The position numbers and the translations under genes are program-made. Below are positions 1 through 64,000 of a stretch of DNA of 64,000 nt, piece after piece. Numbering within the stretch: the first letter of the stretch is position 1; each line of letters begins with the position of its first letter. The DNA is taken from NCBI GenBank assembly GCA_029238935.1, contig JAQZBN010000002.1, positions 62,001-126,000 of the forward strand, in the 5' to 3' direction. This DNA comes from Herbinix sp. (GTDB taxonomy: Bacteria; Bacillota; Clostridia; Lachnospirales; Lachnospiraceae). The notes beneath the pieces are model-generated. The model saw nothing but the letters and a program-made list of their open reading frames with translations, was not told the origin of the DNA and did no database searches.

Positions 1-201
1 AATATCAAAGTCATGGATAGTCTCATATCCCTTGTTCATAGTCTTAACCTTACAGTTACTGCAGAAGGTATTGAGACTCTCGATCATGTTAAGAGGCTGC
101 AGAAAGGTGGATGCGATTATATTCAAGGTTATTATTTTAGTAAACCTTTGGATGCCGACCAAATACCTACGATCCACGATAAAATCTTCAACAACTATTA
201 A
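1..201 (+). CDS. EAL-domain c-di-GMP phosphodiesterase, C-terminal end (5' truncated)
   Basis: The frame is open from base 1, so only about 66 C-terminal residues are in the window. They carry the closing motifs of EAL domains: TAEGIET, a GCDYIQGYYFSKP block and a short tail. Enzymes of this family hydrolyse cyclic di-GMP to pGpG, but the catalytic EAL residues and any sensory domain lie outside. The gene converges on a diguanylate cyclase gene (stop at 230) and the two are separated only by a palindromic element. Making and degrading the same messenger from adjacent genes suggests a shared circuit; that link is inferred. Confidence 0.88.
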   Translation, partial: NIKVMDSLISLVHSLNLTVTAEGIETLDHVKRLQKGGCDYIQGYYFSKPLDADQIPTIHDKIFNNY

Positions 202-204
202 ATA

Positions 205-266
205 GGTGTCAGGCACCCTTAAGAAATTCTTACATTTGTAAGAATTTTGTAAGGGTGCCTGACACC
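205..266. repeat. Long palindromic repeat, copy 1 (GTGCCTGAC family)
   Basis: Near-perfect inverted repeat: GGTGTCAGGCACCCTTA on the left and TAAGGGTGCCTGACACC on the right, with inner arms that also pair (TTCTTACA/TGTAAGAA) around a loop of a few bases. It sits between convergent genes and could terminate both. The minus-strand GGEEF gene runs into it: its last codons and its TAA stop lie inside the element. Related copies are at about 3904, 44624 and 49766. Confidence 0.9.
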
Positions 267-970
267 TTATAACAATTTCGACCAGAATTTTTAGCCTCAT
301 ACAAGGCATGATCTGCATTTTTCAGTAAAACATCCATGAACTCTCCATCCATAGGACTTGCTGATGCAACACCGACAGATATCGTTATGATATTATATAT
401 TGTGGATCCCTTATGTTCGATCGACAAAGCAACAATATTAGATACCAGATCCTGCGCAATCAATGAGGCTCCTGGGATATCGGTATTCGGTAATAGTATT
501 ACAAATTCCTCTCCTCCAAACCGAGCGACAAGACTACCTTTTACAGTAACTGTTTTTTGTATCTCTTTGGCTACCGCCTTTAGGCATTCGTCTCCAAGCA
601 GATGGCCATAAGTATCATTATATTTTTTAAAATGATCGATATCTATCATAATCATGGAAAGAACTGATTTCTTACTAATAGCATGAAACCATTCTTTCTG
701 ATAGATCTCATTAAAATACCTTTTGTTATATAATTCTGTCAAAGAATCAGTCTGAGATGCTATCGTAAGCTTTTCCGAAACGTTTTTTAACTCCAGCTGC
801 ATAAGATCAGATAATTTTACTACTGTTTTCATATGCTTAAGGAGTTTTTTGTATTCTTCACACAGAACTTTATAAGTATTTAGGTCCTCTTCAGAAGCAA
901 ATTTGTTATGTTCAATTAATTCTTCCGCCTGTAAGATTACCTGTTCTTCTTTGAGATATATCTCCTGCAT
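230..970 (-). CDS. siaD: SiaD-like diguanylate cyclase (GGEEF)
   Basis: This 246-residue protein makes cyclic di-GMP from two GTP. The N-terminal 70-80 residues are charged and helical (likely coiled coil), followed by a GGDEF domain with DIDHFKKYND, the active-site motif RFGGEEF and a closing HALYEAKNSGRN block. The usual RxxD inhibitory site five residues before GGEEF reads KGSL, so product inhibition through the I-site is probably absent. It is the last gene of an operon with phosphatase, kinase and SiaC-type genes, the order of the Pseudomonas siaABCD operon, where SiaC binds and activates SiaD. The start has a good AGAAAGGG site. The last residues (about GTLTKFLQM) are encoded by palindromic repeat copy 1. 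Confidence 0.88.
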   Translation of the reverse strand: MQEIYLKEEQVILQAEELIEHNKFASEEDLNTYKVLCEEYKKLLKHMKTVVKLSDLMQLELKNVSEKLTIASQTDSLTELYNKRYFNEIYQKEWFHAISKKSVLSMIMIDIDHFKKYNDTYGHLLGDECLKAVAKEIQKTVTVKGSLVARFGGEEFVILLPNTDIPGASLIAQDLVSNIVALSIEHKGSTIYNIITISVGVASASPMDGEFMDVLLKNADHALYEAKNSGRNCYKVSGTLTKFLQM

Positions 971-988
971 ATTGTCCCTTTCTCATCA

Positions 989-1366
989 TTAACAGACTTC
1001 AATCTGAAATGAAAGATAACTAAGATCTTCTTTAAACTCTTCCCCGCATTCGATTGCTATATCATTATCTTCATCACAAATCCAATTAACGGTAATTTCT
1101 CTTCCTTTCATTGCATATAGATCCAGTAAATCAAATAGTGTCATAAACACTTTTGAAGTACTGCTGTTAAAGTACGTAATCTTAAAATCAATTTGAATTT
1201 CTTTTGTTTCTTCTTCTAAATATGACTTAATCCAGTCCAGAACTGGGGAATAAAATTTAGCGACATTTTCCGGAAAAGATTCTCCTTTGATCTGCAGCTT
1301 TCCGGTTAAAGCATCAAAAGCTATGGATGGAGTTGAATTGGTTTTTTCGATCATTAAATTTTGCAT
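989..1366 (-). CDS. siaC: SiaC-family regulatory phosphoprotein (DUF1987)
   Basis: A 125-residue cytosolic protein matching the SiaC/DUF1987 family in size, composition and context. Family knowledge: unphosphorylated SiaC binds and stimulates the diguanylate cyclase SiaD, while phosphorylation of a Ser/Thr by SiaB blocks this. Here the segment NSSTSK at residues 67-72 lies where that phospho-acceptor is expected; which Ser/Thr is used cannot be told from sequence. The gene starts 5 bases after the kinase stop behind AGGAAGGTAG, and siaD follows after 18 bases, so translation of the set is probably coupled. Confidence 0.85.
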   Translation of the reverse strand: MQNLMIEKTNSTPSIAFDALTGKLQIKGESFPENVAKFYSPVLDWIKSYLEEETKEIQIDFKITYFNSSTSKVFMTLFDLLDLYAMKGREITVNWICDEDNDIAIECGEEFKEDLSYLSFQIEVC

Positions 1367-1371
1367 GTTAT

Positions 1372-1929
1372 CTACCTTCCTACAACTACTTTAATACTAA
1401 AAAATGATAATTCATCATTCACAGGTTCAAAAGAGAATTGTAACGGCTCTGATGATCTTCTTGCCATTTCGATTAAACCGAGACCGGCACCTTTGCTTCC
1501 GGGTTCTCCTTCCATCCTCCTGCGCTCTTTGTATAATGCTTTCAACTCTTCTTTGCTTAATTTCTTAAGAAACTCCAGATTTGCAGATATTCGTTCCACA
1601 TCTTGTTTTAATATCCGATTCCCGCAATAGATAAAGTAATTTCCTGATTCTTCTCTACCGATCACAACAATCCCAATCCGTAGTTCCTTTTCATCTTCTT
1701 GATCTTTTTTAATTTTCTCAGCAGAATAATTTAGGACATTTTGTACTTGCTCGATGAAGATAGAAAATACCGTCATTGCCATAGCATTGCTCGTTTCTTC
1801 CAGCTCCATATTTTTACGTAGAGTATCTCCAACTCCTTCGATACTCGCTTGTGCAATAGCACCACAATAACACAGCATTATTTTGTTTACTTTTAAATCT
1901 TTATATAGTTGATACAGCGACATTTCCAT
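1372..1929 (-). CDS. siaB: SiaB-family protein kinase (GHKL-like fold)
   Basis: A 185-residue protein with a degenerate GHKL ATP-binding fold: an N-box-like NVLNYSAEKI around residues 72-81 and a glycine-rich KGAGLGLIEMAR lid near residues 145-156. Proteins of this family phosphorylate SiaC on Ser/Thr and thereby turn off its stimulation of the diguanylate cyclase. It lies between the PP2C phosphatase and SiaC genes, the same order as in Pseudomonas. The start ATG follows GGAGAGGAGC. An anti-sigma-factor kinase of SpoIIAB/RsbW type was considered, but no anti-sigma-antagonist gene is nearby and a DUF1987 gene is. Confidence 0.82.
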   Translation of the reverse strand: MEMSLYQLYKDLKVNKIMLCYCGAIAQASIEGVGDTLRKNMELEETSNAMAMTVFSIFIEQVQNVLNYSAEKIKKDQEDEKELRIGIVVIGREESGNYFIYCGNRILKQDVERISANLEFLKKLSKEELKALYKERRRMEGEPGSKGAGLGLIEMARRSSEPLQFSFEPVNDELSFFSIKVVVGR

Positions 1930-1954
1930 AAGAATGCTCCTCTCCTTCGTATCG

Positions 1955-3805
1955 TTATAATTGAAATCCTATCATTGTAATATCATCCCGTCTGACTTCT
2001 TCCCCTTTGTATTTTTTCCATTCCGATTGAATTCGATTTTTCTGTTCCTCTAATGGGTATGCGGCTACCGACTTAAGTAAAGAAACTAGTCTTCGTTTAC
2101 CATAGGGAAGTTTATGCTCTCCTCCTGGTTGATCTTTTACTCCATCTGATGCAATATAAAAAATATGGCTTTTCTTATATTCGATGATATGATTCTCAAA
2201 TTTTTTCTCTTTTTTTGTTACATTGCAATCGATTGTAAGGTTATTTCCTTTCACTTCAATGACATGCTCTCCTTCAAGAAAAAACATCGGTATATTTGCT
2301 CCTGCATATGTAACTGTTCCATTCTCAGACAGAAAGCAAACTGCTGCATCCAGGCCATCGGAGATAAAATTTTCTTCTCTGCTTATACCAAAAGACTGTT
2401 TCAACAAACGATCCAACTCATTCAAAATGACGGAAGGGTTATCATGGCATATTTCATCAGCAATGTGATCTAACATAGCATTAACCGCAGTTGTCATGAG
2501 GGCTCCTGGAACTCCGTGACCCGTACAGTCTCCTATAATGAGCAGTTTACCATCATGATAATTTCTCATCCAATAAAAATCCCCACCAACGGTTTCCTTG
2601 GGCTCATACAGAATAAAATGTTCCTTAAAATTATCCTGTAGTTCCGTCTGAGAAGGAAAAATCGTATGTTGAATCCGCTTTGCATAATCTAAACTATCCT
2701 GTATTTGTGTGTTTTTTTCCTGAAGTTCTTTGGTTCGGTTAGAAACCATCGACTCCAACTCCTGGTTTAGTAACAATGCTCGTTTATATGGATTCGCAAT
2801 TTGATTTGATACTATGTAAAAGGTAATTACCATTAACAGAATAATTATAATACAAGAAATCAATGTGTTAACTGCTACATCACCTAAAAATTTTACACTT
2901 TCCGATCTTGGAATTTGTATCATGATTTTCCAATCCGTATTTCTAATTTTCTTATAGGCAATATCGTATTTAGAATGATTTTGTGTCGTATATTCTTTGA
3001 TATAATATTCATGATCATTATTATTCACATTTATGATATCAGTATAGATTGTATTAGGCAGAATATCTTTCAGGTTTTTGTTCATGAAGTCTTTATTTTT
3101 CGATAGTTGAATGGTACCACTTTCATCTACAAGCCAGATATCATTTTTTACACTGCTGTTCTTATCATTTTGAATCAACTCATTGATGACTTGGGTCAGA
3201 TTCATGCCAAGGCCGGTGACTGCATTCGGAGTATTCACATCACCCATCATGGTATTAATAAAAACATAGGTATCCATAAGCTCCTTATTCATATCTATAT
3301 TGATTTCATATTCGTGTTTATTCTTTAAGAATTGAAAATACCATGCATCACTAGGATCTTCTTCTGATACCGTATCTAAGAGTTCAAAGGTATTGTCGTG
3401 ATATGTCCAGTAATGAAAGGTTTTATTACTCACCAGAAACACTGTATCATAACCTAATTTTTCAGACATCACCTTCATTTTAACACGAACCTGCTCTGAC
3501 AAAGCCTCATCCTGTTCTTTATTCTCAATCCAATGAAGCATCATGGGATCATTCGCCAATATGAGGGAAGCATCAACGGCTTTATCAATCTTACCTTCTA
3601 TAGCAGTGCTGATACTTTCTGCTAAAATCTTTAGATCATAGGTTTTTAATTTCGCAACAACTGCCTTGTTCATAATCATGATGCTCGTAAAGCTCATGAT
3701 TATTAAAGCGGATACAATAACAAAGCTACCAATCAGTATGACTTTTATTGAATTATTGTCAAACAGAGTACTGTTTTTCTTATCCGCAGTTCGCCTCAGA
3801 CCCAT
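1955..3805 (-). CDS. siaA: SiaA-like membrane sensor PP2C/SpoIIE-type phosphatase
   Basis: A membrane-bound Ser/Thr phosphatase of about 616 residues. Order: transmembrane helix near residues 18-43, extracellular dCache-like sensor to about 320, second helix (about 325-350), HAMP/linker with a coiled coil, then a SpoIIE/PP2C domain with metal-binding aspartates in GGDFYW, GDCTGHGVPGALM, ASDGVKD and RRDDIT. In the Sia pathway this phosphatase removes phosphate from SiaC, releasing it to activate the cyclase; the ligand sensed outside is unknown. ATG at 3805 is preferred over GTG at 3814 because AAGGGG then sits 8 bases upstream. First gene of the four-gene operon. Confidence 0.88.
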   Translation of the reverse strand: MGLRRTADKKNSTLFDNNSIKVILIGSFVIVSALIIMSFTSIMIMNKAVVAKLKTYDLKILAESISTAIEGKIDKAVDASLILANDPMMLHWIENKEQDEALSEQVRVKMKVMSEKLGYDTVFLVSNKTFHYWTYHDNTFELLDTVSEEDPSDAWYFQFLKNKHEYEINIDMNKELMDTYVFINTMMGDVNTPNAVTGLGMNLTQVINELIQNDKNSSVKNDIWLVDESGTIQLSKNKDFMNKNLKDILPNTIYTDIINVNNNDHEYYIKEYTTQNHSKYDIAYKKIRNTDWKIMIQIPRSESVKFLGDVAVNTLISCIIIILLMVITFYIVSNQIANPYKRALLLNQELESMVSNRTKELQEKNTQIQDSLDYAKRIQHTIFPSQTELQDNFKEHFILYEPKETVGGDFYWMRNYHDGKLLIIGDCTGHGVPGALMTTAVNAMLDHIADEICHDNPSVILNELDRLLKQSFGISREENFISDGLDAAVCFLSENGTVTYAGANIPMFFLEGEHVIEVKGNNLTIDCNVTKKEKKFENHIIEYKKSHIFYIASDGVKDQPGGEHKLPYGKRRLVSLLKSVAAYPLEEQKNRIQSEWKKYKGEEVRRDDITMIGFQL

Positions 3806-3867
3806 ATGATGCACCCCTTATCATTCGTATTAAGTTTTCCTTTACATGAATTGTCATTTTAAGGGTT

Positions 3868-3897
3868 ATTATATCATAGGATTTATAAATATGCAAA
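3868..3897 (-). promoter_or_regulatory. Predicted sigma-A promoter of the sia operon
   Basis: On the minus strand, TTTGCA (-35) and TATAAT (-10) are separated by 18 bases, about 60 bases before the siaA start. The -10 is perfect, the -35 is a 4/6 match. It would drive siaABCD. Confidence 0.55.
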
Positions 3898-3903
3898 AAG
3901 AAT

Positions 3904-3971
3904 AAAGGTGCCTGACCCCCTTACAAATTTCCTACGATCGTAAGAAAATCGTAAGGGGGTCAGGCACCTTT
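3904..3971. repeat. Long palindromic repeat, copy 2 (GTGCCTGAC family)
   Basis: Arms AAAGGTGCCTGACCCCCTTA and TAAGGGGGTCAGGCACCTTT, with inner arms around CGATCGTAAG forming the tip. It begins right at the stop codon of the minus-strand esterase gene and on that strand ends in a T-rich run, so it most likely terminates that transcript. Its inner arm (TTACAAA/TCGTAAG) resembles copy 1 rather than copies 3 and 4. Confidence 0.9.
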
Positions 3972-4748
3972 TTAAATCCACTTCAATACGGTTTGAATCT
4001 TTTCATCCCAGTATTTCCATTGGTGATCTCCAGGGGATTCCTCGTAGGTAAGATCAAAACCTAAGTTTTCAAGGTGAATTTTCATTTTCACATTCTGCTC
4101 ATAAAGAAAATCTTCGGTTCCACACCACATATAAATGCGCGGTAATGGTTTCCCAGACTCTTTTAGTTGAGTTGCAAGAGCGAATAAATCATTCTTACTA
4201 TCAGCTACCTGATCCAGAGGTCCGAATATATTACTCCAAAAATTTCTACCTTCTTCATCGCCGATATTCTTACAGATATCTCTTACATCCGCTGCACCGG
4301 ATAAAGATGCCACAGCACCAAAGGTCTCAGAAGCACCTAGCCCCATCTTTAATGCGCCGTAGCCTCCCATGGATAAACCAGCGACATAATTATCTTCTCT
4401 TTTATCGGATAAATTGTTGAAGAACGACCTACATATCTGAGGTAGTTCCTTCGATATAAAGGTCCAATACCGATGCCCATGAGCCATATCGGTATACCAG
4501 CCCAAATGGGTTGTCGGCATTACAACTGCAATTCCCATATCACTCACATAACGTTCTATCGAGGTTCTTCTTTGCCAAATGGTATGATCATCGCTCATTC
4601 CATGAAGTAAATAAAGAGTTGGGATTTTCCCATCCGCAACAGTTCCCTCCATGCCAATCTGTCCACTAGTCTTCTGAGGTAATATCACATCCATCTGCAT
4701 ACACATTCCCAATACATCTGAGAAAAAATTCACATGTAATAAAGCCAT
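3972..4748 (-). CDS. Alpha/beta-hydrolase esterase (esterase D / tributyrin esterase family)
   Basis: A 258-residue cytosolic serine esterase. Motifs: LYLLHG (oxyanion region), nucleophile Ser126 in GLSMGG, a probable acid Asp213 in GTEDFLYEQN and His242 in GDHQWKYWD, the full catalytic triad in family order. Relatives hydrolyse short-chain acyl esters, S-formylglutathione or acetylated sugars; substrate cannot be assigned. Given the many carbohydrate enzymes in the window, deacetylation of imported oligosaccharides is plausible but inferred. The 5' leader can pair with the ribosome binding site (see 4751-4845). The gene ends directly at palindrome copy 2. Confidence 0.85.
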   Translation of the reverse strand: MALLHVNFFSDVLGMCMQMDVILPQKTSGQIGMEGTVADGKIPTLYLLHGMSDDHTIWQRRTSIERYVSDMGIAVVMPTTHLGWYTDMAHGHRYWTFISKELPQICRSFFNNLSDKREDNYVAGLSMGGYGALKMGLGASETFGAVASLSGAADVRDICKNIGDEEGRNFWSNIFGPLDQVADSKNDLFALATQLKESGKPLPRIYMWCGTEDFLYEQNVKMKIHLENLGFDLTYEESPGDHQWKYWDEKIQTVLKWI

Positions 4749-4750
4749 TC

Positions 4751-4845
4751 TACATCCTCCTTAGATATCCAAAAATACTAATCTTATCCTACTCTTTTCG
4801 GACGACTTTATCAAGTAGAATCACTAAGAATATCAGGAGGATGTA
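4751..4845 (-). promoter_or_regulatory. 5' leader with anti-Shine-Dalgarno arm
   Basis: In the minus-strand transcript, TACATCCTCCT (complement of 4835-4845) is perfectly complementary over 11 bases to AGGAGGATGTA (complement of 4751-4761), which is the ribosome binding site of the esterase gene. Five more pairs (GATAT/ATATC) extend the helix after a two-base bulge. The loop is about 70 bases. If transcription starts upstream of 4845, the site would be masked until the helix opens. Confidence 0.55.
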
Positions 4846-4899
4846 ATACTATTTCTGCTATATTGAAACGTTAACACCCCATTGTCTTACCAAGTCATT

Positions 4900-5451
4900 T
4901 TACGCTTTATTTCCATCACATGCTGTAAAAATAGTTCCTACCCTGGTCTGTATATTATAGTATCCCGTATCCATTAATATCGTTGGTTTTACTTTGGCAG
5001 CATCCGGTCTTCCATTTTCGATGCAGTCCTCATTAATATACGTAGCGACAATTTCTCCAAGAAACATGGTAAAATCAAAAATCGGTATTGTCTGTATTAC
5101 TTTACACAAATAATTAACAGGGCATTCCTTTATCATTGGAGCGACTCCTGCCTCATCGTAAAAACTTTCAAATACATCCGATTTATCATTAGTCTTCCCC
5201 GATACCATTCCACAATAATCAGTTTTTTCAACCAGTTCAGAGGAGGGTATGTTCACAGAAAAATATCCGTTCTCTTGAATTCCTTTCGTTGTATGATGGG
5301 TATTTTTTAATGAAATATATAATACCGGCTTTTGGCTTACCACACCGTAAGCTCCTATCGTTGTATAGTTAGGCTTCCCGTTTACACAAGCTCCAGCTAG
5401 TACCGTAATGTATGGTCCATAGGGAATATTTGCAATCTTCTTTTTGTTCAT
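4900..5451 (-). CDS. Flavin reductase-like FMN-binding protein
   Basis: A 183-residue protein of the flavin reductase-like domain family (split-barrel FMN binding). It shows the typical opening (IPYGPYITVLAGACVNGKPNYTTIGAYG) in pieces, then YISLKNTHHTTKGI, the ENGYFSVNIPS strand and a late HFxxGEIV-like segment (MFLGEIVATYINED). Many clostridial members are of unknown electron partner and serve as flavoredoxins or NAD(P)H:flavin oxidoreductases. It stands alone, divergent from a small membrane protein gene. The ribosome binding site is weak (GGCAGG close to the ATG). Function beyond FMN binding is not assigned. Confidence 0.82.
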   Translation of the reverse strand: MNKKKIANIPYGPYITVLAGACVNGKPNYTTIGAYGVVSQKPVLYISLKNTHHTTKGIQENGYFSVNIPSSELVEKTDYCGMVSGKTNDKSDVFESFYDEAGVAPMIKECPVNYLCKVIQTIPIFDFTMFLGEIVATYINEDCIENGRPDAAKVKPTILMDTGYYNIQTRVGTIFTACDGNKA

Positions 5452-5772
5452 CCTGCCATCTGGTATTGATGTGTTTCATTCCTTTACACCAATACACTCC
5501 TTTCACAAACTTTAGTTAACAGTAATTTTTATATTTTGTTGCTGCAGCTATTATAGTGTAATATAGAACGAAAAAAATTTATAGACTTTTTCTTAATCAT
5601 AAGTTATCATATAGATAGAGTGCGCCTCTAGTGAGTGTCACTCTTTTTCATTTCTTCTAATGAAATACCTCTTGATTAATTTACTGGTTTTTGTTTATAC
5701 TAATGGAATACTTTAGTAAAGCAGGTAAAATTGTAACCTATCAATTGTTTTAGAAAAATGAAAGGAATGTTT
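5452..5772. other. Divergent intergenic region
   Basis: About 320 AT-rich bases between the flavin reductase (minus) and a small membrane protein (plus). It holds the predicted plus-strand promoter at 5672-5701 and a weak hairpin (AGAGTG at 5617, CACTCT at 5639, then five T). No reading frame with a ribosome binding site was seen. Confidence 0.5.
5672..5701 (+). promoter_or_regulatory. Predicted sigma-A promoter
   Basis: TTGATT and TATACT with an 18-base spacer, about 70 bases before the small membrane protein gene. Confidence 0.45.
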
Positions 5773-6150
5773 ATGATACCTAAAAAGTTTTCGCGTTTAT
5801 GGATTATTGTTTTTTTCATTTACACGTTTCTAGTCTTTCTTAGTTTACTCTTAACCAGAGTAATTTTGGACAGTGATACGTTTGGCGGTTATTTATTCAC
5901 TTTGATATTTATTGCTGTTGCCTCCTCCTTATTTCCCTGTATCGGTGGCTATTTCGGAAAAAGGATTTATTTTCTGATTAGTACAGTAGCAGTAATTCTT
6001 GGAGTTCTGTACATGTTTTATGTCGTTATTGGTAATGTTTCGCCGGGTTGGGGGGATTTGACCAGTATTATCGGGTATCTCTATATCATCGGAATTGGTG
6101 CTATCCTTGGTTTCATCACTGAAGTGGTTTTATATTTTATAAAAAGATAA
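5773..6150 (+). CDS. Small four-helix membrane protein, function unknown
   Basis: A 125-residue hydrophobic protein with about four predicted membrane helices (WIIVFFIYTFLVFLSLLL; GYLFTLIFIAVASSLFPCI; FLISTVAVILGVLYMFYVVIG; IIGYLYIIGIGAILGFITEV) and lysine-rich ends. No family is recognised. Start ATG 5773 is chosen because AAAGGA lies 6 bases upstream; the earlier in-frame ATG codons at 5758 and 5767 overlap or precede that site. It stands alone with its own promoter and terminator. A superinfection or small permease-like role cannot be argued from sequence. Confidence 0.7.
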   Translation: MIPKKFSRLWIIVFFIYTFLVFLSLLLTRVILDSDTFGGYLFTLIFIAVASSLFPCIGGYFGKRIYFLISTVAVILGVLYMFYVVIGNVSPGWGDLTSIIGYLYIIGIGAILGFITEVVLYFIKR

Positions 6151-6165
6151 ATTAAAAGATATATT

Positions 6166-6218
6166 AAAAAGCAATAAGAAGATCGGTTTTTCATACCGCT
6201 CATTTCTTATTGCTTTTT
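6166..6218 (+). terminator. Rho-independent terminator
   Basis: AAAAAGCAATAAGAA pairs with TTCTTATTGCTTTTT around a 23-base loop and ends in a T run, just after the small membrane protein gene. It could also act for the converging metallophosphoesterase operon. Confidence 0.75.
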
Positions 6219-6354
6219 CGATGTTTGTCTTATGAAATAGTATAATCTATACCTATGATCCAGACAAATCTACTGTTATGATATAGCCTGATTGAAAGCT
6301 TAATCACATAAAGTAGTGATTATTATTCCCGCAGTTTATCACATCTAGCAATGA

Positions 6355-7689
6355 TTATTCCGGCAACTTAATCACTAATTTATTGTCATCGGTATCTTTA
6401 TCTGTGATAACACTATTCATGTATCCACTCATAAAGCCTTCTCCGGATGACTTCCATAATTGATATCCTTCCGACTTAACGATATCTTCGGAATTTAAGT
6501 ATTCTCTACCTGCAAAATATCTTAAATTCAATATTTTCATGACTTCTGCCATGGCTTCCATCTCTTCTTTTGAATAAATATCTTCCATGAGTAGTCGTTG
6601 ATATGCTCTGTCGTAGGCAAACTTTCCGAAGAAATCCTCGGCATAGCTTTCAAAATGAAGAAGATTTTCGTCTTTACTACGTTCTTTCTTAGCCCAACTC
6701 TCCACATCTAGAACAGAAGTATTATAAAGAAAACTTTTAGCAGATGCATTATAAGTTAGAGTTCCATACTGATGAGGGTACACAGATAGCGCACCGGATG
6801 CAATATCATAAACAGGTACCGCTCCTTTTTGATCTGAGCTAATATCTTGTATATGAATATGTCCGCTAAAGATAAGGTTTAAATTGCTTTCTTTAAATAT
6901 ATTTAATGCATACTCGCTGTTATTTAATGTGTATCCTTCTTGAATTACTTCACTGTGGTCTATGATATTATGATGCATTACGGTTATGATGGTAGCTCCT
7001 TTTTCTTTTGCCTCATTTGCACATTGTGCTATCCAATCCAATGTACCTTTTGCAAGGATTCCATCTGCCTCGGGCATATTATATGACACATTGTTCTTAT
7101 ATTTATTCGTATCAAGCATCAAAATCCATACATCATCGGAAGGAGCAGCCAAGTAACTTAAGGTTTCTTTATCTTTCGATACAGCCTCCTGATAACCAAA
7201 ATCAGCATAAATCTCGCTAAATTCAACCGGGCTAATGCTTTCTGTAACATATTGCTTATCATTCTTAAAGCTTCTTGCCCAAGGATTTAGGATATCATGA
7301 TTACCGGGTATTACATAAACAGAAGTGCCGTTTTGTTCCATCTCCTTTAACTTCTGAGACAATTCAATATGACTGGCTTTTTCCCCATTATTCGTAAGGT
7401 CTCCACTGATGATCAAAACTTCTGGTTTCTTCTTTTTCACTTGGTCTGCAAATGCACTGCAGATCTCATCAATATATTCAATCTGCCTGCCGTTACCGGA
7501 GGTAATATAAGCTTCATAAGCTTCCCCTTGATCCGTAAGCTGATCCGAAAAATAATGTACATCAGAGGTAATATAGAATTCTATATTTGAACCGGATTCT
7601 ATATACTCATCATCCTTCATATTCCGATAAGCGAAGAAGGTAATAAGGGCAACGATTAGAACAACCGTAAACAGTTTTAATTTATGAAT
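6355..7689 (-). CDS. Membrane-anchored metallophosphoesterase (calcineurin-like), probable ATT start
   Basis: A calcineurin-like phosphoesterase with metal-binding motifs DVH, GDLTNNGEK, GNHD, MHHN and GHIH in order, and a C-terminal helical extension. The first in-frame ATG (7620) has no ribosome binding site, but the frame stays open upstream and encodes an N-terminal anchor (HKLKLFTVVLIVALITFFAYRN) after two basic residues. The only start placed correctly behind GGAGGTG is ATT at 7689, so I extend the gene to there (444 residues). The catalytic domain would then face outside. It follows jetC by 30 bases in the same operon. Substrate is unknown; family members act on cyclic nucleotides, phospholipids or nucleotides. 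Confidence 0.8.
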   Translation of the reverse strand: MHKLKLFTVVLIVALITFFAYRNMKDDEYIESGSNIEFYITSDVHYFSDQLTDQGEAYEAYITSGNGRQIEYIDEICSAFADQVKKKKPEVLIISGDLTNNGEKASHIELSQKLKEMEQNGTSVYVIPGNHDILNPWARSFKNDKQYVTESISPVEFSEIYADFGYQEAVSKDKETLSYLAAPSDDVWILMLDTNKYKNNVSYNMPEADGILAKGTLDWIAQCANEAKEKGATIITVMHHNIIDHSEVIQEGYTLNNSEYALNIFKESNLNLIFSGHIHIQDISSDQKGAVPVYDIASGALSVYPHQYGTLTYNASAKSFLYNTSVLDVESWAKKERSKDENLLHFESYAEDFFGKFAYDRAYQRLLMEDIYSKEEMEAMAEVMKILNLRYFAGREYLNSEDIVKSEGYQLWKSSGEGFMSGYMNSVITDKDTDDNKLVIKLPE

Positions 7690-7719
7690 ACCTCAGCACC
7701 TCCAATTCGATCTGTAGCT

Positions 7720-10700
7720 CTAACCTGCAATTTCCTTGTCTGTAATTTCATAAAAATCCGCCTTTTCAAATTCCTGTATTGATATCCTGTTCTTATTTGG
7801 ATTAGCAAACACAAAGGTTTTATCTACATTATCTACATAATTTTGAATTTTATCATTTGTAGCACTGATGATTGCTTGGAAACCCAACGTACGAATTAAG
7901 CCGATACAGCTGCCAACCTTTTCAGCATCCATTTTAGAAAATGCTTCATCAAGAACGACCAGTCTTGGAGTAGGTTTTCTTCTGATGCTTGACTTAAGAT
8001 TAATTCGATACACTTGCGCAAAACTTGCCAGTAAAGCAACATATAATGGATTTTGTCCTTCACCACCGGAATTCTTCGTAAGCATTTTGCTTAGTCGCAT
8101 TGGTGGCATACCTTCCACCAGCTGTTCCATATCAAAGGAAAGATAAGTTCGATAATCCGAGTATTTTTCCATATTTTCTCTTGCTTCTTCTAAGGTTTTT
8201 GCATCGCAGTTTTCCGGTGGTATAAAGAGATCAATTAGTTCATTAATCAAATCACTGTAATCCTTCTCATGCTGCATTGTAAAAAAATCCATCTGATTCT
8301 CTATCTTACCCATCAGTTGATGAGGGTTGATTTCCAGATTTTCATCCATGAACATATCATAGAATTTACCATCTTCCCCTTTATTCTTGGTTATTATGAA
8401 TCTATATTTATCTTTACCAAAATCAAGCTGAGCCAAAATCCGGTTTAAGTCATCCTTCTGCTGCATAACTTCCTTAATCGAGTCACGAATTTTATAGATA
8501 AAATCAGTTTTAAAATGATACACCGCTTGTTTCGCCTGTTCATTTGCTTTCTCTGTAAATTCAACCAGTTTATCGCTGCTTAAGGTAGTAAGAAGCTGGT
8601 CATATTCCCCATTATCTCTTCGGGTTAGGGATAATCCCCGGAAAGAATACAGTTTCCGGTATTGTTCTCTTAAACTAATCAGTTTATCAAATTCTTCGGT
8701 ACTTTTTGATTCACTGGCTTGCTTTCGGTTATATAAAATTCCTCGCAGCATTTCCGGTTTAGTGATTTCTGTTTCCTTTAAAAATGCTTGATATGACTTA
8801 TCCCTCTGTTCCTCCAGTTGAAAGATATTCTTCTTATGAATCAATTCTTCATTTGATAAAAGATAATCTCCTCTTAACCGCTCTAAATCATTTTTCTTTG
8901 TATTTAAGTTTATACTAGCAGATTCTTTTTGATTACTTTTAGCAGAAATTGTTTTTTCGAGTAAATGTTGCTGAGCTCTCCATTCATCTATATTCTTTTC
9001 CTTTATTTCATTTATTTTTTGAATATAGCGTTGTTTCTCTTCTTCCCTTGCTTTGATTTCATTGATTTCTGCTAATTGCTTTACATAAGAATCCGTATCA
9101 GAAGAGAGGGTCTCATATCCCAAGATCTGGTCTAGGACCTTAAGACGCTCATCAAGCGGGGTCTTAAGAAGCTGCAACTCTGTTACATCCCGTTCCAGCT
9201 GTGTAAGTCTTCTTTGAACTGCATTGTGTCCGATATAAGCATATTCTGTATAATTTCGGGGATTCATATGTTGTAGCTTATATCCTTGATATAGAACACA
9301 GTCTGAAGTAATGCCACTTTTGTTCTCCCGTAATTCCTCAATCGTATTGCATTTTATCACAGCACCCAGGAGAGAATCTACATAAGCTCTTGCATAATCC
9401 ACCGAGGTTTCGATTTCGTCTGCCAGTGCGTTTACTAGCTTAGGTTTTGCATCCTTAAGAACCCGTTCCGTATCAATCACTGCTACATTATAATACTTCT
9501 TTGGATCTAATCCCTGATATAGTTCCATTGCTTGTTTTACATAAGTCGGGGGAACCATAAGACTCAATTTGTTGTTTCCCATATAACCTTCTACCGCATT
9601 GAGCCAATTGATATCCTTCACTTCCAGAATGTCTGCTAATATATCAACCGGTATTTCCCTTTGATACCTACTCATAAGCTCATCAGCAATCGTCTGTTTT
9701 GCCTCCAGCAAATAAGCTGGATATGCTTTTTGTCCGTCTCTTAAGGTTTTAACCTGTTTCATCATCTCGGAGAGCTTACTTTTCATCTCATTGATGTTTC
9801 CTAATAATTCCAGCTTTTCTTTCTCTATTTCTGTATGTACCTGTGCAATATTTGCTTTCAACAGCTCTATTTCTTCCTGTGTAATCTGATATTCCATGAA
9901 ATTATGTATACTTTCTTTCACGGAAAGCTCTAAAAGATCTGTTTCCAACCACCCTCTTAATCTGTTTACCATTTGATCAAAGCTTGACTTATTCCGGTAT
10001 AATAGCTCTAATACCTGATTAAGAGACTTAAGTTCTGCTTCCAAATGATCGTACCCACTATTCTGAATGGAGATTAACACTTCATCCCTCTTATGTTGAA
10101 GATTTATGATATCCTGCTCTAAAGTACTAACTACCTCTTCTAATTGCTTCATATCCTCTTGATACGCTTTTTGCTGGATCAAAAGTTTATCTAATTTGGC
10201 TTCCAAGGTCTCGATATCAAGCAGATCCAGGTTATATTGATATTGCATCATTTGATCCTGATAGGTACGATAGATTTCGTATTGTTTTTTCATAATCGTT
10301 AGTGAATGAATTTCATTTCTGGTATCCTCCAGCCTACGTTTTAGCCTGGTATACTGAGCAACACTATCCTGCATATCTTCCATATGGATATCGTTCTCTG
10401 TACATATATAATTTTTAACAAAATCCTCTAACTTAATATCCATTTTAAAAGGGATTGCCTTTTTAAATAACGCTGGGAAATGGATCGGATGAAGACCGCC
10501 AAAATAATTCCCGTATAATTCATTTCTGAATTTTTCATTGGTCCTGGTGAAAAAATAATCCTCTTTGGTAAAATGATCCTTCATATATTCTTTCAGTTCA
10601 TGAATGGAAAGAACCTTGTCCCCATCCCGGTAACAATTTGGTAGCAAACTGCCGGTATGCCAAAAAAACAGTCGGTTTACCTCGTTGACTGTTACATCCA

Positions 10701-11064
10701 CATCAAAGATAACACCGATACTTTGTATAAACTCAGTTTCGGTATCCTGAAACTCTAATACAATCGATGTAGTAAAATTTTTATTTCTTAGATAATTGAT
10801 CTCATTATTCTCCTGAACTACTTTCATACCCCTGAGGTATTCGATCAATGTTCGGTCTGAATCATCCTTCGCCGCTTTGTTAAAAAAGCCTCGCCCATTA
10901 CTGTCCGCATACAAAACAATTTGCAAAGCATCCAACACAGTTGATTTACCACTTCCGGAATGCCCTGTGAAGAAATTGATGTCATCATGGAAGGTTAAAA
11001 GCTTTTCACTGATGTAGTGCCAATTATTCAGACACATCTTCTTCAAGACTTGATATCTGTCCAT
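7720..11064 (-). CDS. jetC: JetC/MksB SMC-like ATPase of a Wadjet-type complex
   Basis: A large SMC/MukB-like ATPase of about 1114 residues. It has an N-terminal Walker A GHSGSGKST (residues 34-42), long heptad-rich arms broken by a hinge-like region around 480-560, and a C-terminal head with the ABC signature SGGEGQ and Walker B LVVLDEAFSKMD. In Wadjet/MksBEF complexes this subunit extrudes DNA loops. ATG 11064 is preferred over 11073: GAGGAGG abuts the first ATG but lies 9 bases from the second. The gene overlaps the end of jetB, so expression is coupled. RecF- or SbcC-type repair ATPases are excluded by the jetA/jetB neighbours. Confidence 0.9.
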   Translation of the reverse strand: MDRYQVLKKMCLNNWHYISEKLLTFHDDINFFTGHSGSGKSTVLDALQIVLYADSNGRGFFNKAAKDDSDRTLIEYLRGMKVVQENNEINYLRNKNFTTSIVLEFQDTETEFIQSIGVIFDVDVTVNEVNRLFFWHTGSLLPNCYRDGDKVLSIHELKEYMKDHFTKEDYFFTRTNEKFRNELYGNYFGGLHPIHFPALFKKAIPFKMDIKLEDFVKNYICTENDIHMEDMQDSVAQYTRLKRRLEDTRNEIHSLTIMKKQYEIYRTYQDQMMQYQYNLDLLDIETLEAKLDKLLIQQKAYQEDMKQLEEVVSTLEQDIINLQHKRDEVLISIQNSGYDHLEAELKSLNQVLELLYRNKSSFDQMVNRLRGWLETDLLELSVKESIHNFMEYQITQEEIELLKANIAQVHTEIEKEKLELLGNINEMKSKLSEMMKQVKTLRDGQKAYPAYLLEAKQTIADELMSRYQREIPVDILADILEVKDINWLNAVEGYMGNNKLSLMVPPTYVKQAMELYQGLDPKKYYNVAVIDTERVLKDAKPKLVNALADEIETSVDYARAYVDSLLGAVIKCNTIEELRENKSGITSDCVLYQGYKLQHMNPRNYTEYAYIGHNAVQRRLTQLERDVTELQLLKTPLDERLKVLDQILGYETLSSDTDSYVKQLAEINEIKAREEEKQRYIQKINEIKEKNIDEWRAQQHLLEKTISAKSNQKESASINLNTKKNDLERLRGDYLLSNEELIHKKNIFQLEEQRDKSYQAFLKETEITKPEMLRGILYNRKQASESKSTEEFDKLISLREQYRKLYSFRGLSLTRRDNGEYDQLLTTLSSDKLVEFTEKANEQAKQAVYHFKTDFIYKIRDSIKEVMQQKDDLNRILAQLDFGKDKYRFIITKNKGEDGKFYDMFMDENLEINPHQLMGKIENQMDFFTMQHEKDYSDLINELIDLFIPPENCDAKTLEEARENMEKYSDYRTYLSFDMEQLVEGMPPMRLSKMLTKNSGGEGQNPLYVALLASFAQVYRINLKSSIRRKPTPRLVVLDEAFSKMDAEKVGSCIGLIRTLGFQAIISATNDKIQNYVDNVDKTFVFANPNKNRISIQEFEKADFYEITDKEIAG

Positions 11065-11671
11065 CTGCTGCATCCTCCTCTTCTTCTTGATATTGTTCCA
11101 TCATGGCTGCAATGGATTGGCCATCCAATAAAAGATTGACCGTTGGATAGATCATCAATCTGGTATCACCGTCAATATATGCCATCTCATCTACGATTTC
11201 AATGATCTGGTATTTTTTTAGAACAGTAATTGTTTTTTTCACCTCAGTAATAGAGATCGACTTATTATTCCATAAGCGAAATATCTGAATTTTATCATAA
11301 ATTTCATTTAAGGTAGTAAATACATGAACGGAATTAGATGCCGTGTTCATCTTCTCTTCAAAAATTAATTTAAGTAGAAGGATAAAGATTGTCGTTAGTT
11401 TACTTAATTTATCCCCTTGTAAATTACCGGTCCGTAAATATATAATTCCATATTGCCGATTCTCAACTAACTGAATATCTGCAATCCCAAAATACTCCTG
11501 TAAGAAGTCAAGATGCCTCTCACAGATACGATAATTTTTATTTGGTAAATGCCGCTCTGCCTTTGCGTCGTACTTTTTTTCCAACAAAAAGGTCTGATGA
11601 AATAATGTCTTTATGACTTCCGTCAGATCTTCTTTTTCCTCATCTAATAAATCTTTGTAATATTGAAACAT
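11024..11671 (-). CDS. jetB: JetB/MksE-like kite protein (DUF4194)
   Basis: A 215-residue DUF4194 protein, the winged-helix kite subunit that bridges the kleisin JetA and the SMC heads of JetC. The central part (ICERHLDFLQEYFGI, then RTGNLQGDKLSKLTTIFILLL) is typical. The tail is very acidic (EEEEDAADGQ). ATG 11671 is chosen because AGGAAAGGA lies a few bases upstream; an open frame continues 28 codons further up but is basic, has no ribosome binding site and overlaps jetA. The stop lies 40-50 bases inside jetC. Confidence 0.85.
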   Translation of the reverse strand: MFQYYKDLLDEEKEDLTEVIKTLFHQTFLLEKKYDAKAERHLPNKNYRICERHLDFLQEYFGIADIQLVENRQYGIIYLRTGNLQGDKLSKLTTIFILLLKLIFEEKMNTASNSVHVFTTLNEIYDKIQIFRLWNNKSISITEVKKTITVLKKYQIIEIVDEMAYIDGDTRLMIYPTVNLLLDGQSIAAMMEQYQEEEEDAADGQISSLEEDVSE

Positions 11672-11693
11672 AAGAAATCCTTTCCTATACACT

Positions 11694-13109
11694 CTAATCC
11701 AGATCCTCTGTCGGGGTATTCGCTTCCTTCTTTTGTAACGAATTCTTTTTCTCAAATATCAACCGTGGGTAGGTATACTTCCCATTTGTGATCTGTTCGT
11801 CCTCCTGTATCACTGCATAAAATGGACTTTTCTTTCGCACACTGTAGTCATAAGCCAGAATAAGAAGTTCAAATTCTTCATCGGAATTGATTGGATGCAG
11901 ACTAGTATCGTATTTATTTTCCTCCATCCCAAGCAGTATAAATTCTTCTATCTGATCTTGGTTATATCGATTATGATTACGATTAATTTTTAGAATGTCT
12001 TCTTTTGACATCTCCACTTCTATTTCATTCTCGATCTCCACAGTATCCTCAAACACCTTTCGTCTTCCTCTCTTTTTATAGAAGGAATCCGGTGATATTA
12101 ACGTATCGTCATTGATTTGGATCAGGTTTGCAACTTTAGTTAATAAATGAGGGGTTTTATTTCCTGAAAGTAAGTTTAACAATGCAACCACATTTCCCTG
12201 TGTACTGTCCTCATTACTAAGTAGATATTCCAAACGGCTCACAGTTGCACGAACATACTTACTATGCTCTGTATCGATATGGGAGATTCTTTTTTCCATA
12301 TTGTTAATTCCCCGTTCAATATGGTAAATAATGTCCAAGAACTCTGCTTCCAGCTCATCTTTCTTCTTACCTTCCCCTGCGATCTTCTTGAGCAGGATTT
12401 GGAGGCGGCTCTCATCCTCTTTCATCGACCGTAATAATTGCTTTATGTCATTTTTATAGATATAAAAATTATCACTGGTCTTTAAGATACTATATTTTTT
12501 GTTAACTATCGTTTCTACATAAACCTCCAGGTGCTCGTTCAGAAGTTCTTCGTAATTTTCCTTCTCCAGTAAAGCACCGAAAAACTGATCCATATTATGA
12601 AGCATCTCCTGTAACGCACGATTTAGCCTCGTTGTATTTATCATTGCTGCTTTTAAAAGCTCCAGGCCCGCCTTATTATCATGATAAAAGGAGTATATAT
12701 TGGTATAAACATTCTGAATATAAAGATCGGTATCATTGGAATCCGGATTACTGAGCTTTTGAAAGACTTCGATAAATACGGATGCATAATCAGGAATTAC
12801 AATATTGGTTTTAAAAGAGCTATAATCCTCAACCTTCTTCAACCAGGTAAAACGAATCAGACGATTAATAATCTTTGTCGCCATGGGTTCCATACTGTCC
12901 ATGTCTGATTCGTCATCGTCAACTGAGATATCAACGATACGGTCAGAAAAATATTCCGATATCATCTGAATACAGGTTTCCTTGGTCAAAAAATAGTCAT
13001 TATATAAATACTCATCATAGAGTACCATCAGTGCTTCCATATAAATATAACGGTTTCTGGAATAGAATAAACTCCAAAACTGTTGGGGTAATTTTAAAAT
13101 TTCTTTCAT
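11694..13109 (-). CDS. jetA: JetA/MksF-like kleisin of a Wadjet-type complex
   Basis: A 471-residue, mostly helical protein matching the clostridial JetA family (DUF5716 type) by start (ILKLPQQFWSLFYSRNRYIYMEALMVLY in pieces), length and position before DUF4194 and SMC-like genes. Kleisins bridge the SMC heads. A coiled-coil stretch lies around residues 215-300. It is the first gene of the operon. Wadjet systems restrict small circular DNA such as plasmids by loop extrusion followed by cutting; the cutting subunit JetD is not found in this window. The start has AAGGAGAAC about 11 bases upstream. Confidence 0.83.
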   Translation of the reverse strand: MKEILKLPQQFWSLFYSRNRYIYMEALMVLYDEYLYNDYFLTKETCIQMISEYFSDRIVDISVDDDESDMDSMEPMATKIINRLIRFTWLKKVEDYSSFKTNIVIPDYASVFIEVFQKLSNPDSNDTDLYIQNVYTNIYSFYHDNKAGLELLKAAMINTTRLNRALQEMLHNMDQFFGALLEKENYEELLNEHLEVYVETIVNKKYSILKTSDNFYIYKNDIKQLLRSMKEDESRLQILLKKIAGEGKKKDELEAEFLDIIYHIERGINNMEKRISHIDTEHSKYVRATVSRLEYLLSNEDSTQGNVVALLNLLSGNKTPHLLTKVANLIQINDDTLISPDSFYKKRGRRKVFEDTVEIENEIEVEMSKEDILKINRNHNRYNQDQIEEFILLGMEENKYDTSLHPINSDEEFELLILAYDYSVRKKSPFYAVIQEDEQITNGKYTYPRLIFEKKNSLQKKEANTPTEDLD

Positions 13110-13167
13110 ATGTATTGCAGTTCTCCTTACTTGGATTGCAGGTTGTACTAGATAGCATACTTCTTTT

Positions 13168-13196
13168 ATTATATAGTAATTTTTGTTGAATTACAA
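13168..13196 (-). promoter_or_regulatory. Predicted sigma-A promoter of the jetABC operon
   Basis: On the minus strand TTGTAA and TATAAT are separated by exactly 17 bases, about 60 bases before the jetA start. Confidence 0.6.
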
Positions 13197-13332
13197 AGAG
13201 AAGTTATTAGAATGTAATGTTTTCCATAAATGTATCTCCCTTGATTTACCAACCAAAAACATGTAAAATGAATATGATAGAATAAGTCGTATCAATATCA
13301 AGCAATTATGCTACCTGTAAAGGAGGTTTTTT

Positions 13333-14829
13333 ATGCAAAATAAGATAACAAAACTTAAAATCACATTTTTATCAAACTTTCCGTTTCTTGCTTTCCTAAG
13401 TTTTTCTTTTATTCTTCTGTTAATTCCTTTTCACTCCGCAGCAGCAGAAGATACTACCATCTATAAAAATGGGATGTACTGCTTTACCATGCTAGATGCT
13501 GCAAAAAAGGAAGTAAAACTAATTGGAATTGAGAACAGTGATACAAGGAAAGAATTGAATCTACCTGATAAAGTTATTCTTCATGAAACAGAATATACAG
13601 TCGCTGAAATCGATATCAGCTGGAGATATTATCAAAATGAAGCGTATCTAAGCTTTTATAATAGTGTTGAAAATTTAATCATAGCTGAGAATTTTACCGG
13701 AACCTATAAAAATACCATGTATGCTTTTCCAAATCTTAGAACAGTGCAATTTGAAGGTAATCTTCCTCCAAAAAGCATTGATATTAGGGTATCAAACCGT
13801 CACAAATATCTTGATATTTTATTTTTAGTACCAAAAGGGACCGAAGATGCTTATCGGAACATAATCGATTTTAAAATGGACAGTTATGTCTGGAGTGATT
13901 TGTATGAATTTCCGATCCCACTGACCCCGACAATAGCATCAGAGGAATCGGAAACAATTGAATATGGATGCTTTCAGATCGATGGTATCGTTTATCAGGT
14001 AATTCAATCCGCAAAGGATCAAGTAGGTAAAGTTCAAATAGTAACATTAACTAAGATGCATGAAGCTTCTTATCTGGCGTTACCAAAGATAGTTAAGAAT
14101 AATGGGTACTCCTATGAGCTTACAAAGCTATGCACCTTTAGTTTAGTCGGAAGTAAAGCTACTACGATCATAGTACCGGATACGGTAACCGAAATGCAAT
14201 CATCCGTATTTAGTAAGCGAGTCGAACTTTTATTTCTTTCTAAAAACTGTAAAACAATTCCGAACAATGTAATCACGGATGAAAATGATGAAAGTAATTT
14301 GATCTTTGTCTCAGTTCCTGAAGGAGTTACTACAATAAAAGAAAATGCATTCCATGATTTTAATATTAATCAAGGGAGTATTATCCTACCTACAACGATA
14401 AAATCCATCGGCAAGAACGCAGTGACTGGTTTTAAGCTGGTAACCTTTCTTAATAAAAAACCGATTCAGAATATTACAGCGGCAATAAAGCAGGGAACTA
14501 CCGTTAAGGTTCCCACTTCGTCCGTTTCTGCCTATAAAAAAGTGATAGGGAAAAAGGGGACTGTGGTAGCCGCAAAGGATGTAGTAAAGGCAACAAAATT
14601 AACCGTAAACAAATCAAGCATTGCAATGGCTCCTTCCAAATCTTATGCGTTAAAAGCCAGTCTTACCAAAGGATCCAATGAGACAATCTTCTGGCTTTCT
14701 ACAAACCCTGAGATTTTAACTGTATCGGATAAAGGCGTCATCCAGGCGAAATCAGTAGGGATTGCGTACGCAATAGCGTATACAAGAACATCTGGACTGC
14801 ATCAAGCGGTCGAAGTTACTGTTAATTAG
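13333..14829 (+). CDS. Secreted BspA-type leucine-rich repeat protein with C-terminal Ig-like (Big_2) domain
   Basis: A 498-residue exported protein. A basic start and a hydrophobic segment (FLAFLSFSFILLLIPF) ending in AAAED form a signal peptide. The middle has degenerate LRR_5 units of the BspA kind (for example TTIIVPDTVTEMQSSVFSK and TTIKENAFHDF), which often mediate adhesion or polymer binding. The last 80 residues (KLTVNKSSIAM... to the end) form a bacterial Ig-like Big_2 domain with the usual LTVSDKGVIQAKSVG core. No LPxTG, SLH or transmembrane anchor is seen, so it is probably released or loosely attached. AAAGGAGG precedes the ATG. Ligand unknown. Confidence 0.8.
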   Translation: MQNKITKLKITFLSNFPFLAFLSFSFILLLIPFHSAAAEDTTIYKNGMYCFTMLDAAKKEVKLIGIENSDTRKELNLPDKVILHETEYTVAEIDISWRYYQNEAYLSFYNSVENLIIAENFTGTYKNTMYAFPNLRTVQFEGNLPPKSIDIRVSNRHKYLDILFLVPKGTEDAYRNIIDFKMDSYVWSDLYEFPIPLTPTIASEESETIEYGCFQIDGIVYQVIQSAKDQVGKVQIVTLTKMHEASYLALPKIVKNNGYSYELTKLCTFSLVGSKATTIIVPDTVTEMQSSVFSKRVELLFLSKNCKTIPNNVITDENDESNLIFVSVPEGVTTIKENAFHDFNINQGSIILPTTIKSIGKNAVTGFKLVTFLNKKPIQNITAAIKQGTTVKVPTSSVSAYKKVIGKKGTVVAAKDVVKATKLTVNKSSIAMAPSKSYALKASLTKGSNETIFWLSTNPEILTVSDKGVIQAKSVGIAYAIAYTRTSGLHQAVEVTVN

Positions 14830-14893
14830 TAAAATAGGTAATGTAATGTTTAACAATGCGTAAAGTTAATATAATTTAATTGGAAAATGTTTT

Positions 14894-14921
14894 GACGCTT
14901 CGGTTTATATAACGAAGCGTC
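14894..14921 (+). terminator. Rho-independent terminator of the LRR protein gene
   Basis: GACGCTTCG pairs with CGAAGCGTC, a 9-base stem with a 10-base loop, followed by TCTTTTT. Confidence 0.85.
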
Positions 14922-15035
14922 TCTTTTTAGTATAATATTTCCACAAACTAGAATATATTGTTAACTTCTCTCAGAAAATCTTTGATATACCATAAAAAAC
15001 ACCCATTATAATTATGATGTGGTATAACTTATCTC

Positions 15036-15064
15036 TTGAATTCATTGTAGTAAAGTGCTATACT
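15036..15064 (+). promoter_or_regulatory. Predicted sigma-A promoter of livK
   Basis: TTGAAT and TATACT with a 17-base spacer, 59 bases before the livK start. A small hairpin (CAAAGAC/GTCTTTG, 15076-15093) would lie at the very 5' end of the transcript. Confidence 0.65.
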
Positions 15065-15122
15065 CATAACGTATTCAAAGACAAATGTCTTTGACATAAA
15101 GACGACGAGAGGAGATTATTTT

Positions 15123-16298
15123 ATGAAACGTAAAGTATTGGCAATTGTACTTTGCTTATGCCTCACTACGGCTATGCTAACTGCCTGTGGCACAAAAACG
15201 ACTAGTACGGATGGAGGAAAAGTAATTAAGATCGGTGTATTCGAACCTCAGACCGGTGAAAATGGCGGTGGTGGTTTTCAAGAAGTTCTGGGTATGCGTT
15301 ATGCGAACAAAGTTTACCCTACGGTAGAGATCAATGGTGATACATATCAAATTGAATTAGTTGAAGTTGATAACAAGAGTGATAAGACCGAGGCAGTCAG
15401 TGCTGCACAAAGCTTAATCAGTTCAGGGGTTAAGGTTGTACTGGGTTCTTATGGGTCTGGTGTATCAATCGCAGCCGGCGATTTCTTCGCTGATGCTAAT
15501 ATTCCTGCCATTGGTGCTTCCTGCACCAATCCTCAGGTTACTCTGGGCAATGACTTTTACTTCCGCGTATGCTTCTTAGATCCATTCCAGGGAACGGTAA
15601 TGGCTAACTATGCATTCCAGGAAAATGCTAAGACAGCTGCAGTTATCACACAGCTCGGTGATGACTATTCATCCGGACTTGGTAATTATTTTGTTGAAGC
15701 ATTTACAAAGCTTGCTGGTGAAGGTTCGATCGTTAGCGAAGAACAGTTCCAGACAAATCAAACTGATTTTAAGGCTATCTTAACCAATGTAAAGGCTGCA
15801 AATCCTGATGTTCTCTTCGCTCCATCTTCCATAGCAACTGCTCCTTTGATCATTCAGCAGGCTAGAGAACTTGGAATTACCTGTCCGATCATGGCTGGTG
15901 ATACCTGGGAGAACTCCACTATTATCGAAAATGCTGGTGAATTTGCAGAGGGTATTGTTCTTTCTACTTTCTTTGATGAGGCTGACCCTGCGAATGATGA
16001 AGCAGCTTCCTTTGTTACTGGTTTCAAAACTTATTTAAAAGAAAACAAACAATCCGAAATCATCCCTGCGGTATCTGCTCTGGGTTATGATGCTTACCTA
16101 TGTGCAATTGAAGCAATCAAACAGGCTAATTCCACTGATTCCAAAGAAATCCGTGACGCACTTGTAAATGTACAGATTGATGGTGTTACAGGCGCTATCT
16201 CCTTTGATGAGAATGGTGATGCTAAGAAAGATATGGCATTTATTAAGACCGTGAAAGACGGCGCTTTTGAGTTCTTAAAGACTGTAACAGTTGAATAA
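15123..16298 (+). CDS. livK: Branched-chain amino acid ABC transporter, substrate-binding lipoprotein
   Basis: A 391-residue type I periplasmic-binding-fold lipoprotein: basic start, hydrophobic stretch and lipobox TACG with Cys at residue 22. The mature part has the LivJ/LivK features: IKIGVFEPQTGENGG, a long AAQSLISSGVKVVLGSYGSG block and a late ALGYDAYL. It would capture leucine, isoleucine, valine or a related amino acid outside the membrane. It is the first of five genes in the usual order livKHMGF. A terminator-like hairpin separates it from livH, which should give excess binding protein over permease. Confidence 0.9.
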   Translation: MKRKVLAIVLCLCLTTAMLTACGTKTTSTDGGKVIKIGVFEPQTGENGGGGFQEVLGMRYANKVYPTVEINGDTYQIELVEVDNKSDKTEAVSAAQSLISSGVKVVLGSYGSGVSIAAGDFFADANIPAIGASCTNPQVTLGNDFYFRVCFLDPFQGTVMANYAFQENAKTAAVITQLGDDYSSGLGNYFVEAFTKLAGEGSIVSEEQFQTNQTDFKAILTNVKAANPDVLFAPSSIATAPLIIQQARELGITCPIMAGDTWENSTIIENAGEFAEGIVLSTFFDEADPANDEAASFVTGFKTYLKENKQSEIIPAVSALGYDAYLCAIEAIKQANSTDSKEIRDALVNVQIDGVTGAISFDENGDAKKDMAFIKTVKDGAFEFLKTVTVE

Positions 16299-16314
16299 TT
16301 AATTGCTATCATTG

Positions 16315-16348
16315 AGAGGCTGCCTAAAGACTTTGGACGGCAGCCTCT
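16315..16348 (+). terminator. Intercistronic attenuator-type terminator between livK and livH
   Basis: AGAGGCTGCC and GGCAGCCTCT form a perfect 10-base stem with a 14-base loop, followed by ATTTCTTTT. Partial termination here would lower the downstream permease and ATPase genes relative to the binding protein. Confidence 0.8.
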
Positions 16349-16405
16349 ATTTCTTTTACTACTATCAATTTCATCAATAAGATGAAACGATTTGGAGGAC
16401 ATCAC

Positions 16406-17287
16406 ATGACTTTATCTACATTTTTCCAACATGTATTAACAGGAATATCCCTTGGTGGTTCCTATGCATTGATTGCCATCGGATATACGATGGTATATGG
16501 TATTCTCCGCCTGATCAATTTTGCTCACGGTGATATATTTATGATGGCCGGCTATTTTATGATTTTTTCTATGGTAACTCTGCCTTGGCAGATTGCAGTC
16601 CCCCTAGTATGTATCCTGACTATTGTCCTGGGTGTAATGATTGAACGTGTTGCTTATAAGCCCCTTCGTTCCGCTCCCCGTATGTCGATTATGATTTCTG
16701 CGATCGCTGTATCATATTTACTTCAGAATTTAGCAACCTATCTTTTTACTGCACTTCCCCGTGCTTATCCGGAAATACCTTTCCTTAAGAAAATATTCCA
16801 AATTGGCTCCATTTCAGCCTCTTTGGTTACTTTTATTACACCAGTTTTAACAATCATCTTGGTAATAGGTCTTATGTTCTTAATTAACCACACGAAAGTT
16901 GGTATGGCGATGCGTGCAGTTTCGAAAGATTTCGAAACCGCACAGCTTATGGGTATCCGCATTAATAATACCATAAGTACCACCTTCGTGATTGGATCCT
17001 TACTTGCAGCAATCGGTTCCATTCTATATTTTACAGATCGTATGTCAGTAACCCCATTTAGCGGTACCCTTCCTGGCTTAAAGTGCTTCATTGCAGCCGT
17101 TCTAGGTGGTATTGGCAGTATTCCTGGCGCAGTTGTCGGAGGATTTGTCATTGGTATCTGTGAAACATTCCTGGTGGCACTTGGTTATTCCACCTTCAGT
17201 GATGCATTTACATTCGTTTTATTAATCATTATTCTGCTGTTCCGTCCGACTGGTCTGTTTGGCGAGAAAATGATAGATAAGGTATAG
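16406..17287 (+). CDS. livH: Branched-chain amino acid ABC transporter permease LivH
   Basis: A 293-residue membrane protein with about eight helices. Family marks: GISLGGSYALIAIGYTMVYG, then LINFAHGD near residue 37 and the conserved GxxMRA block (VGMAMRAVSKDFETAQLMGI) in the cytoplasmic loop that contacts the ATPases. A GGIGSIPGAVVGG stretch follows. ATG 16406 is chosen: GGAGGACATCAC lies immediately upstream, whereas the earlier in-frame ATG at 16382 precedes that site. It pairs with LivM to form the channel. Confidence 0.92.
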   Translation: MTLSTFFQHVLTGISLGGSYALIAIGYTMVYGILRLINFAHGDIFMMAGYFMIFSMVTLPWQIAVPLVCILTIVLGVMIERVAYKPLRSAPRMSIMISAIAVSYLLQNLATYLFTALPRAYPEIPFLKKIFQIGSISASLVTFITPVLTIILVIGLMFLINHTKVGMAMRAVSKDFETAQLMGIRINNTISTTFVIGSLLAAIGSILYFTDRMSVTPFSGTLPGLKCFIAAVLGGIGSIPGAVVGGFVIGICETFLVALGYSTFSDAFTFVLLIIILLFRPTGLFGEKMIDKV

Positions 17288-17300
17288 GAAAGGAGCTCGT

Positions 17301-18419
17301 ATGAAGACATCAAAAAAAATGATTTATTCCAGCATACTGATAATACTCGTTCTTATCCTGCTTTTCTTTCTCGAAGCGAATAAAACTAGATTTGGTATGG
17401 CATATACTGTGCTACAAAAAGGTATGATTTTATCTGTCGTTGCCGTTTCCATGAACCTGGTAACCGGTTTTACAGGATTGTTCTCTTTAGGTCAAGCCGG
17501 ATTTATGGCAATCGGAGCTTATATTACTGCTATTTTCTTAATTCCTCTGGATAATATTCAGGATGTGTATTATATTAGTGGTCTCTCTCCGGTCATATTA
17601 AATTTTAAAACCTGGTTAGAATCCGGTCCTGCCTTCCTGCAGGTTCTCATCCCTTATGCTGGACTTATCATAGGCGGTCTGGTAGCTGCTTTATTTGCAG
17701 CCCTGATCGGTATCCCTGTTTTACGTTTAAAAAGTGATTATCTAGCAATTGCTACCTTAGGCTTCTCTGAGATTGTTCGTGCTGTTATATCAAGCCCTCA
17801 GCTAGATACCATTACAAACGGCTCTTACGGACTAAAGAAAATCCAAGGATTTTCTTCTATATTCCAGACATTTTCCATAGCATTGGTTTGTATTCTGTTC
17901 ATGGTACTTTTACTACGCAGTACCTTTGGCCGTGCGTTTCGAGCGATTCGCGAGGATGAAGTTGCTGCAGAAGCGATGGGTATTAATTTATTTCATCACA
18001 AACAATTATCCTTTGTCATCGGCTCCTTCTTCTCTGCAGTCAGCGGTGGAATGCTTGCGATGTTCATGCGATCCATTGACTCCAAAACCTTTAGCGTATC
18101 TATAACCTATGATATCTTACTAATTGTAGTAATCGGAGGAATTGGTAGTGTAACCGGTAGCGTATTTGCTGCGCTCTTAGTAACTGCTGCAAAAGAATGG
18201 TGGCTCCGCTTCTTTGACAATCCTTTCTTTATTGGAGATTTTCAAGTACCTTTATTTAAAACCGGTTTCCGTATGGTTGTCTTCTCAATTATTCTCCTCT
18301 TAGTTGTATTATTCTATCAGAGAGGTATTATGGGTAAAAATGAATTCTCTTGGGATCGGCTAGAAAAAAGATTTTTAAAGAGAAAAGCCTCTAAAAAAGG
18401 AGGTTCAAAACATGAGTAA
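17301..18419 (+). CDS. livM: Branched-chain amino acid ABC transporter permease LivM
   Basis: A 372-residue integral membrane protein. Family marks: MNLVTGFTGLFSLGQAGFMAIGAY near residues 50-73, LRLKSDYLAIATLGFSEI, the EAA-like loop RAFRAIREDEVAAEAMGIN and GGIGSVTGSVFAAL. An insertion around residues 90-115 (after IQDVYYISGL) lengthens the first external loop compared with enteric LivM. The start lies 13 bases after livH behind AAAGGAGC. Its stop overlaps livG by 8 bases. Confidence 0.92.
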   Translation: MKTSKKMIYSSILIILVLILLFFLEANKTRFGMAYTVLQKGMILSVVAVSMNLVTGFTGLFSLGQAGFMAIGAYITAIFLIPLDNIQDVYYISGLSPVILNFKTWLESGPAFLQVLIPYAGLIIGGLVAALFAALIGIPVLRLKSDYLAIATLGFSEIVRAVISSPQLDTITNGSYGLKKIQGFSSIFQTFSIALVCILFMVLLLRSTFGRAFRAIREDEVAAEAMGINLFHHKQLSFVIGSFFSAVSGGMLAMFMRSIDSKTFSVSITYDILLIVVIGGIGSVTGSVFAALLVTAAKEWWLRFFDNPFFIGDFQVPLFKTGFRMVVFSIILLLVVLFYQRGIMGKNEFSWDRLEKRFLKRKASKKGGSKHE

Positions 18420-19260
18420 TCAAATATTAAAAGTTCAAGATATTACAATGCAATTTGGTGGTGTTGTTGCTGTAGACAATCTCTCCTTAGATGTAAACCA
18501 AAATGAAATTGTTTCTCTGATTGGTCCAAACGGTGCAGGTAAAACTACAGCTTTCAACGTTATCACCGGTGTCTATGCACCTTCCAACGGCGCAGTATAT
18601 CTCAAAGATACCATGATCACCAGCAATTATCCAAAAGGTGCTATGAAGAAGCTCTATGCCGGGCAAAAAAATGGTACATATACAACTACGATGCGAAAGA
18701 CTCCGGATCAGATTACAAAGCTGGGTGTAGCTCGTACGTTTCAAAACATTCGACTTTTTAAAGAATTAACTGCATTTGATAATGTACTGATTGCAAAGCA
18801 TATGCGTTCTCAAGCTAATTTTTTATCCGCAGCCCTTGGTATTAATTACAAAGAGGAACGGATTATGAGGGAAGAAACCATGGAACTTCTAGAAATCCTA
18901 GGATTACAGGATGTGAAGGATGAAGTAGCACATTCTCTTCCCTATGGACAGCAACGTCACTTAGAGATTGCTCGTGCACTGGCAACCAAACCGGATCTTC
19001 TCTTATTAGATGAACCTGCAGCCGGTATGAATCCCCAGGAAACTGATGAATTAACAGCATTCATTTACGATATCCGTAAGAAATTTAACCTTACCATATT
19101 TATGATAGAACATCATATGGATCTGGTTATGGATATCTCAGATCGGATTTATGTATTAGACTTTGGTAAATTAATCGCTTCCGGAACTCCGGAGGAAATT
19201 CAGAACAACAAACGAGTGATTGAAGCATATTTGGGGGTACAGGACGATGACGAAGAATAA
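18412..19260 (+). CDS. livG: Branched-chain amino acid ABC transporter ATPase LivG
   Basis: A 282-residue ABC ATPase: Walker A GPNGAGKTT (near residue 40), Q-loop ARTFQNIRLF, signature LPYGQQRHLEIARAL, Walker B LLLLDEPAAGMNP and switch histidine IEHHMD. The signature LPYGQQ and the extra segment between Walker A and Q-loop are LivG traits. In addition a 25-30 residue insertion (MKKLYAGQKNGTYTTTMRKT) follows the GVYAPSNG turn. AAAGGAGG sits inside the end of livM. Confidence 0.93.
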   Translation: MSNQILKVQDITMQFGGVVAVDNLSLDVNQNEIVSLIGPNGAGKTTAFNVITGVYAPSNGAVYLKDTMITSNYPKGAMKKLYAGQKNGTYTTTMRKTPDQITKLGVARTFQNIRLFKELTAFDNVLIAKHMRSQANFLSAALGINYKEERIMREETMELLEILGLQDVKDEVAHSLPYGQQRHLEIARALATKPDLLLLDEPAAGMNPQETDELTAFIYDIRKKFNLTIFMIEHHMDLVMDISDRIYVLDFGKLIASGTPEEIQNNKRVIEAYLGVQDDDEE

Positions 19261-19972
19261 TTTATTAACCTTAGACAATCTCAGTGTCTCCTACGGTGGC
19301 ATACGGGCGGTAAAAGGAATTAGTCTTACTGTACCGGAAGGAGAAATTGTTACTCTCATCGGTGCCAATGGTGCCGGAAAGAGTACGATTCTTCGTGCAA
19401 TAGCTGGATTAACGAAAGTGGAGAGCGGAAAAATCTTTTATCATGAAGAAGATATCACAGGCAAATCTACGAACTCCATCGTAGAGAAAGGGATTACCTT
19501 AGTTCCGGAAGGTCGTCGTGTTTTTCCTGACTTAACCGTACTGGAAAACCTTAAAATAGGTGCTTATCTTCGGAAAGATAATCTAGAAGATGATATTAAC
19601 TGGATTTACAAGTTATTTCCGAGACTTAAGGAACGATCCTGGCAGATGGCAGGAACCCTATCCGGCGGTGAACAGCAGATGTTAGCGGTTGGTCGTGCTC
19701 TGATGAGCAAACCGAAATTGATTATGATGGATGAACCTTCCCTTGGTCTTGCTCCTATTATCGTTCACGATATCATGAACATTATTAAAACCGTAAACAA
19801 AGAAGGGGTTACAATCCTATTAGTAGAACAGAATGCAAATCTGGCGTTAAAGATCGCTCATTATGGTTATGTGTGTGAAACCGGTAATATAACAACACAG
19901 GGTACCGGCACAGAACTACTAAACGATGAATCCGTGAAAGCTGCTTATCTAGGAAAATCCAAACGAAAATAA
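19247..19972 (+). CDS. livF: Branched-chain amino acid ABC transporter ATPase LivF
   Basis: A 241-residue ABC ATPase, shorter than LivG as usual. Walker A GANGAGKST, signature LSGGEQQMLAVGRAL, Walker B LIMMDEPSLGLAP and switch region LLVEQNA are present; GRRVFPDLTVLENL is typical of LivF. ATG 19247 is chosen because homologues start close to the first beta strand (LLTLDNLSVSYGG); it overlaps livG by 14 bases. The operon ends at the terminator that follows. Confidence 0.92.
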   Translation: MTKNNLLTLDNLSVSYGGIRAVKGISLTVPEGEIVTLIGANGAGKSTILRAIAGLTKVESGKIFYHEEDITGKSTNSIVEKGITLVPEGRRVFPDLTVLENLKIGAYLRKDNLEDDINWIYKLFPRLKERSWQMAGTLSGGEQQMLAVGRALMSKPKLIMMDEPSLGLAPIIVHDIMNIIKTVNKEGVTILLVEQNANLALKIAHYGYVCETGNITTQGTGTELLNDESVKAAYLGKSKRK

Positions 19973-19977
19973 AGAAG

Positions 19978-20019
19978 AAACCTAAACTATCGCTTCAAAT
20001 TTAGCAATAGTTTAGGTTT
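19978..20019 (+). terminator. Rho-independent terminator of the liv operon
   Basis: AAACCTAAACTAT pairs with ATAGTTTAGGTTT, a 13-base stem with a 16-base loop, followed by TATTTG. Confidence 0.85.
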
Positions 20020-20030
20020 TATTTGTATAC

Positions 20031-20198
20031 GTTTTATTAATTTATGTTTTTATGTTTAATGTTTTAATATTTTAATGTTTATGTTTTAATGTTTTTAATG
20101 TTTTAATGTTTTTAATGTTGTAATATTTTAAAAATTTATTGTTTTATTATTTTAATGTTTAATGCTTTATTGATTTAATGCCTTTAATGTTTTATTGT
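20031..20198. repeat. AT-rich degenerate tandem repeat (TTTTAATG units)
   Basis: About 170 bases made of slightly varied units such as TTTTAATG, TTTTTAATG and TTTATG repeated one after another. Almost no C and strong strand asymmetry (T and G on plus). It fills the gap between the liv terminator and the end of a minus-strand kinase gene. No coding potential. Confidence 0.8.
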
Positions 20199-20229
20199 TA
20201 ATATCCTTTTATTAGTCTATGTTTTTTGT

Positions 20230-22605
20230 TTATTCATTTAAGTATTTATGAAATACCTTAAGAATATCTTCACGAGTGAAAGGCTTGCTGATATAATCGT
20301 CCATCCCTGCAGCCTTACATTTATCTACTTCTTCGGAAAAAATATTAGCGGTTAACGCTATAATCGGTGTAGATTTTCTTTTGTTCTCCTTCTCTCGTCT
20401 ACGGATTTCTCTCGTCGTCTGAAATCCATCCATCACAGGCATCTGGCAATCCATAAATATTATATCATACACCTCATTTTCCATATATTGCAAAGCGATA
20501 CTACCATCTTCCGCTACATCACAAATTATATGATCAAAATTCAGATGTTCCTTCGCTACCATAATGTTTATTTCATTATCTTCTACTAATAATACTCTTA
20601 ATTTGTGATGATTTATAGTGCTCCTGGTTTCCTTATCCTTATTAACATCGAATGGTTTTTCATTCCGATCCTGTATTTGTATATAGGGTTCTACGGTTAC
20701 AGTAAAGTAAAAGGTCGACCCTTTCCCTACCTCACTGATTACTCCGATCTCACCATCCATTATTTTAACAAGCTCATAACAGATCGTAAGACCTAAACCG
20801 GTACCTCCATGATTTTTTGATTGATTCGATCTATCCTGGGTAAAGGGCTTAAATATAATATCTTGATTTTCTTTTGATATACCGCAACCGGTATCTGTAA
20901 TTCGAAAATGTAATATAATTTTGCTATCCTCTAAGCTATATGCCTTTTTATACGAATCCATACTATTGCTATCTTTTATCACCTCAGCCTGTTCAACAAA
21001 ATCACTCTGAATTTGATGTTTTGTTGTACATGCTGTAACATCAATATGTATGTACCCTTGATCTGTAAATTTAACTGAATTACTAAGAATATTAGCAATG
21101 ATTTGCTTTAATCGGATTGGATCTCCAACAAGAACCGGAGGAATATCTTCTCTGATCGTTTTTGATAGTGTTACTCCTTTTTCATAAGCTTTGTGATAAA
21201 CTAGTGCAACGGTCTCCTCTATTAGCTCGGAAAGCCTAAATGGACTTTCATCCAGGGTCAACTTTCCAGATTGAATTTTGGAATAATCTAAAATATCATT
21301 GATAATAATCAGGAGCATGTTTGATGCCAGTTTCATATGAGTCAAATAACTCTTTTGTATCTCTGAAATCTCAGTTCTTAGCATGATATCTACAAATCCA
21401 ATGATACCATTTACAGGTGTACGTATTTCATGACTCATATTTGAAAGAAACTTACTTTTTGCGAAGTTTGCTTTATCTGCTTCTGCTTTTGCTTCGATTA
21501 ATGCTTTATTCGATTGCTCTAATTGTGTCTCTCTTAGTTTTAAATCCGAAATCTTATCCTTCAGAACTCCTACCATGGTATCAAACACCTTAGCAGTGAC
21601 TGCTATCTCATCCTTTCCATCAATACCTGTTCTGACTGTATAATCACCACTAGCGACGATCTTAGCCGCAGATCTTAATTTTAACATAGGTTTTCTAATA
21701 TAACCATTCAAAAAAAATGCAGCAGTAATTGAAGAACCAACAACAGCCATAAGGGCAATTATCCAGTATATCATATTACTATATTCTTGATTTAAAGCCA
21801 TATCATATCGGGAGGATATTGTAACAGCCCAGCCGATCTTTTCGATAGGATAGCTTATGCACATTCTTTGCATATCTTTATTCTTTAATTCTTTGATTTT
21901 TATTGTTTTTCCCTTGAGAGAATTTCTAATTGGATCATTTTTAGATAACTGATAGCCAGTTAGGTAGATATCAGGTATACTACTGTGATAAAGTATTTTT
22001 CCGTTACCATCAATAAATTGAAAGATATCTCCTTGTTGAAAACAATACTTATCAAATTTTTCACCCAACTTTTGAATGTTAATTACCAATAACATAATAC
22101 CTACCAATTCATCTTCGTTACGAATACCTACACTAACTGGTAGTATTGGGTCACCGGTGCTTAATGATACGATAATATTGGATATACAAGTATCTTCTCC
22201 CTGTATAATTTTTTTAATGTATTCTCGATGACATAAGGATACCTGGAGCAAATCATCTCTGGAACTATTGAGTACAACACCTTTCGGATTTAACCAGGTA
22301 ATTGTCTGTATCACATCCTGATGATCCATTAATTTCTTCAGGTATTGATTAATATCGTCCGGAGGCAAATCGGGATTGGATACAATATAAGTACTTATAT
22401 CTTGTCCCTTAATCCATACCTCTCCTATATAATTCATTAATGATGATGAAATTGCTTGAGCCAGGTCTAATTTTGTATTCATAACATATTCAATACTTTT
22501 GTCAAAATCAAGCCTTATGTTGATGATACCTAACACTGTAACAGGGATTATTACGATAAGATTGATGATAATTAATTTTGCCTTAATACTCAGTCGTCTG
22601 AACAT
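20230..22605 (-). CDS. Hybrid sensor histidine kinase (dCache-HAMP-HisKA-HATPase-REC)
   Basis: A 791-residue membrane hybrid kinase. Order: N-terminal helix (residues 10-30), extracellular dCache sensor to about 275, second helix, HAMP, coiled linker, HisKA with the phospho-His in FLSNMSHEIRTPVNG, HATPase with N-box ILSNSVKFTD and GTGLGL, and a C-terminal receiver with VEDNEIN, phospho-Asp in FMDCQMPVMDG and ALTANIF. No response regulator gene or output domain is adjacent, so the partner is elsewhere or the receiver acts by itself. Ligand unknown. It is a single-gene unit between the AT-rich repeat and a terminator. Confidence 0.9.
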   Translation of the reverse strand: MFRRLSIKAKLIIINLIVIIPVTVLGIINIRLDFDKSIEYVMNTKLDLAQAISSSLMNYIGEVWIKGQDISTYIVSNPDLPPDDINQYLKKLMDHQDVIQTITWLNPKGVVLNSSRDDLLQVSLCHREYIKKIIQGEDTCISNIIVSLSTGDPILPVSVGIRNEDELVGIMLLVINIQKLGEKFDKYCFQQGDIFQFIDGNGKILYHSSIPDIYLTGYQLSKNDPIRNSLKGKTIKIKELKNKDMQRMCISYPIEKIGWAVTISSRYDMALNQEYSNMIYWIIALMAVVGSSITAAFFLNGYIRKPMLKLRSAAKIVASGDYTVRTGIDGKDEIAVTAKVFDTMVGVLKDKISDLKLRETQLEQSNKALIEAKAEADKANFAKSKFLSNMSHEIRTPVNGIIGFVDIMLRTEISEIQKSYLTHMKLASNMLLIIINDILDYSKIQSGKLTLDESPFRLSELIEETVALVYHKAYEKGVTLSKTIREDIPPVLVGDPIRLKQIIANILSNSVKFTDQGYIHIDVTACTTKHQIQSDFVEQAEVIKDSNSMDSYKKAYSLEDSKIILHFRITDTGCGISKENQDIIFKPFTQDRSNQSKNHGGTGLGLTICYELVKIMDGEIGVISEVGKGSTFYFTVTVEPYIQIQDRNEKPFDVNKDKETRSTINHHKLRVLLVEDNEINIMVAKEHLNFDHIICDVAEDGSIALQYMENEVYDIIFMDCQMPVMDGFQTTREIRRREKENKRKSTPIIALTANIFSEEVDKCKAAGMDDYISKPFTREDILKVFHKYLNE

Positions 22606-22703
22606 AGGATCCTCATTGGTAATATAATTATAATTACATTATACACCTATCAAGTACATTATGTTAACTATTTTAGTAAAAAATACTATATTATTCCTAT
22701 AGA

Positions 22704-22737
22704 AATACAAAAACCTCCTATTCGGAGGTTTTGTATT
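22704..22737. terminator. Terminator of the sugar dehydrogenase/transporter operon
   Basis: AATACAAAACCTCC-type arm pairs with GGAGGTTTTGTATT around TATTC, with A/T runs on both sides. It lies downstream of the minus-strand dehydrogenase gene (stop at 22786). Confidence 0.75.
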
Positions 22738-22785
22738 TGTTGTAAATCTTATAAAAGGGGGGATATTTAAATTGGAATGATTGGC

Positions 22786-23826
22786 TTATTTTATTTTAAT
22801 TACTGCTTTCACTACATCCTTTGCATTATTTACTACAAAGTCAAAAGCTTCTTTCGTTTGTTCAAAATCAAATTCATGACTTACGATATCCTTTACGTTA
22901 ATGGTACCGCTGGCAATCGCATTAATCGCTACCGGATATAAATTACGGTATCTGAATATTGTCTTAACTTCGCCTTCCTTACCCATTAACTTCATAAAAT
23001 TGAATTCAACTTCGTCCTTCGGTGTCATACCAACAAGTACGATTGTGCCTCCACGTTTCACAACATCAGCAGTTTGCTTTACAGTAACTTCTGCACCTGC
23101 TGTGTCAATTACTACATGCGCTCCACTGCCTTCGGTAATTTCATCTATTCTTGTGAGAACATTCTCTTCTCTCGCGTTAATTGTATGGGTAGCACCAAGT
23201 CTTTTTGCAGTTTCTAAACGATTCTGTAATACATCTACTACAACTATTTTTGCTGCACCTCTCGCTTTGCTGGCAAGTAAGGTTACCAAACCAATACAAC
23301 CGGTACCAAAGATTACTACGGTGTCACCTAATTTTACATTTCCTTTGCTGGTTGCATGGAGTCCTACTGCTAAGGGTTCCACTAAAGCACCTTCTAGATT
23401 AGATACATTCTCCGGTAATTTGAAGCACATATCTTCCGGATGAGCTACATAATTAGAAAATACTCCATGAAACGGAGGGGTAGCAAAGAATTCTACATCC
23501 GGACAAAGGTTATATTGACCAGATTTGCAAAATTCACATTTACCGCAAGTTTTACCAGGTTCTAGAGCAACTCTGTCACCGACAGCAAGGGTTTTTACAT
23601 CCTTACCAACTTGAACGACTTCACCGGCACATTCATGTCCAAGAACAAAGTCACCATTTACAATAAAATCACCAATTCTTCCATGTTGGTAGTAATGAAC
23701 GTCTGAACCGCAGATACCAACAACATCTATTTTAATTAATACGTCCTTATCATTTACAACAGGCATATCAATTTCTTTCCAAATCATTTCGTTTGTTCCA
23801 TGCATAAATACTGCTTTATTTACCAT
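22786..23826 (-). CDS. Zinc-dependent medium-chain dehydrogenase (sorbitol/xylitol dehydrogenase type)
   Basis: A 346-residue MDR-superfamily enzyme. Catalytic zinc ligands appear in GICGSDVHYY and GHECAGEVV, structural zinc cysteines in CGKCEFCKSGQYNLC, and a Rossmann GTGCIGLV. The HYYQHGRIGDF and PPFHGVFSNYV segments are those of sorbitol/L-iditol/xylitol dehydrogenases, which oxidise polyols to ketoses with NAD. It is the last gene of the operon with a ribose-type ABC transporter, so the imported substrate is probably a sugar alcohol or pentose; which one is not decided by sequence. AAAGGAGG precedes the ATG. Confidence 0.87.
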   Translation of the reverse strand: MVNKAVFMHGTNEMIWKEIDMPVVNDKDVLIKIDVVGICGSDVHYYQHGRIGDFIVNGDFVLGHECAGEVVQVGKDVKTLAVGDRVALEPGKTCGKCEFCKSGQYNLCPDVEFFATPPFHGVFSNYVAHPEDMCFKLPENVSNLEGALVEPLAVGLHATSKGNVKLGDTVVIFGTGCIGLVTLLASKARGAAKIVVVDVLQNRLETAKRLGATHTINAREENVLTRIDEITEGSGAHVVIDTAGAEVTVKQTADVVKRGGTIVLVGMTPKDEVEFNFMKLMGKEGEVKTIFRYRNLYPVAINAIASGTINVKDIVSHEFDFEQTKEAFDFVVNNAKDVVKAVIKIK

Positions 23827-23849
23827 TACGAAAATCCTCCTTTTTCATT

Positions 23850-23882
23850 ATGGTACGTGGAATGTTACATCCCACGTACCAT
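23850..23882 (-). promoter_or_regulatory. Intercistronic hairpin between binding-protein and dehydrogenase genes
   Basis: ATGGTACGTGG and CCACGTACCAT form an 11-base perfect stem with an 11-base loop. No U run follows on the minus strand; the dehydrogenase ribosome binding site comes next. It looks like an mRNA-stabilising or processing hairpin at the 3' end of the binding-protein message rather than a full terminator. Confidence 0.65.
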
Positions 23883-23906
23883 GTTGTAATATTTAAACTT
23901 TATTAA

Positions 23907-24938
23907 TTACTTAATCGCTCCGGATTTCTTGTGCATTTCAATATATTGATCTACGTTATCTTTTGTAATTAAAGGACAATCAATATCGATATCAATCTGT
24001 GTTTCTTCACCGGTTAATAATTTATTTGCTGTATCCATTAATGCTGTAGCAAGATCATAAGCACTCTGTAAGCTTGTAGAAGTCATCAAGCCATCTTTGA
24101 TTAAGAGAACTGCTTCTGCCGTACCGTCAACACCATACGCTAAAATATTATCATAATTTGGATCATCTTTTACAACTTCTAATCCACCTGCTGCCATGTT
24201 ATCATTCATCGCAATGATTGCATCAATCTTATCGTTTGCCTGAACCCATGTTTCCATATAGTTCATAGCTTCATCTTTATTCCAGTTTGCAATTTCCTGT
24301 CCAACGATTTTTACGTCAGGTCTTTTTGCGAAGAATTCTTTCTCCCAGCTTTGTTGTCTCTGATCTGCATGGAAGTTTCCTGGAGGGCCTAAGAGTACTA
24401 CTACGTTCGCATTTTGAGGAACTTGCTCTACTGCTAAATCAGCATTCACTTTTGCCTGTAAGTATGGATCTGCATCGACTGAAGATGCACCTTCAATACC
24501 ACTAATACGAGCATTTGTTGTAATAGTAACAATACCTGCTTGAACTGCTTTTTCTACATAAGGTCTCTGAGCTTCACCATTGTTTGGTTGTACAATGATT
24601 GCATCATACTTGTTTGTAATAGCATTTTCAATTAAGGAGTTTTCAGTATCATCGGAAGCCTGACCATCAAATACATCTAATTTTATGTTAGGATATTTTG
24701 CTGCTTCTTCGATCACTGCATTTGCTAACCAAGCTGCAAAGGAGTCTGCCTGAGCTCTTGCGATATATGCCACTCTGTATTCCTTAGCTTCAGTGTCATC
24801 CCCAGTGTTATTGTCTGGTGCTTGAGTTGCTGTCGTATTGTTTCCTGTGTCATTACCGTTATCTTCTTTGGTTGCACAACCTGTAAAAACTGAAGATAAT
24901 AATGTAACTACCATTGCTAAAACCAACAATTTCTTCAT
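23907..24938 (-). CDS. Sugar ABC transporter substrate-binding lipoprotein (ribose/xylose type)
   Basis: A 343-residue lipoprotein: signal peptide with lipobox FTGC (Cys at residue 21), an Asn/Thr/Asp-rich linker (about residues 25-52), then a type I periplasmic-binding fold of the Peripla_BP_4 family (AYIARAQADSFAAWLANAV, DAIIVQPNNGEAQRP, AIIAMNDNMAAGGLE, YGVDGTAEAVLLIKDG). Proteins of this family bind pentoses, hexoses, inositol or autoinducer-2. It is followed by the dehydrogenase gene and preceded by permease and ATPase genes. Confidence 0.9.
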   Translation of the reverse strand: MKKLLVLAMVVTLLSSVFTGCATKEDNGNDTGNNTTATQAPDNNTGDDTEAKEYRVAYIARAQADSFAAWLANAVIEEAAKYPNIKLDVFDGQASDDTENSLIENAITNKYDAIIVQPNNGEAQRPYVEKAVQAGIVTITTNARISGIEGASSVDADPYLQAKVNADLAVEQVPQNANVVVLLGPPGNFHADQRQQSWEKEFFAKRPDVKIVGQEIANWNKDEAMNYMETWVQANDKIDAIIAMNDNMAAGGLEVVKDDPNYDNILAYGVDGTAEAVLLIKDGLMTSTSLQSAYDLATALMDTANKLLTGEETQIDIDIDCPLITKDNVDQYIEMHKKSGAIK

Positions 24939-25018
24939 ATTTTTCCTCCTAATAATTTATTCTAAATAGAGACAATCTCTATATTAGACATTTGAAATGT
25001 TACTTAGATGTTGATAAA

Positions 25019-25978
25019 TTAACGCTTTCTGTTTTTTGCCCAGATATCATACATAACTGCAAGAGCGATGATACCACCACGGACGATTTGCTGAAGGTAA
25101 GAATTTACACCTACTAGAACCATTATGTTGTCCAAAAATCCTACAATAAATGCACCTGCTAAAGTTCCTGATGCAGTTCCAATACCACCGGAGAAGCTTG
25201 TACCACCGATAACCGCTGCGGTAAGTGCTTTAAACTCATATCCGGTTGCACCATTTGGCATACCACCGTTTACACGGGACATAAAGAGAACGCCTGCGAT
25301 ACCAACCAAGATACCATTAATGATGAATGCTCTCATTTTAATTCTATTAACGTTAATACCGGATGCATTGGCTGCTTCTTCATTACCACCGATCGCATAA
25401 ATCGAACGTCCGAACACGGTATGCTTTAATAAATACCAGGTAATAATTAAGGTAACTACAAGGAAAATCATTGGAGTAGGTATTCCTAGAATTTTACCTT
25501 GACCAAATTTTACATAATCACCAATCTGGTAAATATTCTGACCGTTGGTGTAAAGAAGAGCTGCACCTCTTGCCATTGCCATCATTGCTAAGGTAGCAAT
25601 GAATGGAGGAGTCTTATATTTGGTTACCATTAATCCGTTTAGAATATTACATGCAACACCAACTAAGATTGCAACGATAAAGGATATGGTTAATGAACCG
25701 GTTGCCTGATAGGAAGATATTGAGAGAACACCTGCCAAAGCCAATACAGAGGCAGAAGATAAGTCAAGCATACCAGAGATAATCAATATCGTTTGACCGA
25801 ATGCCAGAATAGTTCCAACGGAAATCTGTGTTGAGATATTCTGTAAATTGGCTACCGATACAAAGTTCTTATTCGCTAGCCAGCAAACAATAAATAAGGC
25901 TATTAAAACGAAATAAATACTGTATTTGCTTTTAATATTTGCTATCATGTTACTTTTTGAATTCGTTTTGGTATTCAA
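25019..25978 (-). CDS. Sugar ABC transporter permease (RbsC type)
   Basis: A 319-residue BPD_transp_2 family permease with 8-10 helices. Family marks: NLQNISTQISVGTILAFGQT in pieces, GMLDLSSASVLALAG, the ATPase-contact loop FGRSIYAIGGNEEAANASGI and a late GGTSFSGGIGTASGTLAGA. It forms the channel with the ATPase encoded one base upstream (stop and start are almost adjacent at 25978-25980). Confidence 0.92.
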   Translation of the reverse strand: MNTKTNSKSNMIANIKSKYSIYFVLIALFIVCWLANKNFVSVANLQNISTQISVGTILAFGQTILIISGMLDLSSASVLALAGVLSISSYQATGSLTISFIVAILVGVACNILNGLMVTKYKTPPFIATLAMMAMARGAALLYTNGQNIYQIGDYVKFGQGKILGIPTPMIFLVVTLIITWYLLKHTVFGRSIYAIGGNEEAANASGINVNRIKMRAFIINGILVGIAGVLFMSRVNGGMPNGATGYEFKALTAAVIGGTSFSGGIGTASGTLAGAFIVGFLDNIMVLVGVNSYLQQIVRGGIIALAVMYDIWAKNRKR

Positions 25979-25979
25979 T

Positions 25980-27494
25980 TTATTTCACCTCTTCTTGGGA
26001 TTTTGTACCGGTTGCAAAGGCCATAATGTTTTCCTGTGAAAATTCATCTCTGGTTAACATCCCGGTCACTTTTCCTTTCGCCATAACATAAATTCTGTCA
26101 CACATACCGATAAGTTCCGGTAATTCGGAGGAAACCATGACCAAAGCCTTCTTTTGTTTTGCAAGCTCAGACATTAATTTGTAAATTTCATATTTTGCAC
26201 CAACATCGATACCACGGGTTGGCTCATCCACAATCAGAATGTCCGGATTTGTTACCATCCATTTTGCCAAAATAACCTTTTGTTGATTACCACCACTTAA
26301 GGATTCGATTTTTGTTTCATAATTGGGTGCCTTTACATTCATTTTTCCACAGTATTCATCGATGGATTTATTCTCCTCTTCTTTGTGTAATCTACCGTGA
26401 TGAATGAATTTATTCAGACTTGCCAGGGATACATTTTCTTTGATGCTTCGAACAGGAATAATACCAAATCTACGTCTGTCCTCGGAGAGCATAACCATCT
26501 TTCGATCAATACTGTTTTTTACATTCTTAATCGTTGCTTTTTTGTCTTTGATGGTTATTTCGCCTGAATGATATGGATCCAGACCAAAGATACTTCTCAT
26601 TACCTCTGTTCTTCCCGCTCCCATCAGTCCTGCAAAGCCTACGATTTCGCCTTCTTTCACATGGAAGTTAACATTTTCAAACTTTCCTTTTTGTGAAAGT
26701 CCCTCCACCTTTAAGATTACCTCTCCGATTGGAAGATTTTCTTTTGGATAATTATTTTCTAACTTACGACCTACCATCTGAGAAATTACTGTTTCTAAAT
26801 CATATTGTTTGATCGGTCTTGAGTCTACTACAGTACCATCACGGAAAACCGTAATTTCATCTGCAATTCTAAATATTTCATCCATTTTATGTGAAATGTA
26901 AATGATACTAGCGCCACGCTGTCTTAATTCATTGATTTTTTGGAATAAAACCTCAACTTCTTTATTGGTGATCGCAGAAGTAGGCTCATCCATGATGATG
27001 ATATCGGATTGATAGGAAATCGCTTTTAAGATTTCTAGCATCTGTATATCAGATACAGACAAATCTTTTAACCTCGTCTCAGGGTCATAGGATAAGTTCT
27101 CCTTCTTCAAAAGCTCAATCGTCCGTTTTCTTATTTCCTTCCAATCTACCTTATTTAACTTATCTTTCGGCCAATTACCTACAAATAAGCTTTCCTCAAT
27201 TGTCATTTCCGGCATATAATTCAGTTCCTGAAAAATCATTGAGATACCTAAGCTTCTGGCTTGGATGGGATTTTTAATCTCCACCGCTTTCTCATCGATC
27301 ATAATCTCTCCGGAGTCCGGTTTATGAATGCCGTTAATAACTTTCATCAATGTAGATTTTCCTGCACCATTTTCACCGCAAAGCACATGAACGGTTCCTT
27401 TTTTTACTGCAAAATTCACATTGTTCAATGCCTTTACTCCGGGAAAGGATTTATTAATATTTGACACTCTTAATTTAATATCTGTATTTATCAT
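25980..27494 (-). CDS. Sugar ABC transporter ATPase with duplicated ABC domains (RbsA type)
   Basis: A 504-residue fused ATPase. First half: Walker A GENGAGKST, signature LSVSDIQMLEI, Walker B IIIMDEPTSAI. Second half: GLMGAGRTE in place of a canonical Walker A, signature LSGGNQQKVILAKWM, Walker B ILIVDEPTRGID. The degenerate second Walker A is normal for RbsA/XylG/MglA. It is the first gene of the ABC-dehydrogenase operon; the region upstream carries repeated TGGATTA motifs. Confidence 0.93.
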   Translation of the reverse strand: MINTDIKLRVSNINKSFPGVKALNNVNFAVKKGTVHVLCGENGAGKSTLMKVINGIHKPDSGEIMIDEKAVEIKNPIQARSLGISMIFQELNYMPEMTIEESLFVGNWPKDKLNKVDWKEIRKRTIELLKKENLSYDPETRLKDLSVSDIQMLEILKAISYQSDIIIMDEPTSAITNKEVEVLFQKINELRQRGASIIYISHKMDEIFRIADEITVFRDGTVVDSRPIKQYDLETVISQMVGRKLENNYPKENLPIGEVILKVEGLSQKGKFENVNFHVKEGEIVGFAGLMGAGRTEVMRSIFGLDPYHSGEITIKDKKATIKNVKNSIDRKMVMLSEDRRRFGIIPVRSIKENVSLASLNKFIHHGRLHKEEENKSIDEYCGKMNVKAPNYETKIESLSGGNQQKVILAKWMVTNPDILIVDEPTRGIDVGAKYEIYKLMSELAKQKKALVMVSSELPELIGMCDRIYVMAKGKVTGMLTRDEFSQENIMAFATGTKSQEEVK

Positions 27495-27828
27495 TTATTG
27501 CTTCTCCTTTCTTATCTTTTTAGGCATTTTTCCTTAATTGCTTTCTGTAAGTACAATAATACACTAGTATTATGCATAATTAAATGTTCTGAATTATGTT
27601 GCTTATATACATTTTTACTGAACTACTCCAAATACATTGTTAAACATTTGTCTTATATGCACAATATTACTACTCTTTTATACTGGATTAAGGTGTTATT
27701 CAATAAAAGTTCCTAACATTAATCCAGTACAAAAGATGCAAAAAAATAACCTCAGTCCGATCGTTCCAGTAATCCAGACTTATGTCCATGGATTACGGGA
27801 TCTTTCTCTTGAGGTTATTATGCTTCAT
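27495..27828. other. Control region between the YesN regulator gene and the sugar ABC operon
   Basis: About 330 AT-rich bases without a supported gene. It holds the terminator of the two-component operon (27745-27819), and an inverted repeat TACTGGATTAA (27681-27691) / TTAATCCAGTA (27719-27729). The sequence TGGATTA occurs four times within about 115 bases, twice in each orientation. It is the only upstream region available to the ABC operon, so its promoter and the binding sites of its regulator should lie here. Confidence 0.55.
27745..27819 (-). terminator. Long hairpin terminator of the yesM/yesN-type operon
   Basis: Outer stem AATAACCTCA/TGAGGTTATT and inner stem GTAATCCA/TGGATTAC enclose a 12-base tip. 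On the minus strand the hairpin is followed by a run of seven T. It begins 10 bases after the response-regulator stop. Confidence 0.8.
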
Positions 27829-29412
27829 TTATTTTCTTCCCATACCTTCTTTATACTCAATTACCGTCATTCCAGTAATTTTTTTAAAAACTTTACTGAA
27901 ATATTGCTGATTTGCATATCCGACCTTCTCATAAACCTCCTTTATTTTAGCATCCCTTTCTAATAACATTTGCTTTGCCTTTTCTATTCTTAGTTTATTA
28001 ATGAAGAGAGACATATTCTCTCCGGTTTCTTTTTTAAAGGCACTGCATAAATAATGCTTTGATATACTTAATTCCTTCGCTACGTCATCCAGAGAAATAT
28101 CTTCTGCATAATGATATTCAATAAAATTGATTGCTTGATTTATCATTGCTTTGGAGTTAATGAATCTCATTTTTTGAATTTCAGATATTAGCTTACTTGA
28201 AAAATCAGAAACCAGCAACTGAATACCCCTGAAAAAGTATGATTGTTCAATCTGGTAGTGATATGTTTTGTGTGTCTCAAACACTTCTCTATTTGCTAAA
28301 TAAACTCCATAGCTTCCAAAAAGATCTCCTATTAAGTTAGAGTAAAATATTTTTACGATCAAAGGTGAGACCAACTCCCGTTCGAAATACAGACCGATCT
28401 CTTGTAGCAATTCCTGTACTTTGTCCCTATTTTCGTAACCAATTGCTTCAATCAATAAGCTATTATACTTCTTTTTTAATTCGGAGACCTTTGGTTCCTG
28501 AAAGCTAATCTGATCAACAGCGTATATACTATTGGTATCTTTTTGATAAAATAAGATTTGTGCCTTTTCGGTATGCTCCTTAAATACCAGTTCTGCTTCC
28601 GTTATCTTATGAAATACTGTGGAATAAACTGCGTTAATCGCTATATTAAAATACTGCATAGAAGAATTACCTACCGAAAGTAACATTCGCTTAAGCTGAT
28701 CGGATTTTAATTCTGATAAGGCTATAAATAATAAGCTAACGCAACCTTGCTGTCCAACGATATATGCGGTATTATGTTGCTTCAATTGATCAATTAATAT
28801 ATTGATAATTGCATTCGAAACTTTTGCTGTATCCGATTGCGAATCCGATGTATGGCAAGCTTCTATACTAATAAAAGCATAATATGCATCGTTTATTGGA
28901 AAACTGACCGAATTAAGATTACTGATCATCCCCTCATCCATGCGGAATTTATTCTTAATTAAATCATCAAAGATTGATCGGAGCAGTTCTTCAGAATTTG
29001 GAGTACTCTCTTCTTCTATCTTTGATTTATTCTGCAGATCCAGCTTCTCTTTGATGGAAATCATTAGCTTAATTAATTCATCATCTTCCACTTCTGATTT
29101 TAAGATATAATCATCTGCTCCTGCCTTCAAGGCCTTTCTGGCATAGGAAAATTCATCATAACAGGTTAATACCAGTATTTTAGCTTCCTTATTCTCATTT
29201 CTGATTTTTTCGACGAGCCATAATCCGTCCTGCTTTGGCATACGAATATCGGTAATAACTACATCCGGCATATGCTTTTGATAGTTCTCATACCCCTGTT
29301 CCCCATTGGAAGCTTCTGATACGATTGTAAAACCGATCGCTTCCCAATCAATAGTTGTCTTTAGACCAACCCTTACAAGGACCTCATCATCAACAATCAT
29401 AACCTTATACAT
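27829..29412 (-). CDS. Response regulator, YesN type (REC plus AraC HTH)
   Basis: A 527-residue two-component regulator. The receiver has VDDE, phospho-Asp in VITDIRMPKQDG and the LKSEVED switch region; a long middle region of unknown function follows; the C-terminus has two AraC helix-turn-helix units (ISLDDVAKELSISKHYL and IKEVYEKVGYANQQYFSKVFKK). ATG 29412 is chosen because the receiver begins there (MYKVMIVDDE); the earlier in-frame ATG adds 13 unrelated residues. It follows its kinase by about 50 bases. It likely controls the adjacent sugar ABC operon; this is inferred from position. Confidence 0.9.
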   Translation of the reverse strand: MYKVMIVDDEVLVRVGLKTTIDWEAIGFTIVSEASNGEQGYENYQKHMPDVVITDIRMPKQDGLWLVEKIRNENKEAKILVLTCYDEFSYARKALKAGADDYILKSEVEDDELIKLMISIKEKLDLQNKSKIEEESTPNSEELLRSIFDDLIKNKFRMDEGMISNLNSVSFPINDAYYAFISIEACHTSDSQSDTAKVSNAIINILIDQLKQHNTAYIVGQQGCVSLLFIALSELKSDQLKRMLLSVGNSSMQYFNIAINAVYSTVFHKITEAELVFKEHTEKAQILFYQKDTNSIYAVDQISFQEPKVSELKKKYNSLLIEAIGYENRDKVQELLQEIGLYFERELVSPLIVKIFYSNLIGDLFGSYGVYLANREVFETHKTYHYQIEQSYFFRGIQLLVSDFSSKLISEIQKMRFINSKAMINQAINFIEYHYAEDISLDDVAKELSISKHYLCSAFKKETGENMSLFINKLRIEKAKQMLLERDAKIKEVYEKVGYANQQYFSKVFKKITGMTVIEYKEGMGRK

Positions 29413-29461
29413 ACCTACCCAAACCTTTCTAATCTGAAAACCGGTTACCATTTATCATGTA

Positions 29462-31228
29462 CTATTCACCAGATGAGTTATTCATTCTGTTCACCGGTAA
29501 TGTGACCCGAACCAGAGTTCCCACCCCAAGTTCTGTTTCTATATGAATACCATATTCATTTCCACAGTACAAACGAATTCTATGATTCACGTTATTAAGT
29601 CCAACTTTACTAAATTTATTCTTATCAGCAGGGCCAGATAAAATTCTTTCGATAATAGAAGCTTCCATGCCGGGACCATCATCTCTGATCTCTATTATTA
29701 ATTTATCGTTCCGTAGAAAGCTTACTACCTCTATGGTAATCTCCTGCCGTTCATCGGCCAAGCCATAGATAATGGAATTTTCAACAATGGGTTGCAATAT
29801 TAATTTCGGTACGGATAAATCCAGACATTCCTCCTCAACTTGTTGGATAAAATGAATGGATTGATTAAATCTAAGTTTTTGTATTACGATATAGTTCTCT
29901 ACATAGTCCAACTCTTCGCTTAAAGAAATCATATCCTTACCCAGGTTGATACTAATTCGAAGAAGCTTGATTAGAGCAGTTATGGATTTACTAACACTGG
30001 TATTTCCTTGGATTTTAGCCATCCACTTAATTGTATTTAGGGTATTATATAAAAAATGTGGATTTATCTGTGCATGTAAGGCTTCCAGTTCCACTTCTTT
30101 TTTCTCCTGCTCTTCCTTTAATAACTTGTCGATTAGAAGCTGCATTTCTTCTATCATATGATTTAAGCTTATTCCCAGCTGTCCCACTTCATCCTTAGTG
30201 CGGACTTCTGTTCTAGCCGTTAAATCGCCTTGTTCTACCTTCTGCATGATCGTTTTCATTCTTATCAAGGGTTCTGTATAACGAATGGATAGGATCAGCA
30301 TAAATGCAAGAATAACAAAGACATATACTACACCCCACAGGATGAGATAAGACTGAATTCGATTAATCTCTTGATACAGATATTTGGTTGAGAGTGTTTG
30401 TATGATCTTCCAATCATTATTTTGAATGGTAGAATAAATCGCAATACGCTCCGTATCCCCTTGGTAGAGTACATAATTATGACCGTTATCATCTGACAAT
30501 ACCTCATTAGCATAAGGTTCCTTCTGTATGGTCTGTCCAACTCGATCTTTATCAGGATGGCTAATAATTCTTCCCTCTTTATCACAGATAAAAACCTCGA
30601 CATAGTCATTGATTTCATTATCTAGTAATCCTAAATAAGCATTTTGCAATATATTCTCTTCCAAATCAAAACTGATATAGCCATATTCCGTCAATGTATT
30701 AAAATCGATCACCTTACGACCCAGGGTAAAGTATAATTTATCAAACCTTCCGGAAAGTATCTCAATCATCTTACTGGTCGTAGGCAGCCAGATTGGCTGT
30801 CCCGAGGATTCTTCCAGCGAAGAGTTTAACTTTTCAATCAAACCCAGCTTACGAACACCACTGGAATAATAATTATGACCTATGGTTAAATCGATGGATT
30901 CTATATCATCTCTGGAAGTAATGAATGTCCTTAATACATTATTGAATTCATCTTGTGAATAATCTGATTGATGCGCCAACATTCGAAGCAGTGTAGTATT
31001 GGAAATAATTAAAGTAGAAAACTCCTCCAGCTCATCTAGGATTACATTAATCTTTTCGCCGGTCTCATATACCGACTGAGTAGCTGATCCTGTATATTTA
31101 TTTTGGATGATTTCTTTTACTGTTTTTGAGTAGGTAAGGGAAATTGCGATCATCGGTAATACAATCAATACGATAGCAATGATACTAAGCTTTACCCTCA
31201 GGGCATTATAAAACTTTATTTTACGCAT
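29462..31228 (-). CDS. Sensor histidine kinase, YesM type
   Basis: A 588-residue membrane kinase. Two helices (residues 13-35 and about 292-315) flank an extracellular Cache-type sensor; then HAMP, a His_kinase domain with the phospho-His in ALHAQINPHFLYNTLNTIKW, and HATPase with ILQPIVENSIIYG, IRDDGPGM and GLNNVNHRI. This is the LytS/YesM class, paired with AraC-type YesN regulators for carbohydrate sensing in Firmicutes. The lipoprotein gene just upstream in the same operon may present sugar to it. Confidence 0.92.
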   Translation of the reverse strand: MRKIKFYNALRVKLSIIAIVLIVLPMIAISLTYSKTVKEIIQNKYTGSATQSVYETGEKINVILDELEEFSTLIISNTTLLRMLAHQSDYSQDEFNNVLRTFITSRDDIESIDLTIGHNYYSSGVRKLGLIEKLNSSLEESSGQPIWLPTTSKMIEILSGRFDKLYFTLGRKVIDFNTLTEYGYISFDLEENILQNAYLGLLDNEINDYVEVFICDKEGRIISHPDKDRVGQTIQKEPYANEVLSDDNGHNYVLYQGDTERIAIYSTIQNNDWKIIQTLSTKYLYQEINRIQSYLILWGVVYVFVILAFMLILSIRYTEPLIRMKTIMQKVEQGDLTARTEVRTKDEVGQLGISLNHMIEEMQLLIDKLLKEEQEKKEVELEALHAQINPHFLYNTLNTIKWMAKIQGNTSVSKSITALIKLLRISINLGKDMISLSEELDYVENYIVIQKLRFNQSIHFIQQVEEECLDLSVPKLILQPIVENSIIYGLADERQEITIEVVSFLRNDKLIIEIRDDGPGMEASIIERILSGPADKNKFSKVGLNNVNHRIRLYCGNEYGIHIETELGVGTLVRVTLPVNRMNNSSGE

Positions 31229-31249
31229 AAGTAACCATCCCTTTCCCTA

Positions 31250-32761
31250 TTATTCGATCAACCGATTTAACTCATCATAAATCTCTTTACCAACTTCTCT
31301 GCTATCCTGACCTTCCTTAATCATTTTATGAAGATGACTGATTAATACTTTTTCAATATCGTAAAAATTAGAGGTTTTTGGCCTGAGATAAATGTTCTCT
31401 TTCTCCCAAGCATTCAGTATTGCCGATCTGTGTTTTAGCAATTTTGCAGTAGCTTGTATATCAGCTTCTCCCTCAGAAAGCTCCTCAGTGTCAAGTTCAC
31501 CATAAGCTGATTTTCGTGTCGGTAAACTACCTCCTTCCGGGTGAACCATTACTTTAATCTGCATATCCTTCGAGGTTGCCCATACAATATAAAGCCAGGA
31601 AGCTTTTTTTTCTATTTCCGTGGCGTATTTATTAATTCCAATACCGGAACCTCCATAGATGTTACCGCTTCTAGCATCTCCATAGGGTAGAATAGAATAT
31701 CCAACATTCCCAGCAACTTTAGATAATAAGGGATCCTCTACATAAGTATAATTTTCATCCCAGTTTGCCATCATGGCAATTTCACCGTTACGAAATGCAT
31801 TTGCCGTATCCGACCAGTTCCAATTTACACTCTCCGGTGCAGATACAGCCGCGACTTCCTTATACATATCCAAGGCTTGAATAAAATTGGAGTCCATGGT
31901 ATTAATCTGCTGAAAACTTCGTGTACCTAAGGTATTTATATTTTTATCTGAAAAATAATCACCACCATAAGCAGCAAGAATATTAGAAAACTCGCAAAAA
32001 ATCGAGTTGTGTTCCTGTGCCATGAGGCCACTGCCATATCTTACTTCCTCCTTTGGTACATGTTCCTCAATCCACTCCGCTACTTTACAATATCTCTCCC
32101 AGGTGAATTCCGGTGTTCCCGGTTCTGGGATAAATCCAAGATCCTCTTGCATTTGTAGACGATATTGATCAAATATATCCTTACGATAGAAGAAGATCAT
32201 GGTGGTACTGTCAAATGGAATAGAGTAAATTTGGTTTTTATTTATAAAATACGAGCATACTTCTGTCTGAAAATCGATAAAATCATCTGTAAATCCTACA
32301 ATCTTTGGTTCTGATAAGGATTGATTGTAAGGATTTAAAACTTCTAGGTAATTATAAAAACGGTTTAGTGTTTGATAAGGATCTACATAGATTAATTCAT
32401 ATTTCCCACTTTGGGAGATAAAATCAAGGTTCACCTTCTGTATTAAGGTATCGAAATCAACCGCTCTTATGTTGATATCAATTCCTGTAATCTCTGAGAA
32501 TTCTTCACTCTCATGTGTCAGGATATTGGCATAAAGATTATTCTCAACGATAAAATTAAGATTAATACCTTCAAATTGCTTAATGTTATATCCTTTGGGA
32601 AATTCTATATTTTCAAAACTTGTCCCAATTAAGCTATTAATATCTAGTTCGATCCCATCCTTTTCTTCCGCTTTTGGACCCGAACACGCAGATAGGATCC
32701 CTGCAAGGATAATCATAGTGCTGATAAAACCGATTAATTTATGCCATTTCCATTCATACAT
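31250..32761 (-). CDS. Extracellular sugar-binding lipoprotein of the two-component operon (family 1)
   Basis: A 503-residue solute-binding protein with signal peptide and lipobox LSACS (Cys near residue 26). The fold is the maltose-type SBP_bac_1 cluster (IPFDSTTMIFFYRKDIFDQY, NIYGGSGIGINKYATEIEKKASWLYIVWAT in pieces). ATG 32761 is chosen because AGGAGGATTATCA lies just upstream. It stands in front of the yesM/yesN-type genes with only 20 bases to the kinase and has no permease of its own class nearby, so a sensing role for the kinase is as likely as transport. Confidence 0.86.
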   Translation of the reverse strand: MYEWKWHKLIGFISTMIILAGILSACSGPKAEEKDGIELDINSLIGTSFENIEFPKGYNIKQFEGINLNFIVENNLYANILTHESEEFSEITGIDINIRAVDFDTLIQKVNLDFISQSGKYELIYVDPYQTLNRFYNYLEVLNPYNQSLSEPKIVGFTDDFIDFQTEVCSYFINKNQIYSIPFDSTTMIFFYRKDIFDQYRLQMQEDLGFIPEPGTPEFTWERYCKVAEWIEEHVPKEEVRYGSGLMAQEHNSIFCEFSNILAAYGGDYFSDKNINTLGTRSFQQINTMDSNFIQALDMYKEVAAVSAPESVNWNWSDTANAFRNGEIAMMANWDENYTYVEDPLLSKVAGNVGYSILPYGDARSGNIYGGSGIGINKYATEIEKKASWLYIVWATSKDMQIKVMVHPEGGSLPTRKSAYGELDTEELSEGEADIQATAKLLKHRSAILNAWEKENIYLRPKTSNFYDIEKVLISHLHKMIKEGQDSREVGKEIYDELNRLIE

Positions 32762-32978
32762 TGATAATCCTCCTATCAAAAAAACGCAAATATCTGTTAC
32801 ATGTGTAATTCATTCCATTATTATTAACAGGATCAATTCAATCATTCTTTCTACTCATCTTTATTAGCGTATAAAATACAAGGTCTCCAAATAGGAAGAT
32901 TATCAGGCTTTCGTATTTATTTGCAGCTGTTCTATCAGCTGTTCTATCAGTTTTACTACCATCAAATTTGGCTATTTA

Positions 32979-33752
32979 TTAAATCCCTGGCATGACTCTT
33001 CCACCACATACCGGAATATAAGTTCCTGTAGTAAATGCTGCCAGATCCGAAGCAAGGAAGCATACCATATTTGCGATATCCTGGTCTGTGCCACGATGTC
33101 CCATGGGAACAGTTTTATCATAATCCGGTTGAACTTCAGAATGATCATCTCTGTCTTTTTCGCTGATGGTCCATCCTGGAGCTACTTGATTGACGGTAAT
33201 ATTATGTTTACCTATCTCTTTTGCTAAACAACGAACCAATCCATCCAAACCGCGTTTTCCTGCAACATAAGCAGATACTCCTGCGTCAGATAAAGCCGAA
33301 CATTCCGTATTCATCACAACGATTCTTCCATAGTGCTGTTCAATCAAATGAGGTACAAACGCTTTGTTCATATAAACATTATGCATTACACAGCTTTCAA
33401 ACTGGCTGATATAATCCGAAGGATCCTGTTCCAGCACACTTTTCCAGCTGTATTGAATTACCGCATTATTAATAATAATATCCGGTTTTCCATACTCCTC
33501 ATAAACCTTGTCACGCATAGCATAAATACTTTTTTCACTGGTAATATCCGCTTGAAATGCTCCGGCATTTCTCCCCATCGCTTTTACCTCTGCTACCAAC
33601 TCTTCCGCTTTCTCTTTATTACGCAAATAATGAATTGCCACATCTGCTCCACACTCAGCTAAGGAACGAACGATGCACCGTCCTAACTGTCCGGTTCCCC
33701 CTGTCACAATTGCTTTTTTACCCGTAAGATTAATATTCATCCTAATTACCAT
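32979..33752 (-). CDS. Short-chain dehydrogenase/reductase
   Basis: A 257-residue SDR with cofactor motif TGGTGQLGR (glycine-rich, NAD(P)-binding), NNAV, catalytic Ser in NTECSALSD and YVAGK (Tyr and Lys). The loop between these is typical of sugar or polyol oxidoreductases but the substrate is not identifiable. ATG 33740 is an alternative start four codons in; neither has an ideal ribosome binding site. It lies upstream of the sugar-sensing operon in the same direction, with 217 bases between and no clear terminator, and may belong to it. Confidence 0.82.
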   Translation of the reverse strand: MVIRMNINLTGKKAIVTGGTGQLGRCIVRSLAECGADVAIHYLRNKEKAEELVAEVKAMGRNAGAFQADITSEKSIYAMRDKVYEEYGKPDIIINNAVIQYSWKSVLEQDPSDYISQFESCVMHNVYMNKAFVPHLIEQHYGRIVVMNTECSALSDAGVSAYVAGKRGLDGLVRCLAKEIGKHNITVNQVAPGWTISEKDRDDHSEVQPDYDKTVPMGHRGTDQDIANMVCFLASDLAAFTTGTYIPVCGGRVMPGI

Positions 33753-34119
33753 GCCTTTCTTCTAACCTGCAGGCATTGGCTGCAGGCTTATTCATTCTCT
33801 TTGTTTCATATTCCGTATCTCTCTTGCAGGAATATTACTATGAATCTCTCTGATCATTGTAAGTACAACTGATCATATTGTATAATATTTTTCGTATTTA
33901 CTAATACTTTTTATTATATTTTACCGTATTTCTTTACAAATTGCAAATGTCATGGAGTCATAAGTTTCACTTGATTCTATGCCAAACATGCAATATAATC
34001 ATTTTTAATGACAATCTATTCAATAAAATGTAATATTTGTATTTTATAAGATGAATCATATAACACTATTCCAAAGCAGTATGAATACAATCAGATAGAA
34101 TTATTAGGAGGTAACTTTT
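33753..34119. other. Divergent intergenic region
   Basis: About 370 very AT-rich bases between the SDR gene (minus) and the YqeY gene (plus). A short inverted repeat TGATCAT appears twice near 33850-33885 and a TATAAT follows it, but no convincing promoter pair could be fixed. No reading frame with a ribosome binding site was seen. Confidence 0.45.
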
Positions 34120-34557
34120 ATGCAAATGGAACAATTACAAAAAGATATGGTAGCGGCTATGAAAGCCCATGATAAAGTACGAAAGGATGCCATATCCTCT
34201 CTAATCTCAGCTGTAAAGAAAATAGCAATTGATGAAGGTTGTAGAGATGATATCAAAGAAGAATTAGTTGATCGTGCTATATTAAAAGAAATGAAGCTGG
34301 TGAAGGAACAACTGGATACCTGTCCTGAGGAAAGAGCTGAATTAAAAGCAAGTTATCAATCAACTTATGATGTCATTAAAGAATACGCTCCTTCTATGAT
34401 GTCAGAGGAAGAGGTAACTGCTTATATTCTTGACAAATTCTCCGAAGCTGTGGCAACCAAGAACAAAGGTATGATTATGAAAAGTGTAATGGCTGATCTG
34501 AAAGGAAAAGCGGATGGTAAATTAATTAATGAAATTGTAGGAAAGCTTTGTTCCTAA
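34120..34557 (+). CDS. GatB/YqeY domain-containing protein
   Basis: A 145-residue protein matching YqeY: the start (LQKDMVAAMKAHDKVRKDAISSLISAVKK in pieces), the central Y..TYDVIKEYAPSMMSEEEV block and the closing KSVMADLKGKADGKLINEIV. YqeY resembles the tail domain of GatB, the tRNA-dependent amidotransferase subunit, but its own role is unproven. It has lost some of the usual spacing between LSL/KR motifs, otherwise full length. AGGAGG precedes the ATG. Single gene with its own terminator. Confidence 0.85.
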   Translation: MQMEQLQKDMVAAMKAHDKVRKDAISSLISAVKKIAIDEGCRDDIKEELVDRAILKEMKLVKEQLDTCPEERAELKASYQSTYDVIKEYAPSMMSEEEVTAYILDKFSEAVATKNKGMIMKSVMADLKGKADGKLINEIVGKLCS

Positions 34558-34564
34558 GACATAG

Positions 34565-34604
34565 AAAATCGCAGCTATCGATTACAAAGACAGCTGCGAT
34601 TTTT
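34565..34604. terminator. Rho-independent terminator of the YqeY gene
   Basis: AAAATCGCAGCT pairs with AGCTGCGATTTTT around a 15-base loop, T run included. The facing BNR remnant may use it too. Confidence 0.85.
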
Positions 34605-34624
34605 ATTCCTACTTAAATCTTTAT

Positions 34625-35164
34625 CTATTCATAATTAAGTTCCAGTACATCGGTATCCTTTGTTTCCGATATCGTTAGATACTTTCCATCGTTCGTGATG
34701 TGAAGTAAAGTCAATTGATACCGATCTCCAAAATCTAAAGTCTCCAATGACCATGTATCCCCACCATCCTGGGTCTGCGCAATCCAAGTCTTTCCTGCAC
34801 CATCGGATATAGAAGAAAAAGCGATAATTCCATTGCTTTCTGAGTAGAACTTTATCGCAGCATGAGGTGAACCACTGGTAGAAATAACACCATTTTTCAA
34901 ATTCAAACTGCTGATGTCTAGGATCTTCTTATCCCAGCTTGCTCCAGAATCACTCGTAATATACAGATTCCCTTTCTCATCCAGTAAATATCCGGTAGTA
35001 TCCTTCGATATGTGAATTGCTGCTATTTTATTTTTCCCTTCACCTACCTCTTCTGGTAAAGCTACTTCCGTCCATGTCTTTCCTCCGTCTTTTGTAGCAC
35101 CGAATTTATAAATCGAAGCAATCCATCCTATTAATTTTTCAGAAACTTTTTTATATACTTTCAT
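34625..35164 (-). pseudogene. BNR/Asp-box repeat protein remnant
   Basis: A 179-codon frame with Asp-boxes of sialidase/BNR propellers: TKDGGKTW near residue 24, TSDSGASW, an imperfect SDGAGKTW and TQDGGDTW, each starting a four-stranded blade. A full propeller needs six or seven blades and such proteins are normally exported, but here the frame has about four, no signal peptide and no ribosome binding site before its ATG. The 110 bases upstream are nearly pure A/T. I read it as the 3' remainder of a decayed secreted BNR protein. If expressed it would be a partial propeller of unknown use. Confidence 0.6.
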
Positions 35165-35283
35165 ATAATTAATATTAAGATTAATATTATTAATATTTAA
35201 ATTAATTATTTTAATTTTTATATTGACATTATAAATAACAAGATGTATATTATAACCAACATAACAACAGAGAGGTGAACTAC

Positions 35284-35673
35284 ATGAAATATAAAGCTCC
35301 TGGAAAATGTCCTGTATGCGGAGAAAAACTAATCATTACAAAGCTAGGATGCCCCAAGTGCTCCACAGCCATCGAAGGCGACTTTCAACCCTGTGAATTT
35401 TGTCGTCTTCCCGAAGATGATCTTGAATTTGTCAAAGTCTTCATCAAATGCCGCGGCAATATCAAGGATGTGGAAAAGGAATTAGGTATCTCATATCCCA
35501 CGGTACGAGGTAAGCTAGATTCTGTCATTCGTAGTCTGGGTTTCGATGTGCCAACCAAAGAATCAGTAAAAGAAAAAGACCAAAAGGAAGTTGTTCGGAA
35601 TGAAATTCTCGATCAATTATCCAAAGGTGAGATCACTGCAAAAGAAGCTACAGAAAAAATCAAAAATTTATAA
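35284..35673 (+). CDS. DUF2089-family zinc-ribbon/HTH protein
   Basis: A 129-residue protein: a zinc ribbon with four CxxC-type pairs in CPVCGEK, CPKCS and CEFC (residues about 7-35), then a helix-turn-helix like that of sigma factors (GNIKDVEKELGISYPTVRGKLDSV), and a C-terminal SHOCT-like stretch ISKGEITAKEATEKI-type. This is the DUF2089 family, found beside yvlB/yvlD-like genes in Bacillus and clostridia and thought to regulate them. ATG 35284 is chosen because GAGGTG lies 6 bases upstream; GTG 35275 would fall inside that site. Gene 1 of four closely spaced genes. Confidence 0.85.
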   Translation: MKYKAPGKCPVCGEKLIITKLGCPKCSTAIEGDFQPCEFCRLPEDDLEFVKVFIKCRGNIKDVEKELGISYPTVRGKLDSVIRSLGFDVPTKESVKEKDQKEVVRNEILDQLSKGEITAKEATEKIKNL

Positions 35674-35692
35674 TAATATTGGAGGTATTAGT

Positions 35693-36133
35693 ATGAGCGA
35701 GCAACATAAAATTTTAGAAATGATTGAAAAAGGGCAAATTACTGCCAGTGAAGGTATGGAATTATTAGATGCACTTAATATGACGAAGGAAGAAGAGCAA
35801 ACGACAGAATTACAAACCATTGCTACCAGACGTAATTACAAATTTTTAAAGATTAAAGTGTCTTCGGATAATAAAGTGGTTAATGTCAATGTAAATATCC
35901 CAATCCGTCTTCTTACTACCATAGGCGAGATTGCCAGCAAATTAACGACTTTGGTACCGGCAGATGCACGAAGAGAGATGGATGCCAAAGGTATTGATAT
36001 TACTAGTATTGATTTTGCTAAAATAATAGAAGAAATTGTGAGCGGTACGATTGACGAACCAAATATTGTCGATGTTGAAGCATGGGATGAAGAACATAAA
36101 TGTATGGTAAAGGTGAAGATCTATGTCGATTAA
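35693..36133 (+). CDS. YvlB/LiaX-like protein with N-terminal SHOCT-like domain
   Basis: A 146-residue protein. The first 30 residues (EQHKILEMIEKGQITASEGMELLDAL in pieces) are the SHOCT-like oligomerisation segment of YvlB/LiaX; residues 45-146 form a charged alpha/beta region (FLKIKVSSDNKVVNVNVNIPIRLL) without the long DUF4097 beta helix that YvlB normally has. ATG 35693 is chosen because GGAGG lies 8 bases upstream. Family members respond to envelope stress. It overlaps the next gene by 11 bases. Confidence 0.78.
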   Translation: MSEQHKILEMIEKGQITASEGMELLDALNMTKEEEQTTELQTIATRRNYKFLKIKVSSDNKVVNVNVNIPIRLLTTIGEIASKLTTLVPADARREMDAKGIDITSIDFAKIIEEIVSGTIDEPNIVDVEAWDEEHKCMVKVKIYVD

Positions 36134-36443
36134 GGGCTTTCGTATCCTATGGATAAAATTACAATTCGAACATAGAAGGTTTTGTACGATCCCTTTTCCA
36201 ATCCCTTTATTTATCTTTCAAGAAATACTGGACTGTGTTCTTGATCTCATCACAATCGCCTGTTTCTTCCTTCCGGGAAGAAAAGGTAACTACAGAATAT
36301 CGTCCTCACCCTATTCAGTAGCAACACTTAGGGAACTTATCGGAATGACCATGCAATTATTAGATTCCTTAACAGAAGGCGAACCCTATGATCTGGTCGA
36401 TGTAACCGCTGATAAAGTTAGGGTCTCTATCCGGATTAGGTAA
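36123..36443 (+). CDS. Small protein of a yvl-like operon, family unknown
   Basis: A 106-residue protein, not recognised. A basic N-terminus (KGFRILWIKLQFEHRRF), a hydrophobic middle (PIPLFIFQEILDCVLDLITIACFFLP, probably membrane-associated) and a soluble C-terminal half ending VRVSIRIR. It overlaps the YvlB-like gene by 11 bases and has AAGGTGAAG upstream, and the next gene starts 22 bases after its stop. Tight packing between YvlB-like and YvlD-like genes argues that it is a real gene, possibly in the position held by PspC-like YvlC elsewhere. Confidence 0.65.
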   Translation: MSIKGFRILWIKLQFEHRRFCTIPFPIPLFIFQEILDCVLDLITIACFFLPGRKGNYRISSSPYSVATLRELIGMTMQLLDSLTEGEPYDLVDVTADKVRVSIRIR

Positions 36444-36465
36444 AAGAAATCGTTTTGGAGGAAAC

Positions 36466-36813
36466 ATGAGTAAAATATTTTTAAAATATATCTCTATAAT
36501 CGTAACTATTTATTTGCTTTCCATGGTGAGAGATACTGTTATCATCAGTGATACCTCTTCATTATTACTTATGGGATTGGTATTATTTCTTGTCAATCTT
36601 CTCTTGAAGCCGCTTTTATTATTAATAACCTTACCCTTTAGTATATTAACCTTAGGTTTATTCACATTTATCGTTAATACCTGGACCATTATGATTGCAG
36701 ACTTCTTTGTATCCGGTGTATCCATGGGAGGTTTTTTCAATTCATTACTTGCTTCTCTCATCATTGTCATTTTGCACCATATACTACGTGATAAGAAGCA
36801 TTTAGCAAATTAG
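36466..36813 (+). CDS. YvlD-like membrane protein (phage holin family 4)
   Basis: A 115-residue protein with four membrane helices typical of YvlD and the so-called mycobacterial phage holin family 4: ISIIVTIYLLSMV, LLLMGLVLFLVNLLLKPLLLLITLPFSILTLGLFTFIVNTWTIMI in pieces, and a C-terminal LASLIIVILHHIL. The LLKPLLLL.TLP motif is the family mark. Despite the name no lytic role is implied; in Bacillus YvlD is an envelope protein of the yvlABCD operon. GGAGG precedes the ATG. Last gene of the cluster. Confidence 0.85.
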   Translation: MSKIFLKYISIIVTIYLLSMVRDTVIISDTSSLLLMGLVLFLVNLLLKPLLLLITLPFSILTLGLFTFIVNTWTIMIADFFVSGVSMGGFFNSLLASLIIVILHHILRDKKHLAN

Positions 36814-36852
36814 TCTATGTTGCATTACAAGATAAGAAAATGCGTAATTTAT

Positions 36853-36894
36853 AAGTGTTATCAAATAATCGATTGGATGATTTTGATAACACTT
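36853..36894 (+). terminator. Rho-independent terminator of the yvl-like operon
   Basis: AAGTGTTATCAAA pairs with TTTGATAACACTT, a perfect 13-base stem, followed by ATTTTTTT. Confidence 0.85.
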
Positions 36895-37025
36895 ATTTTT
36901 TTAGTAGAAATCCTGAATTTCTATGATATAATAAAAACCAATATGATCCATATAATGGTAGTAGAAAAATATCTATAAGATTTATCCATTCCTAATATCA
37001 AAGAAGAATTGCGGTGGAGAAAAAG

Positions 37026-38258
37026 ATGGGGTTGGAAACCAAAAAAATTGATGATTGTCTCTTAAAAGTGAAAGAAGAATGGCTCGGTTGTGCTGATACA
37101 TTTCCAAATATTATGAAGGAAACAACTAAGGAAGATAAATCCAAAAACGAAGCATACCTCCAGTTGGTGTCTAAGCAATTTCAGAAACAGTTCGACAGTT
37201 ATCCCCACTTTTACTTCGGAAGAAAAAAGTGGAGAAAGGAAACACTCTCCCTATTAAATGATATTTTATATCAGGAGACAGTTCTTGGAATTCATGAGTA
37301 TATGGACCAAGTTAAAATCGATCATTTACAGCAAGAACTAATGGAATTTCTCCGCCATGTGCGAACATTTGCTCCAGAACTATCTTTGGAGGAAATAGGG
37401 CAAGCCATACGTAATTATATCGTTTACACTATGTTCAAAGAAATCAGTCAAAAAAACGCAGGCTTTCATATAGGATGTTTTGGTTATAGCATGTTATATC
37501 CATTTACCGATAATTACATCGACAATCATATGCTTTCATCTCAGGATAAAATGCGATACAATCGTTTGATCCGTGACAAAATTGAGGGGAAAGAAACTCA
37601 TACCAAAACAATCCACGAACAAAAAACCTGTGCTTTACTTCAAGATATTGAATCCGTATATCCCAGGAATCATCACTCTGATATCTATATGCTCCTACTC
37701 CTAATGTTGGATGCACAGGAACATAGTTTACTTCAACAGAAGAAAAACATTATGTTATCAGGGGATGAACGATTACATATCTCGGTTCAAAAGGGAGGTA
37801 TCTCCGTATTAATCGATCGCTTTTTTGTAGATAAGGAAATCACAGAGGATGAACTCTACTTTTATCTTGCTTTCGGTTTTTTCTTACAATTGGCAGATGA
37901 TTTACAAGATATCAAAGAAGATAATTTGCAGGGTTATCAGACTATATTTACCTTGCATCTGACAATTGAGCAAACAGAAAAGACCGTAAATCGAATGTTT
38001 CACTTCATTTATAAGATTATGAAGGAATTTCACTCAGAGAATGATCCTTTTCAATATTTTATCTTATTAAATTGCTACCAGTTAATCTGTTCCTCAGTCA
38101 TAGGAAGCAAAGAATTTTTTAGTGAGCAATATCGCAAGGAGTTAGAAAAATATTTACCGGTATCCTATTCTTTTTATGAAACGACTCACATGGAGCCTCT
38201 GATCAAAAAGACCGAGAAGAAATACTTGAAGATATTAGATGATATCCTCTTCACATGA
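37026..38258 (+). CDS. Class I isoprenoid-synthase-like protein
   Basis: A 410-residue all-helical cytosolic protein. Two Asp-rich motifs stand at the right distance for a class I (trans-prenyl/terpene) synthase: DNYID at about residues 162-166 and ADDLQDIKED at about 290-299, the latter after a hydrophobic helix (YFYLAFGFFLQL) as in FPP or squalene synthases. These motifs bind Mg and the substrate diphosphate. No conserved FARM/SARM spacing of the main prenyltransferases is seen and the product is unknown. ATG 37026 is chosen because GGTGGAG precedes it; GTG 37014 overlaps that site. No terpenoid genes are adjacent. Confidence 0.6.
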   Translation: MGLETKKIDDCLLKVKEEWLGCADTFPNIMKETTKEDKSKNEAYLQLVSKQFQKQFDSYPHFYFGRKKWRKETLSLLNDILYQETVLGIHEYMDQVKIDHLQQELMEFLRHVRTFAPELSLEEIGQAIRNYIVYTMFKEISQKNAGFHIGCFGYSMLYPFTDNYIDNHMLSSQDKMRYNRLIRDKIEGKETHTKTIHEQKTCALLQDIESVYPRNHHSDIYMLLLLMLDAQEHSLLQQKKNIMLSGDERLHISVQKGGISVLIDRFFVDKEITEDELYFYLAFGFFLQLADDLQDIKEDNLQGYQTIFTLHLTIEQTEKTVNRMFHFIYKIMKEFHSENDPFQYFILLNCYQLICSSVIGSKEFFSEQYRKELEKYLPVSYSFYETTHMEPLIKKTEKKYLKILDDILFT

Positions 38259-38265
38259 TATATTT

Positions 38266-38305
38266 ATGACCTCCGATCTCTTGTAATAAAAAAGATGGAG
38301 GTCAT
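38266..38305. terminator. Bidirectional terminator between convergent genes
   Basis: ATGACCTCC pairs with GGAGGTCAT; the stem is extended by partial pairing CGATCT/AGAT. It separates the isoprenoid-synthase-like gene from the CE2 esterase gene. Confidence 0.65.
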
Positions 38306-38313
38306 TGTTATCT

Positions 38314-39441
38314 TTAAATGCCTATCATTTGCTTTAAGTAATCGGATAAATCCTTTGCTGCCCTCTCATGGGATAACTGTCCTGGATGGTTTCTAGCTCC
38401 CACTGTCTCCCCATTCGTATTCGGAAGTTGAAAAACCGACACTGATTTATCCCCGGTATGTGTAATATATGAAGCCACTGCACGATAGATTGCCGGCATC
38501 ATGGAAATTCCGAGCATTCCATATGCCCATACAATTTTTGCTTTCTTATTATACTTTCTTAATTTAACAAGAAACTTTTCTACTGCTTCTTCAAAAAGTT
38601 TTACATCCTCTTCACAAAAACTTCCATCTTCATTTAAGCGTTGCTTGTGAGTTTCACCGGTTATTTCATCTTTCCAGGCTGAGTTAAAAAAGGCTCCTCC
38701 ATCGTTGGTTCCCAAATTAACCACAATCACATCCGGCTGCCAGGAGTCAAAATCATTCTCTTCTAGAGCACCTAATTCTTTATTCTTTTCACCGGTAAGA
38801 ATTCCACATACTTTCTCATAATAATCCGGAAGATTAGCATACGGATTGTTATCCCAGCTTGTGAGAACACCCCATCCACTTTGAGATAGGATTCTATAAT
38901 CTGCATTCATCGCTTGCGCGGTCAAAGTACCATAATGATAGACAGCACTAAACCACATCGAAATCCAGTCTTCCTCTTCTTTTGCACCAATGCTTCCTTC
39001 TCCCGAAGTAATGCTATCTCCGATGAACTCGATTTTGTAAGGTTTATCTTCCACCGGTAATAGCTCACCATCCAGTTTGATCGAATGAATTTGCAAACAG
39101 CAGCCAGGATCTCCATTCATTGCCTGTACATCCTTGACAATGCGAACATTCTTTACAACATTTCCATTCATACCTCGAAACACACAAATCCAATACCTAC
39201 CGGATGTTAACATCTGTCGGCTTACCGGAACCTCATTTATCAATATACTGATCCAAGGTTCATAAGTGTCATAATCCACTTCTACTTCAATCCAAATTTC
39301 CGATCCTTTCACATTTAATTCAATACCGCTGCCTGTCCAAAATAAAGTCAATGGAGAGAGGCACCCTGTCGTCCTTCCATGTACCTTTACATGCTCCAAC
39401 TCCGATAATGCATGTATCTTATAATTATTATTTTCCCTCAT
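38314..39441 (-). CDS. Carbohydrate esterase family 2 (SGNH acetyl-xylan esterase type)
   Basis: A 375-residue esterase of the CE2 layout: an N-terminal beta-sandwich (residues about 15-130) and a C-terminal SGNH hydrolase with catalytic Ser143 in GDSITSG, the oxyanion NLGTND block near residue 235 and His352 in ARNHPGQLSHE. CE2 enzymes remove acetyl groups from xylan, mannan or their oligomers. Unlike many it has no signal peptide, so it should act inside the cell on imported acetylated oligosaccharides. Single gene; a GAGGTACTAAG-type site precedes the ATG. Confidence 0.85.
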   Translation of the reverse strand: MRENNNYKIHALSELEHVKVHGRTTGCLSPLTLFWTGSGIELNVKGSEIWIEVEVDYDTYEPWISILINEVPVSRQMLTSGRYWICVFRGMNGNVVKNVRIVKDVQAMNGDPGCCLQIHSIKLDGELLPVEDKPYKIEFIGDSITSGEGSIGAKEEEDWISMWFSAVYHYGTLTAQAMNADYRILSQSGWGVLTSWDNNPYANLPDYYEKVCGILTGEKNKELGALEENDFDSWQPDVIVVNLGTNDGGAFFNSAWKDEITGETHKQRLNEDGSFCEEDVKLFEEAVEKFLVKLRKYNKKAKIVWAYGMLGISMMPAIYRAVASYITHTGDKSVSVFQLPNTNGETVGARNHPGQLSHERAAKDLSDYLKQMIGI

Positions 39442-39638
39442 CTTAGTACCTCCGAAATCCTTTTCTTTTCCTTTTTATAGAAAAAGATATGTTGATTGAT
39501 TACTTAAATATTACTCTCTACTATTACGGAAATCAAATAAATCAATTTCATTTCATTTATGATCAAACTTATTTTTTATATACTTTTCGCTCTTAAATAT
39601 ATAGTTATGCCTGAATGCAACCATACTGTATTTTATTA

Positions 39639-40028
39639 TTACCTTAATACTTCTTGCAAAAGTCTGATTACGTCCAGATCAGCCGGCAACCAATTTACCC
39701 TATCCAGTTCCTCCACTGCAAGCCATTTTGCTGCTTTGTGCTCTATTAGTTTTAACTCCCCGCTATTGATTGTGCATAAAAAACAATGCATCGTCAAATG
39801 AAAGCTGGGATAATCATACTCGACTGTCGTTAATAATTGATTCATATTTATTTTTATATTTAATTCTTCCCATATCTCACGATGAAGGGCGTCTTCCTTT
39901 AACTCTCCTACTTCTACTTTTCCTCCCGGAAACTCCCAGCCATCCTTAAACTCTCCATAACCTCGCTGTGTCGCTAGAATTTTTCCGCTTTCTACTAGGA
40001 TTGCTGCCACAACTTCTATTTTTTTCAT
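39639..40028 (-). CDS. NUDIX hydrolase, MutT-type nucleotide pyrophosphatase
   Basis: A 129-residue NUDIX protein. The Nudix box reads GGKVEVGELKEDALHREIWEEL, a full match to GX5EX7REUXEEXGU in its conserved residues, residues about 35-57. The start VAAILVESGKILATQRGYGEFKDGWEFPGG is that of MutT/8-oxo-dGTP or CTP pyrophosphohydrolases, which clean the nucleotide pool. AGGAG precedes the ATG. It stands alone between carbohydrate genes with no functional link seen. Confidence 0.88.
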   Translation of the reverse strand: MKKIEVVAAILVESGKILATQRGYGEFKDGWEFPGGKVEVGELKEDALHREIWEELNIKINMNQLLTTVEYDYPSFHLTMHCFLCTINSGELKLIEHKAAKWLAVEELDRVNWLPADLDVIRLLQEVLR

Positions 40029-40128
40029 TGTATTCTCCTATCGGTTACTGCAATAATCGATCGTTTTATTTTACTTATTCTTTTTTATATTATAACAATT
40101 GTATAACATAAATTATATAACAAAAACT

Positions 40129-40167
40129 AAACCGCTGCATCTCTATTTATAGAAAATGCAGCGGTTT
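40129..40167 (-). terminator. Rho-independent terminator of the GH2 gene
   Basis: AAACCGCTGCAT pairs with ATGCAGCGGTTT, a perfect 12-base stem with a 15-base loop, flanked on the minus-strand 3' side by AGTTTTTG. Confidence 0.85.
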
Positions 40168-40191
40168 ATATCTTTTCTTCCTTACCTTTCA

Positions 40192-43100
40192 TTATCTGGT
40201 TCTGATATCAAATCGATCAATATTAACGTAATTATACTCAGAACTCACATTTTTATCCCCGGTCACTCTAATCTTAAGAGTATGTTTTCCCGAAGCCAAA
40301 AGAGGAGTTGTAAACATAGCTGTGCTTGGTGATAGGGTGGGGGAATAGAGATCAACTAAGGTTTCTGGACCATCATCGACTGAAATTGCTGCAATACCGT
40401 TATTATTGCCCGGAGCACCAAAGTACGTTGCTTGAACACCTTCAAAGGTAACCAGACAGTACTTATCCTTATCTGATGTCCAATGATTATCACTATTATA
40501 ACACATTTGATTTGAACTAAAGCCCCACTCTCCTTCGTAATGAATCAGGATACTCTCATGCTCCGTATCCGTATCATTTAGTGTAATGAATGGATTTACA
40601 TTCTTTAAGCTTTGCCTAATCACACCATAGAAAGGTTTTGTTGTCTTGCTACCATCCGTCAGTGTTAATGATACCTCCATCGTTTCATCCCCGTCGATCT
40701 CCGGAATCGTAATTGCCTGAGTAAATTGATATTTTTCAAATGGAGCAAAGATTTTACTCATCGTATATTCTGAAATTGTCTCTTTTCCCTTGGTCAGAGC
40801 GACAACTAAGGTTGTAGCTTTCTCCTGATTCGAATTATTCTGAAACTCTGCCCAGAACCTATGCTCACCGGCAGGGAGTGTTACACCCTCTTGGTCCCCT
40901 AAGGAAGAGCCATTATAATTAAATTCCGGAATCGATGCATTAATTTCGTTGGACACCTCAGCGGTTGTAAAACTAACCGTGCCGGAGCTTAATCCTTCTG
41001 CACTTGCCGTTACGGCTACCGTACCTGAGGTAAATCCAGTCCGTATTGCTACTTTCATTAAGCCACCCTCTGCTTCTAGCTGAGGATCTCCCGGTGCTCT
41101 GTAATTCATCGGTTGTGATTCATCCACATAAAAATTATAAGAACCTTTATAGTTTGCTGGTCCGGTTACATCAAAACGGATCGTATTATTCGCTAGCGGA
41201 CACCAATTACCATCGACATCGACGATACGGGCTTCAATAATTGCAATATCGGATCCATTTGCGTAAAGCGTAAAGTTATCCCCGTTTGGTTTTGTCAGCA
41301 TCGGTTGTACACTCAATTCGATATGATCCGGTGCTCCTGAGGTTACTCTAATGTCTTCGCATATTGGTTTCCCATTTTGGTCGACGCCGACTGCCTTTAA
41401 AGTACCTCTTTCCCAATCCACATCAGACCAGGTGCATCTTTTATTCTTATTCGGGGTACGTACTCCCTGACTCACTCCGTTTATAAATAATTCAACACCG
41501 GAGCAATTACTCCAGGCATCCACGGTTTGTTTACTAGGAGCATAATTCCAGTGGCTTTGCAGCGTAACTCCAGGCTTTATTTCATATGGCATCCATACAG
41601 CGTTTTTCCATATTTGATATTTAAGCTTTGGAATACGATTTCCATCCATGGCCGAGGAACCTAAGGATTTTTGATTTTTACGACCGTTTAGATATTTGGT
41701 GTAACCTTCTCCCCAAGTCTCTACTAGCATCCAGTCAATAAATCCGCAGGCTTTTTGTGCTATCTCCTTGTTATACTCAGTGATATACCAGTCCGCAAAT
41801 TCTTTTTCATGGACATAATCATATCGTGCAATACACATATCCAGTTTAGTGTCACTGAAATATGCACCATAAGCCTCCATATTTATGGACGGTGACCCCT
41901 CTTCTTTCCAATACCAATTGGTATAGCCAATCATTAGCTTGGTATCGGTTGGTTTAAACATCGTTTTGTCTCTGCTATGTACGATACGAGGCGCCAGATA
42001 ATCCCATTCATTGACTAAATCATAGGTTGACTTAGGTGAAATATTTACTCCGCTGTTGGCCATACCATTATTCGCTTCCCAGACAGCTATGGATGGATGG
42101 TTACGATCTCTTATGATCATATCCCGGTCATATTCCTTCTTATAGGTATTGGCAGGCTCATCATGGAGGGACCATTCGTCATCACCACTATTTTCAATTA
42201 CTAAGATACCATAAGCATCACAGGCCTCGATCGTCGCCGGTGTTGCAGGTACATGGCCAATGCGCAAGGTATTCGCTCCTGCTTCTGCCATGAAAGCAAT
42301 ATCTCTCCATTGTAGTTCAGCCGGTACCGCAGATCCCAAACCTGGATAGGTATTGCGGTTACCAAAACCATTTATTAGATGCTTTTGTCCATTGATATAA
42401 GCATAATCACTGTCCCAAGTAATCGTTCTGATACCCAAAGGACTTTCAAAGACATCTACGGTTTTCCCGTCTACTTTCACAATGCTATATACCCGATAGA
42501 GATAAGGGGTTCCATAAAGACTGGCATTGGGATACCACAGGATAGGATTTTTAATCTCCCCGGTCTGATCAAACATATGGATGGCACCGGGTTGTACCGT
42601 TTTCTGCTCCGTCATCGTTAAGACAACCTTCTGCACATCATTTACCACCTGCGTAATCAGCGTAACCTCTTTGGTCATTTCATCTTCATTTTCTACGTTG
42701 GTCTGAATGCGGATTTGTGCACACTCTTGATCCGCTGAAATCGTGGATACGTAGGTACCCCATTTTTGGATCGGTGAATATACATTGGATGGCACATGTA
42801 CTTTGTCGGTAATGTGAAGATAAACCGGACTTACAATACCCCCATACCCCATACCGAAATCATTTTTAGTTCCGAAGTTTGGCCAGGTGAAGAAGGAACC
42901 AGAATCGTTCGATACCCGAACCGCAATCACATTCTCTTCTTTGTAATTAACAAAATCGGTGATATCCAGAGTAAAGGGCAAAAATCCTCCCACATGGGTA
43001 ACTTCCTCCGGTTGATCTACTTCTGTATTACCCGGCACAAAAATACCATTGATATAGACTGCAGCTCCGATATTGACTCCTTCAAATTCCAGAAATATTT

Positions 43101-43446
43101 TGCTGCCTTGATATTCTTCTCCTAGTTCAAAATGTTTTCGATACCATACCGTTCCCTTATACATTGATATATTTTTTGTATTGGTGAAGGTATCCATATC
43201 GTTAAAGCAATGGGGGACTCCAACATTTTTCCAGGCATCATCATTATAATCAGACAATATCACCTCATCCTTCTTAAGGTCTGATTTCATGAACTTCCAT
43301 GGAGTATCCCCCAGATTGATCGTTTTTCGCTTTGATTGTTCTAAATACATTTTCTTTGAACCTCCTAATGTACGAATGGAAAATAAGGATATGAATACGA
43401 GAATTAGAAAGCATATGATTATTAAGATCTTATAATGTCTTTTCAT
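40192..43446 (-). CDS. Membrane-anchored or secreted glycoside hydrolase family 2 protein
   Basis: A 1084-residue GH2 protein. N-terminal signal or anchor (YKILIIICFLILVFISLFSI), jelly-roll sugar-binding domain (about 60-230), Ig-like domain, TIM barrel (about 330-640, with NGFGNRNTYP and MAEAGANTLRIGHVP), further Ig-like domains and a C-terminal beta-sandwich (about 960-1080). GH2 members are beta-galactosidases, glucuronidases or mannosidases. The likely nucleophile is Glu524 (NMEAYGAYF), but the acid/base motif NE is replaced: the strand reads WEANNGM (residues 456-462). ATG 43446 is chosen because AAAGGATGGG precedes it. Substrate unknown; an AraC-type gene is divergent. Confidence 0.85.
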   Translation of the reverse strand: MKRHYKILIIICFLILVFISLFSIRTLGGSKKMYLEQSKRKTINLGDTPWKFMKSDLKKDEVILSDYNDDAWKNVGVPHCFNDMDTFTNTKNISMYKGTVWYRKHFELGEEYQGSKIFLEFEGVNIGAAVYINGIFVPGNTEVDQPEEVTHVGGFLPFTLDITDFVNYKEENVIAVRVSNDSGSFFTWPNFGTKNDFGMGYGGIVSPVYLHITDKVHVPSNVYSPIQKWGTYVSTISADQECAQIRIQTNVENEDEMTKEVTLITQVVNDVQKVVLTMTEQKTVQPGAIHMFDQTGEIKNPILWYPNASLYGTPYLYRVYSIVKVDGKTVDVFESPLGIRTITWDSDYAYINGQKHLINGFGNRNTYPGLGSAVPAELQWRDIAFMAEAGANTLRIGHVPATPATIEACDAYGILVIENSGDDEWSLHDEPANTYKKEYDRDMIIRDRNHPSIAVWEANNGMANSGVNISPKSTYDLVNEWDYLAPRIVHSRDKTMFKPTDTKLMIGYTNWYWKEEGSPSINMEAYGAYFSDTKLDMCIARYDYVHEKEFADWYITEYNKEIAQKACGFIDWMLVETWGEGYTKYLNGRKNQKSLGSSAMDGNRIPKLKYQIWKNAVWMPYEIKPGVTLQSHWNYAPSKQTVDAWSNCSGVELFINGVSQGVRTPNKNKRCTWSDVDWERGTLKAVGVDQNGKPICEDIRVTSGAPDHIELSVQPMLTKPNGDNFTLYANGSDIAIIEARIVDVDGNWCPLANNTIRFDVTGPANYKGSYNFYVDESQPMNYRAPGDPQLEAEGGLMKVAIRTGFTSGTVAVTASAEGLSSGTVSFTTAEVSNEINASIPEFNYNGSSLGDQEGVTLPAGEHRFWAEFQNNSNQEKATTLVVALTKGKETISEYTMSKIFAPFEKYQFTQAITIPEIDGDETMEVSLTLTDGSKTTKPFYGVIRQSLKNVNPFITLNDTDTEHESILIHYEGEWGFSSNQMCYNSDNHWTSDKDKYCLVTFEGVQATYFGAPGNNNGIAAISVDDGPETLVDLYSPTLSPSTAMFTTPLLASGKHTLKIRVTGDKNVSSEYNYVNIDRFDIRTR

Positions 43447-43792
43447 AATAAACCCATCCTTTTCATTATAATACTTCATTCCAAACTATTTGTTCACAAG
43501 ATCATCCCCTTACAGAACAGTACCTTATATTTTCCTTTGGGATCATTTATTGTATCTGTATCTATCATGTTTCCGATGAAATTATAAACAGTGCAATCCT
43601 AAATTTAATATCTTTCGTTCATGCGTATCACTCCCAAATATCATTTTCTCGATTATAGCATTAGAACTTCTAGCTTTCCTCTCATTAACCAAGAAAACTT
43701 TCCAAAATATTAACATACAGGATTGCAACCCATTATAGTTTCAGATACAATAAAACTATCTTATTCTTATATAGAAATCGGAGGGTTCGTAT
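43447..43792. other. Divergent control region between GH2 gene and AraC-type regulator gene
   Basis: About 345 bases. It holds the regulator promoter at 43723-43751. The GH2 promoter should lie here too but no convincing pair was fixed. No gene was seen. Confidence 0.45.
43723..43751 (+). promoter_or_regulatory. Predicted sigma-A promoter of the AraC-type regulator
   Basis: TTGCAA and TACAAT with a 17-base spacer, 41 bases before the TTG start. Confidence 0.55.
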
Positions 43793-44644
43793 TTGAAAAC
43801 ATATTCCATACCGTTCTATGATAGTTCAAAAAAAGAACAGTTATATTGCTCCTATGTGGAAAACCTTACTTTTCCCCCACATTTTCATGAACAAGTGGAG
43901 ATTTTATATGTCATCGAAGGTGAAATTGAAATCACCATCAACGGAGAAACAGAGCTTTTAAAGGAAAGAGAAAGTGTCATTATCTTTCCTCATAAAATTC
44001 ATGAATTTCTAACCCCCATCCATGCTAAGATACATTTAATGATTTTTCCTACTCCTTTGCTTGGGGATTTTTATTCCTTTTTTCATGAATTCCATCCCAA
44101 CAACCCTTATATTATAAGCAAAGCAACTGCAAAATTAGTGACTCAAAACATAGAAGCATTATTTCAATATATTAACACGCTTAACGTTGACCAGGATCCT
44201 TGGCGGTATGACTATACGTTTCAGAACAACAAGGAATTATGGCTGGCTAAGGGATATATGCAACTGATTCTTTGGCATATGTTCGATACCATGGAATTAA
44301 TACGTAATAAGAATTCAATTGAAGATGATAGTGTACTCAAGTGCATTCAATATGTTACCGATCATTATCAAAATCCGATCCAATTAGCTGACATCTCAAA
44401 TTATGTAGGAATTAGCCGTGTACAAGTCTCCAGGATATTTGCGCGAAAGATCGGTTATTCCTTTCCCGACTATCTAAATACCTTGCGTCTTAACCATGCC
44501 CTCCGGCTTTTACAAACAACGGATATGAGTATTTTAGACATATGCAACGAATCTGGTTTTGAAGCGATCAGCACCTTTTATTATTGCTTTAAAAAGGTGT
44601 ATCACAAATCCCCCATTGAAATGAAAAGGTGCCTGACCCCGTGA
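43793..44644 (+). CDS. AraC-family transcriptional regulator with cupin sensor
   Basis: A 283-residue regulator: an N-terminal cupin (PPHFHEQVEILYVIEGEIEITING in pieces, then HKIHEF) that binds a sugar-like effector, and a C-terminal pair of helix-turn-helices (IQLADISNYVGISRVQVSRIFARKIG and ILDICNESGFEAISTFYYCFKK). The start is TTG, placed 7 bases after GGAGGG. It is divergent from one GH2 gene and convergent with another, so it probably controls one or both. Its last codons (KRCLTP) and its stop are supplied by palindromic repeat copy 3; homologues should end near the conserved SPIEMK. Confidence 0.88.
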   Translation: MKTYSIPFYDSSKKEQLYCSYVENLTFPPHFHEQVEILYVIEGEIEITINGETELLKERESVIIFPHKIHEFLTPIHAKIHLMIFPTPLLGDFYSFFHEFHPNNPYIISKATAKLVTQNIEALFQYINTLNVDQDPWRYDYTFQNNKELWLAKGYMQLILWHMFDTMELIRNKNSIEDDSVLKCIQYVTDHYQNPIQLADISNYVGISRVQVSRIFARKIGYSFPDYLNTLRLNHALRLLQTTDMSILDICNESGFEAISTFYYCFKKVYHKSPIEMKRCLTP

Positions 44645-44698
44645 ACAAACTGTGAACGATTCTCGTTCACAGTTTGTTCATGGGGTCAGGCACTGTTT
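44624..44698. repeat. Long palindromic repeat, copy 3 (GTGCCTGAC family)
   Basis: Left arm AAAAGGTGCCTGACCCCGTG, right arm CATGGGGTCAGGCAC, with an inner stem TGAACAAACTGTGAAC/GTTCACAGTTTGTTCA and a small loop. It overlaps the end of the AraC-type gene on plus and touches the stop of the large GH2 gene on minus, so it can terminate both. Confidence 0.92.
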
Positions 44699-47600
44699 TA
44701 CATTACATTCATCTCATAGATCGAGTACGTCCAGCCAGTCCCTCGCTTTAGCATAAGTATTTTGATGTACCTCGCTGTCACCGGATTAAATTCATATATC
44801 TTGGTTCCGGTACTTCCGTTTGTTTCCGTAAAGATATCCGTAAAATTCGTACCATCGTTAGAATATTGTAGCTTATATTCTTTTCCATAGGCATTTTCCC
44901 AGGTTAGTTCAATTGTTGAAAATGTCTTTGGCTCTTTTAAGTCGACCAATACCCAGTGATCATCTACCGCAGCTTTTGCAGCCCACCTGGTACTCATCTC
45001 ACCATCCACTATTTTTCCAGGACCAAAATCATTACTTTCATAATCACTGGCGGTCACTTCTGCATTGAGTGTCAAACTAGGCCTTTGATTTACCAGAATT
45101 GCAAACTCATACATGGAGTATCCCCAATTGGTACCTCGTTTCACTCCGACCCAACGTACATATCTTGCACTGATTGCCGAGCCAAAATCGAAATTATCTT
45201 CCCTCTCCGCACCTGTTCCACCAGTACCATCGACTTTGTGTGCGATCTGAGAAAAATTCTCTCCGTCATCGGATACTTCAATATAATATTCTTTTCCATA
45301 AGCCGCTTCCCAGTTGATTGTAATGGAATGAAACTCTGAGACTTTACCCAGATCAACGAATAGCCACTCATCATCACTACCCTGACCCGACGCCCATCTG
45401 GAACCGATGTTCCCATCGATTGCATTTTTGGCTACATTATCACCTTCTTCCGTCGTACTGGCGGTGACGATGCTTCCGATACTTAGGTTACGTTTTAGTG
45501 AGTTGATTTCAGCCGGCTCATAATTTACTGCATTCCGATATTTTCTAACCGGTGTTAATAGGGTTGCACCTTCCTTGATATAGCATTTTATTGTATATTC
45601 TTTCGATTCTTCACCCTCCGGTATGACAATAGGGTCAGTGGTTATTGTAAAATGATCACCAGATATTAATTTCGAGTCGAATGCACTCCTTCTAGTATCA
45701 ACCAGTTCATTTCCTTGATAAACTTCTGCAATTAATTCACCGGCTACATTGCTTTCTTCTGATACATCGATATCCACCGAGATCGTAACCGTTCCGGCTG
45801 ACACCAGTCCTGTAAGCTCACCGTTATGTTCCATGTACATACTGCCAATCGTAAAGGATGTGGTTCCTTGGTTTATCACAGAATGATTCACATTAAACCC
45901 TTCTAGTTCAAATCGCGGCTCTGCACCATATAAATTCTTTTCTTTAAAATCCAAAGTAATTTCTTTTACTTCCCCAGGCATTAATGAAAAATAATTATCC
46001 TCATAGAAAACCGGAAGTACCCTTTCCCCACTCTGCTCGTTCATCACTTTAAGCCGGATCATCAGTGCCGGTTTATCCGAGTTGTTCTCCACTCTGATGT
46101 GATAGTATCTTGAGGAGTCTTTTGTTTCAATATATGAATACTGTGCTTTTACATCTAATTGAGGAATTTGATCCATCGTCGTATAATCCTGATAGGTATT
46201 AAAGTTATTCCAATAGAAGTCTGTGGTAAGGATCTCACCTGCTGCATTTTCTACCCTGGTCTTAACAAACTGAACCGGGGAGGCATTTCTGTCAAAGGCA
46301 AGCTGAAATAATGTCTCCTTCGTATCTGATTTCATGTCCTTGGTAACGCTTTTCGCATAGAGTAACTCCCCATTGATATCATAGAGCTCTACAATCGCTT
46401 TCAGTCCATTTTGATCCTTTGGAGTTGCATTGATCAGCACCATATCATTATTAGCGATATTAAAGATGAAATTAATCGGCTGATTACCGGTTTTTACACC
46501 ATAATATGCTCCATTTACATCGTGGTAATAATCATAGGTCTGCCAGATCAAAGACGGCCAAACCGACTGACTCATCCACAACAGCATCCCATTACTTTTA
46601 GTATCAAAGGTAGCCTCAAAGATCGCTTTATAATTTTCATATCCGACCATCTGGGCATTTCGAACGAATTCTTCCACATTAGTATAATTGCCATAGCTGG
46701 TACAATCCAGCATATATTGTTTTCCGGAACAATTCCAATAATCAGCAAGATCATGAAGAGACCACATGGAATTCTTAGGCCATAAATTTTCTTCCGGAAG
46801 CATCGCTTTCATACTCTCAATTACAGGAATGTTAGGTAGTCCTCGCTCGCTGGTAATCAAATTAGGAGTTGTGCTCTTAAAATAGAACTTCGGTCCTTTG
46901 GCAGCATAAGGTCCCCCTGGTCCCACAGGATCCCATCTGGAATTCGGAAAATAGAGCCTAGTTCCGTCTAGCTCCGTAATCAAGCTGCGGAAACCATCTT
47001 CCAGCTCTTTCTTTTCCGGCCATGCTTCATTGATACCGCAGTAGAAAGCTAAGGATGCATGGGATCTATAATCTTTAATCTTATCCTCTGCATTGGCCAG
47101 GAACATCGGAACATCCTTTGGTACATGGAGCCAACCCCCTGGCAGGAAGAAATCGTCCCAAATCAGAACTCCGTATTTATCGCAAGCTTCATAGAACGCC
47201 GGATCATTGGTTTGACCTCCCCAATTTCGGATCATATTCAAATTAGCATCATGATGTAACCGAATTTTATCATCAAAGGTCTCATCATCCACGTCCAGAT
47301 TAATCTCTTCCATTCCCCAGTTACCGCCACGGCATATAATTCTCGTACCATTGCAATATAAAGCTAGGTTCTTTCCGTTGATATATCCATTGGGATCAAC
47401 TTCATCCCCGGGCTCTTGTTTGTAGCTAAATTCGCGCACACCAAATTGAAAACTATCCTGATCCGATTCTACGCCGTCGATATAAGCACTTACGGATACC
47501 CTATACAGCGGTTGATCACCATAGGTGTTCGGCCACCATACCTTTGGTTCCTCCAAAACTTGTGTATCAAATATTACTTCCTTCGTTTGACCAGCTTCCA

Positions 47601-49503
47601 GTACAATTTCTTTTTCAAATATAAGTTCCGGGCATTCCTTCACTGTACCTTTCACAATTGCTGTAATCGATTGGTTATTTGAATTATGCACTTCTGTTTT
47701 CAATATTAAATTAGCTTTTGATAAATTAAATGATCCATCCTTATTAGGATCAAATGTCGTAATCATCCAGGGATCAATCACTTGAAGCTCTTTCGTATAG
47801 GTTAAAAATACATCATTATAGATACCTATGTTACGGCCTCTAACGGTTGGAACCCAGTCCCAGCCTGCGCTAGCGGAATGAGTTGGACCATCTGCCCCGA
47901 TGCTGCCGTCATTACCAAACACTCCACCCATGGTACCCGGACCATACTCTCCACTGACGAATGGGGTTCCGGGATCAGTATTGTTATAGATCAACACTGC
48001 TAGATAATTTTCTTTACCAAAGTTTACAAACTCCGTTACATCAAATTTTGCTCTTGTGAATGCCCCATTAATATTACCAAGTCTCTTCCCGTTAAAATAA
48101 ACTTCTGCCTTATAATTGATTGCCTCAAAATTCAACCAAACCTTTTGTCCTTGTGAAGACTTGGGAATCTCAAAACTATTTCGATACCAAAAATTAGATT
48201 TGAAATAACTATCCGACACTAAAAACTGTTGATCACCGTAATTCGGATCCGCAACCGCACCTGCTTTGAGAAAGGATGTAAGCACTGTTCCAGGAACTAT
48301 GGCAGGCAGCCAAGTATCCGAGTTATACTCTTTCGATGCAATCCTGCATCCAATTGTATCTGCAGTATCATTGGAACTTTCTGGATTTGCATATGCATCT
48401 GCACTTGAATCCACCTCTGAAGCTCGCTCCACTTGCCAATTACCTCCAGTTAAAACGAACGCACCATCATCCCTCGTCCGAGGTTTATTTTCCTGATCCC
48501 CTTGATAGTACAGCTCATTGGTTCCATACACTTCGAATTCTCTTACGATATAAGCTAAATTCGCTTCTGTTGGTTTTGATTTGCACAGTAATTTTACATA
48601 ACGGGCTTTGTGCTCATCAAAATTAAGCACCTTAACTCCACCAGTTCCGCTCTCATCCTGCGCAACCTTCGTCCAAGTTTTTGTATCATCGGAAACTTGT
48701 ATCTCATAAGTTTTTGCATACATACTTCCCCAATAGATTTTTACGGAACTAAGAGCACTTTCCTGTCCTAAATCGACATAAATCCATTCCTCATTGTTCC
48801 CACCACTCATCCAGCAACTTACAAAGTCATCTTCACCATATGGTTGAAAGATTCGATTTCCTGAAGCATCTAATAAGTTCCATTCAGAAAATTGCACTCG
48901 ATCAGAACCATTTACACCAGTAATATTTAACCGAAAATAATGATATGCTTTTTCAATGTTAGAAACAGTATAAGTATTCGTAACTCCTCTTCCGGAAAAC
49001 GACTGAGCCTCCTGAGAATCAATTGTAGTAAAATTGGTACCATCATTGGAGCCCTGTAAGGTCCAGGATAGCGGATCTGCACCAGAAGCAGAATACCAAT
49101 CACTATAGATACTGGATGCTATTTGATAACTGGCTACCACTGCCTTTCTTGGAACCTGTACCTGAACCCAGGTATTTCTGTTAAAGCTCTCAAATCTTGT
49201 GTTTATATCATTATCAAACAAATATTTCACATTACCATATCTAGCATCATTTCCATGTTCATGAGAATAATGAATAGCCATTTTGCTCTCATTCTCTATG
49301 TCATGAATGATACCATCCGTCACTAAATGCGCTGTCTCGTTAAAACCGAACGCACTGGATTGATATGCAGCTCTTCTGAGCGCTAAATTTCGGACGGAAC
49401 CGTCCGCAACACCTAGTAATTGATTACCTAAAGTAACCGACATCACTGTAACCATAAATATCACACCTATCGGAATAAATTTTTTTAATAACTTGAACAA
49501 CAT
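44698..49503 (-). CDS. Large secreted GH2 exo-beta-glycosidase with four discoidin-type (CBM32-like) domains
   Basis: A 1601-residue exported enzyme. Signal peptide (first about 32 residues), two F5/8-type-C domains (about 35-330), GH2 jelly roll (about 345-560), Ig-like domain, TIM barrel with acid/base Glu826 in FYCGINEAWP and nucleophile Glu886 in LITSERGLP, Ig-like domains, then two more F5/8C domains (about 1350-1470 and 1480-1601). The catalytic sequences resemble exo-beta-glucosaminidases and beta-mannosidases of GH2. No SLH, dockerin or sortase motif is seen. It would cut terminal sugars from polymers or glycans outside the cell. Confidence 0.88.
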   Translation of the reverse strand: MLFKLLKKFIPIGVIFMVTVMSVTLGNQLLGVADGSVRNLALRRAAYQSSAFGFNETAHLVTDGIIHDIENESKMAIHYSHEHGNDARYGNVKYLFDNDINTRFESFNRNTWVQVQVPRKAVVASYQIASSIYSDWYSASGADPLSWTLQGSNDGTNFTTIDSQEAQSFSGRGVTNTYTVSNIEKAYHYFRLNITGVNGSDRVQFSEWNLLDASGNRIFQPYGEDDFVSCWMSGGNNEEWIYVDLGQESALSSVKIYWGSMYAKTYEIQVSDDTKTWTKVAQDESGTGGVKVLNFDEHKARYVKLLCKSKPTEANLAYIVREFEVYGTNELYYQGDQENKPRTRDDGAFVLTGGNWQVERASEVDSSADAYANPESSNDTADTIGCRIASKEYNSDTWLPAIVPGTVLTSFLKAGAVADPNYGDQQFLVSDSYFKSNFWYRNSFEIPKSSQGQKVWLNFEAINYKAEVYFNGKRLGNINGAFTRAKFDVTEFVNFGKENYLAVLIYNNTDPGTPFVSGEYGPGTMGGVFGNDGSIGADGPTHSASAGWDWVPTVRGRNIGIYNDVFLTYTKELQVIDPWMITTFDPNKDGSFNLSKANLILKTEVHNSNNQSITAIVKGTVKECPELIFEKEIVLEAGQTKEVIFDTQVLEEPKVWWPNTYGDQPLYRVSVSAYIDGVESDQDSFQFGVREFSYKQEPGDEVDPNGYINGKNLALYCNGTRIICRGGNWGMEEINLDVDDETFDDKIRLHHDANLNMIRNWGGQTNDPAFYEACDKYGVLIWDDFFLPGGWLHVPKDVPMFLANAEDKIKDYRSHASLAFYCGINEAWPEKKELEDGFRSLITELDGTRLYFPNSRWDPVGPGGPYAAKGPKFYFKSTTPNLITSERGLPNIPVIESMKAMLPEENLWPKNSMWSLHDLADYWNCSGKQYMLDCTSYGNYTNVEEFVRNAQMVGYENYKAIFEATFDTKSNGMLLWMSQSVWPSLIWQTYDYYHDVNGAYYGVKTGNQPINFIFNIANNDMVLINATPKDQNGLKAIVELYDINGELLYAKSVTKDMKSDTKETLFQLAFDRNASPVQFVKTRVENAAGEILTTDFYWNNFNTYQDYTTMDQIPQLDVKAQYSYIETKDSSRYYHIRVENNSDKPALMIRLKVMNEQSGERVLPVFYEDNYFSLMPGEVKEITLDFKEKNLYGAEPRFELEGFNVNHSVINQGTTSFTIGSMYMEHNGELTGLVSAGTVTISVDIDVSEESNVAGELIAEVYQGNELVDTRRSAFDSKLISGDHFTITTDPIVIPEGEESKEYTIKCYIKEGATLLTPVRKYRNAVNYEPAEINSLKRNLSIGSIVTASTTEEGDNVAKNAIDGNIGSRWASGQGSDDEWLFVDLGKVSEFHSITINWEAAYGKEYYIEVSDDGENFSQIAHKVDGTGGTGAEREDNFDFGSAISARYVRWVGVKRGTNWGYSMYEFAILVNQRPSLTLNAEVTASDYESNDFGPGKIVDGEMSTRWAAKAAVDDHWVLVDLKEPKTFSTIELTWENAYGKEYKLQYSNDGTNFTDIFTETNGSTGTKIYEFNPVTARYIKILMLKRGTGWTYSIYEMNVM

Positions 49504-49837
49504 TGTTACCTCCCGTTATCATTCTTTATAATTTTGAGAAGAACCTTGATGTTTACATATATTGTATATTGATTATAACATTCGGTTAGGTAATAATCTT
49601 CTGAATGATTCTATAAAAATTCCAGAAAATTAACATTAACATATCCTAAACTATATAATCTTGAGTTAAAAGACATGATGATCATCTGCAGTAAAATGAT
49701 ACTAACATTTTCTGGTATCCTATGTCTTGTTGCTCTTCCACATTTTATTGTGCTATAATAACATTAAAGGTGCCTGACCCCATGAACAAAGTGTGAACGC
49801 TCGCGTTCACACTTTGTTCATGGGGTCAGGCACCTTT
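49504..49837. other. Intergenic region upstream of the large GH2 gene
   Basis: About 330 bases between the hydroxy-acid oxidase stop and the GH2 start, both on minus. The right part is palindromic repeat copy 4; the rest is AT-rich and should hold the GH2 promoter, which I could not fix. No gene was seen. Confidence 0.45.
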
Positions 49838-49838
49838 T
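49766..49838. repeat. Long palindromic repeat, copy 4 (GTGCCTGAC family)
   Basis: Arms AAAGGTGCCTGACCCCATG and CATGGGGTCAGGCACCTTT, inner stem TGAACAAAGTGTGAAC/GTTCACACTTTGTTCA, tip GCTCGC. It follows the stop of the hydroxy-acid oxidase gene directly. Very close to copy 3; at one inner position copy 3 has a C-G pair where copy 4 has G-C, so pairing is kept. Confidence 0.93.
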
Positions 49839-50851
49839 TACATAACCATATCCCGTGTGATTTCTTTCAGGCTGTGTGCTCCGCACATAGCCATTGTATC
49901 TTCCAGTTCTGCCGCCAGCTTATGAATATAAGCCGTCACACCTTCTTCAGCCCCACCATAAACTGCAGTTACAAATGGTCTTGCAATCAAAACACCATCT
50001 GCACCCAGTGCTAATGCTTTAAAGATATCCATACCGGAACGAATGCCACCGTCAACAAAGATCTTCATGGAACCGTCCACAGCTTTCACAATTTGCTCTA
50101 GTACTTCAGCCGTGGCCGGACATTGATCCAAGACTCTACCACCGTGATTTGAGACAACTATGGCGGATGCCCCGGCTTCTTTTGCTTTCATGGCACCTTT
50201 TATTGTCATAATCCCTTTTACAATAAACGGTACTTTTGTAGCCTCAACAATTTCTTTTAACTCAGAAACTGATTTACTGCCAGCTGGTGGTGTCATGTTT
50301 TTAAGAAAAGGAAGTCCTGCTGCATCGATATCCATAGCAACTGCAAAAGCACCGGATTCACTAACCATCTTCATCTTTTCTTCAATTGTACCAATATTCC
50401 ATGGCTTTACCGTCGGGATACCTATCCCACCTTTTTTTCTGATTGCATCAGTCGCATACTTCATTACATCCGGATTTGTTCCATCCCCTGTAAAGGCTGC
50501 AATTCCTGCATCGGCACAGGCACCAACTAAAATACTATTATAAGCCAAATCATCGTATTTTTCACCATAATGCAGATTTACCGTACCAACAGGGCCAGCA
50601 AAAAAAGGATACTTAAATTCTTGTTCAAAGATACGAAACGTTGTATCAACCGGTTTATTCTCCGTTAAGGTATCCATGTTGACACGGATTTCTCTCCATT
50701 TATCATAATTTCGAATGGCCGTATCCCCAAGTCCTTTTGCTCCGGGACCAGGCATTTGATTTTTGCAAGCTTTTCCATTGCATTCTATACAGGTTCGGCA
50801 GTATTTTCCCATTTGATTTCTTGCGCTTTCTATTACTTCCTGGTAATTCAT
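49838..50851 (-). CDS. FMN-dependent alpha-hydroxy-acid oxidase/dehydrogenase family protein
   Basis: A 337-residue FMN TIM-barrel protein. Family marks: a Lys in FIVKGIMT, VVSNHGGRVLD with the proton-abstracting His, and FMN-phosphate strands KIFVDGGIRSGMDIFKALALGADGVLIARPF. Members oxidise L-lactate, glycolate or other 2-hydroxy acids; in an anaerobe an electron carrier other than oxygen is likely. The N-terminus has cysteines 18, 21, 24 and 29 (CxxCxxCx4C), unusual for the family. ATG 50851 is chosen because AGGAGAG lies 9 bases upstream. The gene ends at palindrome copy 4. Confidence 0.87.
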   Translation of the reverse strand: MNYQEVIESARNQMGKYCRTCIECNGKACKNQMPGPGAKGLGDTAIRNYDKWREIRVNMDTLTENKPVDTTFRIFEQEFKYPFFAGPVGTVNLHYGEKYDDLAYNSILVGACADAGIAAFTGDGTNPDVMKYATDAIRKKGGIGIPTVKPWNIGTIEEKMKMVSESGAFAVAMDIDAAGLPFLKNMTPPAGSKSVSELKEIVEATKVPFIVKGIMTIKGAMKAKEAGASAIVVSNHGGRVLDQCPATAEVLEQIVKAVDGSMKIFVDGGIRSGMDIFKALALGADGVLIARPFVTAVYGGAEEGVTAYIHKLAAELEDTMAMCGAHSLKEITRDMVM

Positions 50852-50996
50852 TGCTTGTTCTCTCCTATCTTTGGCATTCATAAAATCTTATGTTATTCTT
50901 TAAGCATACGCAAAAACTTTAATTTGTAAAGATATAAAATGAATGTTTCCATAATTATCATAAATACATGCAATCATTTTAAGAAGAACAATAAAA

Positions 50997-51040
50997 TGCA
51001 CCAAACATTAGATGATATCAGTATTATCTAATGTGGTGCA
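50997..51040 (-). terminator. Rho-independent terminator of the pdaA-like gene
   Basis: TGCACCAAACATTAGAT pairs with ATCTAATGTGGTGCA with one bulge; on the minus strand the stem is followed by TTTTATT. It lies 85 bases past the stop of the deacetylase gene. Confidence 0.75.
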
Positions 51041-51124
51041 CTTCGCATCTTTGTATAATTCGTATTCCTATAACAACTTATACTTCCTCATTTTCTTATA
51101 TTTTCATAATAACCAACATGACTC

Positions 51125-51934
51125 TCAACGAACTAAATCTTCTAATTTTCCAAAGGTATAACCCATCTCTTCCCACTTAGTAAGCAATTCATCCATAATA
51201 CACGAATTTGTCTTGGAGGTGCTATGTAAAAGAACGATGGCCCCAGGATGAATCCGACCTAAAAGCTTATTAAAAGCTTCTTCCTTCGAAGGTTGTTTGT
51301 CATTATACCAATCTACATAAGCAAGACTCCAAAAGAAGGTTTTATATCCCAATTCCTTCGCCATGGTTAAGTTATTTACACTATACTTGCCTCTCGGGGG
51401 ACGGTAGAATTTAACCAGATCCTGCCCTGTAATGTCCTTATAAATCCTTTCCAAATCCTCAATTTCTTTTCGAAATGAATCCATCCCGGTTATGTTAGTC
51501 ATATCCGGATGATTATAGGTATGATTTGCAACCGTATGTCCCTCTGCAACCATTCTCTGCACCAGATCCGGGCTGGTTGTTAAATAATTTCCAACCAAGA
51601 AAAACGTAGCAGATACATTGTGTTTTTTCAAAGCATCTAATATCGTCGCAGTGTATCCATTCTCATAGCCTGCGTCAAAGGTAAGGTAAATCACTTTCTC
51701 CTTAGTGTTCCCTATAAAGTAGGCATCATATTTCTTTAATTCATCTGCAGTAGCATTGCCGGTTGGTGGTTGACCTTTTACAGTAAATCCCAAGCCCCAG
51801 TTTTCACCACCATCCTCCATTAAATAATCCTTTTCATATGCATTTACGATCATTGCAACACCACCACCAAAAAAATAGGAACAAGTAAATATGAGAAGAG
51901 TTGCTATTATTTGTCTTATATTTATCCGTATCAT
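51125..51934 (-). CDS. pdaA: PdaA-type polysaccharide deacetylase (N-acetylmuramic acid deacetylase)
   Basis: A 269-residue exported NodB-fold enzyme. An N-terminal membrane segment (IIATLLIFTCSYFFGGGVAMI) is followed by a NWGLGF opening and the deacetylase motifs: TFDAGYENG (catalytic Asp), HTYNHPD (metal His), RPPRGKYS, FWSLAYVDW and LLHSTSKTN. The NWGLG start and DAGYENG motif are marks of PdaA, which deacetylates muramic acid on the way to muramic delta-lactam in the spore cortex. The presence of it fits a spore-former. Single gene. Confidence 0.87.
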   Translation of the reverse strand: MIRINIRQIIATLLIFTCSYFFGGGVAMIVNAYEKDYLMEDGGENWGLGFTVKGQPPTGNATADELKKYDAYFIGNTKEKVIYLTFDAGYENGYTATILDALKKHNVSATFFLVGNYLTTSPDLVQRMVAEGHTVANHTYNHPDMTNITGMDSFRKEIEDLERIYKDITGQDLVKFYRPPRGKYSVNNLTMAKELGYKTFFWSLAYVDWYNDKQPSKEEAFNKLLGRIHPGAIVLLHSTSKTNSCIMDELLTKWEEMGYTFGKLEDLVR

Positions 51935-52206
51935 ATCTTACTCCGTCAATCTTCATTACTAAAATATATTTGATGTAGTACTTAGTCATTCCTTTGAAAC
52001 CTATTTTATTCGCCTTCTCCGATCGAATAGTTTATGAATATAATTTTACTATTAATGAAAGTGAAATAAAAACCTACATCTAAAAATAGAAAAGAATGAA
52101 TTAGATCATTCAAATAATAATCGATATTTGACAGCTTCTAAGCATAAAGCAACTTAGTAATTTAATTTCATATAGTCTTATAACAACACAGATCCATAAC
52201 AATCAC

Positions 52207-53019
52207 TTATGAAAATGCCACCGATGCAGCAATGCTTCCCGCCATGATAGATAAAATGATAGCCAGCGACCATTCCGTTGAGATATGCATATCAAATATT
52301 AACACAGTCAGCTTGATTCCAGTAAAGGTAAGTATTGCAGCAACTCCATACTTCACATATTTAAATTTTTCATGAATTTTTCCAAGTACAAAATACATAT
52401 TTCGAAGACCTAGAATTGCTAATATGTTAGAAGCATACACGATAAAAGGATCTGTTGAGATAGAAAAGATAGCTGGAATTGAATCAATTGCAAAAATAAT
52501 GTCGGTTAACTCTACAAGTATTAAGATAGCAAAGAGTGGAGTTGCATAAAGCACTTTATTTTTCTTTATAAAAAATCGATCACCCTCCAACTGATTAGTG
52601 ACAGGAATTATTTTACCTAGAGATATAATAATTTTACTTTCTTGTAGATTTTTATTTTCCCCCTGCTTAAGGAGCATTTTAATACCACTGACGATTAAAA
52701 TCACTCCAAACACATACAATAACCAGTGAAACATCTCAACGACCTTAACACCTAAAAAGATAAATAGCATTCTTAATACACAAGCTCCAAAGATTCCATA
52801 ATTCAAAACTCTTCTTTGATATTCTATTTTGATACCGAAACTGGAAAAAACAATGATAAACAGGAATAAATTATCAATGCTTAAGCTTTGTTCCACTACA
52901 TATCCCCCTATAAACTCCAATGCTTTTCCTTCTCCAAGAAAAAGGAGAATCCCTATTGCTAATCCTAAAGCAACATCAAACCAAAATAATACCCAGGATA
53001 ATGCTTTATAAGCAGACAT
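52207..53019 (-). CDS. TerC-family integral membrane protein
   Basis: A 270-residue membrane protein with about seven helices and the TerC marks: GYVVEQSLSIDNLFLFIIVF (with acidic residues inside a helix), then VELTDIIFAIDSIPAIFSIS and ILGLRNMYF. Family members are implicated in manganese export, metal loading of secreted proteins, or tellurium resistance. ATG 53019 is chosen because GGGAGG lies 7 bases upstream; the longer frame precedes that site. I looked for a yybP-ykoY manganese riboswitch upstream and did not find its conserved core. Confidence 0.88.
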   Translation of the reverse strand: MSAYKALSWVLFWFDVALGLAIGILLFLGEGKALEFIGGYVVEQSLSIDNLFLFIIVFSSFGIKIEYQRRVLNYGIFGACVLRMLFIFLGVKVVEMFHWLLYVFGVILIVSGIKMLLKQGENKNLQESKIIISLGKIIPVTNQLEGDRFFIKKNKVLYATPLFAILILVELTDIIFAIDSIPAIFSISTDPFIVYASNILAILGLRNMYFVLGKIHEKFKYVKYGVAAILTFTGIKLTVLIFDMHISTEWSLAIILSIMAGSIAASVAFS

Positions 53020-53166
53020 GTACATTCCTCCCAATTGAGATTAAAGTAATTTCATGAAATAGCCAGCCATTGAACTATCTAGTGTAACAAATAATGATGC
53101 CATCAAAATTCATGGAAAGACGAATGAAACTCATCCAATATTTTTTAATAGTTCAATATATAAAAG

Positions 53167-53213
53167 AAAGACCTTTTATATACTTAGCAAATGCTAAAAT
53201 ATAAAAGGTCTTT
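53167..53213. terminator. Rho-independent terminator after the SDR gene
   Basis: AAAGACCTTTTATAT pairs with ATATAAAAGGTCTTT, a perfect 15-base stem with a 17-base loop. It ends the minus-strand SDR transcript upstream of terC. Confidence 0.85.
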
Positions 53214-53239
53214 TAAGGATAACAATGCATCTCATAAAT

Positions 53240-53980
53240 TTATATGTCCATACCATTATTAGGGCTAATTATTTGTCCTGTCATAGATTCTTGCATCAAG
53301 ATTGCACAGATGAACTCAGCGATATCCTCCGGTGTAGAAATCCGTTGTAAGGGAAGGTGCCCGCTTAACCGCATCATCTTCTCTTCTTCACCCATCCACC
53401 AACGAGTATCTACCGCTGCCGGAGCGATACAATTTACCCGAATATCCGGCGCTAGACCATGAGCAAGGGATTTCGTCAACCCATGGACTGCCGCTTTTGA
53501 AACCGCATAGGGCAAGGATGACCCTGAACCGGTTATTCCAGCAATACTTCCTACATTTAAAATCGAACATCCTTTATTCCTGAGCATATAAGGAGTAACG
53601 GCTCTGGCACAATAAAACATTCCTTTTACATTAACATTCATCAGTTGTTCCCATACCTCATCGCTGACGGCATCAAGATCGGATAACTCAATCTGTTTTG
53701 TGATACTTGCATTGTTAACCAGGTAATGCACGGTTCCAAACCTCGAAATCACTTGATGAACCATTTCCTTTACCTCATTATCGTTTGATACATCCGCCTG
53801 AAGCAACAGAACCTCTGCTCCTATGGTTTGTATTTCTCTAGCTGTAAGTAATGCCTCCTTCTCCGAATTCAAGTAATTGAGTGCTATTTTCGCTCCTCTT
53901 TCTGCCATTTTAAGACAAGTACTTCTGCCAATCCCTGTACCTCCACCGGTAATAATTGCTACTTTATCTTTCATTTCCAT
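53240..53980 (-). CDS. Short-chain dehydrogenase/reductase (FabG-like)
   Basis: A 246-residue classical SDR: TGGGTGIGR cofactor motif, NNAS, catalytic Ser in NVGSIAG, YAVSK and a PAAVDTRWW loop in place of the PGxIxT motif. Length and motifs fit 3-oxoacyl-ACP reductase or a sugar/alcohol oxidoreductase; the LysR gene divergent from it and the lack of fatty acid genes favour a dedicated oxidoreductase. A GAGGATGAAGAG-type site precedes the ATG. Confidence 0.85.
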   Translation of the reverse strand: MEMKDKVAIITGGGTGIGRSTCLKMAERGAKIALNYLNSEKEALLTAREIQTIGAEVLLLQADVSNDNEVKEMVHQVISRFGTVHYLVNNASITKQIELSDLDAVSDEVWEQLMNVNVKGMFYCARAVTPYMLRNKGCSILNVGSIAGITGSGSSLPYAVSKAAVHGLTKSLAHGLAPDIRVNCIAPAAVDTRWWMGEEEKMMRLSGHLPLQRISTPEDIAEFICAILMQESMTGQIISPNNGMDI

Positions 53981-54020
53981 CTTCGCTCTTCATCCTCCTT
54001 ATATTCAAATGATAGTTTTA

Positions 54021-54049
54021 TTATACATTTTGATTATGTCGATGTATAA
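54021..54049. promoter_or_regulatory. Candidate LysR-type operator between SDR and LysR genes
   Basis: Perfect inverted repeat TTATACAT (54021-54028) and ATGTATAA (54042-54049), 13 bases apart. It contains the T-N11-A layout of LysR-type boxes and lies between the divergent SDR and LysR genes. Confidence 0.5.
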
Positions 54050-54095
54050 TAGTTAGAAATGATAGACCCCATCTGTAAAAGTGATAGGAGGAGAA

Positions 54096-54935
54096 ATGAT
54101 GGACAGTTTTGAACTTCGCATATTCAGAGAAGTTGCTAATGAAAATTCGATCTCAAAGGCAGCAATCAAATTGGGATATGTTCAATCAAATGTAACTACA
54201 CACATACATCACCTGGAGCAGGAACTCGGTGTTATGTTATTTATCAGACATAGTAAAGGAGTATCTCTTACAGAGTCCGGAAAGCTATTACTTCCTTATG
54301 CAGATCAGATCATTGCTCTTTTGGATAATGCAAAACAGAGTTTACAGGAAACCTCAGCAACCCTCCGCATTGGATCAACACAAACCATTGCTTCCTATAA
54401 ACTTCCCTACTGGCTTTCTTTATTAAAACAACTAACTCCCAATCAAACATTTTCAATCACTACCGGATCTCAAGATGATCTGATTTCTGCAATTGCAGCA
54501 GGTGAATTGGATTGTATATTTATTAATACCGACTACTGCCATAATAAACTTACGACAGTCGTTACCTATTCCGAAGAATTAGTTATTATAGCGGAGAAGA
54601 AATCTATGAATGAGCATGACTTAATAAGCCAACCCATCATAGTCAATAACTTATCATCGTGTCCCTATCGAAACTTACTATTAAATTGGATTTTATCCAA
54701 ATCAAATCGATACCCCCAGGTTATCGAGTTTGATACTTTAGAAGCAATTATAAACGCTGTATCATTTGGGATGGGGATTACATTATTACCTATCAGCGCA
54801 GTCCCAAAGACAGCATCCTTTGCCATCTATAAGGATGATGCAATCGAAACTGTAAAAATACAATTAATAACTCCAAAGGATACAAATTATCCACACCTGC
54901 AGGATTTCATTCATATTGTTAAGGACAATAACTAA
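54096..54935 (+). CDS. LysR-family transcriptional regulator
   Basis: A 280-residue LysR protein. The winged HTH (LRIFREVANENSISKAAIKLGYVQSNVTTHIHHLEQELGVMLFIR in pieces) occupies residues 4-62, with a substrate-binding domain behind it (LRIGSTQTIASYKLPYWL, LDCIFINTDY, FGMGITLLP). ATG 54096 or 54099 follows AGGAGG; GTG 54081 overlaps that site. The typical target is the divergent gene, here the SDR, through the inverted repeat between them. Effector unknown. Confidence 0.87.
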   Translation: MMDSFELRIFREVANENSISKAAIKLGYVQSNVTTHIHHLEQELGVMLFIRHSKGVSLTESGKLLLPYADQIIALLDNAKQSLQETSATLRIGSTQTIASYKLPYWLSLLKQLTPNQTFSITTGSQDDLISAIAAGELDCIFINTDYCHNKLTTVVTYSEELVIIAEKKSMNEHDLISQPIIVNNLSSCPYRNLLLNWILSKSNRYPQVIEFDTLEAIINAVSFGMGITLLPISAVPKTASFAIYKDDAIETVKIQLITPKDTNYPHLQDFIHIVKDNN

Positions 54936-55143
54936 TTCCCACAAAATCAACCTTCTTAATACACTGTAATCACTTTTTTTATCATGTGGTTCATTATTGT
55001 TACCATTTACAAATCTCTTCTTCCGTTATTCCTCCAATAGATACAATACAATAAGCAAAACAGTACTTATTCTAACTAACTCATATCTCACCTTCCATTT
55101 TTATGAAAGGTAAGGCTGACATGCGATAAGCAAACAATCAAAA

Positions 55144-55164
55144 ACCGCCACTATAAGTGGCGGT
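55144..55164 (-). terminator. Rho-independent terminator of the FAD oxidase gene
   Basis: ACCGCCACT pairs with AGTGGCGGT around ATA; on the minus strand TTTTGATTG follows. Confidence 0.8.
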
Positions 55165-55177
55165 CCTTACTACATGT

Positions 55178-56650
55178 TTATTTCATCTTCTTTGATACAT
55201 AGCGGAAGCCTCTGTAATTCGCATCATCCATCCGTTCATACGTAGTCTCCATAACATCATTATTATACTCGGATAAAATAGCATCATCACTGTGGCTGTT
55301 AGAAGGCTTTATGCCCTGCAAAAATGTGAATATGTTCTGCGGATCATATTTTTCTTTAATTTTTATTAACGTATTAACATGGGTTCCATAATATTCGTCC
55401 AGATAGTCCGGTAATTCTCCATACGGAAAGTTAACATAGGAGCCAGTGGTGACCGCTTTAAAATACGGAAACTGCATCCTAATCCATTCTTTATTTCCTT
55501 CGGCATATCGCTTATCTTCCCAAATAGTTTCTAACCATATAATATACTTTGCATCCCGATAAAAGAATGCAGTATCATTTTTACCAACTTGTGATACTTT
55601 ACCTCCAAGCGCATACATTGAAATTCCTGCAAATACGGAACCTTTAGGGCGATCTCTGATTAAATCAACTATATCCGATATTTCGTCCCGTTCAAGATAT
55701 TTTATCACAAATCGACTTACAGATTCAAACTTCTCAGAGGATGGATATGCACTTCCAATAATCGTAACCGCTTCAAGAAATGATGTTTTTTCTATATTAT
55801 AGTCAGCCCGTGGAAGCTTTAAAAAATTTTTCATTATTTTCTTTGCTTCTTCTGGTTCTCCGTAGAAGATTCCCCTCACTAACATTGCTAATCCATCCGT
55901 ATCTGAATTGTATATTCTGGATATGAGTGTCATTCTGCTATCCTCGGTTGCTAACCACTCCTGCCAAATGGCCATAAACGCTTCCTGATCTTTTGGACTA
56001 ACATGAAGATAATCTATTTCAATTAAGGTTACATTCTTTACTTTGGGGGGAAGTTTAAATATCATTGATACGATAATCCCAAAATTTCCTCCTCCTGCAC
56101 CACAACAGGCCCAGAACAGATCCGAATTTACCATTCTATTTGCAGTGATGAGATTTCCTTCATAATCAATGATGTCAATCTCTAGCAGGCTATCACAACC
56201 TAAACCAAAATAACGACAGGAGAGTCCCCATCCACCACCCAGGCTATAACCGCTTACTCCAACAGTAGGGCAGGTCCCTCCCGGGAAGGGGTATCCCTTA
56301 GATGCCACAAATCCATAGACTAACCGATTTGTCACGCCACCTTCAACATATAATTGATTCCTACATTCATCCAAATCCATGTGATTCATCAGGCTGATAT
56401 CAATGATCAGAGTACAAGTTCCATTTGAATACCCTTCATAATTATGCCCCCCGCTGCGTATCCGAATTGGTACACTGTGTTTTCTAGCCCAGATCACTGC
56501 ATTCGAAACATCATCTTTGTTGTTGCAGTATACAATAACCAAAGGATATTGCTGGATTGCCCGGTTAAAACCTTGTCTAGCTTCGTTATAATAGACAGGT
56601 TCAAACGGTGTAATCACGCAACCAGTCAAGCCTTCTAAAAAATTATTCAA
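55178..56650 (-). CDS. BBE-type FAD-linked oxidoreductase (predicted bicovalent flavin)
   Basis: A 490-residue PCMH-type flavoprotein with a C-terminal berberine-bridge-like extension (ending in the KYDPQNIF block). Both flavin-attachment residues of bicovalent enzymes are there: His69 in SGGHNYEG and Cys127 in GGTCPTVG, before GYSLGGGWG. Such enzymes oxidise oligosaccharides, alcohols or specialised metabolites and usually use oxygen, odd for an anaerobe. No signal peptide. Single gene with its own terminator. Substrate unknown; sugar oxidation would fit the neighbourhood. Confidence 0.86.
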   Translation of the reverse strand: MNNFLEGLTGCVITPFEPVYYNEARQGFNRAIQQYPLVIVYCNNKDDVSNAVIWARKHSVPIRIRSGGHNYEGYSNGTCTLIIDISLMNHMDLDECRNQLYVEGGVTNRLVYGFVASKGYPFPGGTCPTVGVSGYSLGGGWGLSCRYFGLGCDSLLEIDIIDYEGNLITANRMVNSDLFWACCGAGGGNFGIIVSMIFKLPPKVKNVTLIEIDYLHVSPKDQEAFMAIWQEWLATEDSRMTLISRIYNSDTDGLAMLVRGIFYGEPEEAKKIMKNFLKLPRADYNIEKTSFLEAVTIIGSAYPSSEKFESVSRFVIKYLERDEISDIVDLIRDRPKGSVFAGISMYALGGKVSQVGKNDTAFFYRDAKYIIWLETIWEDKRYAEGNKEWIRMQFPYFKAVTTGSYVNFPYGELPDYLDEYYGTHVNTLIKIKEKYDPQNIFTFLQGIKPSNSHSDDAILSEYNNDVMETTYERMDDANYRGFRYVSKKMK

Positions 56651-56842
56651 GTTAACACCTCCATAAATAGATTAATTTTCATACAATACTAAGAATGAAC
56701 ACTTACTGTATTATATGACTGAGGTTTTCATATGTTATGTACGTTTTTTTATTTATCTGCATCATTCTATCGACATCATAGGATAAACTGGAGACAGCTC
56801 TTCCTTCGAATTCTACTTATCAAAACTTTTATTAGAATCCAA

Positions 56843-56878
56843 AATTCCTTACTCCGCAGTTCAGCAGAATAAGGAATT
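56843..56878 (-). terminator. Terminator-like hairpin after the C39-like peptidase gene
   Basis: AATTCCTTA pairs with TAAGGAATT around an 18-base loop; on the minus strand TTTTG follows. It would end the C39 gene and the opp operon if they are joined. Confidence 0.6.
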
Positions 56879-56922
56879 CGGATTTAATAATTTATTTAAT
56901 AGTTAACTTTTACTACTGAGAA

Positions 56923-57546
56923 TCAAATGAAATACTCAATTGTTTTCTCAGGGGTTTTTCTAGTTTTCGTGTTATATAATAACATGGCTTCTCTGCGGTC
57001 TATTTTACCAAGAGCATAAAAGCTGTCACCTTCATCATTGATTACTTCCATCCTTACTTTGCGATTCATCTTCTTGGGGAAACCGTCGACCTTCAAAATA
57101 TTACTACCATCCACAGGTTCCTCCCAATCGTAAGGATCAAAAAGGCAGATATTATCTTCTTCCACATCCGTAAGAAGCACATAATGTTTTGTACTTCCTA
57201 GCCATACACATAATATCACAACGCCTCCCTGTTGAAGGCATTCCATTAGTTTATTATTCTGTCCGACCCATACGTGTTCATTCAATAACATCTCTGTATA
57301 AATAGGAAATTCTTTTATTTTTCCAAAATGATTCAACCAATTTGATAGAAACATCATCGCCATACATGAAGTTCCACTTTTGCCTAATTCTCCATTTTTA
57401 TCATAGGAATCCAATGTATAAAGGGAAATTGACTTAATAATATCAGGATAAATCTCTTCCCGATCAAACAAATAGCGAATTGCATTATTTAACGTCGTAG
57501 GTCCACAATCATATTCGGATGTTTGGTAAATTAAATGATTTTTCAT
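56923..57546 (-). CDS. C39-like cysteine peptidase
   Basis: A 207-residue protein with the papain-like C39 layout: Cys14 in QTSEYDCGPTTLNNAI, His121 in GSTKHYVLLTDV and Asp137 in LFDPYDWEE, all in the order of bacteriocin-leader peptidases (C39) but without ABC-transporter domains. Stand-alone forms process peptides or have lost activity. No signal peptide. It follows the opp permease gene by 75 bases with no terminator between, so it may be the sixth gene of the oligopeptide operon and act on imported peptides. GAGAAGG precedes the ATG. Confidence 0.72.
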   Translation of the reverse strand: MKNHLIYQTSEYDCGPTTLNNAIRYLFDREEIYPDIIKSISLYTLDSYDKNGELGKSGTSCMAMMFLSNWLNHFGKIKEFPIYTEMLLNEHVWVGQNNKLMECLQQGGVVILCVWLGSTKHYVLLTDVEEDNICLFDPYDWEEPVDGSNILKVDGFPKKMNRKVRMEVINDEGDSFYALGKIDRREAMLLYNTKTRKTPEKTIEYFI

Positions 57547-57620
57547 ATTACATTACCTTCTCTTTTCTAAAGGTATACATTATAATACGCTAAATCCTGA
57601 TAAGTTGACATTATTCTTTC

Positions 57621-58496
57621 CTATTTTCCAGAAGGATCAAATGCATCCCTTAAGGCATCTCCTATAAAATTAATACTGAGAACTAAAAGGATAATGAGTA
57701 AACCGGGCGGAATCCAAAGCCATGGTTTTGAAGTCAGAATGGATAGAGATTGCGCACCATTTAGCATATTACCAAGACTCGCCTGGGGCGGTTGAATTCC
57801 CATACCCAAAAAACTTAAGGCAGCTTCATCCAGCATGGAAAGGGCTACGACTGAAGTTGCATAAACCAGAATTGGTGCAATGGTATTCGGAAGAATTTCA
57901 GACCATAGAATATATCTTTTTGGCATACCAGCTACCATATCCCCCTGAATAAAGTTCATCTCTCTTATAGAAAGTACGTTACCTCGAACAAGTCTTGCAA
58001 CGCCTGGCCAATCAACAAATCCCAGGATTAAGATAATATTCCATAATCCAGGCTGAAAAATAGCAGCTGAAACCAATACCAAAAGTATATAAGGAAATGA
58101 CATTACCATATCGGTAAAACGCATGATTACCATATCAACCCAGCCGCCAAAAAATCCGGAAAAAAGCCCTAATGCCACTCCGATGAACGTCGATACCGCA
58201 GTAGCAGAAAATCCTACTAATAATGATATTCTTGTAGCATAAAGAAGTCGGCTTAATACGTCTCTACCTACCTGATCTGTTCCCAATAAAAATTTACCGG
58301 AAGGTCCATCGCTAAACCCACCAACCACTTTATTCGGATCATAAGGAGCTATGATAGGAGCAAGCAGTGCAGCTAGAATGATTATGGATAAAAATCCTAT
58401 GCTAATCACTGCCAGCTTATGTTTCATAAAACGTTTTGCCGCCGTACTGCTGTACTTATATTCCGCTTCCTTTTGCTTTCTTTTTCTTTTCATCAT
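57621..58496 (-). CDS. oppC: Oligopeptide/dipeptide ABC transporter permease OppC type
   Basis: A 291-residue permease with N-terminal helix and the binding-protein-dependent loop (SIREMNFIQGDMVAGMPKRYILWSEILPN in pieces; EAA motif). GTDQVGRDVLSRLLYATRISL is the OppC/DppC mark. It pairs with the OppB-type protein encoded just upstream (18 bases apart) to form the peptide channel. Confidence 0.9.
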   Translation of the reverse strand: MMKRKRKQKEAEYKYSSTAAKRFMKHKLAVISIGFLSIIILAALLAPIIAPYDPNKVVGGFSDGPSGKFLLGTDQVGRDVLSRLLYATRISLLVGFSATAVSTFIGVALGLFSGFFGGWVDMVIMRFTDMVMSFPYILLVLVSAAIFQPGLWNIILILGFVDWPGVARLVRGNVLSIREMNFIQGDMVAGMPKRYILWSEILPNTIAPILVYATSVVALSMLDEAALSFLGMGIQPPQASLGNMLNGAQSLSILTSKPWLWIPPGLLIILLVLSINFIGDALRDAFDPSGK

Positions 58497-58514
58497 AATC
58501 CTTCTCCTAAAGCC

Positions 58515-59459
58515 TTAATACTTAATCGTTGGATTAACTAGGGCATAGATAATATCAGTAATCAAATTAGCCGCCAAAACAACCAAAGCTGACATCAAAC
58601 ATACACCCATGATCACAGGATAATCCCGATTGATGATTGCACTCATCGTCATCAAACCTAATCCCGGCCAGCTAAATACTTGCTCTATAATGATAGCACC
58701 TCCAAATAATAACGGAATATGCATCCCCAACACAGTAACCACAGGAATCAGTGCATTTCGAAGTGCATGCTTATTGATCACAAGGAAACGTCCTATCCCT
58801 TTGGCTTTCGCCGTACGAAGATAATCCTGCTGTAAGATTTCAAGAACGGCACTACGAATATAACGAATGTTTGTTCCAGCCATTGATGTTGCAAGAACGA
58901 TGACCGGCATTATCATATGTTTCGCCACGTCCCAAACACTTTTTTCCATACCTAAGGTGGACATTCCACTGGATGGCAGCCAACCAAGTTTCACTGTAAA
59001 AAGATATACTAAAATTAAAGAGAGGAAGAAACCCGGTACACTACTACCCAGAAAAGACATGGTTACTACCGTATAATCTCCTTTTGAATATTGATGAACT
59101 GCACTATAAATTCCAGCCGGAACTGCAATCAACATACTAACAACAAGCGAAGTAGTCATTAGCAGAAGAGTCGGCCCGATATAGGTTCCAATCATTTGAC
59201 TTACTGATTGGTAGCTTTTAATCGAATATCCCAGATTTCCTTGAAACAGTTCCTTTAGCCAGATCAAGTATTGCACATAAATTGGCTGATCGAGTCCCAG
59301 TGCAATTCTCTTTACTTCTAGGGCTTCCTGAGAAACCCTAGCTCCTTGCAGCATTTCCAATGGACTTCCGGCAAGATTCATAATCAAAAAATCAATCATA
59401 GTAATACCAATTAATACCGGTATTGCTATTAATATACGCTTAATGATATATCGAAGCAT
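58515..59459 (-). CDS. oppB: Oligopeptide/dipeptide ABC transporter permease OppB type
   Basis: A 314-residue permease. Marks: MLRYIIKRILIAIPVLIGI, LGLDQPIYVQYLIWLKELFQGNLGYS in pieces, and the EAA loop QQDYLRTAKAKGIGRFLVINKHALRNALIP. ATG 59459 is chosen because AAAAGGAGGATC lies just upstream; the longer open frame overlaps the ATPase gene. Its start lies about 20 bases inside oppF. Confidence 0.9.
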   Translation of the reverse strand: MLRYIIKRILIAIPVLIGITMIDFLIMNLAGSPLEMLQGARVSQEALEVKRIALGLDQPIYVQYLIWLKELFQGNLGYSIKSYQSVSQMIGTYIGPTLLLMTTSLVVSMLIAVPAGIYSAVHQYSKGDYTVVTMSFLGSSVPGFFLSLILVYLFTVKLGWLPSSGMSTLGMEKSVWDVAKHMIMPVIVLATSMAGTNIRYIRSAVLEILQQDYLRTAKAKGIGRFLVINKHALRNALIPVVTVLGMHIPLLFGGAIIIEQVFSWPGLGLMTMSAIINRDYPVIMGVCLMSALVVLAANLITDIIYALVNPTIKY

Positions 59460-60471
59460 CTGGATCCTCCTTTTGCTGCAATGATTTACTGATGACCGGG
59501 CAAGCAACCAAATGATTACTTCCCGGCAAAGCAGGCTCCAATCCCGGTTCATTCAATTTACATTGATCCATTGCATACGGACAGCGGGACCTAAAACGGC
59601 ATCCCGTATGGCGCTCAGCATTAGAAGGAATTTCTCCCTGCAAAATCACTCTTTTTCTATCCCGTTCCATTGGATTCGGTACTGGTGCAGCATTGCACAA
59701 GGCTTTCGTGTATGGATGTATGGGATTTTGAAAGAGCTCTTTGGCATCTGCAATTTCTACTATTTTGCCAAGATACATTACTGCGATACGATTACTAATA
59801 TAGTTCACCGCATCTAACCCGTGGCCTATAAATAGATATGTAAGCTTTAGTTCTTCCTGTAAACTACGTAGAAGATTTAATATCTGCGCCTGTATCGATA
59901 CATCCAGTGCACTCACCGGTTCATCACAGACAATAAGGCGGGGTTTTAACGACAGAGCTCTCGCTATGCCAATTCTCTGTCTCTGCCCACCGGAAAATTC
60001 ATGGGGATATCGATCCTTGCTGTTCTTAGGAAGACCCACCATATCCAGCAGACGCTCCACTTCTTGACCAACGGTATGCTTGGTACAAATCCCATGATAC
60101 AACAAAGGAGCAGAGATAATATCCTTGATTCGTTTTCTAGGATTTAAGGCAGAATAGGGATCTTGAAATACCATTTGAATCTCTGTACGAATTTTTTTCA
60201 TTTGGTGTACAGATAAGTCATTCATTTCATGACCATCATAGATAATTTGGCCACCGCTGGGTTGTTCTAAGGCGACGATCTGTCTTCCGATCGTTGATTT
60301 ACCACATCCGGATTCACCTACTAAACCAAGTGTTTCGCCGGGATATATTTCAAAATCAACACCGTCCACTGCGTATATCTGGCCGACCCTATGAGTAATG
60401 ATCCCATCACGAATTGGGTAGTATTTCTTAAGCCCATTCACTTTTAGCAAAGGCGTATCGTTCCTATTCAT
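59440..60471 (-). CDS. oppF: Oligopeptide ABC transporter ATPase OppF type
   Basis: A 343-residue ATPase: Walker A GESGCGKST, signature FSGGQRQRIGIARAL, Walker B LIVCDEPVSALD, and the C-terminal Opp tail with cysteines (GCRFRSRCPYAMDQC). The cysteine cluster of this tail is often an Fe-S or zinc site in Opp/Dpp ATPases. It overlaps oppD by 8 bases at its start and oppB at its end. Confidence 0.92.
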   Translation of the reverse strand: MNRNDTPLLKVNGLKKYYPIRDGIITHRVGQIYAVDGVDFEIYPGETLGLVGESGCGKSTIGRQIVALEQPSGGQIIYDGHEMNDLSVHQMKKIRTEIQMVFQDPYSALNPRKRIKDIISAPLLYHGICTKHTVGQEVERLLDMVGLPKNSKDRYPHEFSGGQRQRIGIARALSLKPRLIVCDEPVSALDVSIQAQILNLLRSLQEELKLTYLFIGHGLDAVNYISNRIAVMYLGKIVEIADAKELFQNPIHPYTKALCNAAPVPNPMERDRKRVILQGEIPSNAERHTGCRFRSRCPYAMDQCKLNEPGLEPALPGSNHLVACPVISKSLQQKEDPDASIYH

Positions 60472-61450
60472 TCAGCAGTTCCTCCTGATCGTCAGTAAGA
60501 AAACATCGTTTCCAGTGTCCTTCTCCAGCTAATATCAATTTCTGCTCCATACCGCATTCCTCTTTAACATAAGGACAACGATTTGCGAACCTGCATCCTG
60601 TGATATCCCCATATTGCTCCGGGACCGAACCTTCAATCGAGGTCAATAACCGTTTCTCATCGTCCCGTATACTGGGAATGGACTTTAAAAGCGCTTTTGT
60701 ATAAGGATGCTGAGGCTTTTGAAATATATCATACACATTTGCCTCTTCGACAATTTGCCCTGCATACATCACTAAAACTCGATCTGCCATCTCTGCAACT
60801 AACCCCATGTCATGGGTAATTAAAATAATGGACATTCCGAATTCATCTTTTAAATTTCGTATCAGTTCCATAATTTGTGCCTGAATCGTTACATCCAAAG
60901 CAGTTGTCGGCTCATCAGCAATTAGTAACTTAGGGTTACATGCCAGTGCCATAGCGATCATGACTCTTTGTCTCATACCTCCGGATAAGGTATGTGGATA
61001 CTTTTTCATCATGGATGAGGGGTTGGGCAATCCCACTCTTTCCAGTAGATTGATTGCCCGTTCCTTCGCTGCTTTCTTATCTAATTTTAAATGCACTTTC
61101 ATTGTTTCTATCATCTGAGAACCGATGGTAAATACCGGATTAAGACTGGCCATCGCATCCTGAAAAATCATCGTTAATTTATTTCCGCGAATTTGATCCA
61201 ACTCTTTTTCTGATTTCGTTAATAAGTTATCCCCATCAAACTCAACCAGTCCTCCGATTATTTTGCCATTTTGGCTTAACAGTCCCATTACAGATAGAAG
61301 CGTAACACTCTTACCGGAGCCGGATTCCCCTACAATGCAGAGGATTTCGCCTGAATTGACTTGAAAGCTTACATGGTCAATACATTTGAAATCTCTTGCA
61401 CCGCCGGAAAAGGCCACCTCTAAATCTTCAACCTTTAATAAAGGTGTCAT
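60464..61450 (-). CDS. oppD: Oligopeptide ABC transporter ATPase OppD type
   Basis: A 328-residue ATPase: Walker A GESGSGKSV (Ser-Val in place of Ser-Thr, common in OppD), signature LSGGMRQRVMIAMAL, Walker B LLIADEPTTALD, and the C-terminal cysteine tail GCRFANRCPYVKEEC. Start ATG 61450 is chosen because it overlaps the stop of the binding-protein gene (TAATG) and the product begins at the first beta strand; the longer frame lies inside oppA. Confidence 0.92.
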   Translation of the reverse strand: MTPLLKVEDLEVAFSGGARDFKCIDHVSFQVNSGEILCIVGESGSGKSVTLLSVMGLLSQNGKIIGGLVEFDGDNLLTKSEKELDQIRGNKLTMIFQDAMASLNPVFTIGSQMIETMKVHLKLDKKAAKERAINLLERVGLPNPSSMMKKYPHTLSGGMRQRVMIAMALACNPKLLIADEPTTALDVTIQAQIMELIRNLKDEFGMSIILITHDMGLVAEMADRVLVMYAGQIVEEANVYDIFQKPQHPYTKALLKSIPSIRDDEKRLLTSIEGSVPEQYGDITGCRFANRCPYVKEECGMEQKLILAGEGHWKRCFLTDDQEELLNE

Positions 61451-63090
61451 TATTCTGCCACATCCCATTCGTGAACATTGATGAATGATCCATATACATT
61501 TGGAGTTGCATTCACTATACGTTTGTTAACTACACCTATCGCACTGATTACATAGGCCGAAATCATCGGAACTTCCTGTTGTGCAATGGTATCAATGGAA
61601 AGATATTTTTCTCGAATTACATTTACATCACTGGTTGTTTGAGTAGCAGCCAGCGCTTCGGTAACTTGATCATTCACATAACCAGTCCATCCGCCTTCGG
61701 ATAATAACCAATTGATATCCGGGTATGGATCTACCGGAGCATAGGTATATTGTACAGCCAACAGATCAAATTCTTTATTTCCGGCTTTTGTCATTAATGT
61801 AGATAAATCTACCGTATTGATTTGAACTTTAATTCCTATATCTAAGAGTTTTGCTGCGATATAATCCGCTGCCTGGGTAAAGGTTGTATCGCCGCTATTG
61901 ACATAGAAATTCAACACTTTAGAAGAATCCCAACCATCCGCTTCTGCAGCCTTAACTAATTCTTTTGCTTTCTCCGGATCATATGCGGTAGGTGTTAAGC
62001 TGGCGTCATAGAAAGGTCCTGCACTGGATAAAAATCCGTCTACGATCTCACCTTTCCCATTTAAAAATCCACTTACGATAGAAGGACGGTCAATTCCATA
62101 AAGAATAGCTTGACGAATCCGTGCATCGGTAACCGAAGTTGTATTAAAGAAAATAGATTGATTTGTTACAGGAGATCCATAATTTACTGTTACATTTTGA
62201 AGTGCTTCTACACTAGCGTAATCCTCTTGAAGAATACCGCCTGTTGTCTGTTGAACAAAATCAATCTCACCGGATTGTAAACTTGTAAGCAATTGAGCCG
62301 GTGTAACAATCTTAATATTAAGCTTATTTACCTTAGGTTCACCTTTCCAATACTTATTATTTGCCACATAAGACACAAAATGTTGCAAATCATAGGATGT
62401 AATTTTATATGGTCCGCTGACAACTGTCGGAGCGCTGAACCATTCATAAGAAGCCAGCTCTTCCTCAGGTACATCCTTTAAGATATGCTTTGGAAGAGTA
62501 AGGATATAACGTCCGTAAGTGTTTTGGAATGTAGTAAGAGCCATTTGATATTTCGTTGTAAATTCTACTGTTTTTTCATCGATTGCTTTGATACCGGAGA
62601 TTTCGGTAGCCCCTTCTGTTACAAAACCGTCATCACCAATTCCCTCAAATGCATAAAGAGCCATACTTGCATTAGCGAGCTTTGGACTGGCTAGCTTTAG
62701 CACGGTAAATACAACATCCTCTGCAGTTACAGGCTGACCATCGGACCAGGTTGCATTTTTATCAATCGTTACAGTAAAATGAGTATTATCTTCTGTGGTA
62801 ACGGAAGATGCCAGCATACCTTCAAATTCCAGGTCACTGTTCAATTCTACCAAAGGTAAGAATTCCAAGGAGGTTGCATACTTTAAAACCTCTGTAGCAT
62901 CCATGAGCAGTGGATTTATACTGCTTAAGGAATCTGTCATACCAATGTTAATCATCTTCTCTGTTGTATCGGTATTATCACCAGAATCATTGGACTTCTC
63001 CGTTGTAGCTTTGCAAGCTGTCATTGACACCATCATCAGTATCGCTAGAAATAGTGCCATGAATCGTTTCATTTTGATTTGTTTCATCAT
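61450..63090 (-). CDS. oppA: Oligopeptide/nickel-type ABC substrate-binding lipoprotein
   Basis: A 546-residue SBP_bac_5 lipoprotein: signal peptide with lipobox MTAC, then INIGMTDSLSSINPLL, a central TVTIDKNATWSDGQPVTAEDVVFTV and the RQAILYGIDRPSIV block. This class binds oligopeptides, dipeptides or in some cases sugars. It is the first gene of the operon, followed without gap by oppD. ATG 63090 is chosen because GGAGAGG lies 6 bases upstream. Confidence 0.9.
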   Translation of the reverse strand: MMKQIKMKRFMALFLAILMMVSMTACKATTEKSNDSGDNTDTTEKMINIGMTDSLSSINPLLMDATEVLKYATSLEFLPLVELNSDLEFEGMLASSVTTEDNTHFTVTIDKNATWSDGQPVTAEDVVFTVLKLASPKLANASMALYAFEGIGDDGFVTEGATEISGIKAIDEKTVEFTTKYQMALTTFQNTYGRYILTLPKHILKDVPEEELASYEWFSAPTVVSGPYKITSYDLQHFVSYVANNKYWKGEPKVNKLNIKIVTPAQLLTSLQSGEIDFVQQTTGGILQEDYASVEALQNVTVNYGSPVTNQSIFFNTTSVTDARIRQAILYGIDRPSIVSGFLNGKGEIVDGFLSSAGPFYDASLTPTAYDPEKAKELVKAAEADGWDSSKVLNFYVNSGDTTFTQAADYIAAKLLDIGIKVQINTVDLSTLMTKAGNKEFDLLAVQYTYAPVDPYPDINWLLSEGGWTGYVNDQVTEALAATQTTSDVNVIREKYLSIDTIAQQEVPMISAYVISAIGVVNKRIVNATPNVYGSFINVHEWDVAE

Positions 63091-63792
63091 CGTCATCCTC
63101 TCCATTCATATCATAGTTTCTTTATTCCTTTTTTGGGTATAAATATTCTTCCTTCACCTTCTTTTCGCGGTAAGTATATTTCCTCACCATACAGATCCAT
63201 ATGTAATCCCATATTTCATATCAAATTAGTATACTTTCTTGAACCATCTTATTCCTAAATAATTTTTTTGTCAATCTTTTCATAAAAATAATATTTACTA
63301 CTCTGTGAAAAAATACAAAGGCTCGATAACCATTCCAGTACCTTATGTTTATCTTATATATGTATATGATTTTATCCAGTACTAACTCACCTTTCCCATG
63401 GATTTTTACCATTAATTTTACATCACCTAGCCTAGTATGTATATGCTTCAATCCTTAAATCGGAAACAGATTAAGTTGTCTCTTATCCAATAGTCTTTAT
63501 TCAGTGATTTCTGCATATAAATCAAGTAAAATAGTTTTAATTTATGTAATTTCGAATTAAGAATATAAGATTCTGTATGTTAAATGGATTATATGAAACT
63601 ACATAATGTTGGAATAAAGTTTGTATTATTTTAACACTTTCGAACATTCGTTTCAACAAATCTTTTCATTAATATGCAAGATACGAATACAACCTTCTTT
63701 CATCTATTTTATAAAAAATAATATTGCACTGCACACTTATAAAAGTTATAATTTTATTTAACCAAATAATGAGAAAGTTGAGGCGAATTGAT
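63091..63792. other. Divergent intergenic region before the opp operon and the ferritin-like gene
   Basis: About 700 AT-rich bases. The right end holds the promoter and PerR-like box of the ferritin-like gene (63724-63752). A 76-codon minus-strand frame at 63221-63451 has no good ribosome binding site and no recognisable protein, and is not called. The opp promoter should lie here but could not be fixed. Confidence 0.5.
63724..63752 (+). promoter_or_regulatory. Predicted promoter of the ferritin-like gene with overlapping PerR-like box
   Basis: TTGCAC and TATAAT with a 17-base spacer. Over the spacer end and -10, bases 63737-63751 read TTATAAAAGTTATAA, which matches 12 of 14 fixed positions of the PerR box TTATAATNATTATAA. 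PerR would repress the gene until peroxide oxidises it. Confidence 0.6.
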
Positions 63793-64000
63793 ATGGATAT
63801 TTTAGAGTTAGCTCTTTCTATGGAGTTGGATTTAGAGAATTTTTATTTAAAACAAGCTGATTTACACAAAGAGAATAGTTTAGCTGTCGTATTTACTCTA
63901 TTAGCCAAAGAAGAAAATAATCATGCTACTATATTAAAGCGCAAAGCAGATAAACTTACATTATCTCTGGAAGACAGTGATATTCTTTCCGAAGTTCGAT
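63793..64000 (+). CDS. Ferritin/rubrerythrin-like protein, N-terminal part (runs off the window)
   Basis: The first 69 codons of a gene cut by the window end. The product starts MDILELALSMELDLENFYLKQA and continues with KEENNHATILKRKAD; the E..E and the EExxH pattern of the ferritin-like di-iron fold are visible (Glu17 region and KEENNH). These proteins reduce peroxide or store iron in anaerobes. A GAGG stretch lies about 10 bases before the ATG. The rubredoxin domain that would mark a rubrerythrin is outside. The PerR-like box upstream fits an oxidative-stress role. Confidence 0.72.
   Translation, partial: MDILELALSMELDLENFYLKQADLHKENSLAVVFTLLAKEENNHATILKRKADKLTLSLEDSDILSEVR

Follow-up and report, generated by a model that had tools for sequence, protein, structure and literature searches.

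A probable SiaABCD-type phospho-switch locus with a predicted serine acceptor and a single docking motif in Herbinix sp.

Results

Gene organization of the sia-like locus

We analyzed a 64,000-nucleotide stretch of a Herbinix sp. contig (hereafter, the window). Near its start, four open reading frames (ORFs), all on the minus strand and all intact in the ORF listing, form an operon in the order siaA, siaB, siaC, and siaD (positions 3814 to 230), with intergenic gaps of 25 nt (siaA/siaB), 5 nt (siaB/siaC), and 18 nt (siaC/siaD). Their products are, in this order, a phosphatase with dCache and PP2C domains, a kinase of the SiaB family, a SiaC/DUF1987 protein, and a small cyclase with a GGDEF domain, with Pfam, NCBIfam, PDB matches, and AlphaFold/Foldseek results in agreement. 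The same A-B-C-D order and the same four families (PP2C phosphatase, SiaB kinase, DUF1987 SiaC, and GGDEF SiaD) are found in the SiaABCD system of Pseudomonas aeruginosa (PDB 6k4e, 6kko, 6kkp, 6k4f, and 7e6g; PMC8457831, PMC7647112), so that the cluster has the P. aeruginosa-type arrangement. The complete SiaABCD-type four-gene set claimed in the original prediction was thus confirmed by the ORFs, their order, and the Pfam, NCBIfam, PDB, and Foldseek matches.

A Sia model was the top or second NCBIfam model for each of the four proteins, and family matches of such strength are not due to chance. The NCBIfam equivalog cut-offs were missed by all four (SiaA, 287 of 700 bits; SiaB, 148 of 225 bits; SiaC, 118 of 150 bits; and SiaD, 166 of 290 bits), and the proteins were therefore classed outside the Pseudomonas orthologue group. 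Judged from sequence, the locus is a SiaABCD-type system outside that group.

The membrane phosphatase SiaA and its sensor domain

The siaA-like gene (1955 to 3814, minus strand; 619 aa) encodes a membrane phosphatase with a dCache_1 sensor domain (47 bits, 3e-12), a C-terminal PP2C/SpoIIE domain (SpoIIE, 66 bits, 5e-18), and two transmembrane segments recognized by eye. The ORF opens with GTG at position 3814. An alternative ATG at 3805, preceded by AAGGGG 8 nt upstream, is the likelier start, as originally proposed. The phosphatase domain matched P. aeruginosa SiaA-PP2C (6k4e) with a phmmer E value of 8e-49 and retained the GGDF, GDCTGHG, SDG, and RDD motifs.

The dCache domain aligned with that of the purine sensor McpH (E = 4e-9). 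The purine-sensor motif of the dCache_1PU pocket is Y-[RK]-W-F-[DN] (PMC11245519). By eye, SiaA retains the W, F, and N and has a Tyr near the position of the motif Tyr, but Asp occupies the [RK] position (Arg129/Lys), and purine sensing by this protein was rejected because the published five-residue motif is incomplete. In the Sporomusa ovata genome, the sole match to NF038263 at E ≤ 1e-20 was the SiaA of locus L036, which carries Y-K-W-F-N by manual count; the S. ovata Ser/Thr phosphatase R14, reported to bind purines, may be this SiaA. As for Paenibacillus cymbidii, the reported purine-motif letters were absent from both SiaA proteins inspected, and no link is claimed.

The SiaB kinase and the SiaC phosphoprotein

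The siaB-like gene (1372 to 1929, minus strand; 185 aa) encodes a kinase with the N-box IEQVQN and the G-box GAGLGL. It matched Pfam DUF6272 (4.5e-47), the SiaB chain 6kko_A (phmmer E = 2e-28), and, well above the subfamily cut-off of 85 bits, the NCBIfam model SiaB_fam_kinase (NF038262). The siaC-like gene (989 to 1366, minus strand; 125 aa) encodes a regulatory phosphoprotein that matched Pfam SiaC (PF09345; 1.8e-44, gathering score 24.5) and, by sequence, PDB 6kko_C (E = 8e-23). Its AlphaFold2 model (pLDDT 93.9; helix 68-86) superimposed on 6kko_D with a TMq of 0.94 and an rmsd of 1.0, indicating that the predicted structure has the DUF1987 fold on which the original prediction depended.

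The predicted phosphate acceptor is Ser68 in YFNSSTSK, which corresponds to Thr68 of P. aeruginosa SiaC and, like it, lies at the start of helix alpha-2. Position 68 was Ser or Thr in all 83 aligned rows (54 Thr and 29 Ser), and Y65, N67, S69, and K72 were invariant in all 22 rows of a second alignment.

A PP2C phosphatase, a GHKL-like kinase, and a STAS-like antagonist also make up the general Rsb/Spo architecture. The first three genes could accordingly be read as a SpoIIAB/RsbW-like anti-sigma partner switch to which the downstream cyclase is unrelated. We consider this highly improbable and rejected it on family scores: the kinase scored 201 bits against the SiaB family model and the third protein 151 bits against SiaC, no SpoIIAB, RsbW, or STAS family was reported at E ≤ 0.001 in Pfam or NCBIfam, and all eight Foldseek matches of the SiaC model at E ≤ 0.001 were SiaC entries. 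The question raised earlier, whether the kinase is nearer to SiaB or to SpoIIAB, is thereby answered in favor of SiaB.

The cyclase SiaD has one docking motif and no RxxD I-site

The siaD-like gene (230 to 970, minus strand; 246 aa) encodes a diguanylate cyclase (Pfam GGDEF, 165 bits, 1.6e-48) with an N-terminal helix, a long stalk helix (residues 27-73), and a GGEEF active site. Its AlphaFold2 model had a pLDDT of 91.5, and in Foldseek searches of the PDB, WspR ranked first and SiaD 7e6g ninth. The docking residues S, D, and Q on the stalk and the GGEEF active site are common to this protein and P. aeruginosa SiaD. D55 and Q58 correspond to D83 and Q86 of the Pseudomonas protein, in which Q86 contacts Thr68, and were invariant in all 17 cyclases of an alignment that omits five SiaD-type cyclases (L006, L032, L053, L056, and L057), in which S-D is retained and Q is not. 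A stalk HMM matched 64 of 79 GGDEF ORFs, 42 of the 64 being its own training set. The 15 ORFs that it did not match comprise 14 that are not a sia output and L070, a long GGDEF protein linked to sia genes.

The stalk carries a single docking motif, LSDLMQ, at residues 53-58, whereas P. aeruginosa SiaD has two at a spacing of 32 residues; 32 residues upstream, HNKFAS stands in place of a second motif. Among 21 Pseudomonas-type cyclases, 16 had two intact motifs exactly 32 residues apart, and the other five had one intact and one degenerate motif. The single motif therefore predicts, on sequence grounds, a 2:2 rather than a 2:4 SiaD:SiaC complex.

The RxxD I-site is also absent. The original prediction had reported its replacement by KGSL; the loss was borne out, but the register was one residue off, and counting back from GGEEF (152-156), residues 143-146 read VKGS. 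Five near relatives (L010-L014) keep RPRD, and five Marinomonas loci lost the site separately; from these sequences, the loss is therefore local. L009 (HPED) and L015 (DNDA) deviate too. The missed equivalog cut-offs, the missing second docking motif, and a SiaD model nearer to WspR and other cyclases than to 7e6g were counted against the SiaABCD reading. So was an additional GGDEF gene without a stalk in the five Marinomonas loci, which has the same orientation as siaA and lies 13-29 nt upstream of it; not every sia-adjacent GGDEF protein therefore has a stalk.

Flanking gene and hairpins

Positions 1 to 201 (plus strand) hold the 3' end of a convergent gene that begins upstream of the window and lies outside the operon. 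It encodes an 891-aa dCache-GGDEF-EAL protein (ORF L008:9526-12201; Pfam EAL, 222 bits; GGDEF, 139 bits; dCache_1, 57 bits). An EAL phosphodiesterase gene had been said to converge on the operon; the orientation and the EAL domain were as described, but the protein need not be a pure phosphodiesterase because it has a GGDEF domain of its own. It is a possible counter-enzyme.

Between the two convergent genes lies a long hairpin (204 to 267; inverted repeat I5) with arms 94% paired and a GGTGTCAGGCACC core, which encloses the siaD stop codon and is a candidate bidirectional terminator. GGTGCCTGACNCC sites numbered 33 genome-wide, and the reversed pattern was absent (0 sites). A second hairpin of the same family (3904 to 3971; inverted repeat I4; arms 91% paired) lies between an esterase stop codon and siaA, and is a candidate terminator of that esterase gene, which precedes the operon; it was not listed in the consensus terminator scan. 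Promoter and terminator scans of window positions 1-5000 gave sites no commoner than in shuffled sequence, and therefore no promoter is named. The Rfam scan of the window gave nothing at gathering scores, and no title on bacterial repeats was among the literature matches listed for the hairpin core.

Distribution

The sia system was present in 1 of 34 genus genomes, 2 of 299 sampled family genomes, and 2 of 391 genomes, the genome under study being included each time. Its presence across the genus and family is patchy, and no SiaC relative was confirmed in viral contigs. The estimated contamination of the genome is 8.08%. A contaminant contig was considered and rejected: the esterase adjoining the operon has relatives of 68-82% identity in nine of 33 other congeners (the ninth, G416, a partial match), and window positions 22758-27320 match one congener at 79% DNA identity; the contig therefore fits the genus. 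In an empty-site search, what the four congener stretches shared with the window was limited to the esterase, the EAL gene, or the distant 4.5-kb block.

This distribution, together with the RxxD loss and a SiaD C-terminal tail coded by a repeat-type hairpin, would suit a passenger of recent acquisition, either silent or in decay in this lineage. Against this, none of the four ORFs is disrupted, and the residues checked in the PP2C domain, the N-box/G-box, the GGEEF site, and the docking motif are conserved; we regard a passenger as very unlikely.

Relatives of the locus

Compared with 80 fetched SiaC loci, the operon was placed in a group with Ser at acceptor position 68 and a single stalk docking motif. 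This group comprises Bacillota, Thermotogae, and deltaproteobacterial loci (L009-L016 and others), mostly in A-B-C-D order, and had a Ser acceptor in all 18 rows, hand-picked and inclusive of the window. SiaC identity to L009, L010, and L011 was 62%. Among the seven nearest tree relatives, the A-B-C-D order occurred in six (L009-L011 and L013-L015), and L012 has B-C-D, with siaA not found in the stretch covered.

Another set of Bacillota loci (such as Petroclostridium L005/L040 and S. ovata L036) shares the SiaA, SiaB, and SiaC families and the docking stalk, but is mostly in B-C-A order, has mostly a 532-562-aa long GGDEF output protein, which carries HD-GYP where tested by Pfam (L005 and L036), and has a Thr acceptor in 18 of 21 cases.

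Discussion

The gene content and order, protein families, folds, catalytic and docking positions, and the RxxD loss were read directly. The order, domains, kinase family, SiaC fold, PP2C metal residues, Ser68 acceptor, and stalk docking motif fit the SiaABCD-type switch proposed originally and, at the level of sequence, support it. By analogy with P. aeruginosa, from which phosphorylation, binding, and the direction of control are inferred, it is very probable that the four proteins form a partner switch in which free SiaC turns on SiaD, as set by phosphorylation. SiaB would phosphorylate SiaC on Ser68, and membrane-bound SiaA would reverse this once its external dCache domain has reached the appropriate ligand state. 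In its unphosphorylated form, SiaC would then use helices alpha-2 and alpha-3 to dock at the one LSDLMQ site that each SiaD stalk carries, with Ser68 expected to face S54, D55, and Q58, and would hold two SiaD chains as a productive dimer, switching on c-di-GMP synthesis. Since RxxD is absent, product inhibition should be weak, and the switch would be set mainly by phosphorylation; the cyclase may, as originally suggested, depend on SiaC control alone.

The sign or wiring could differ, with phospho-SiaC favoring the active cyclase or SiaC restraining an otherwise active one. Such a scheme would accommodate Ser in place of Thr, one docking site in place of two, and a distinct cyclase group, and it is only by analogy that the direction known from Pseudomonas is assumed here. 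We nevertheless think it unlikely: the acceptor-side residues that contact the SiaD stalk (SiaC Y65, N67, and S69) and the D and Q of SiaD are unchanged, and a phosphate would therefore be expected to produce the clash known from P. aeruginosa.

All SiaABCD work that we found in the literature concerns P. aeruginosa. The operon in the window and its relatives offer a natural, simpler design, with one docking site, a Ser acceptor, and a lost I-site. With this design, the essential parts of the P. aeruginosa mechanism can be told from the dispensable ones, for instance by asking whether two SiaC per chain are required for the pentamer-to-dimer switch.

SiaABC may be a portable switch. A docking stalk adjoining siaC was found on other outputs, namely histidine kinases (among them those of Paenibacillus piri and P. 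foliorum, loci L034 and L050), one nucleotide cyclase, and long GGDEF proteins, most of them of the HD-GYP kind. Such linkage suggests histidine kinases and HD-GYP enzymes as further proteins under SiaC control. If so, DUF1987 would be an input module whose role could be predicted across many Bacillota. In its full form, the proposal is that SiaA-B-C is a portable Ser/Thr phospho-switch whose output is set by the stalk-bearing enzyme (diguanylate cyclase, GGDEF-HD-GYP, histidine kinase, or nucleotide cyclase), and that the operon in the window represents a separate single-site, Ser-acceptor subfamily with a 2:2 complex and little or no product inhibition; we hold this to be evenly balanced between right and wrong.

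A SiaABCD-type locus with a single predicted docking site

The locus occupies the opening 4 kb of the window. Its four genes (siaA, 3814–1955; siaB, 1929–1372; siaC, 1366–989; and siaD, 970–230) are all intact, are encoded on the minus strand, and are separated by gaps of 25, 5, and 18 nt. Pfam identified SpoIIE/PP2C plus dCache_1 in the siaA product, DUF6272 in SiaB, SiaC (PF09345) in SiaC, and GGDEF in SiaD. In NCBIfam, SiaB scored 201 bits with SiaB_fam_kinase, exceeding the cut-off of 85, and the scores with the SiaA (287 bits), kinase_SiaB (148), SiaC (118), and SiaD (166) models were under their equivalog cut-offs. The top PDB sequence matches were P. aeruginosa SiaA-PP2C 6k4e for SiaA (E = 8e-49), 6kko_A (SiaB) for SiaB (2e-28), and 6kko_C (SiaC) for SiaC (8e-23); that of the GGDEF protein was WspR, with SiaD 7e6g at 1e-22. 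The PP2C centre of SiaA (GGDF, GDCTGHG, SDG, and RDD) and the N-box (with E-N) and G-box (GAGLGL) of SiaB were all kept.

The AlphaFold model of SiaC (pLDDT 93.9) matched 6kko_D in Foldseek with a TMq of 0.94 and an rmsd of 1.0, and all eight matches at E ≤ 0.001 were SiaC entries, indicating that the homologue folds as DUF1987. In the SiaD model (pLDDT 91.5), a short helix (6–20) and then a single long helix (27–73) precede the GGDEF domain; Foldseek ranked WspR first and SiaD 7e6g ninth. Families, PDB matches, and models agree with the original prediction of a SiaABCD-type switch, which was largely right, including a kinase of the SiaB kind. The system encoded here is of a known kind, but its docking layout differs.

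According to PMC8457831, Thr68 of P. aeruginosa SiaC is placed between the helices of the SiaD stalk, where it bonds to residues S82 and Q86, and a second motif copy (S50, Q54) 32 residues upstream gives a 2:4 complex. We scanned the region N-terminal of the GGDEF domain for this docking motif, the predicted SiaC-binding site, with the strict pattern [ILVM][SAG]DxxQ. Two copies spaced by exactly 32 residues were found in 16 of 21 Pseudomonas-type cyclases; the remaining five had one strict copy and, by eye, a second copy minus its Q. Among 24 other cyclases scanned, 17 had one copy and seven had none, comprising two longer GGDEF proteins not of the SiaD type (loci L052 and L063) and five in which S-D was kept and Q was gone (L006, L032, L053, L056, and L057). 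Unlike P. aeruginosa SiaD with its two motifs 32 residues apart, the window SiaD has a single motif, LSDLMQ at residues 53–58, and no second motif was found 32 residues upstream of it. The acceptor position (SiaC residue 68) was Thr in 23/23 Pseudomonas-type rows and Ser in 18/18 rows of the group that contains the window; the two groups were selected manually. Over all 83 rows (82 distinct loci, since L006 and L066 are one place), Thr occurred in 54 and Ser in 29.

The predicted stalk on other output proteins

A stalk HMM trained on 42 short cyclases matched 84 of 2,869 ORFs at E ≤ 0.01, or 79 once second locus copies were removed. The stalk was present in 64 of 79 GGDEF ORFs, 42 of these 64 being the training set. 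The 15 stalkless GGDEF ORFs were one sia-linked long GGDEF protein (L070) and 14 other GGDEF proteins. Five of the latter, one in each of the five Marinomonas loci (L060, L071, L073, L077, and L080), adjoin siaA; they are 986–996 aa long and lie 13–29 nt upstream of it on the same strand. Apart from a few longer stretches, the loci extend only ~6 kb from siaC in each direction, which makes proximity to siaC a weak control.

Across the 83 loci, the candidate output was a short cyclase in 44 (43 distinct), a long GGDEF protein in 21, a histidine-kinase-type protein in 11, and an adenylate/guanylate cyclase with a receiver in one (L075:6651–8636); no stalk-bearing output was found in six. A GYP motif was detected by pattern in 17 of the 21 long GGDEF proteins and was absent in four, and HD_5 was present in both of those run through Pfam (L005, which is one place with L040, and L036). 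HisKA plus HATPase_c occurred in 10 of the 11 histidine-kinase-type outputs, the last (L059) having HATPase_c and a weak Hpt. Stalk-bearing kinases included a PAS-histidine kinase (L078:3222–4697), a histidine kinase (L027:6375–7400), and a hybrid kinase next to its cyclase (L006:10737–12473). Because the long GGDEF proteins and kinases lay outside the HMM training set, these sequence matches support a putative docking helix common to cyclases, long GGDEF proteins, and kinases.

The general idea is already in print: DUF1987 is mentioned in one of the papers searched, PMC8457831, which calls the domain widespread and suggests modulation of adjacent proteins. Neither the one-site group nor the stalk swaps appear in the available text of PMC8457831, PMC7647112, PMC9239204, or PMC11245519, and no description of SiaABCD in Bacillota stood among the titles and abstracts listed by a literature search.

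Cyclase I-site and SiaA sensor

The original prediction held that KGSL replaces the RxxD product-inhibition site (I-site) of SiaD. RxxD is indeed absent; the quoted residues were off by one, the register (143–146, counted back from GGEEF at 152–156) being VKGS, which leaves the meaning unchanged. In P. aeruginosa SiaD, replacement of R201 by Ala removed feedback (PMC8457831, available text); by two alignments, this place seems to hold Asp174 in the window SiaD. The loss of RxxD is local, because relatives L010–L014 keep RPRD; the register also deviates in L009 (HPED) and L015 (DNDA), and it reads GELG, GDLG, or GDSG in the Marinomonas loci, of which there are five.

An alignment between the SiaA sensor and McpH, a receptor for purines, had E = 4e-9. 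The published dCache purine motif includes Tyr, Arg/Lys, W, F, and D/N positions (PMC11245519). With positions counted by eye, the window SiaA keeps W, F, and N and has a Tyr near the motif Tyr, but Asp stands where Arg/Lys is needed, so the motif is incomplete. The R129A change made adenine binding by McpH 16-fold weaker, an effect that PMC11245519 terms the most modest. The Sporomusa ovata SiaA (L036:6398–8239) has the full motif, aligned with McpH at 3e-18, and is probably identical to R14, a Ser/Thr phosphatase described in PMC11245519; the available main text of that paper names none of SiaA, SiaB, SiaC, SiaABCD, or DUF1987.

Relatives and distribution

At least 219 relatives were confirmed in a scan of genome contigs, and the best 80 of them were retained. 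In a SiaB-plus-SiaC tree of the 78 rows having both (quick method, no bootstrap), the window formed a pair (SH-aLRT 99) with L009, whose record is titled Megamonas sp. UBA1796, within an eight-row group of Bacillota and Thermotogae (SH-aLRT 86) apart from the Pseudomonadota rows and the Bacillota B-C-A loci. Gene order was A-B-C-D in six of the seven other rows; the seventh, L012, had B-C-D, and siaA was not found within its stretch. Counting its own genome, SiaC was present in 1/34 genomes of the genus, 2/299 sampled genomes of the family, and 2/391 of the class; the other family genome (G507) carries two SiaC loci, both of distant type. This patchy presence suggests horizontal spread. The congener stretches examined showed no empty site for the locus.

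Surroundings of the locus

As originally predicted, an EAL gene converges on siaD; it encodes an 891-aa dCache-GGDEF-EAL protein. Long hairpins with a GGTGCCTGAC core and arms 91–100% paired were located at 204–267, 3904–3971, 44624–44698, and 49766–49837, each situated at, or overlapping, the 3' end of a gene on the minus strand. The sia operon is flanked at both ends by hairpins of one family, which look like candidate terminators; they were absent from the output of a consensus terminator scan. The genome contains 33 copies of GGTGCCTGACNCC and none of the reversed pattern. Hairpin sequence at 230–267 encodes the last SiaD residues and the stop codon; this C-terminal tail (residues 240–246) has pLDDT <50 and is missing from most aligned relatives. 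An Rfam scan of the window gave zero matches at the gathering scores. The genome has four c-di-GMP-I riboswitches over the cut-off, all on other contigs, and therefore readers for c-di-GMP probably exist in the organism.

A 1601-aa gene (44698–49503, minus strand) between two GGTGCCTGAC-core hairpins partially matched a PADLOC model of the CARF/LolE type (87 bits). Upstream of the sia locus, two components of a type I Wadjet defence system, JetC (7720–11073; 1357 bits) and JetA (11694–13109; 552 bits), were detected on the minus strand.
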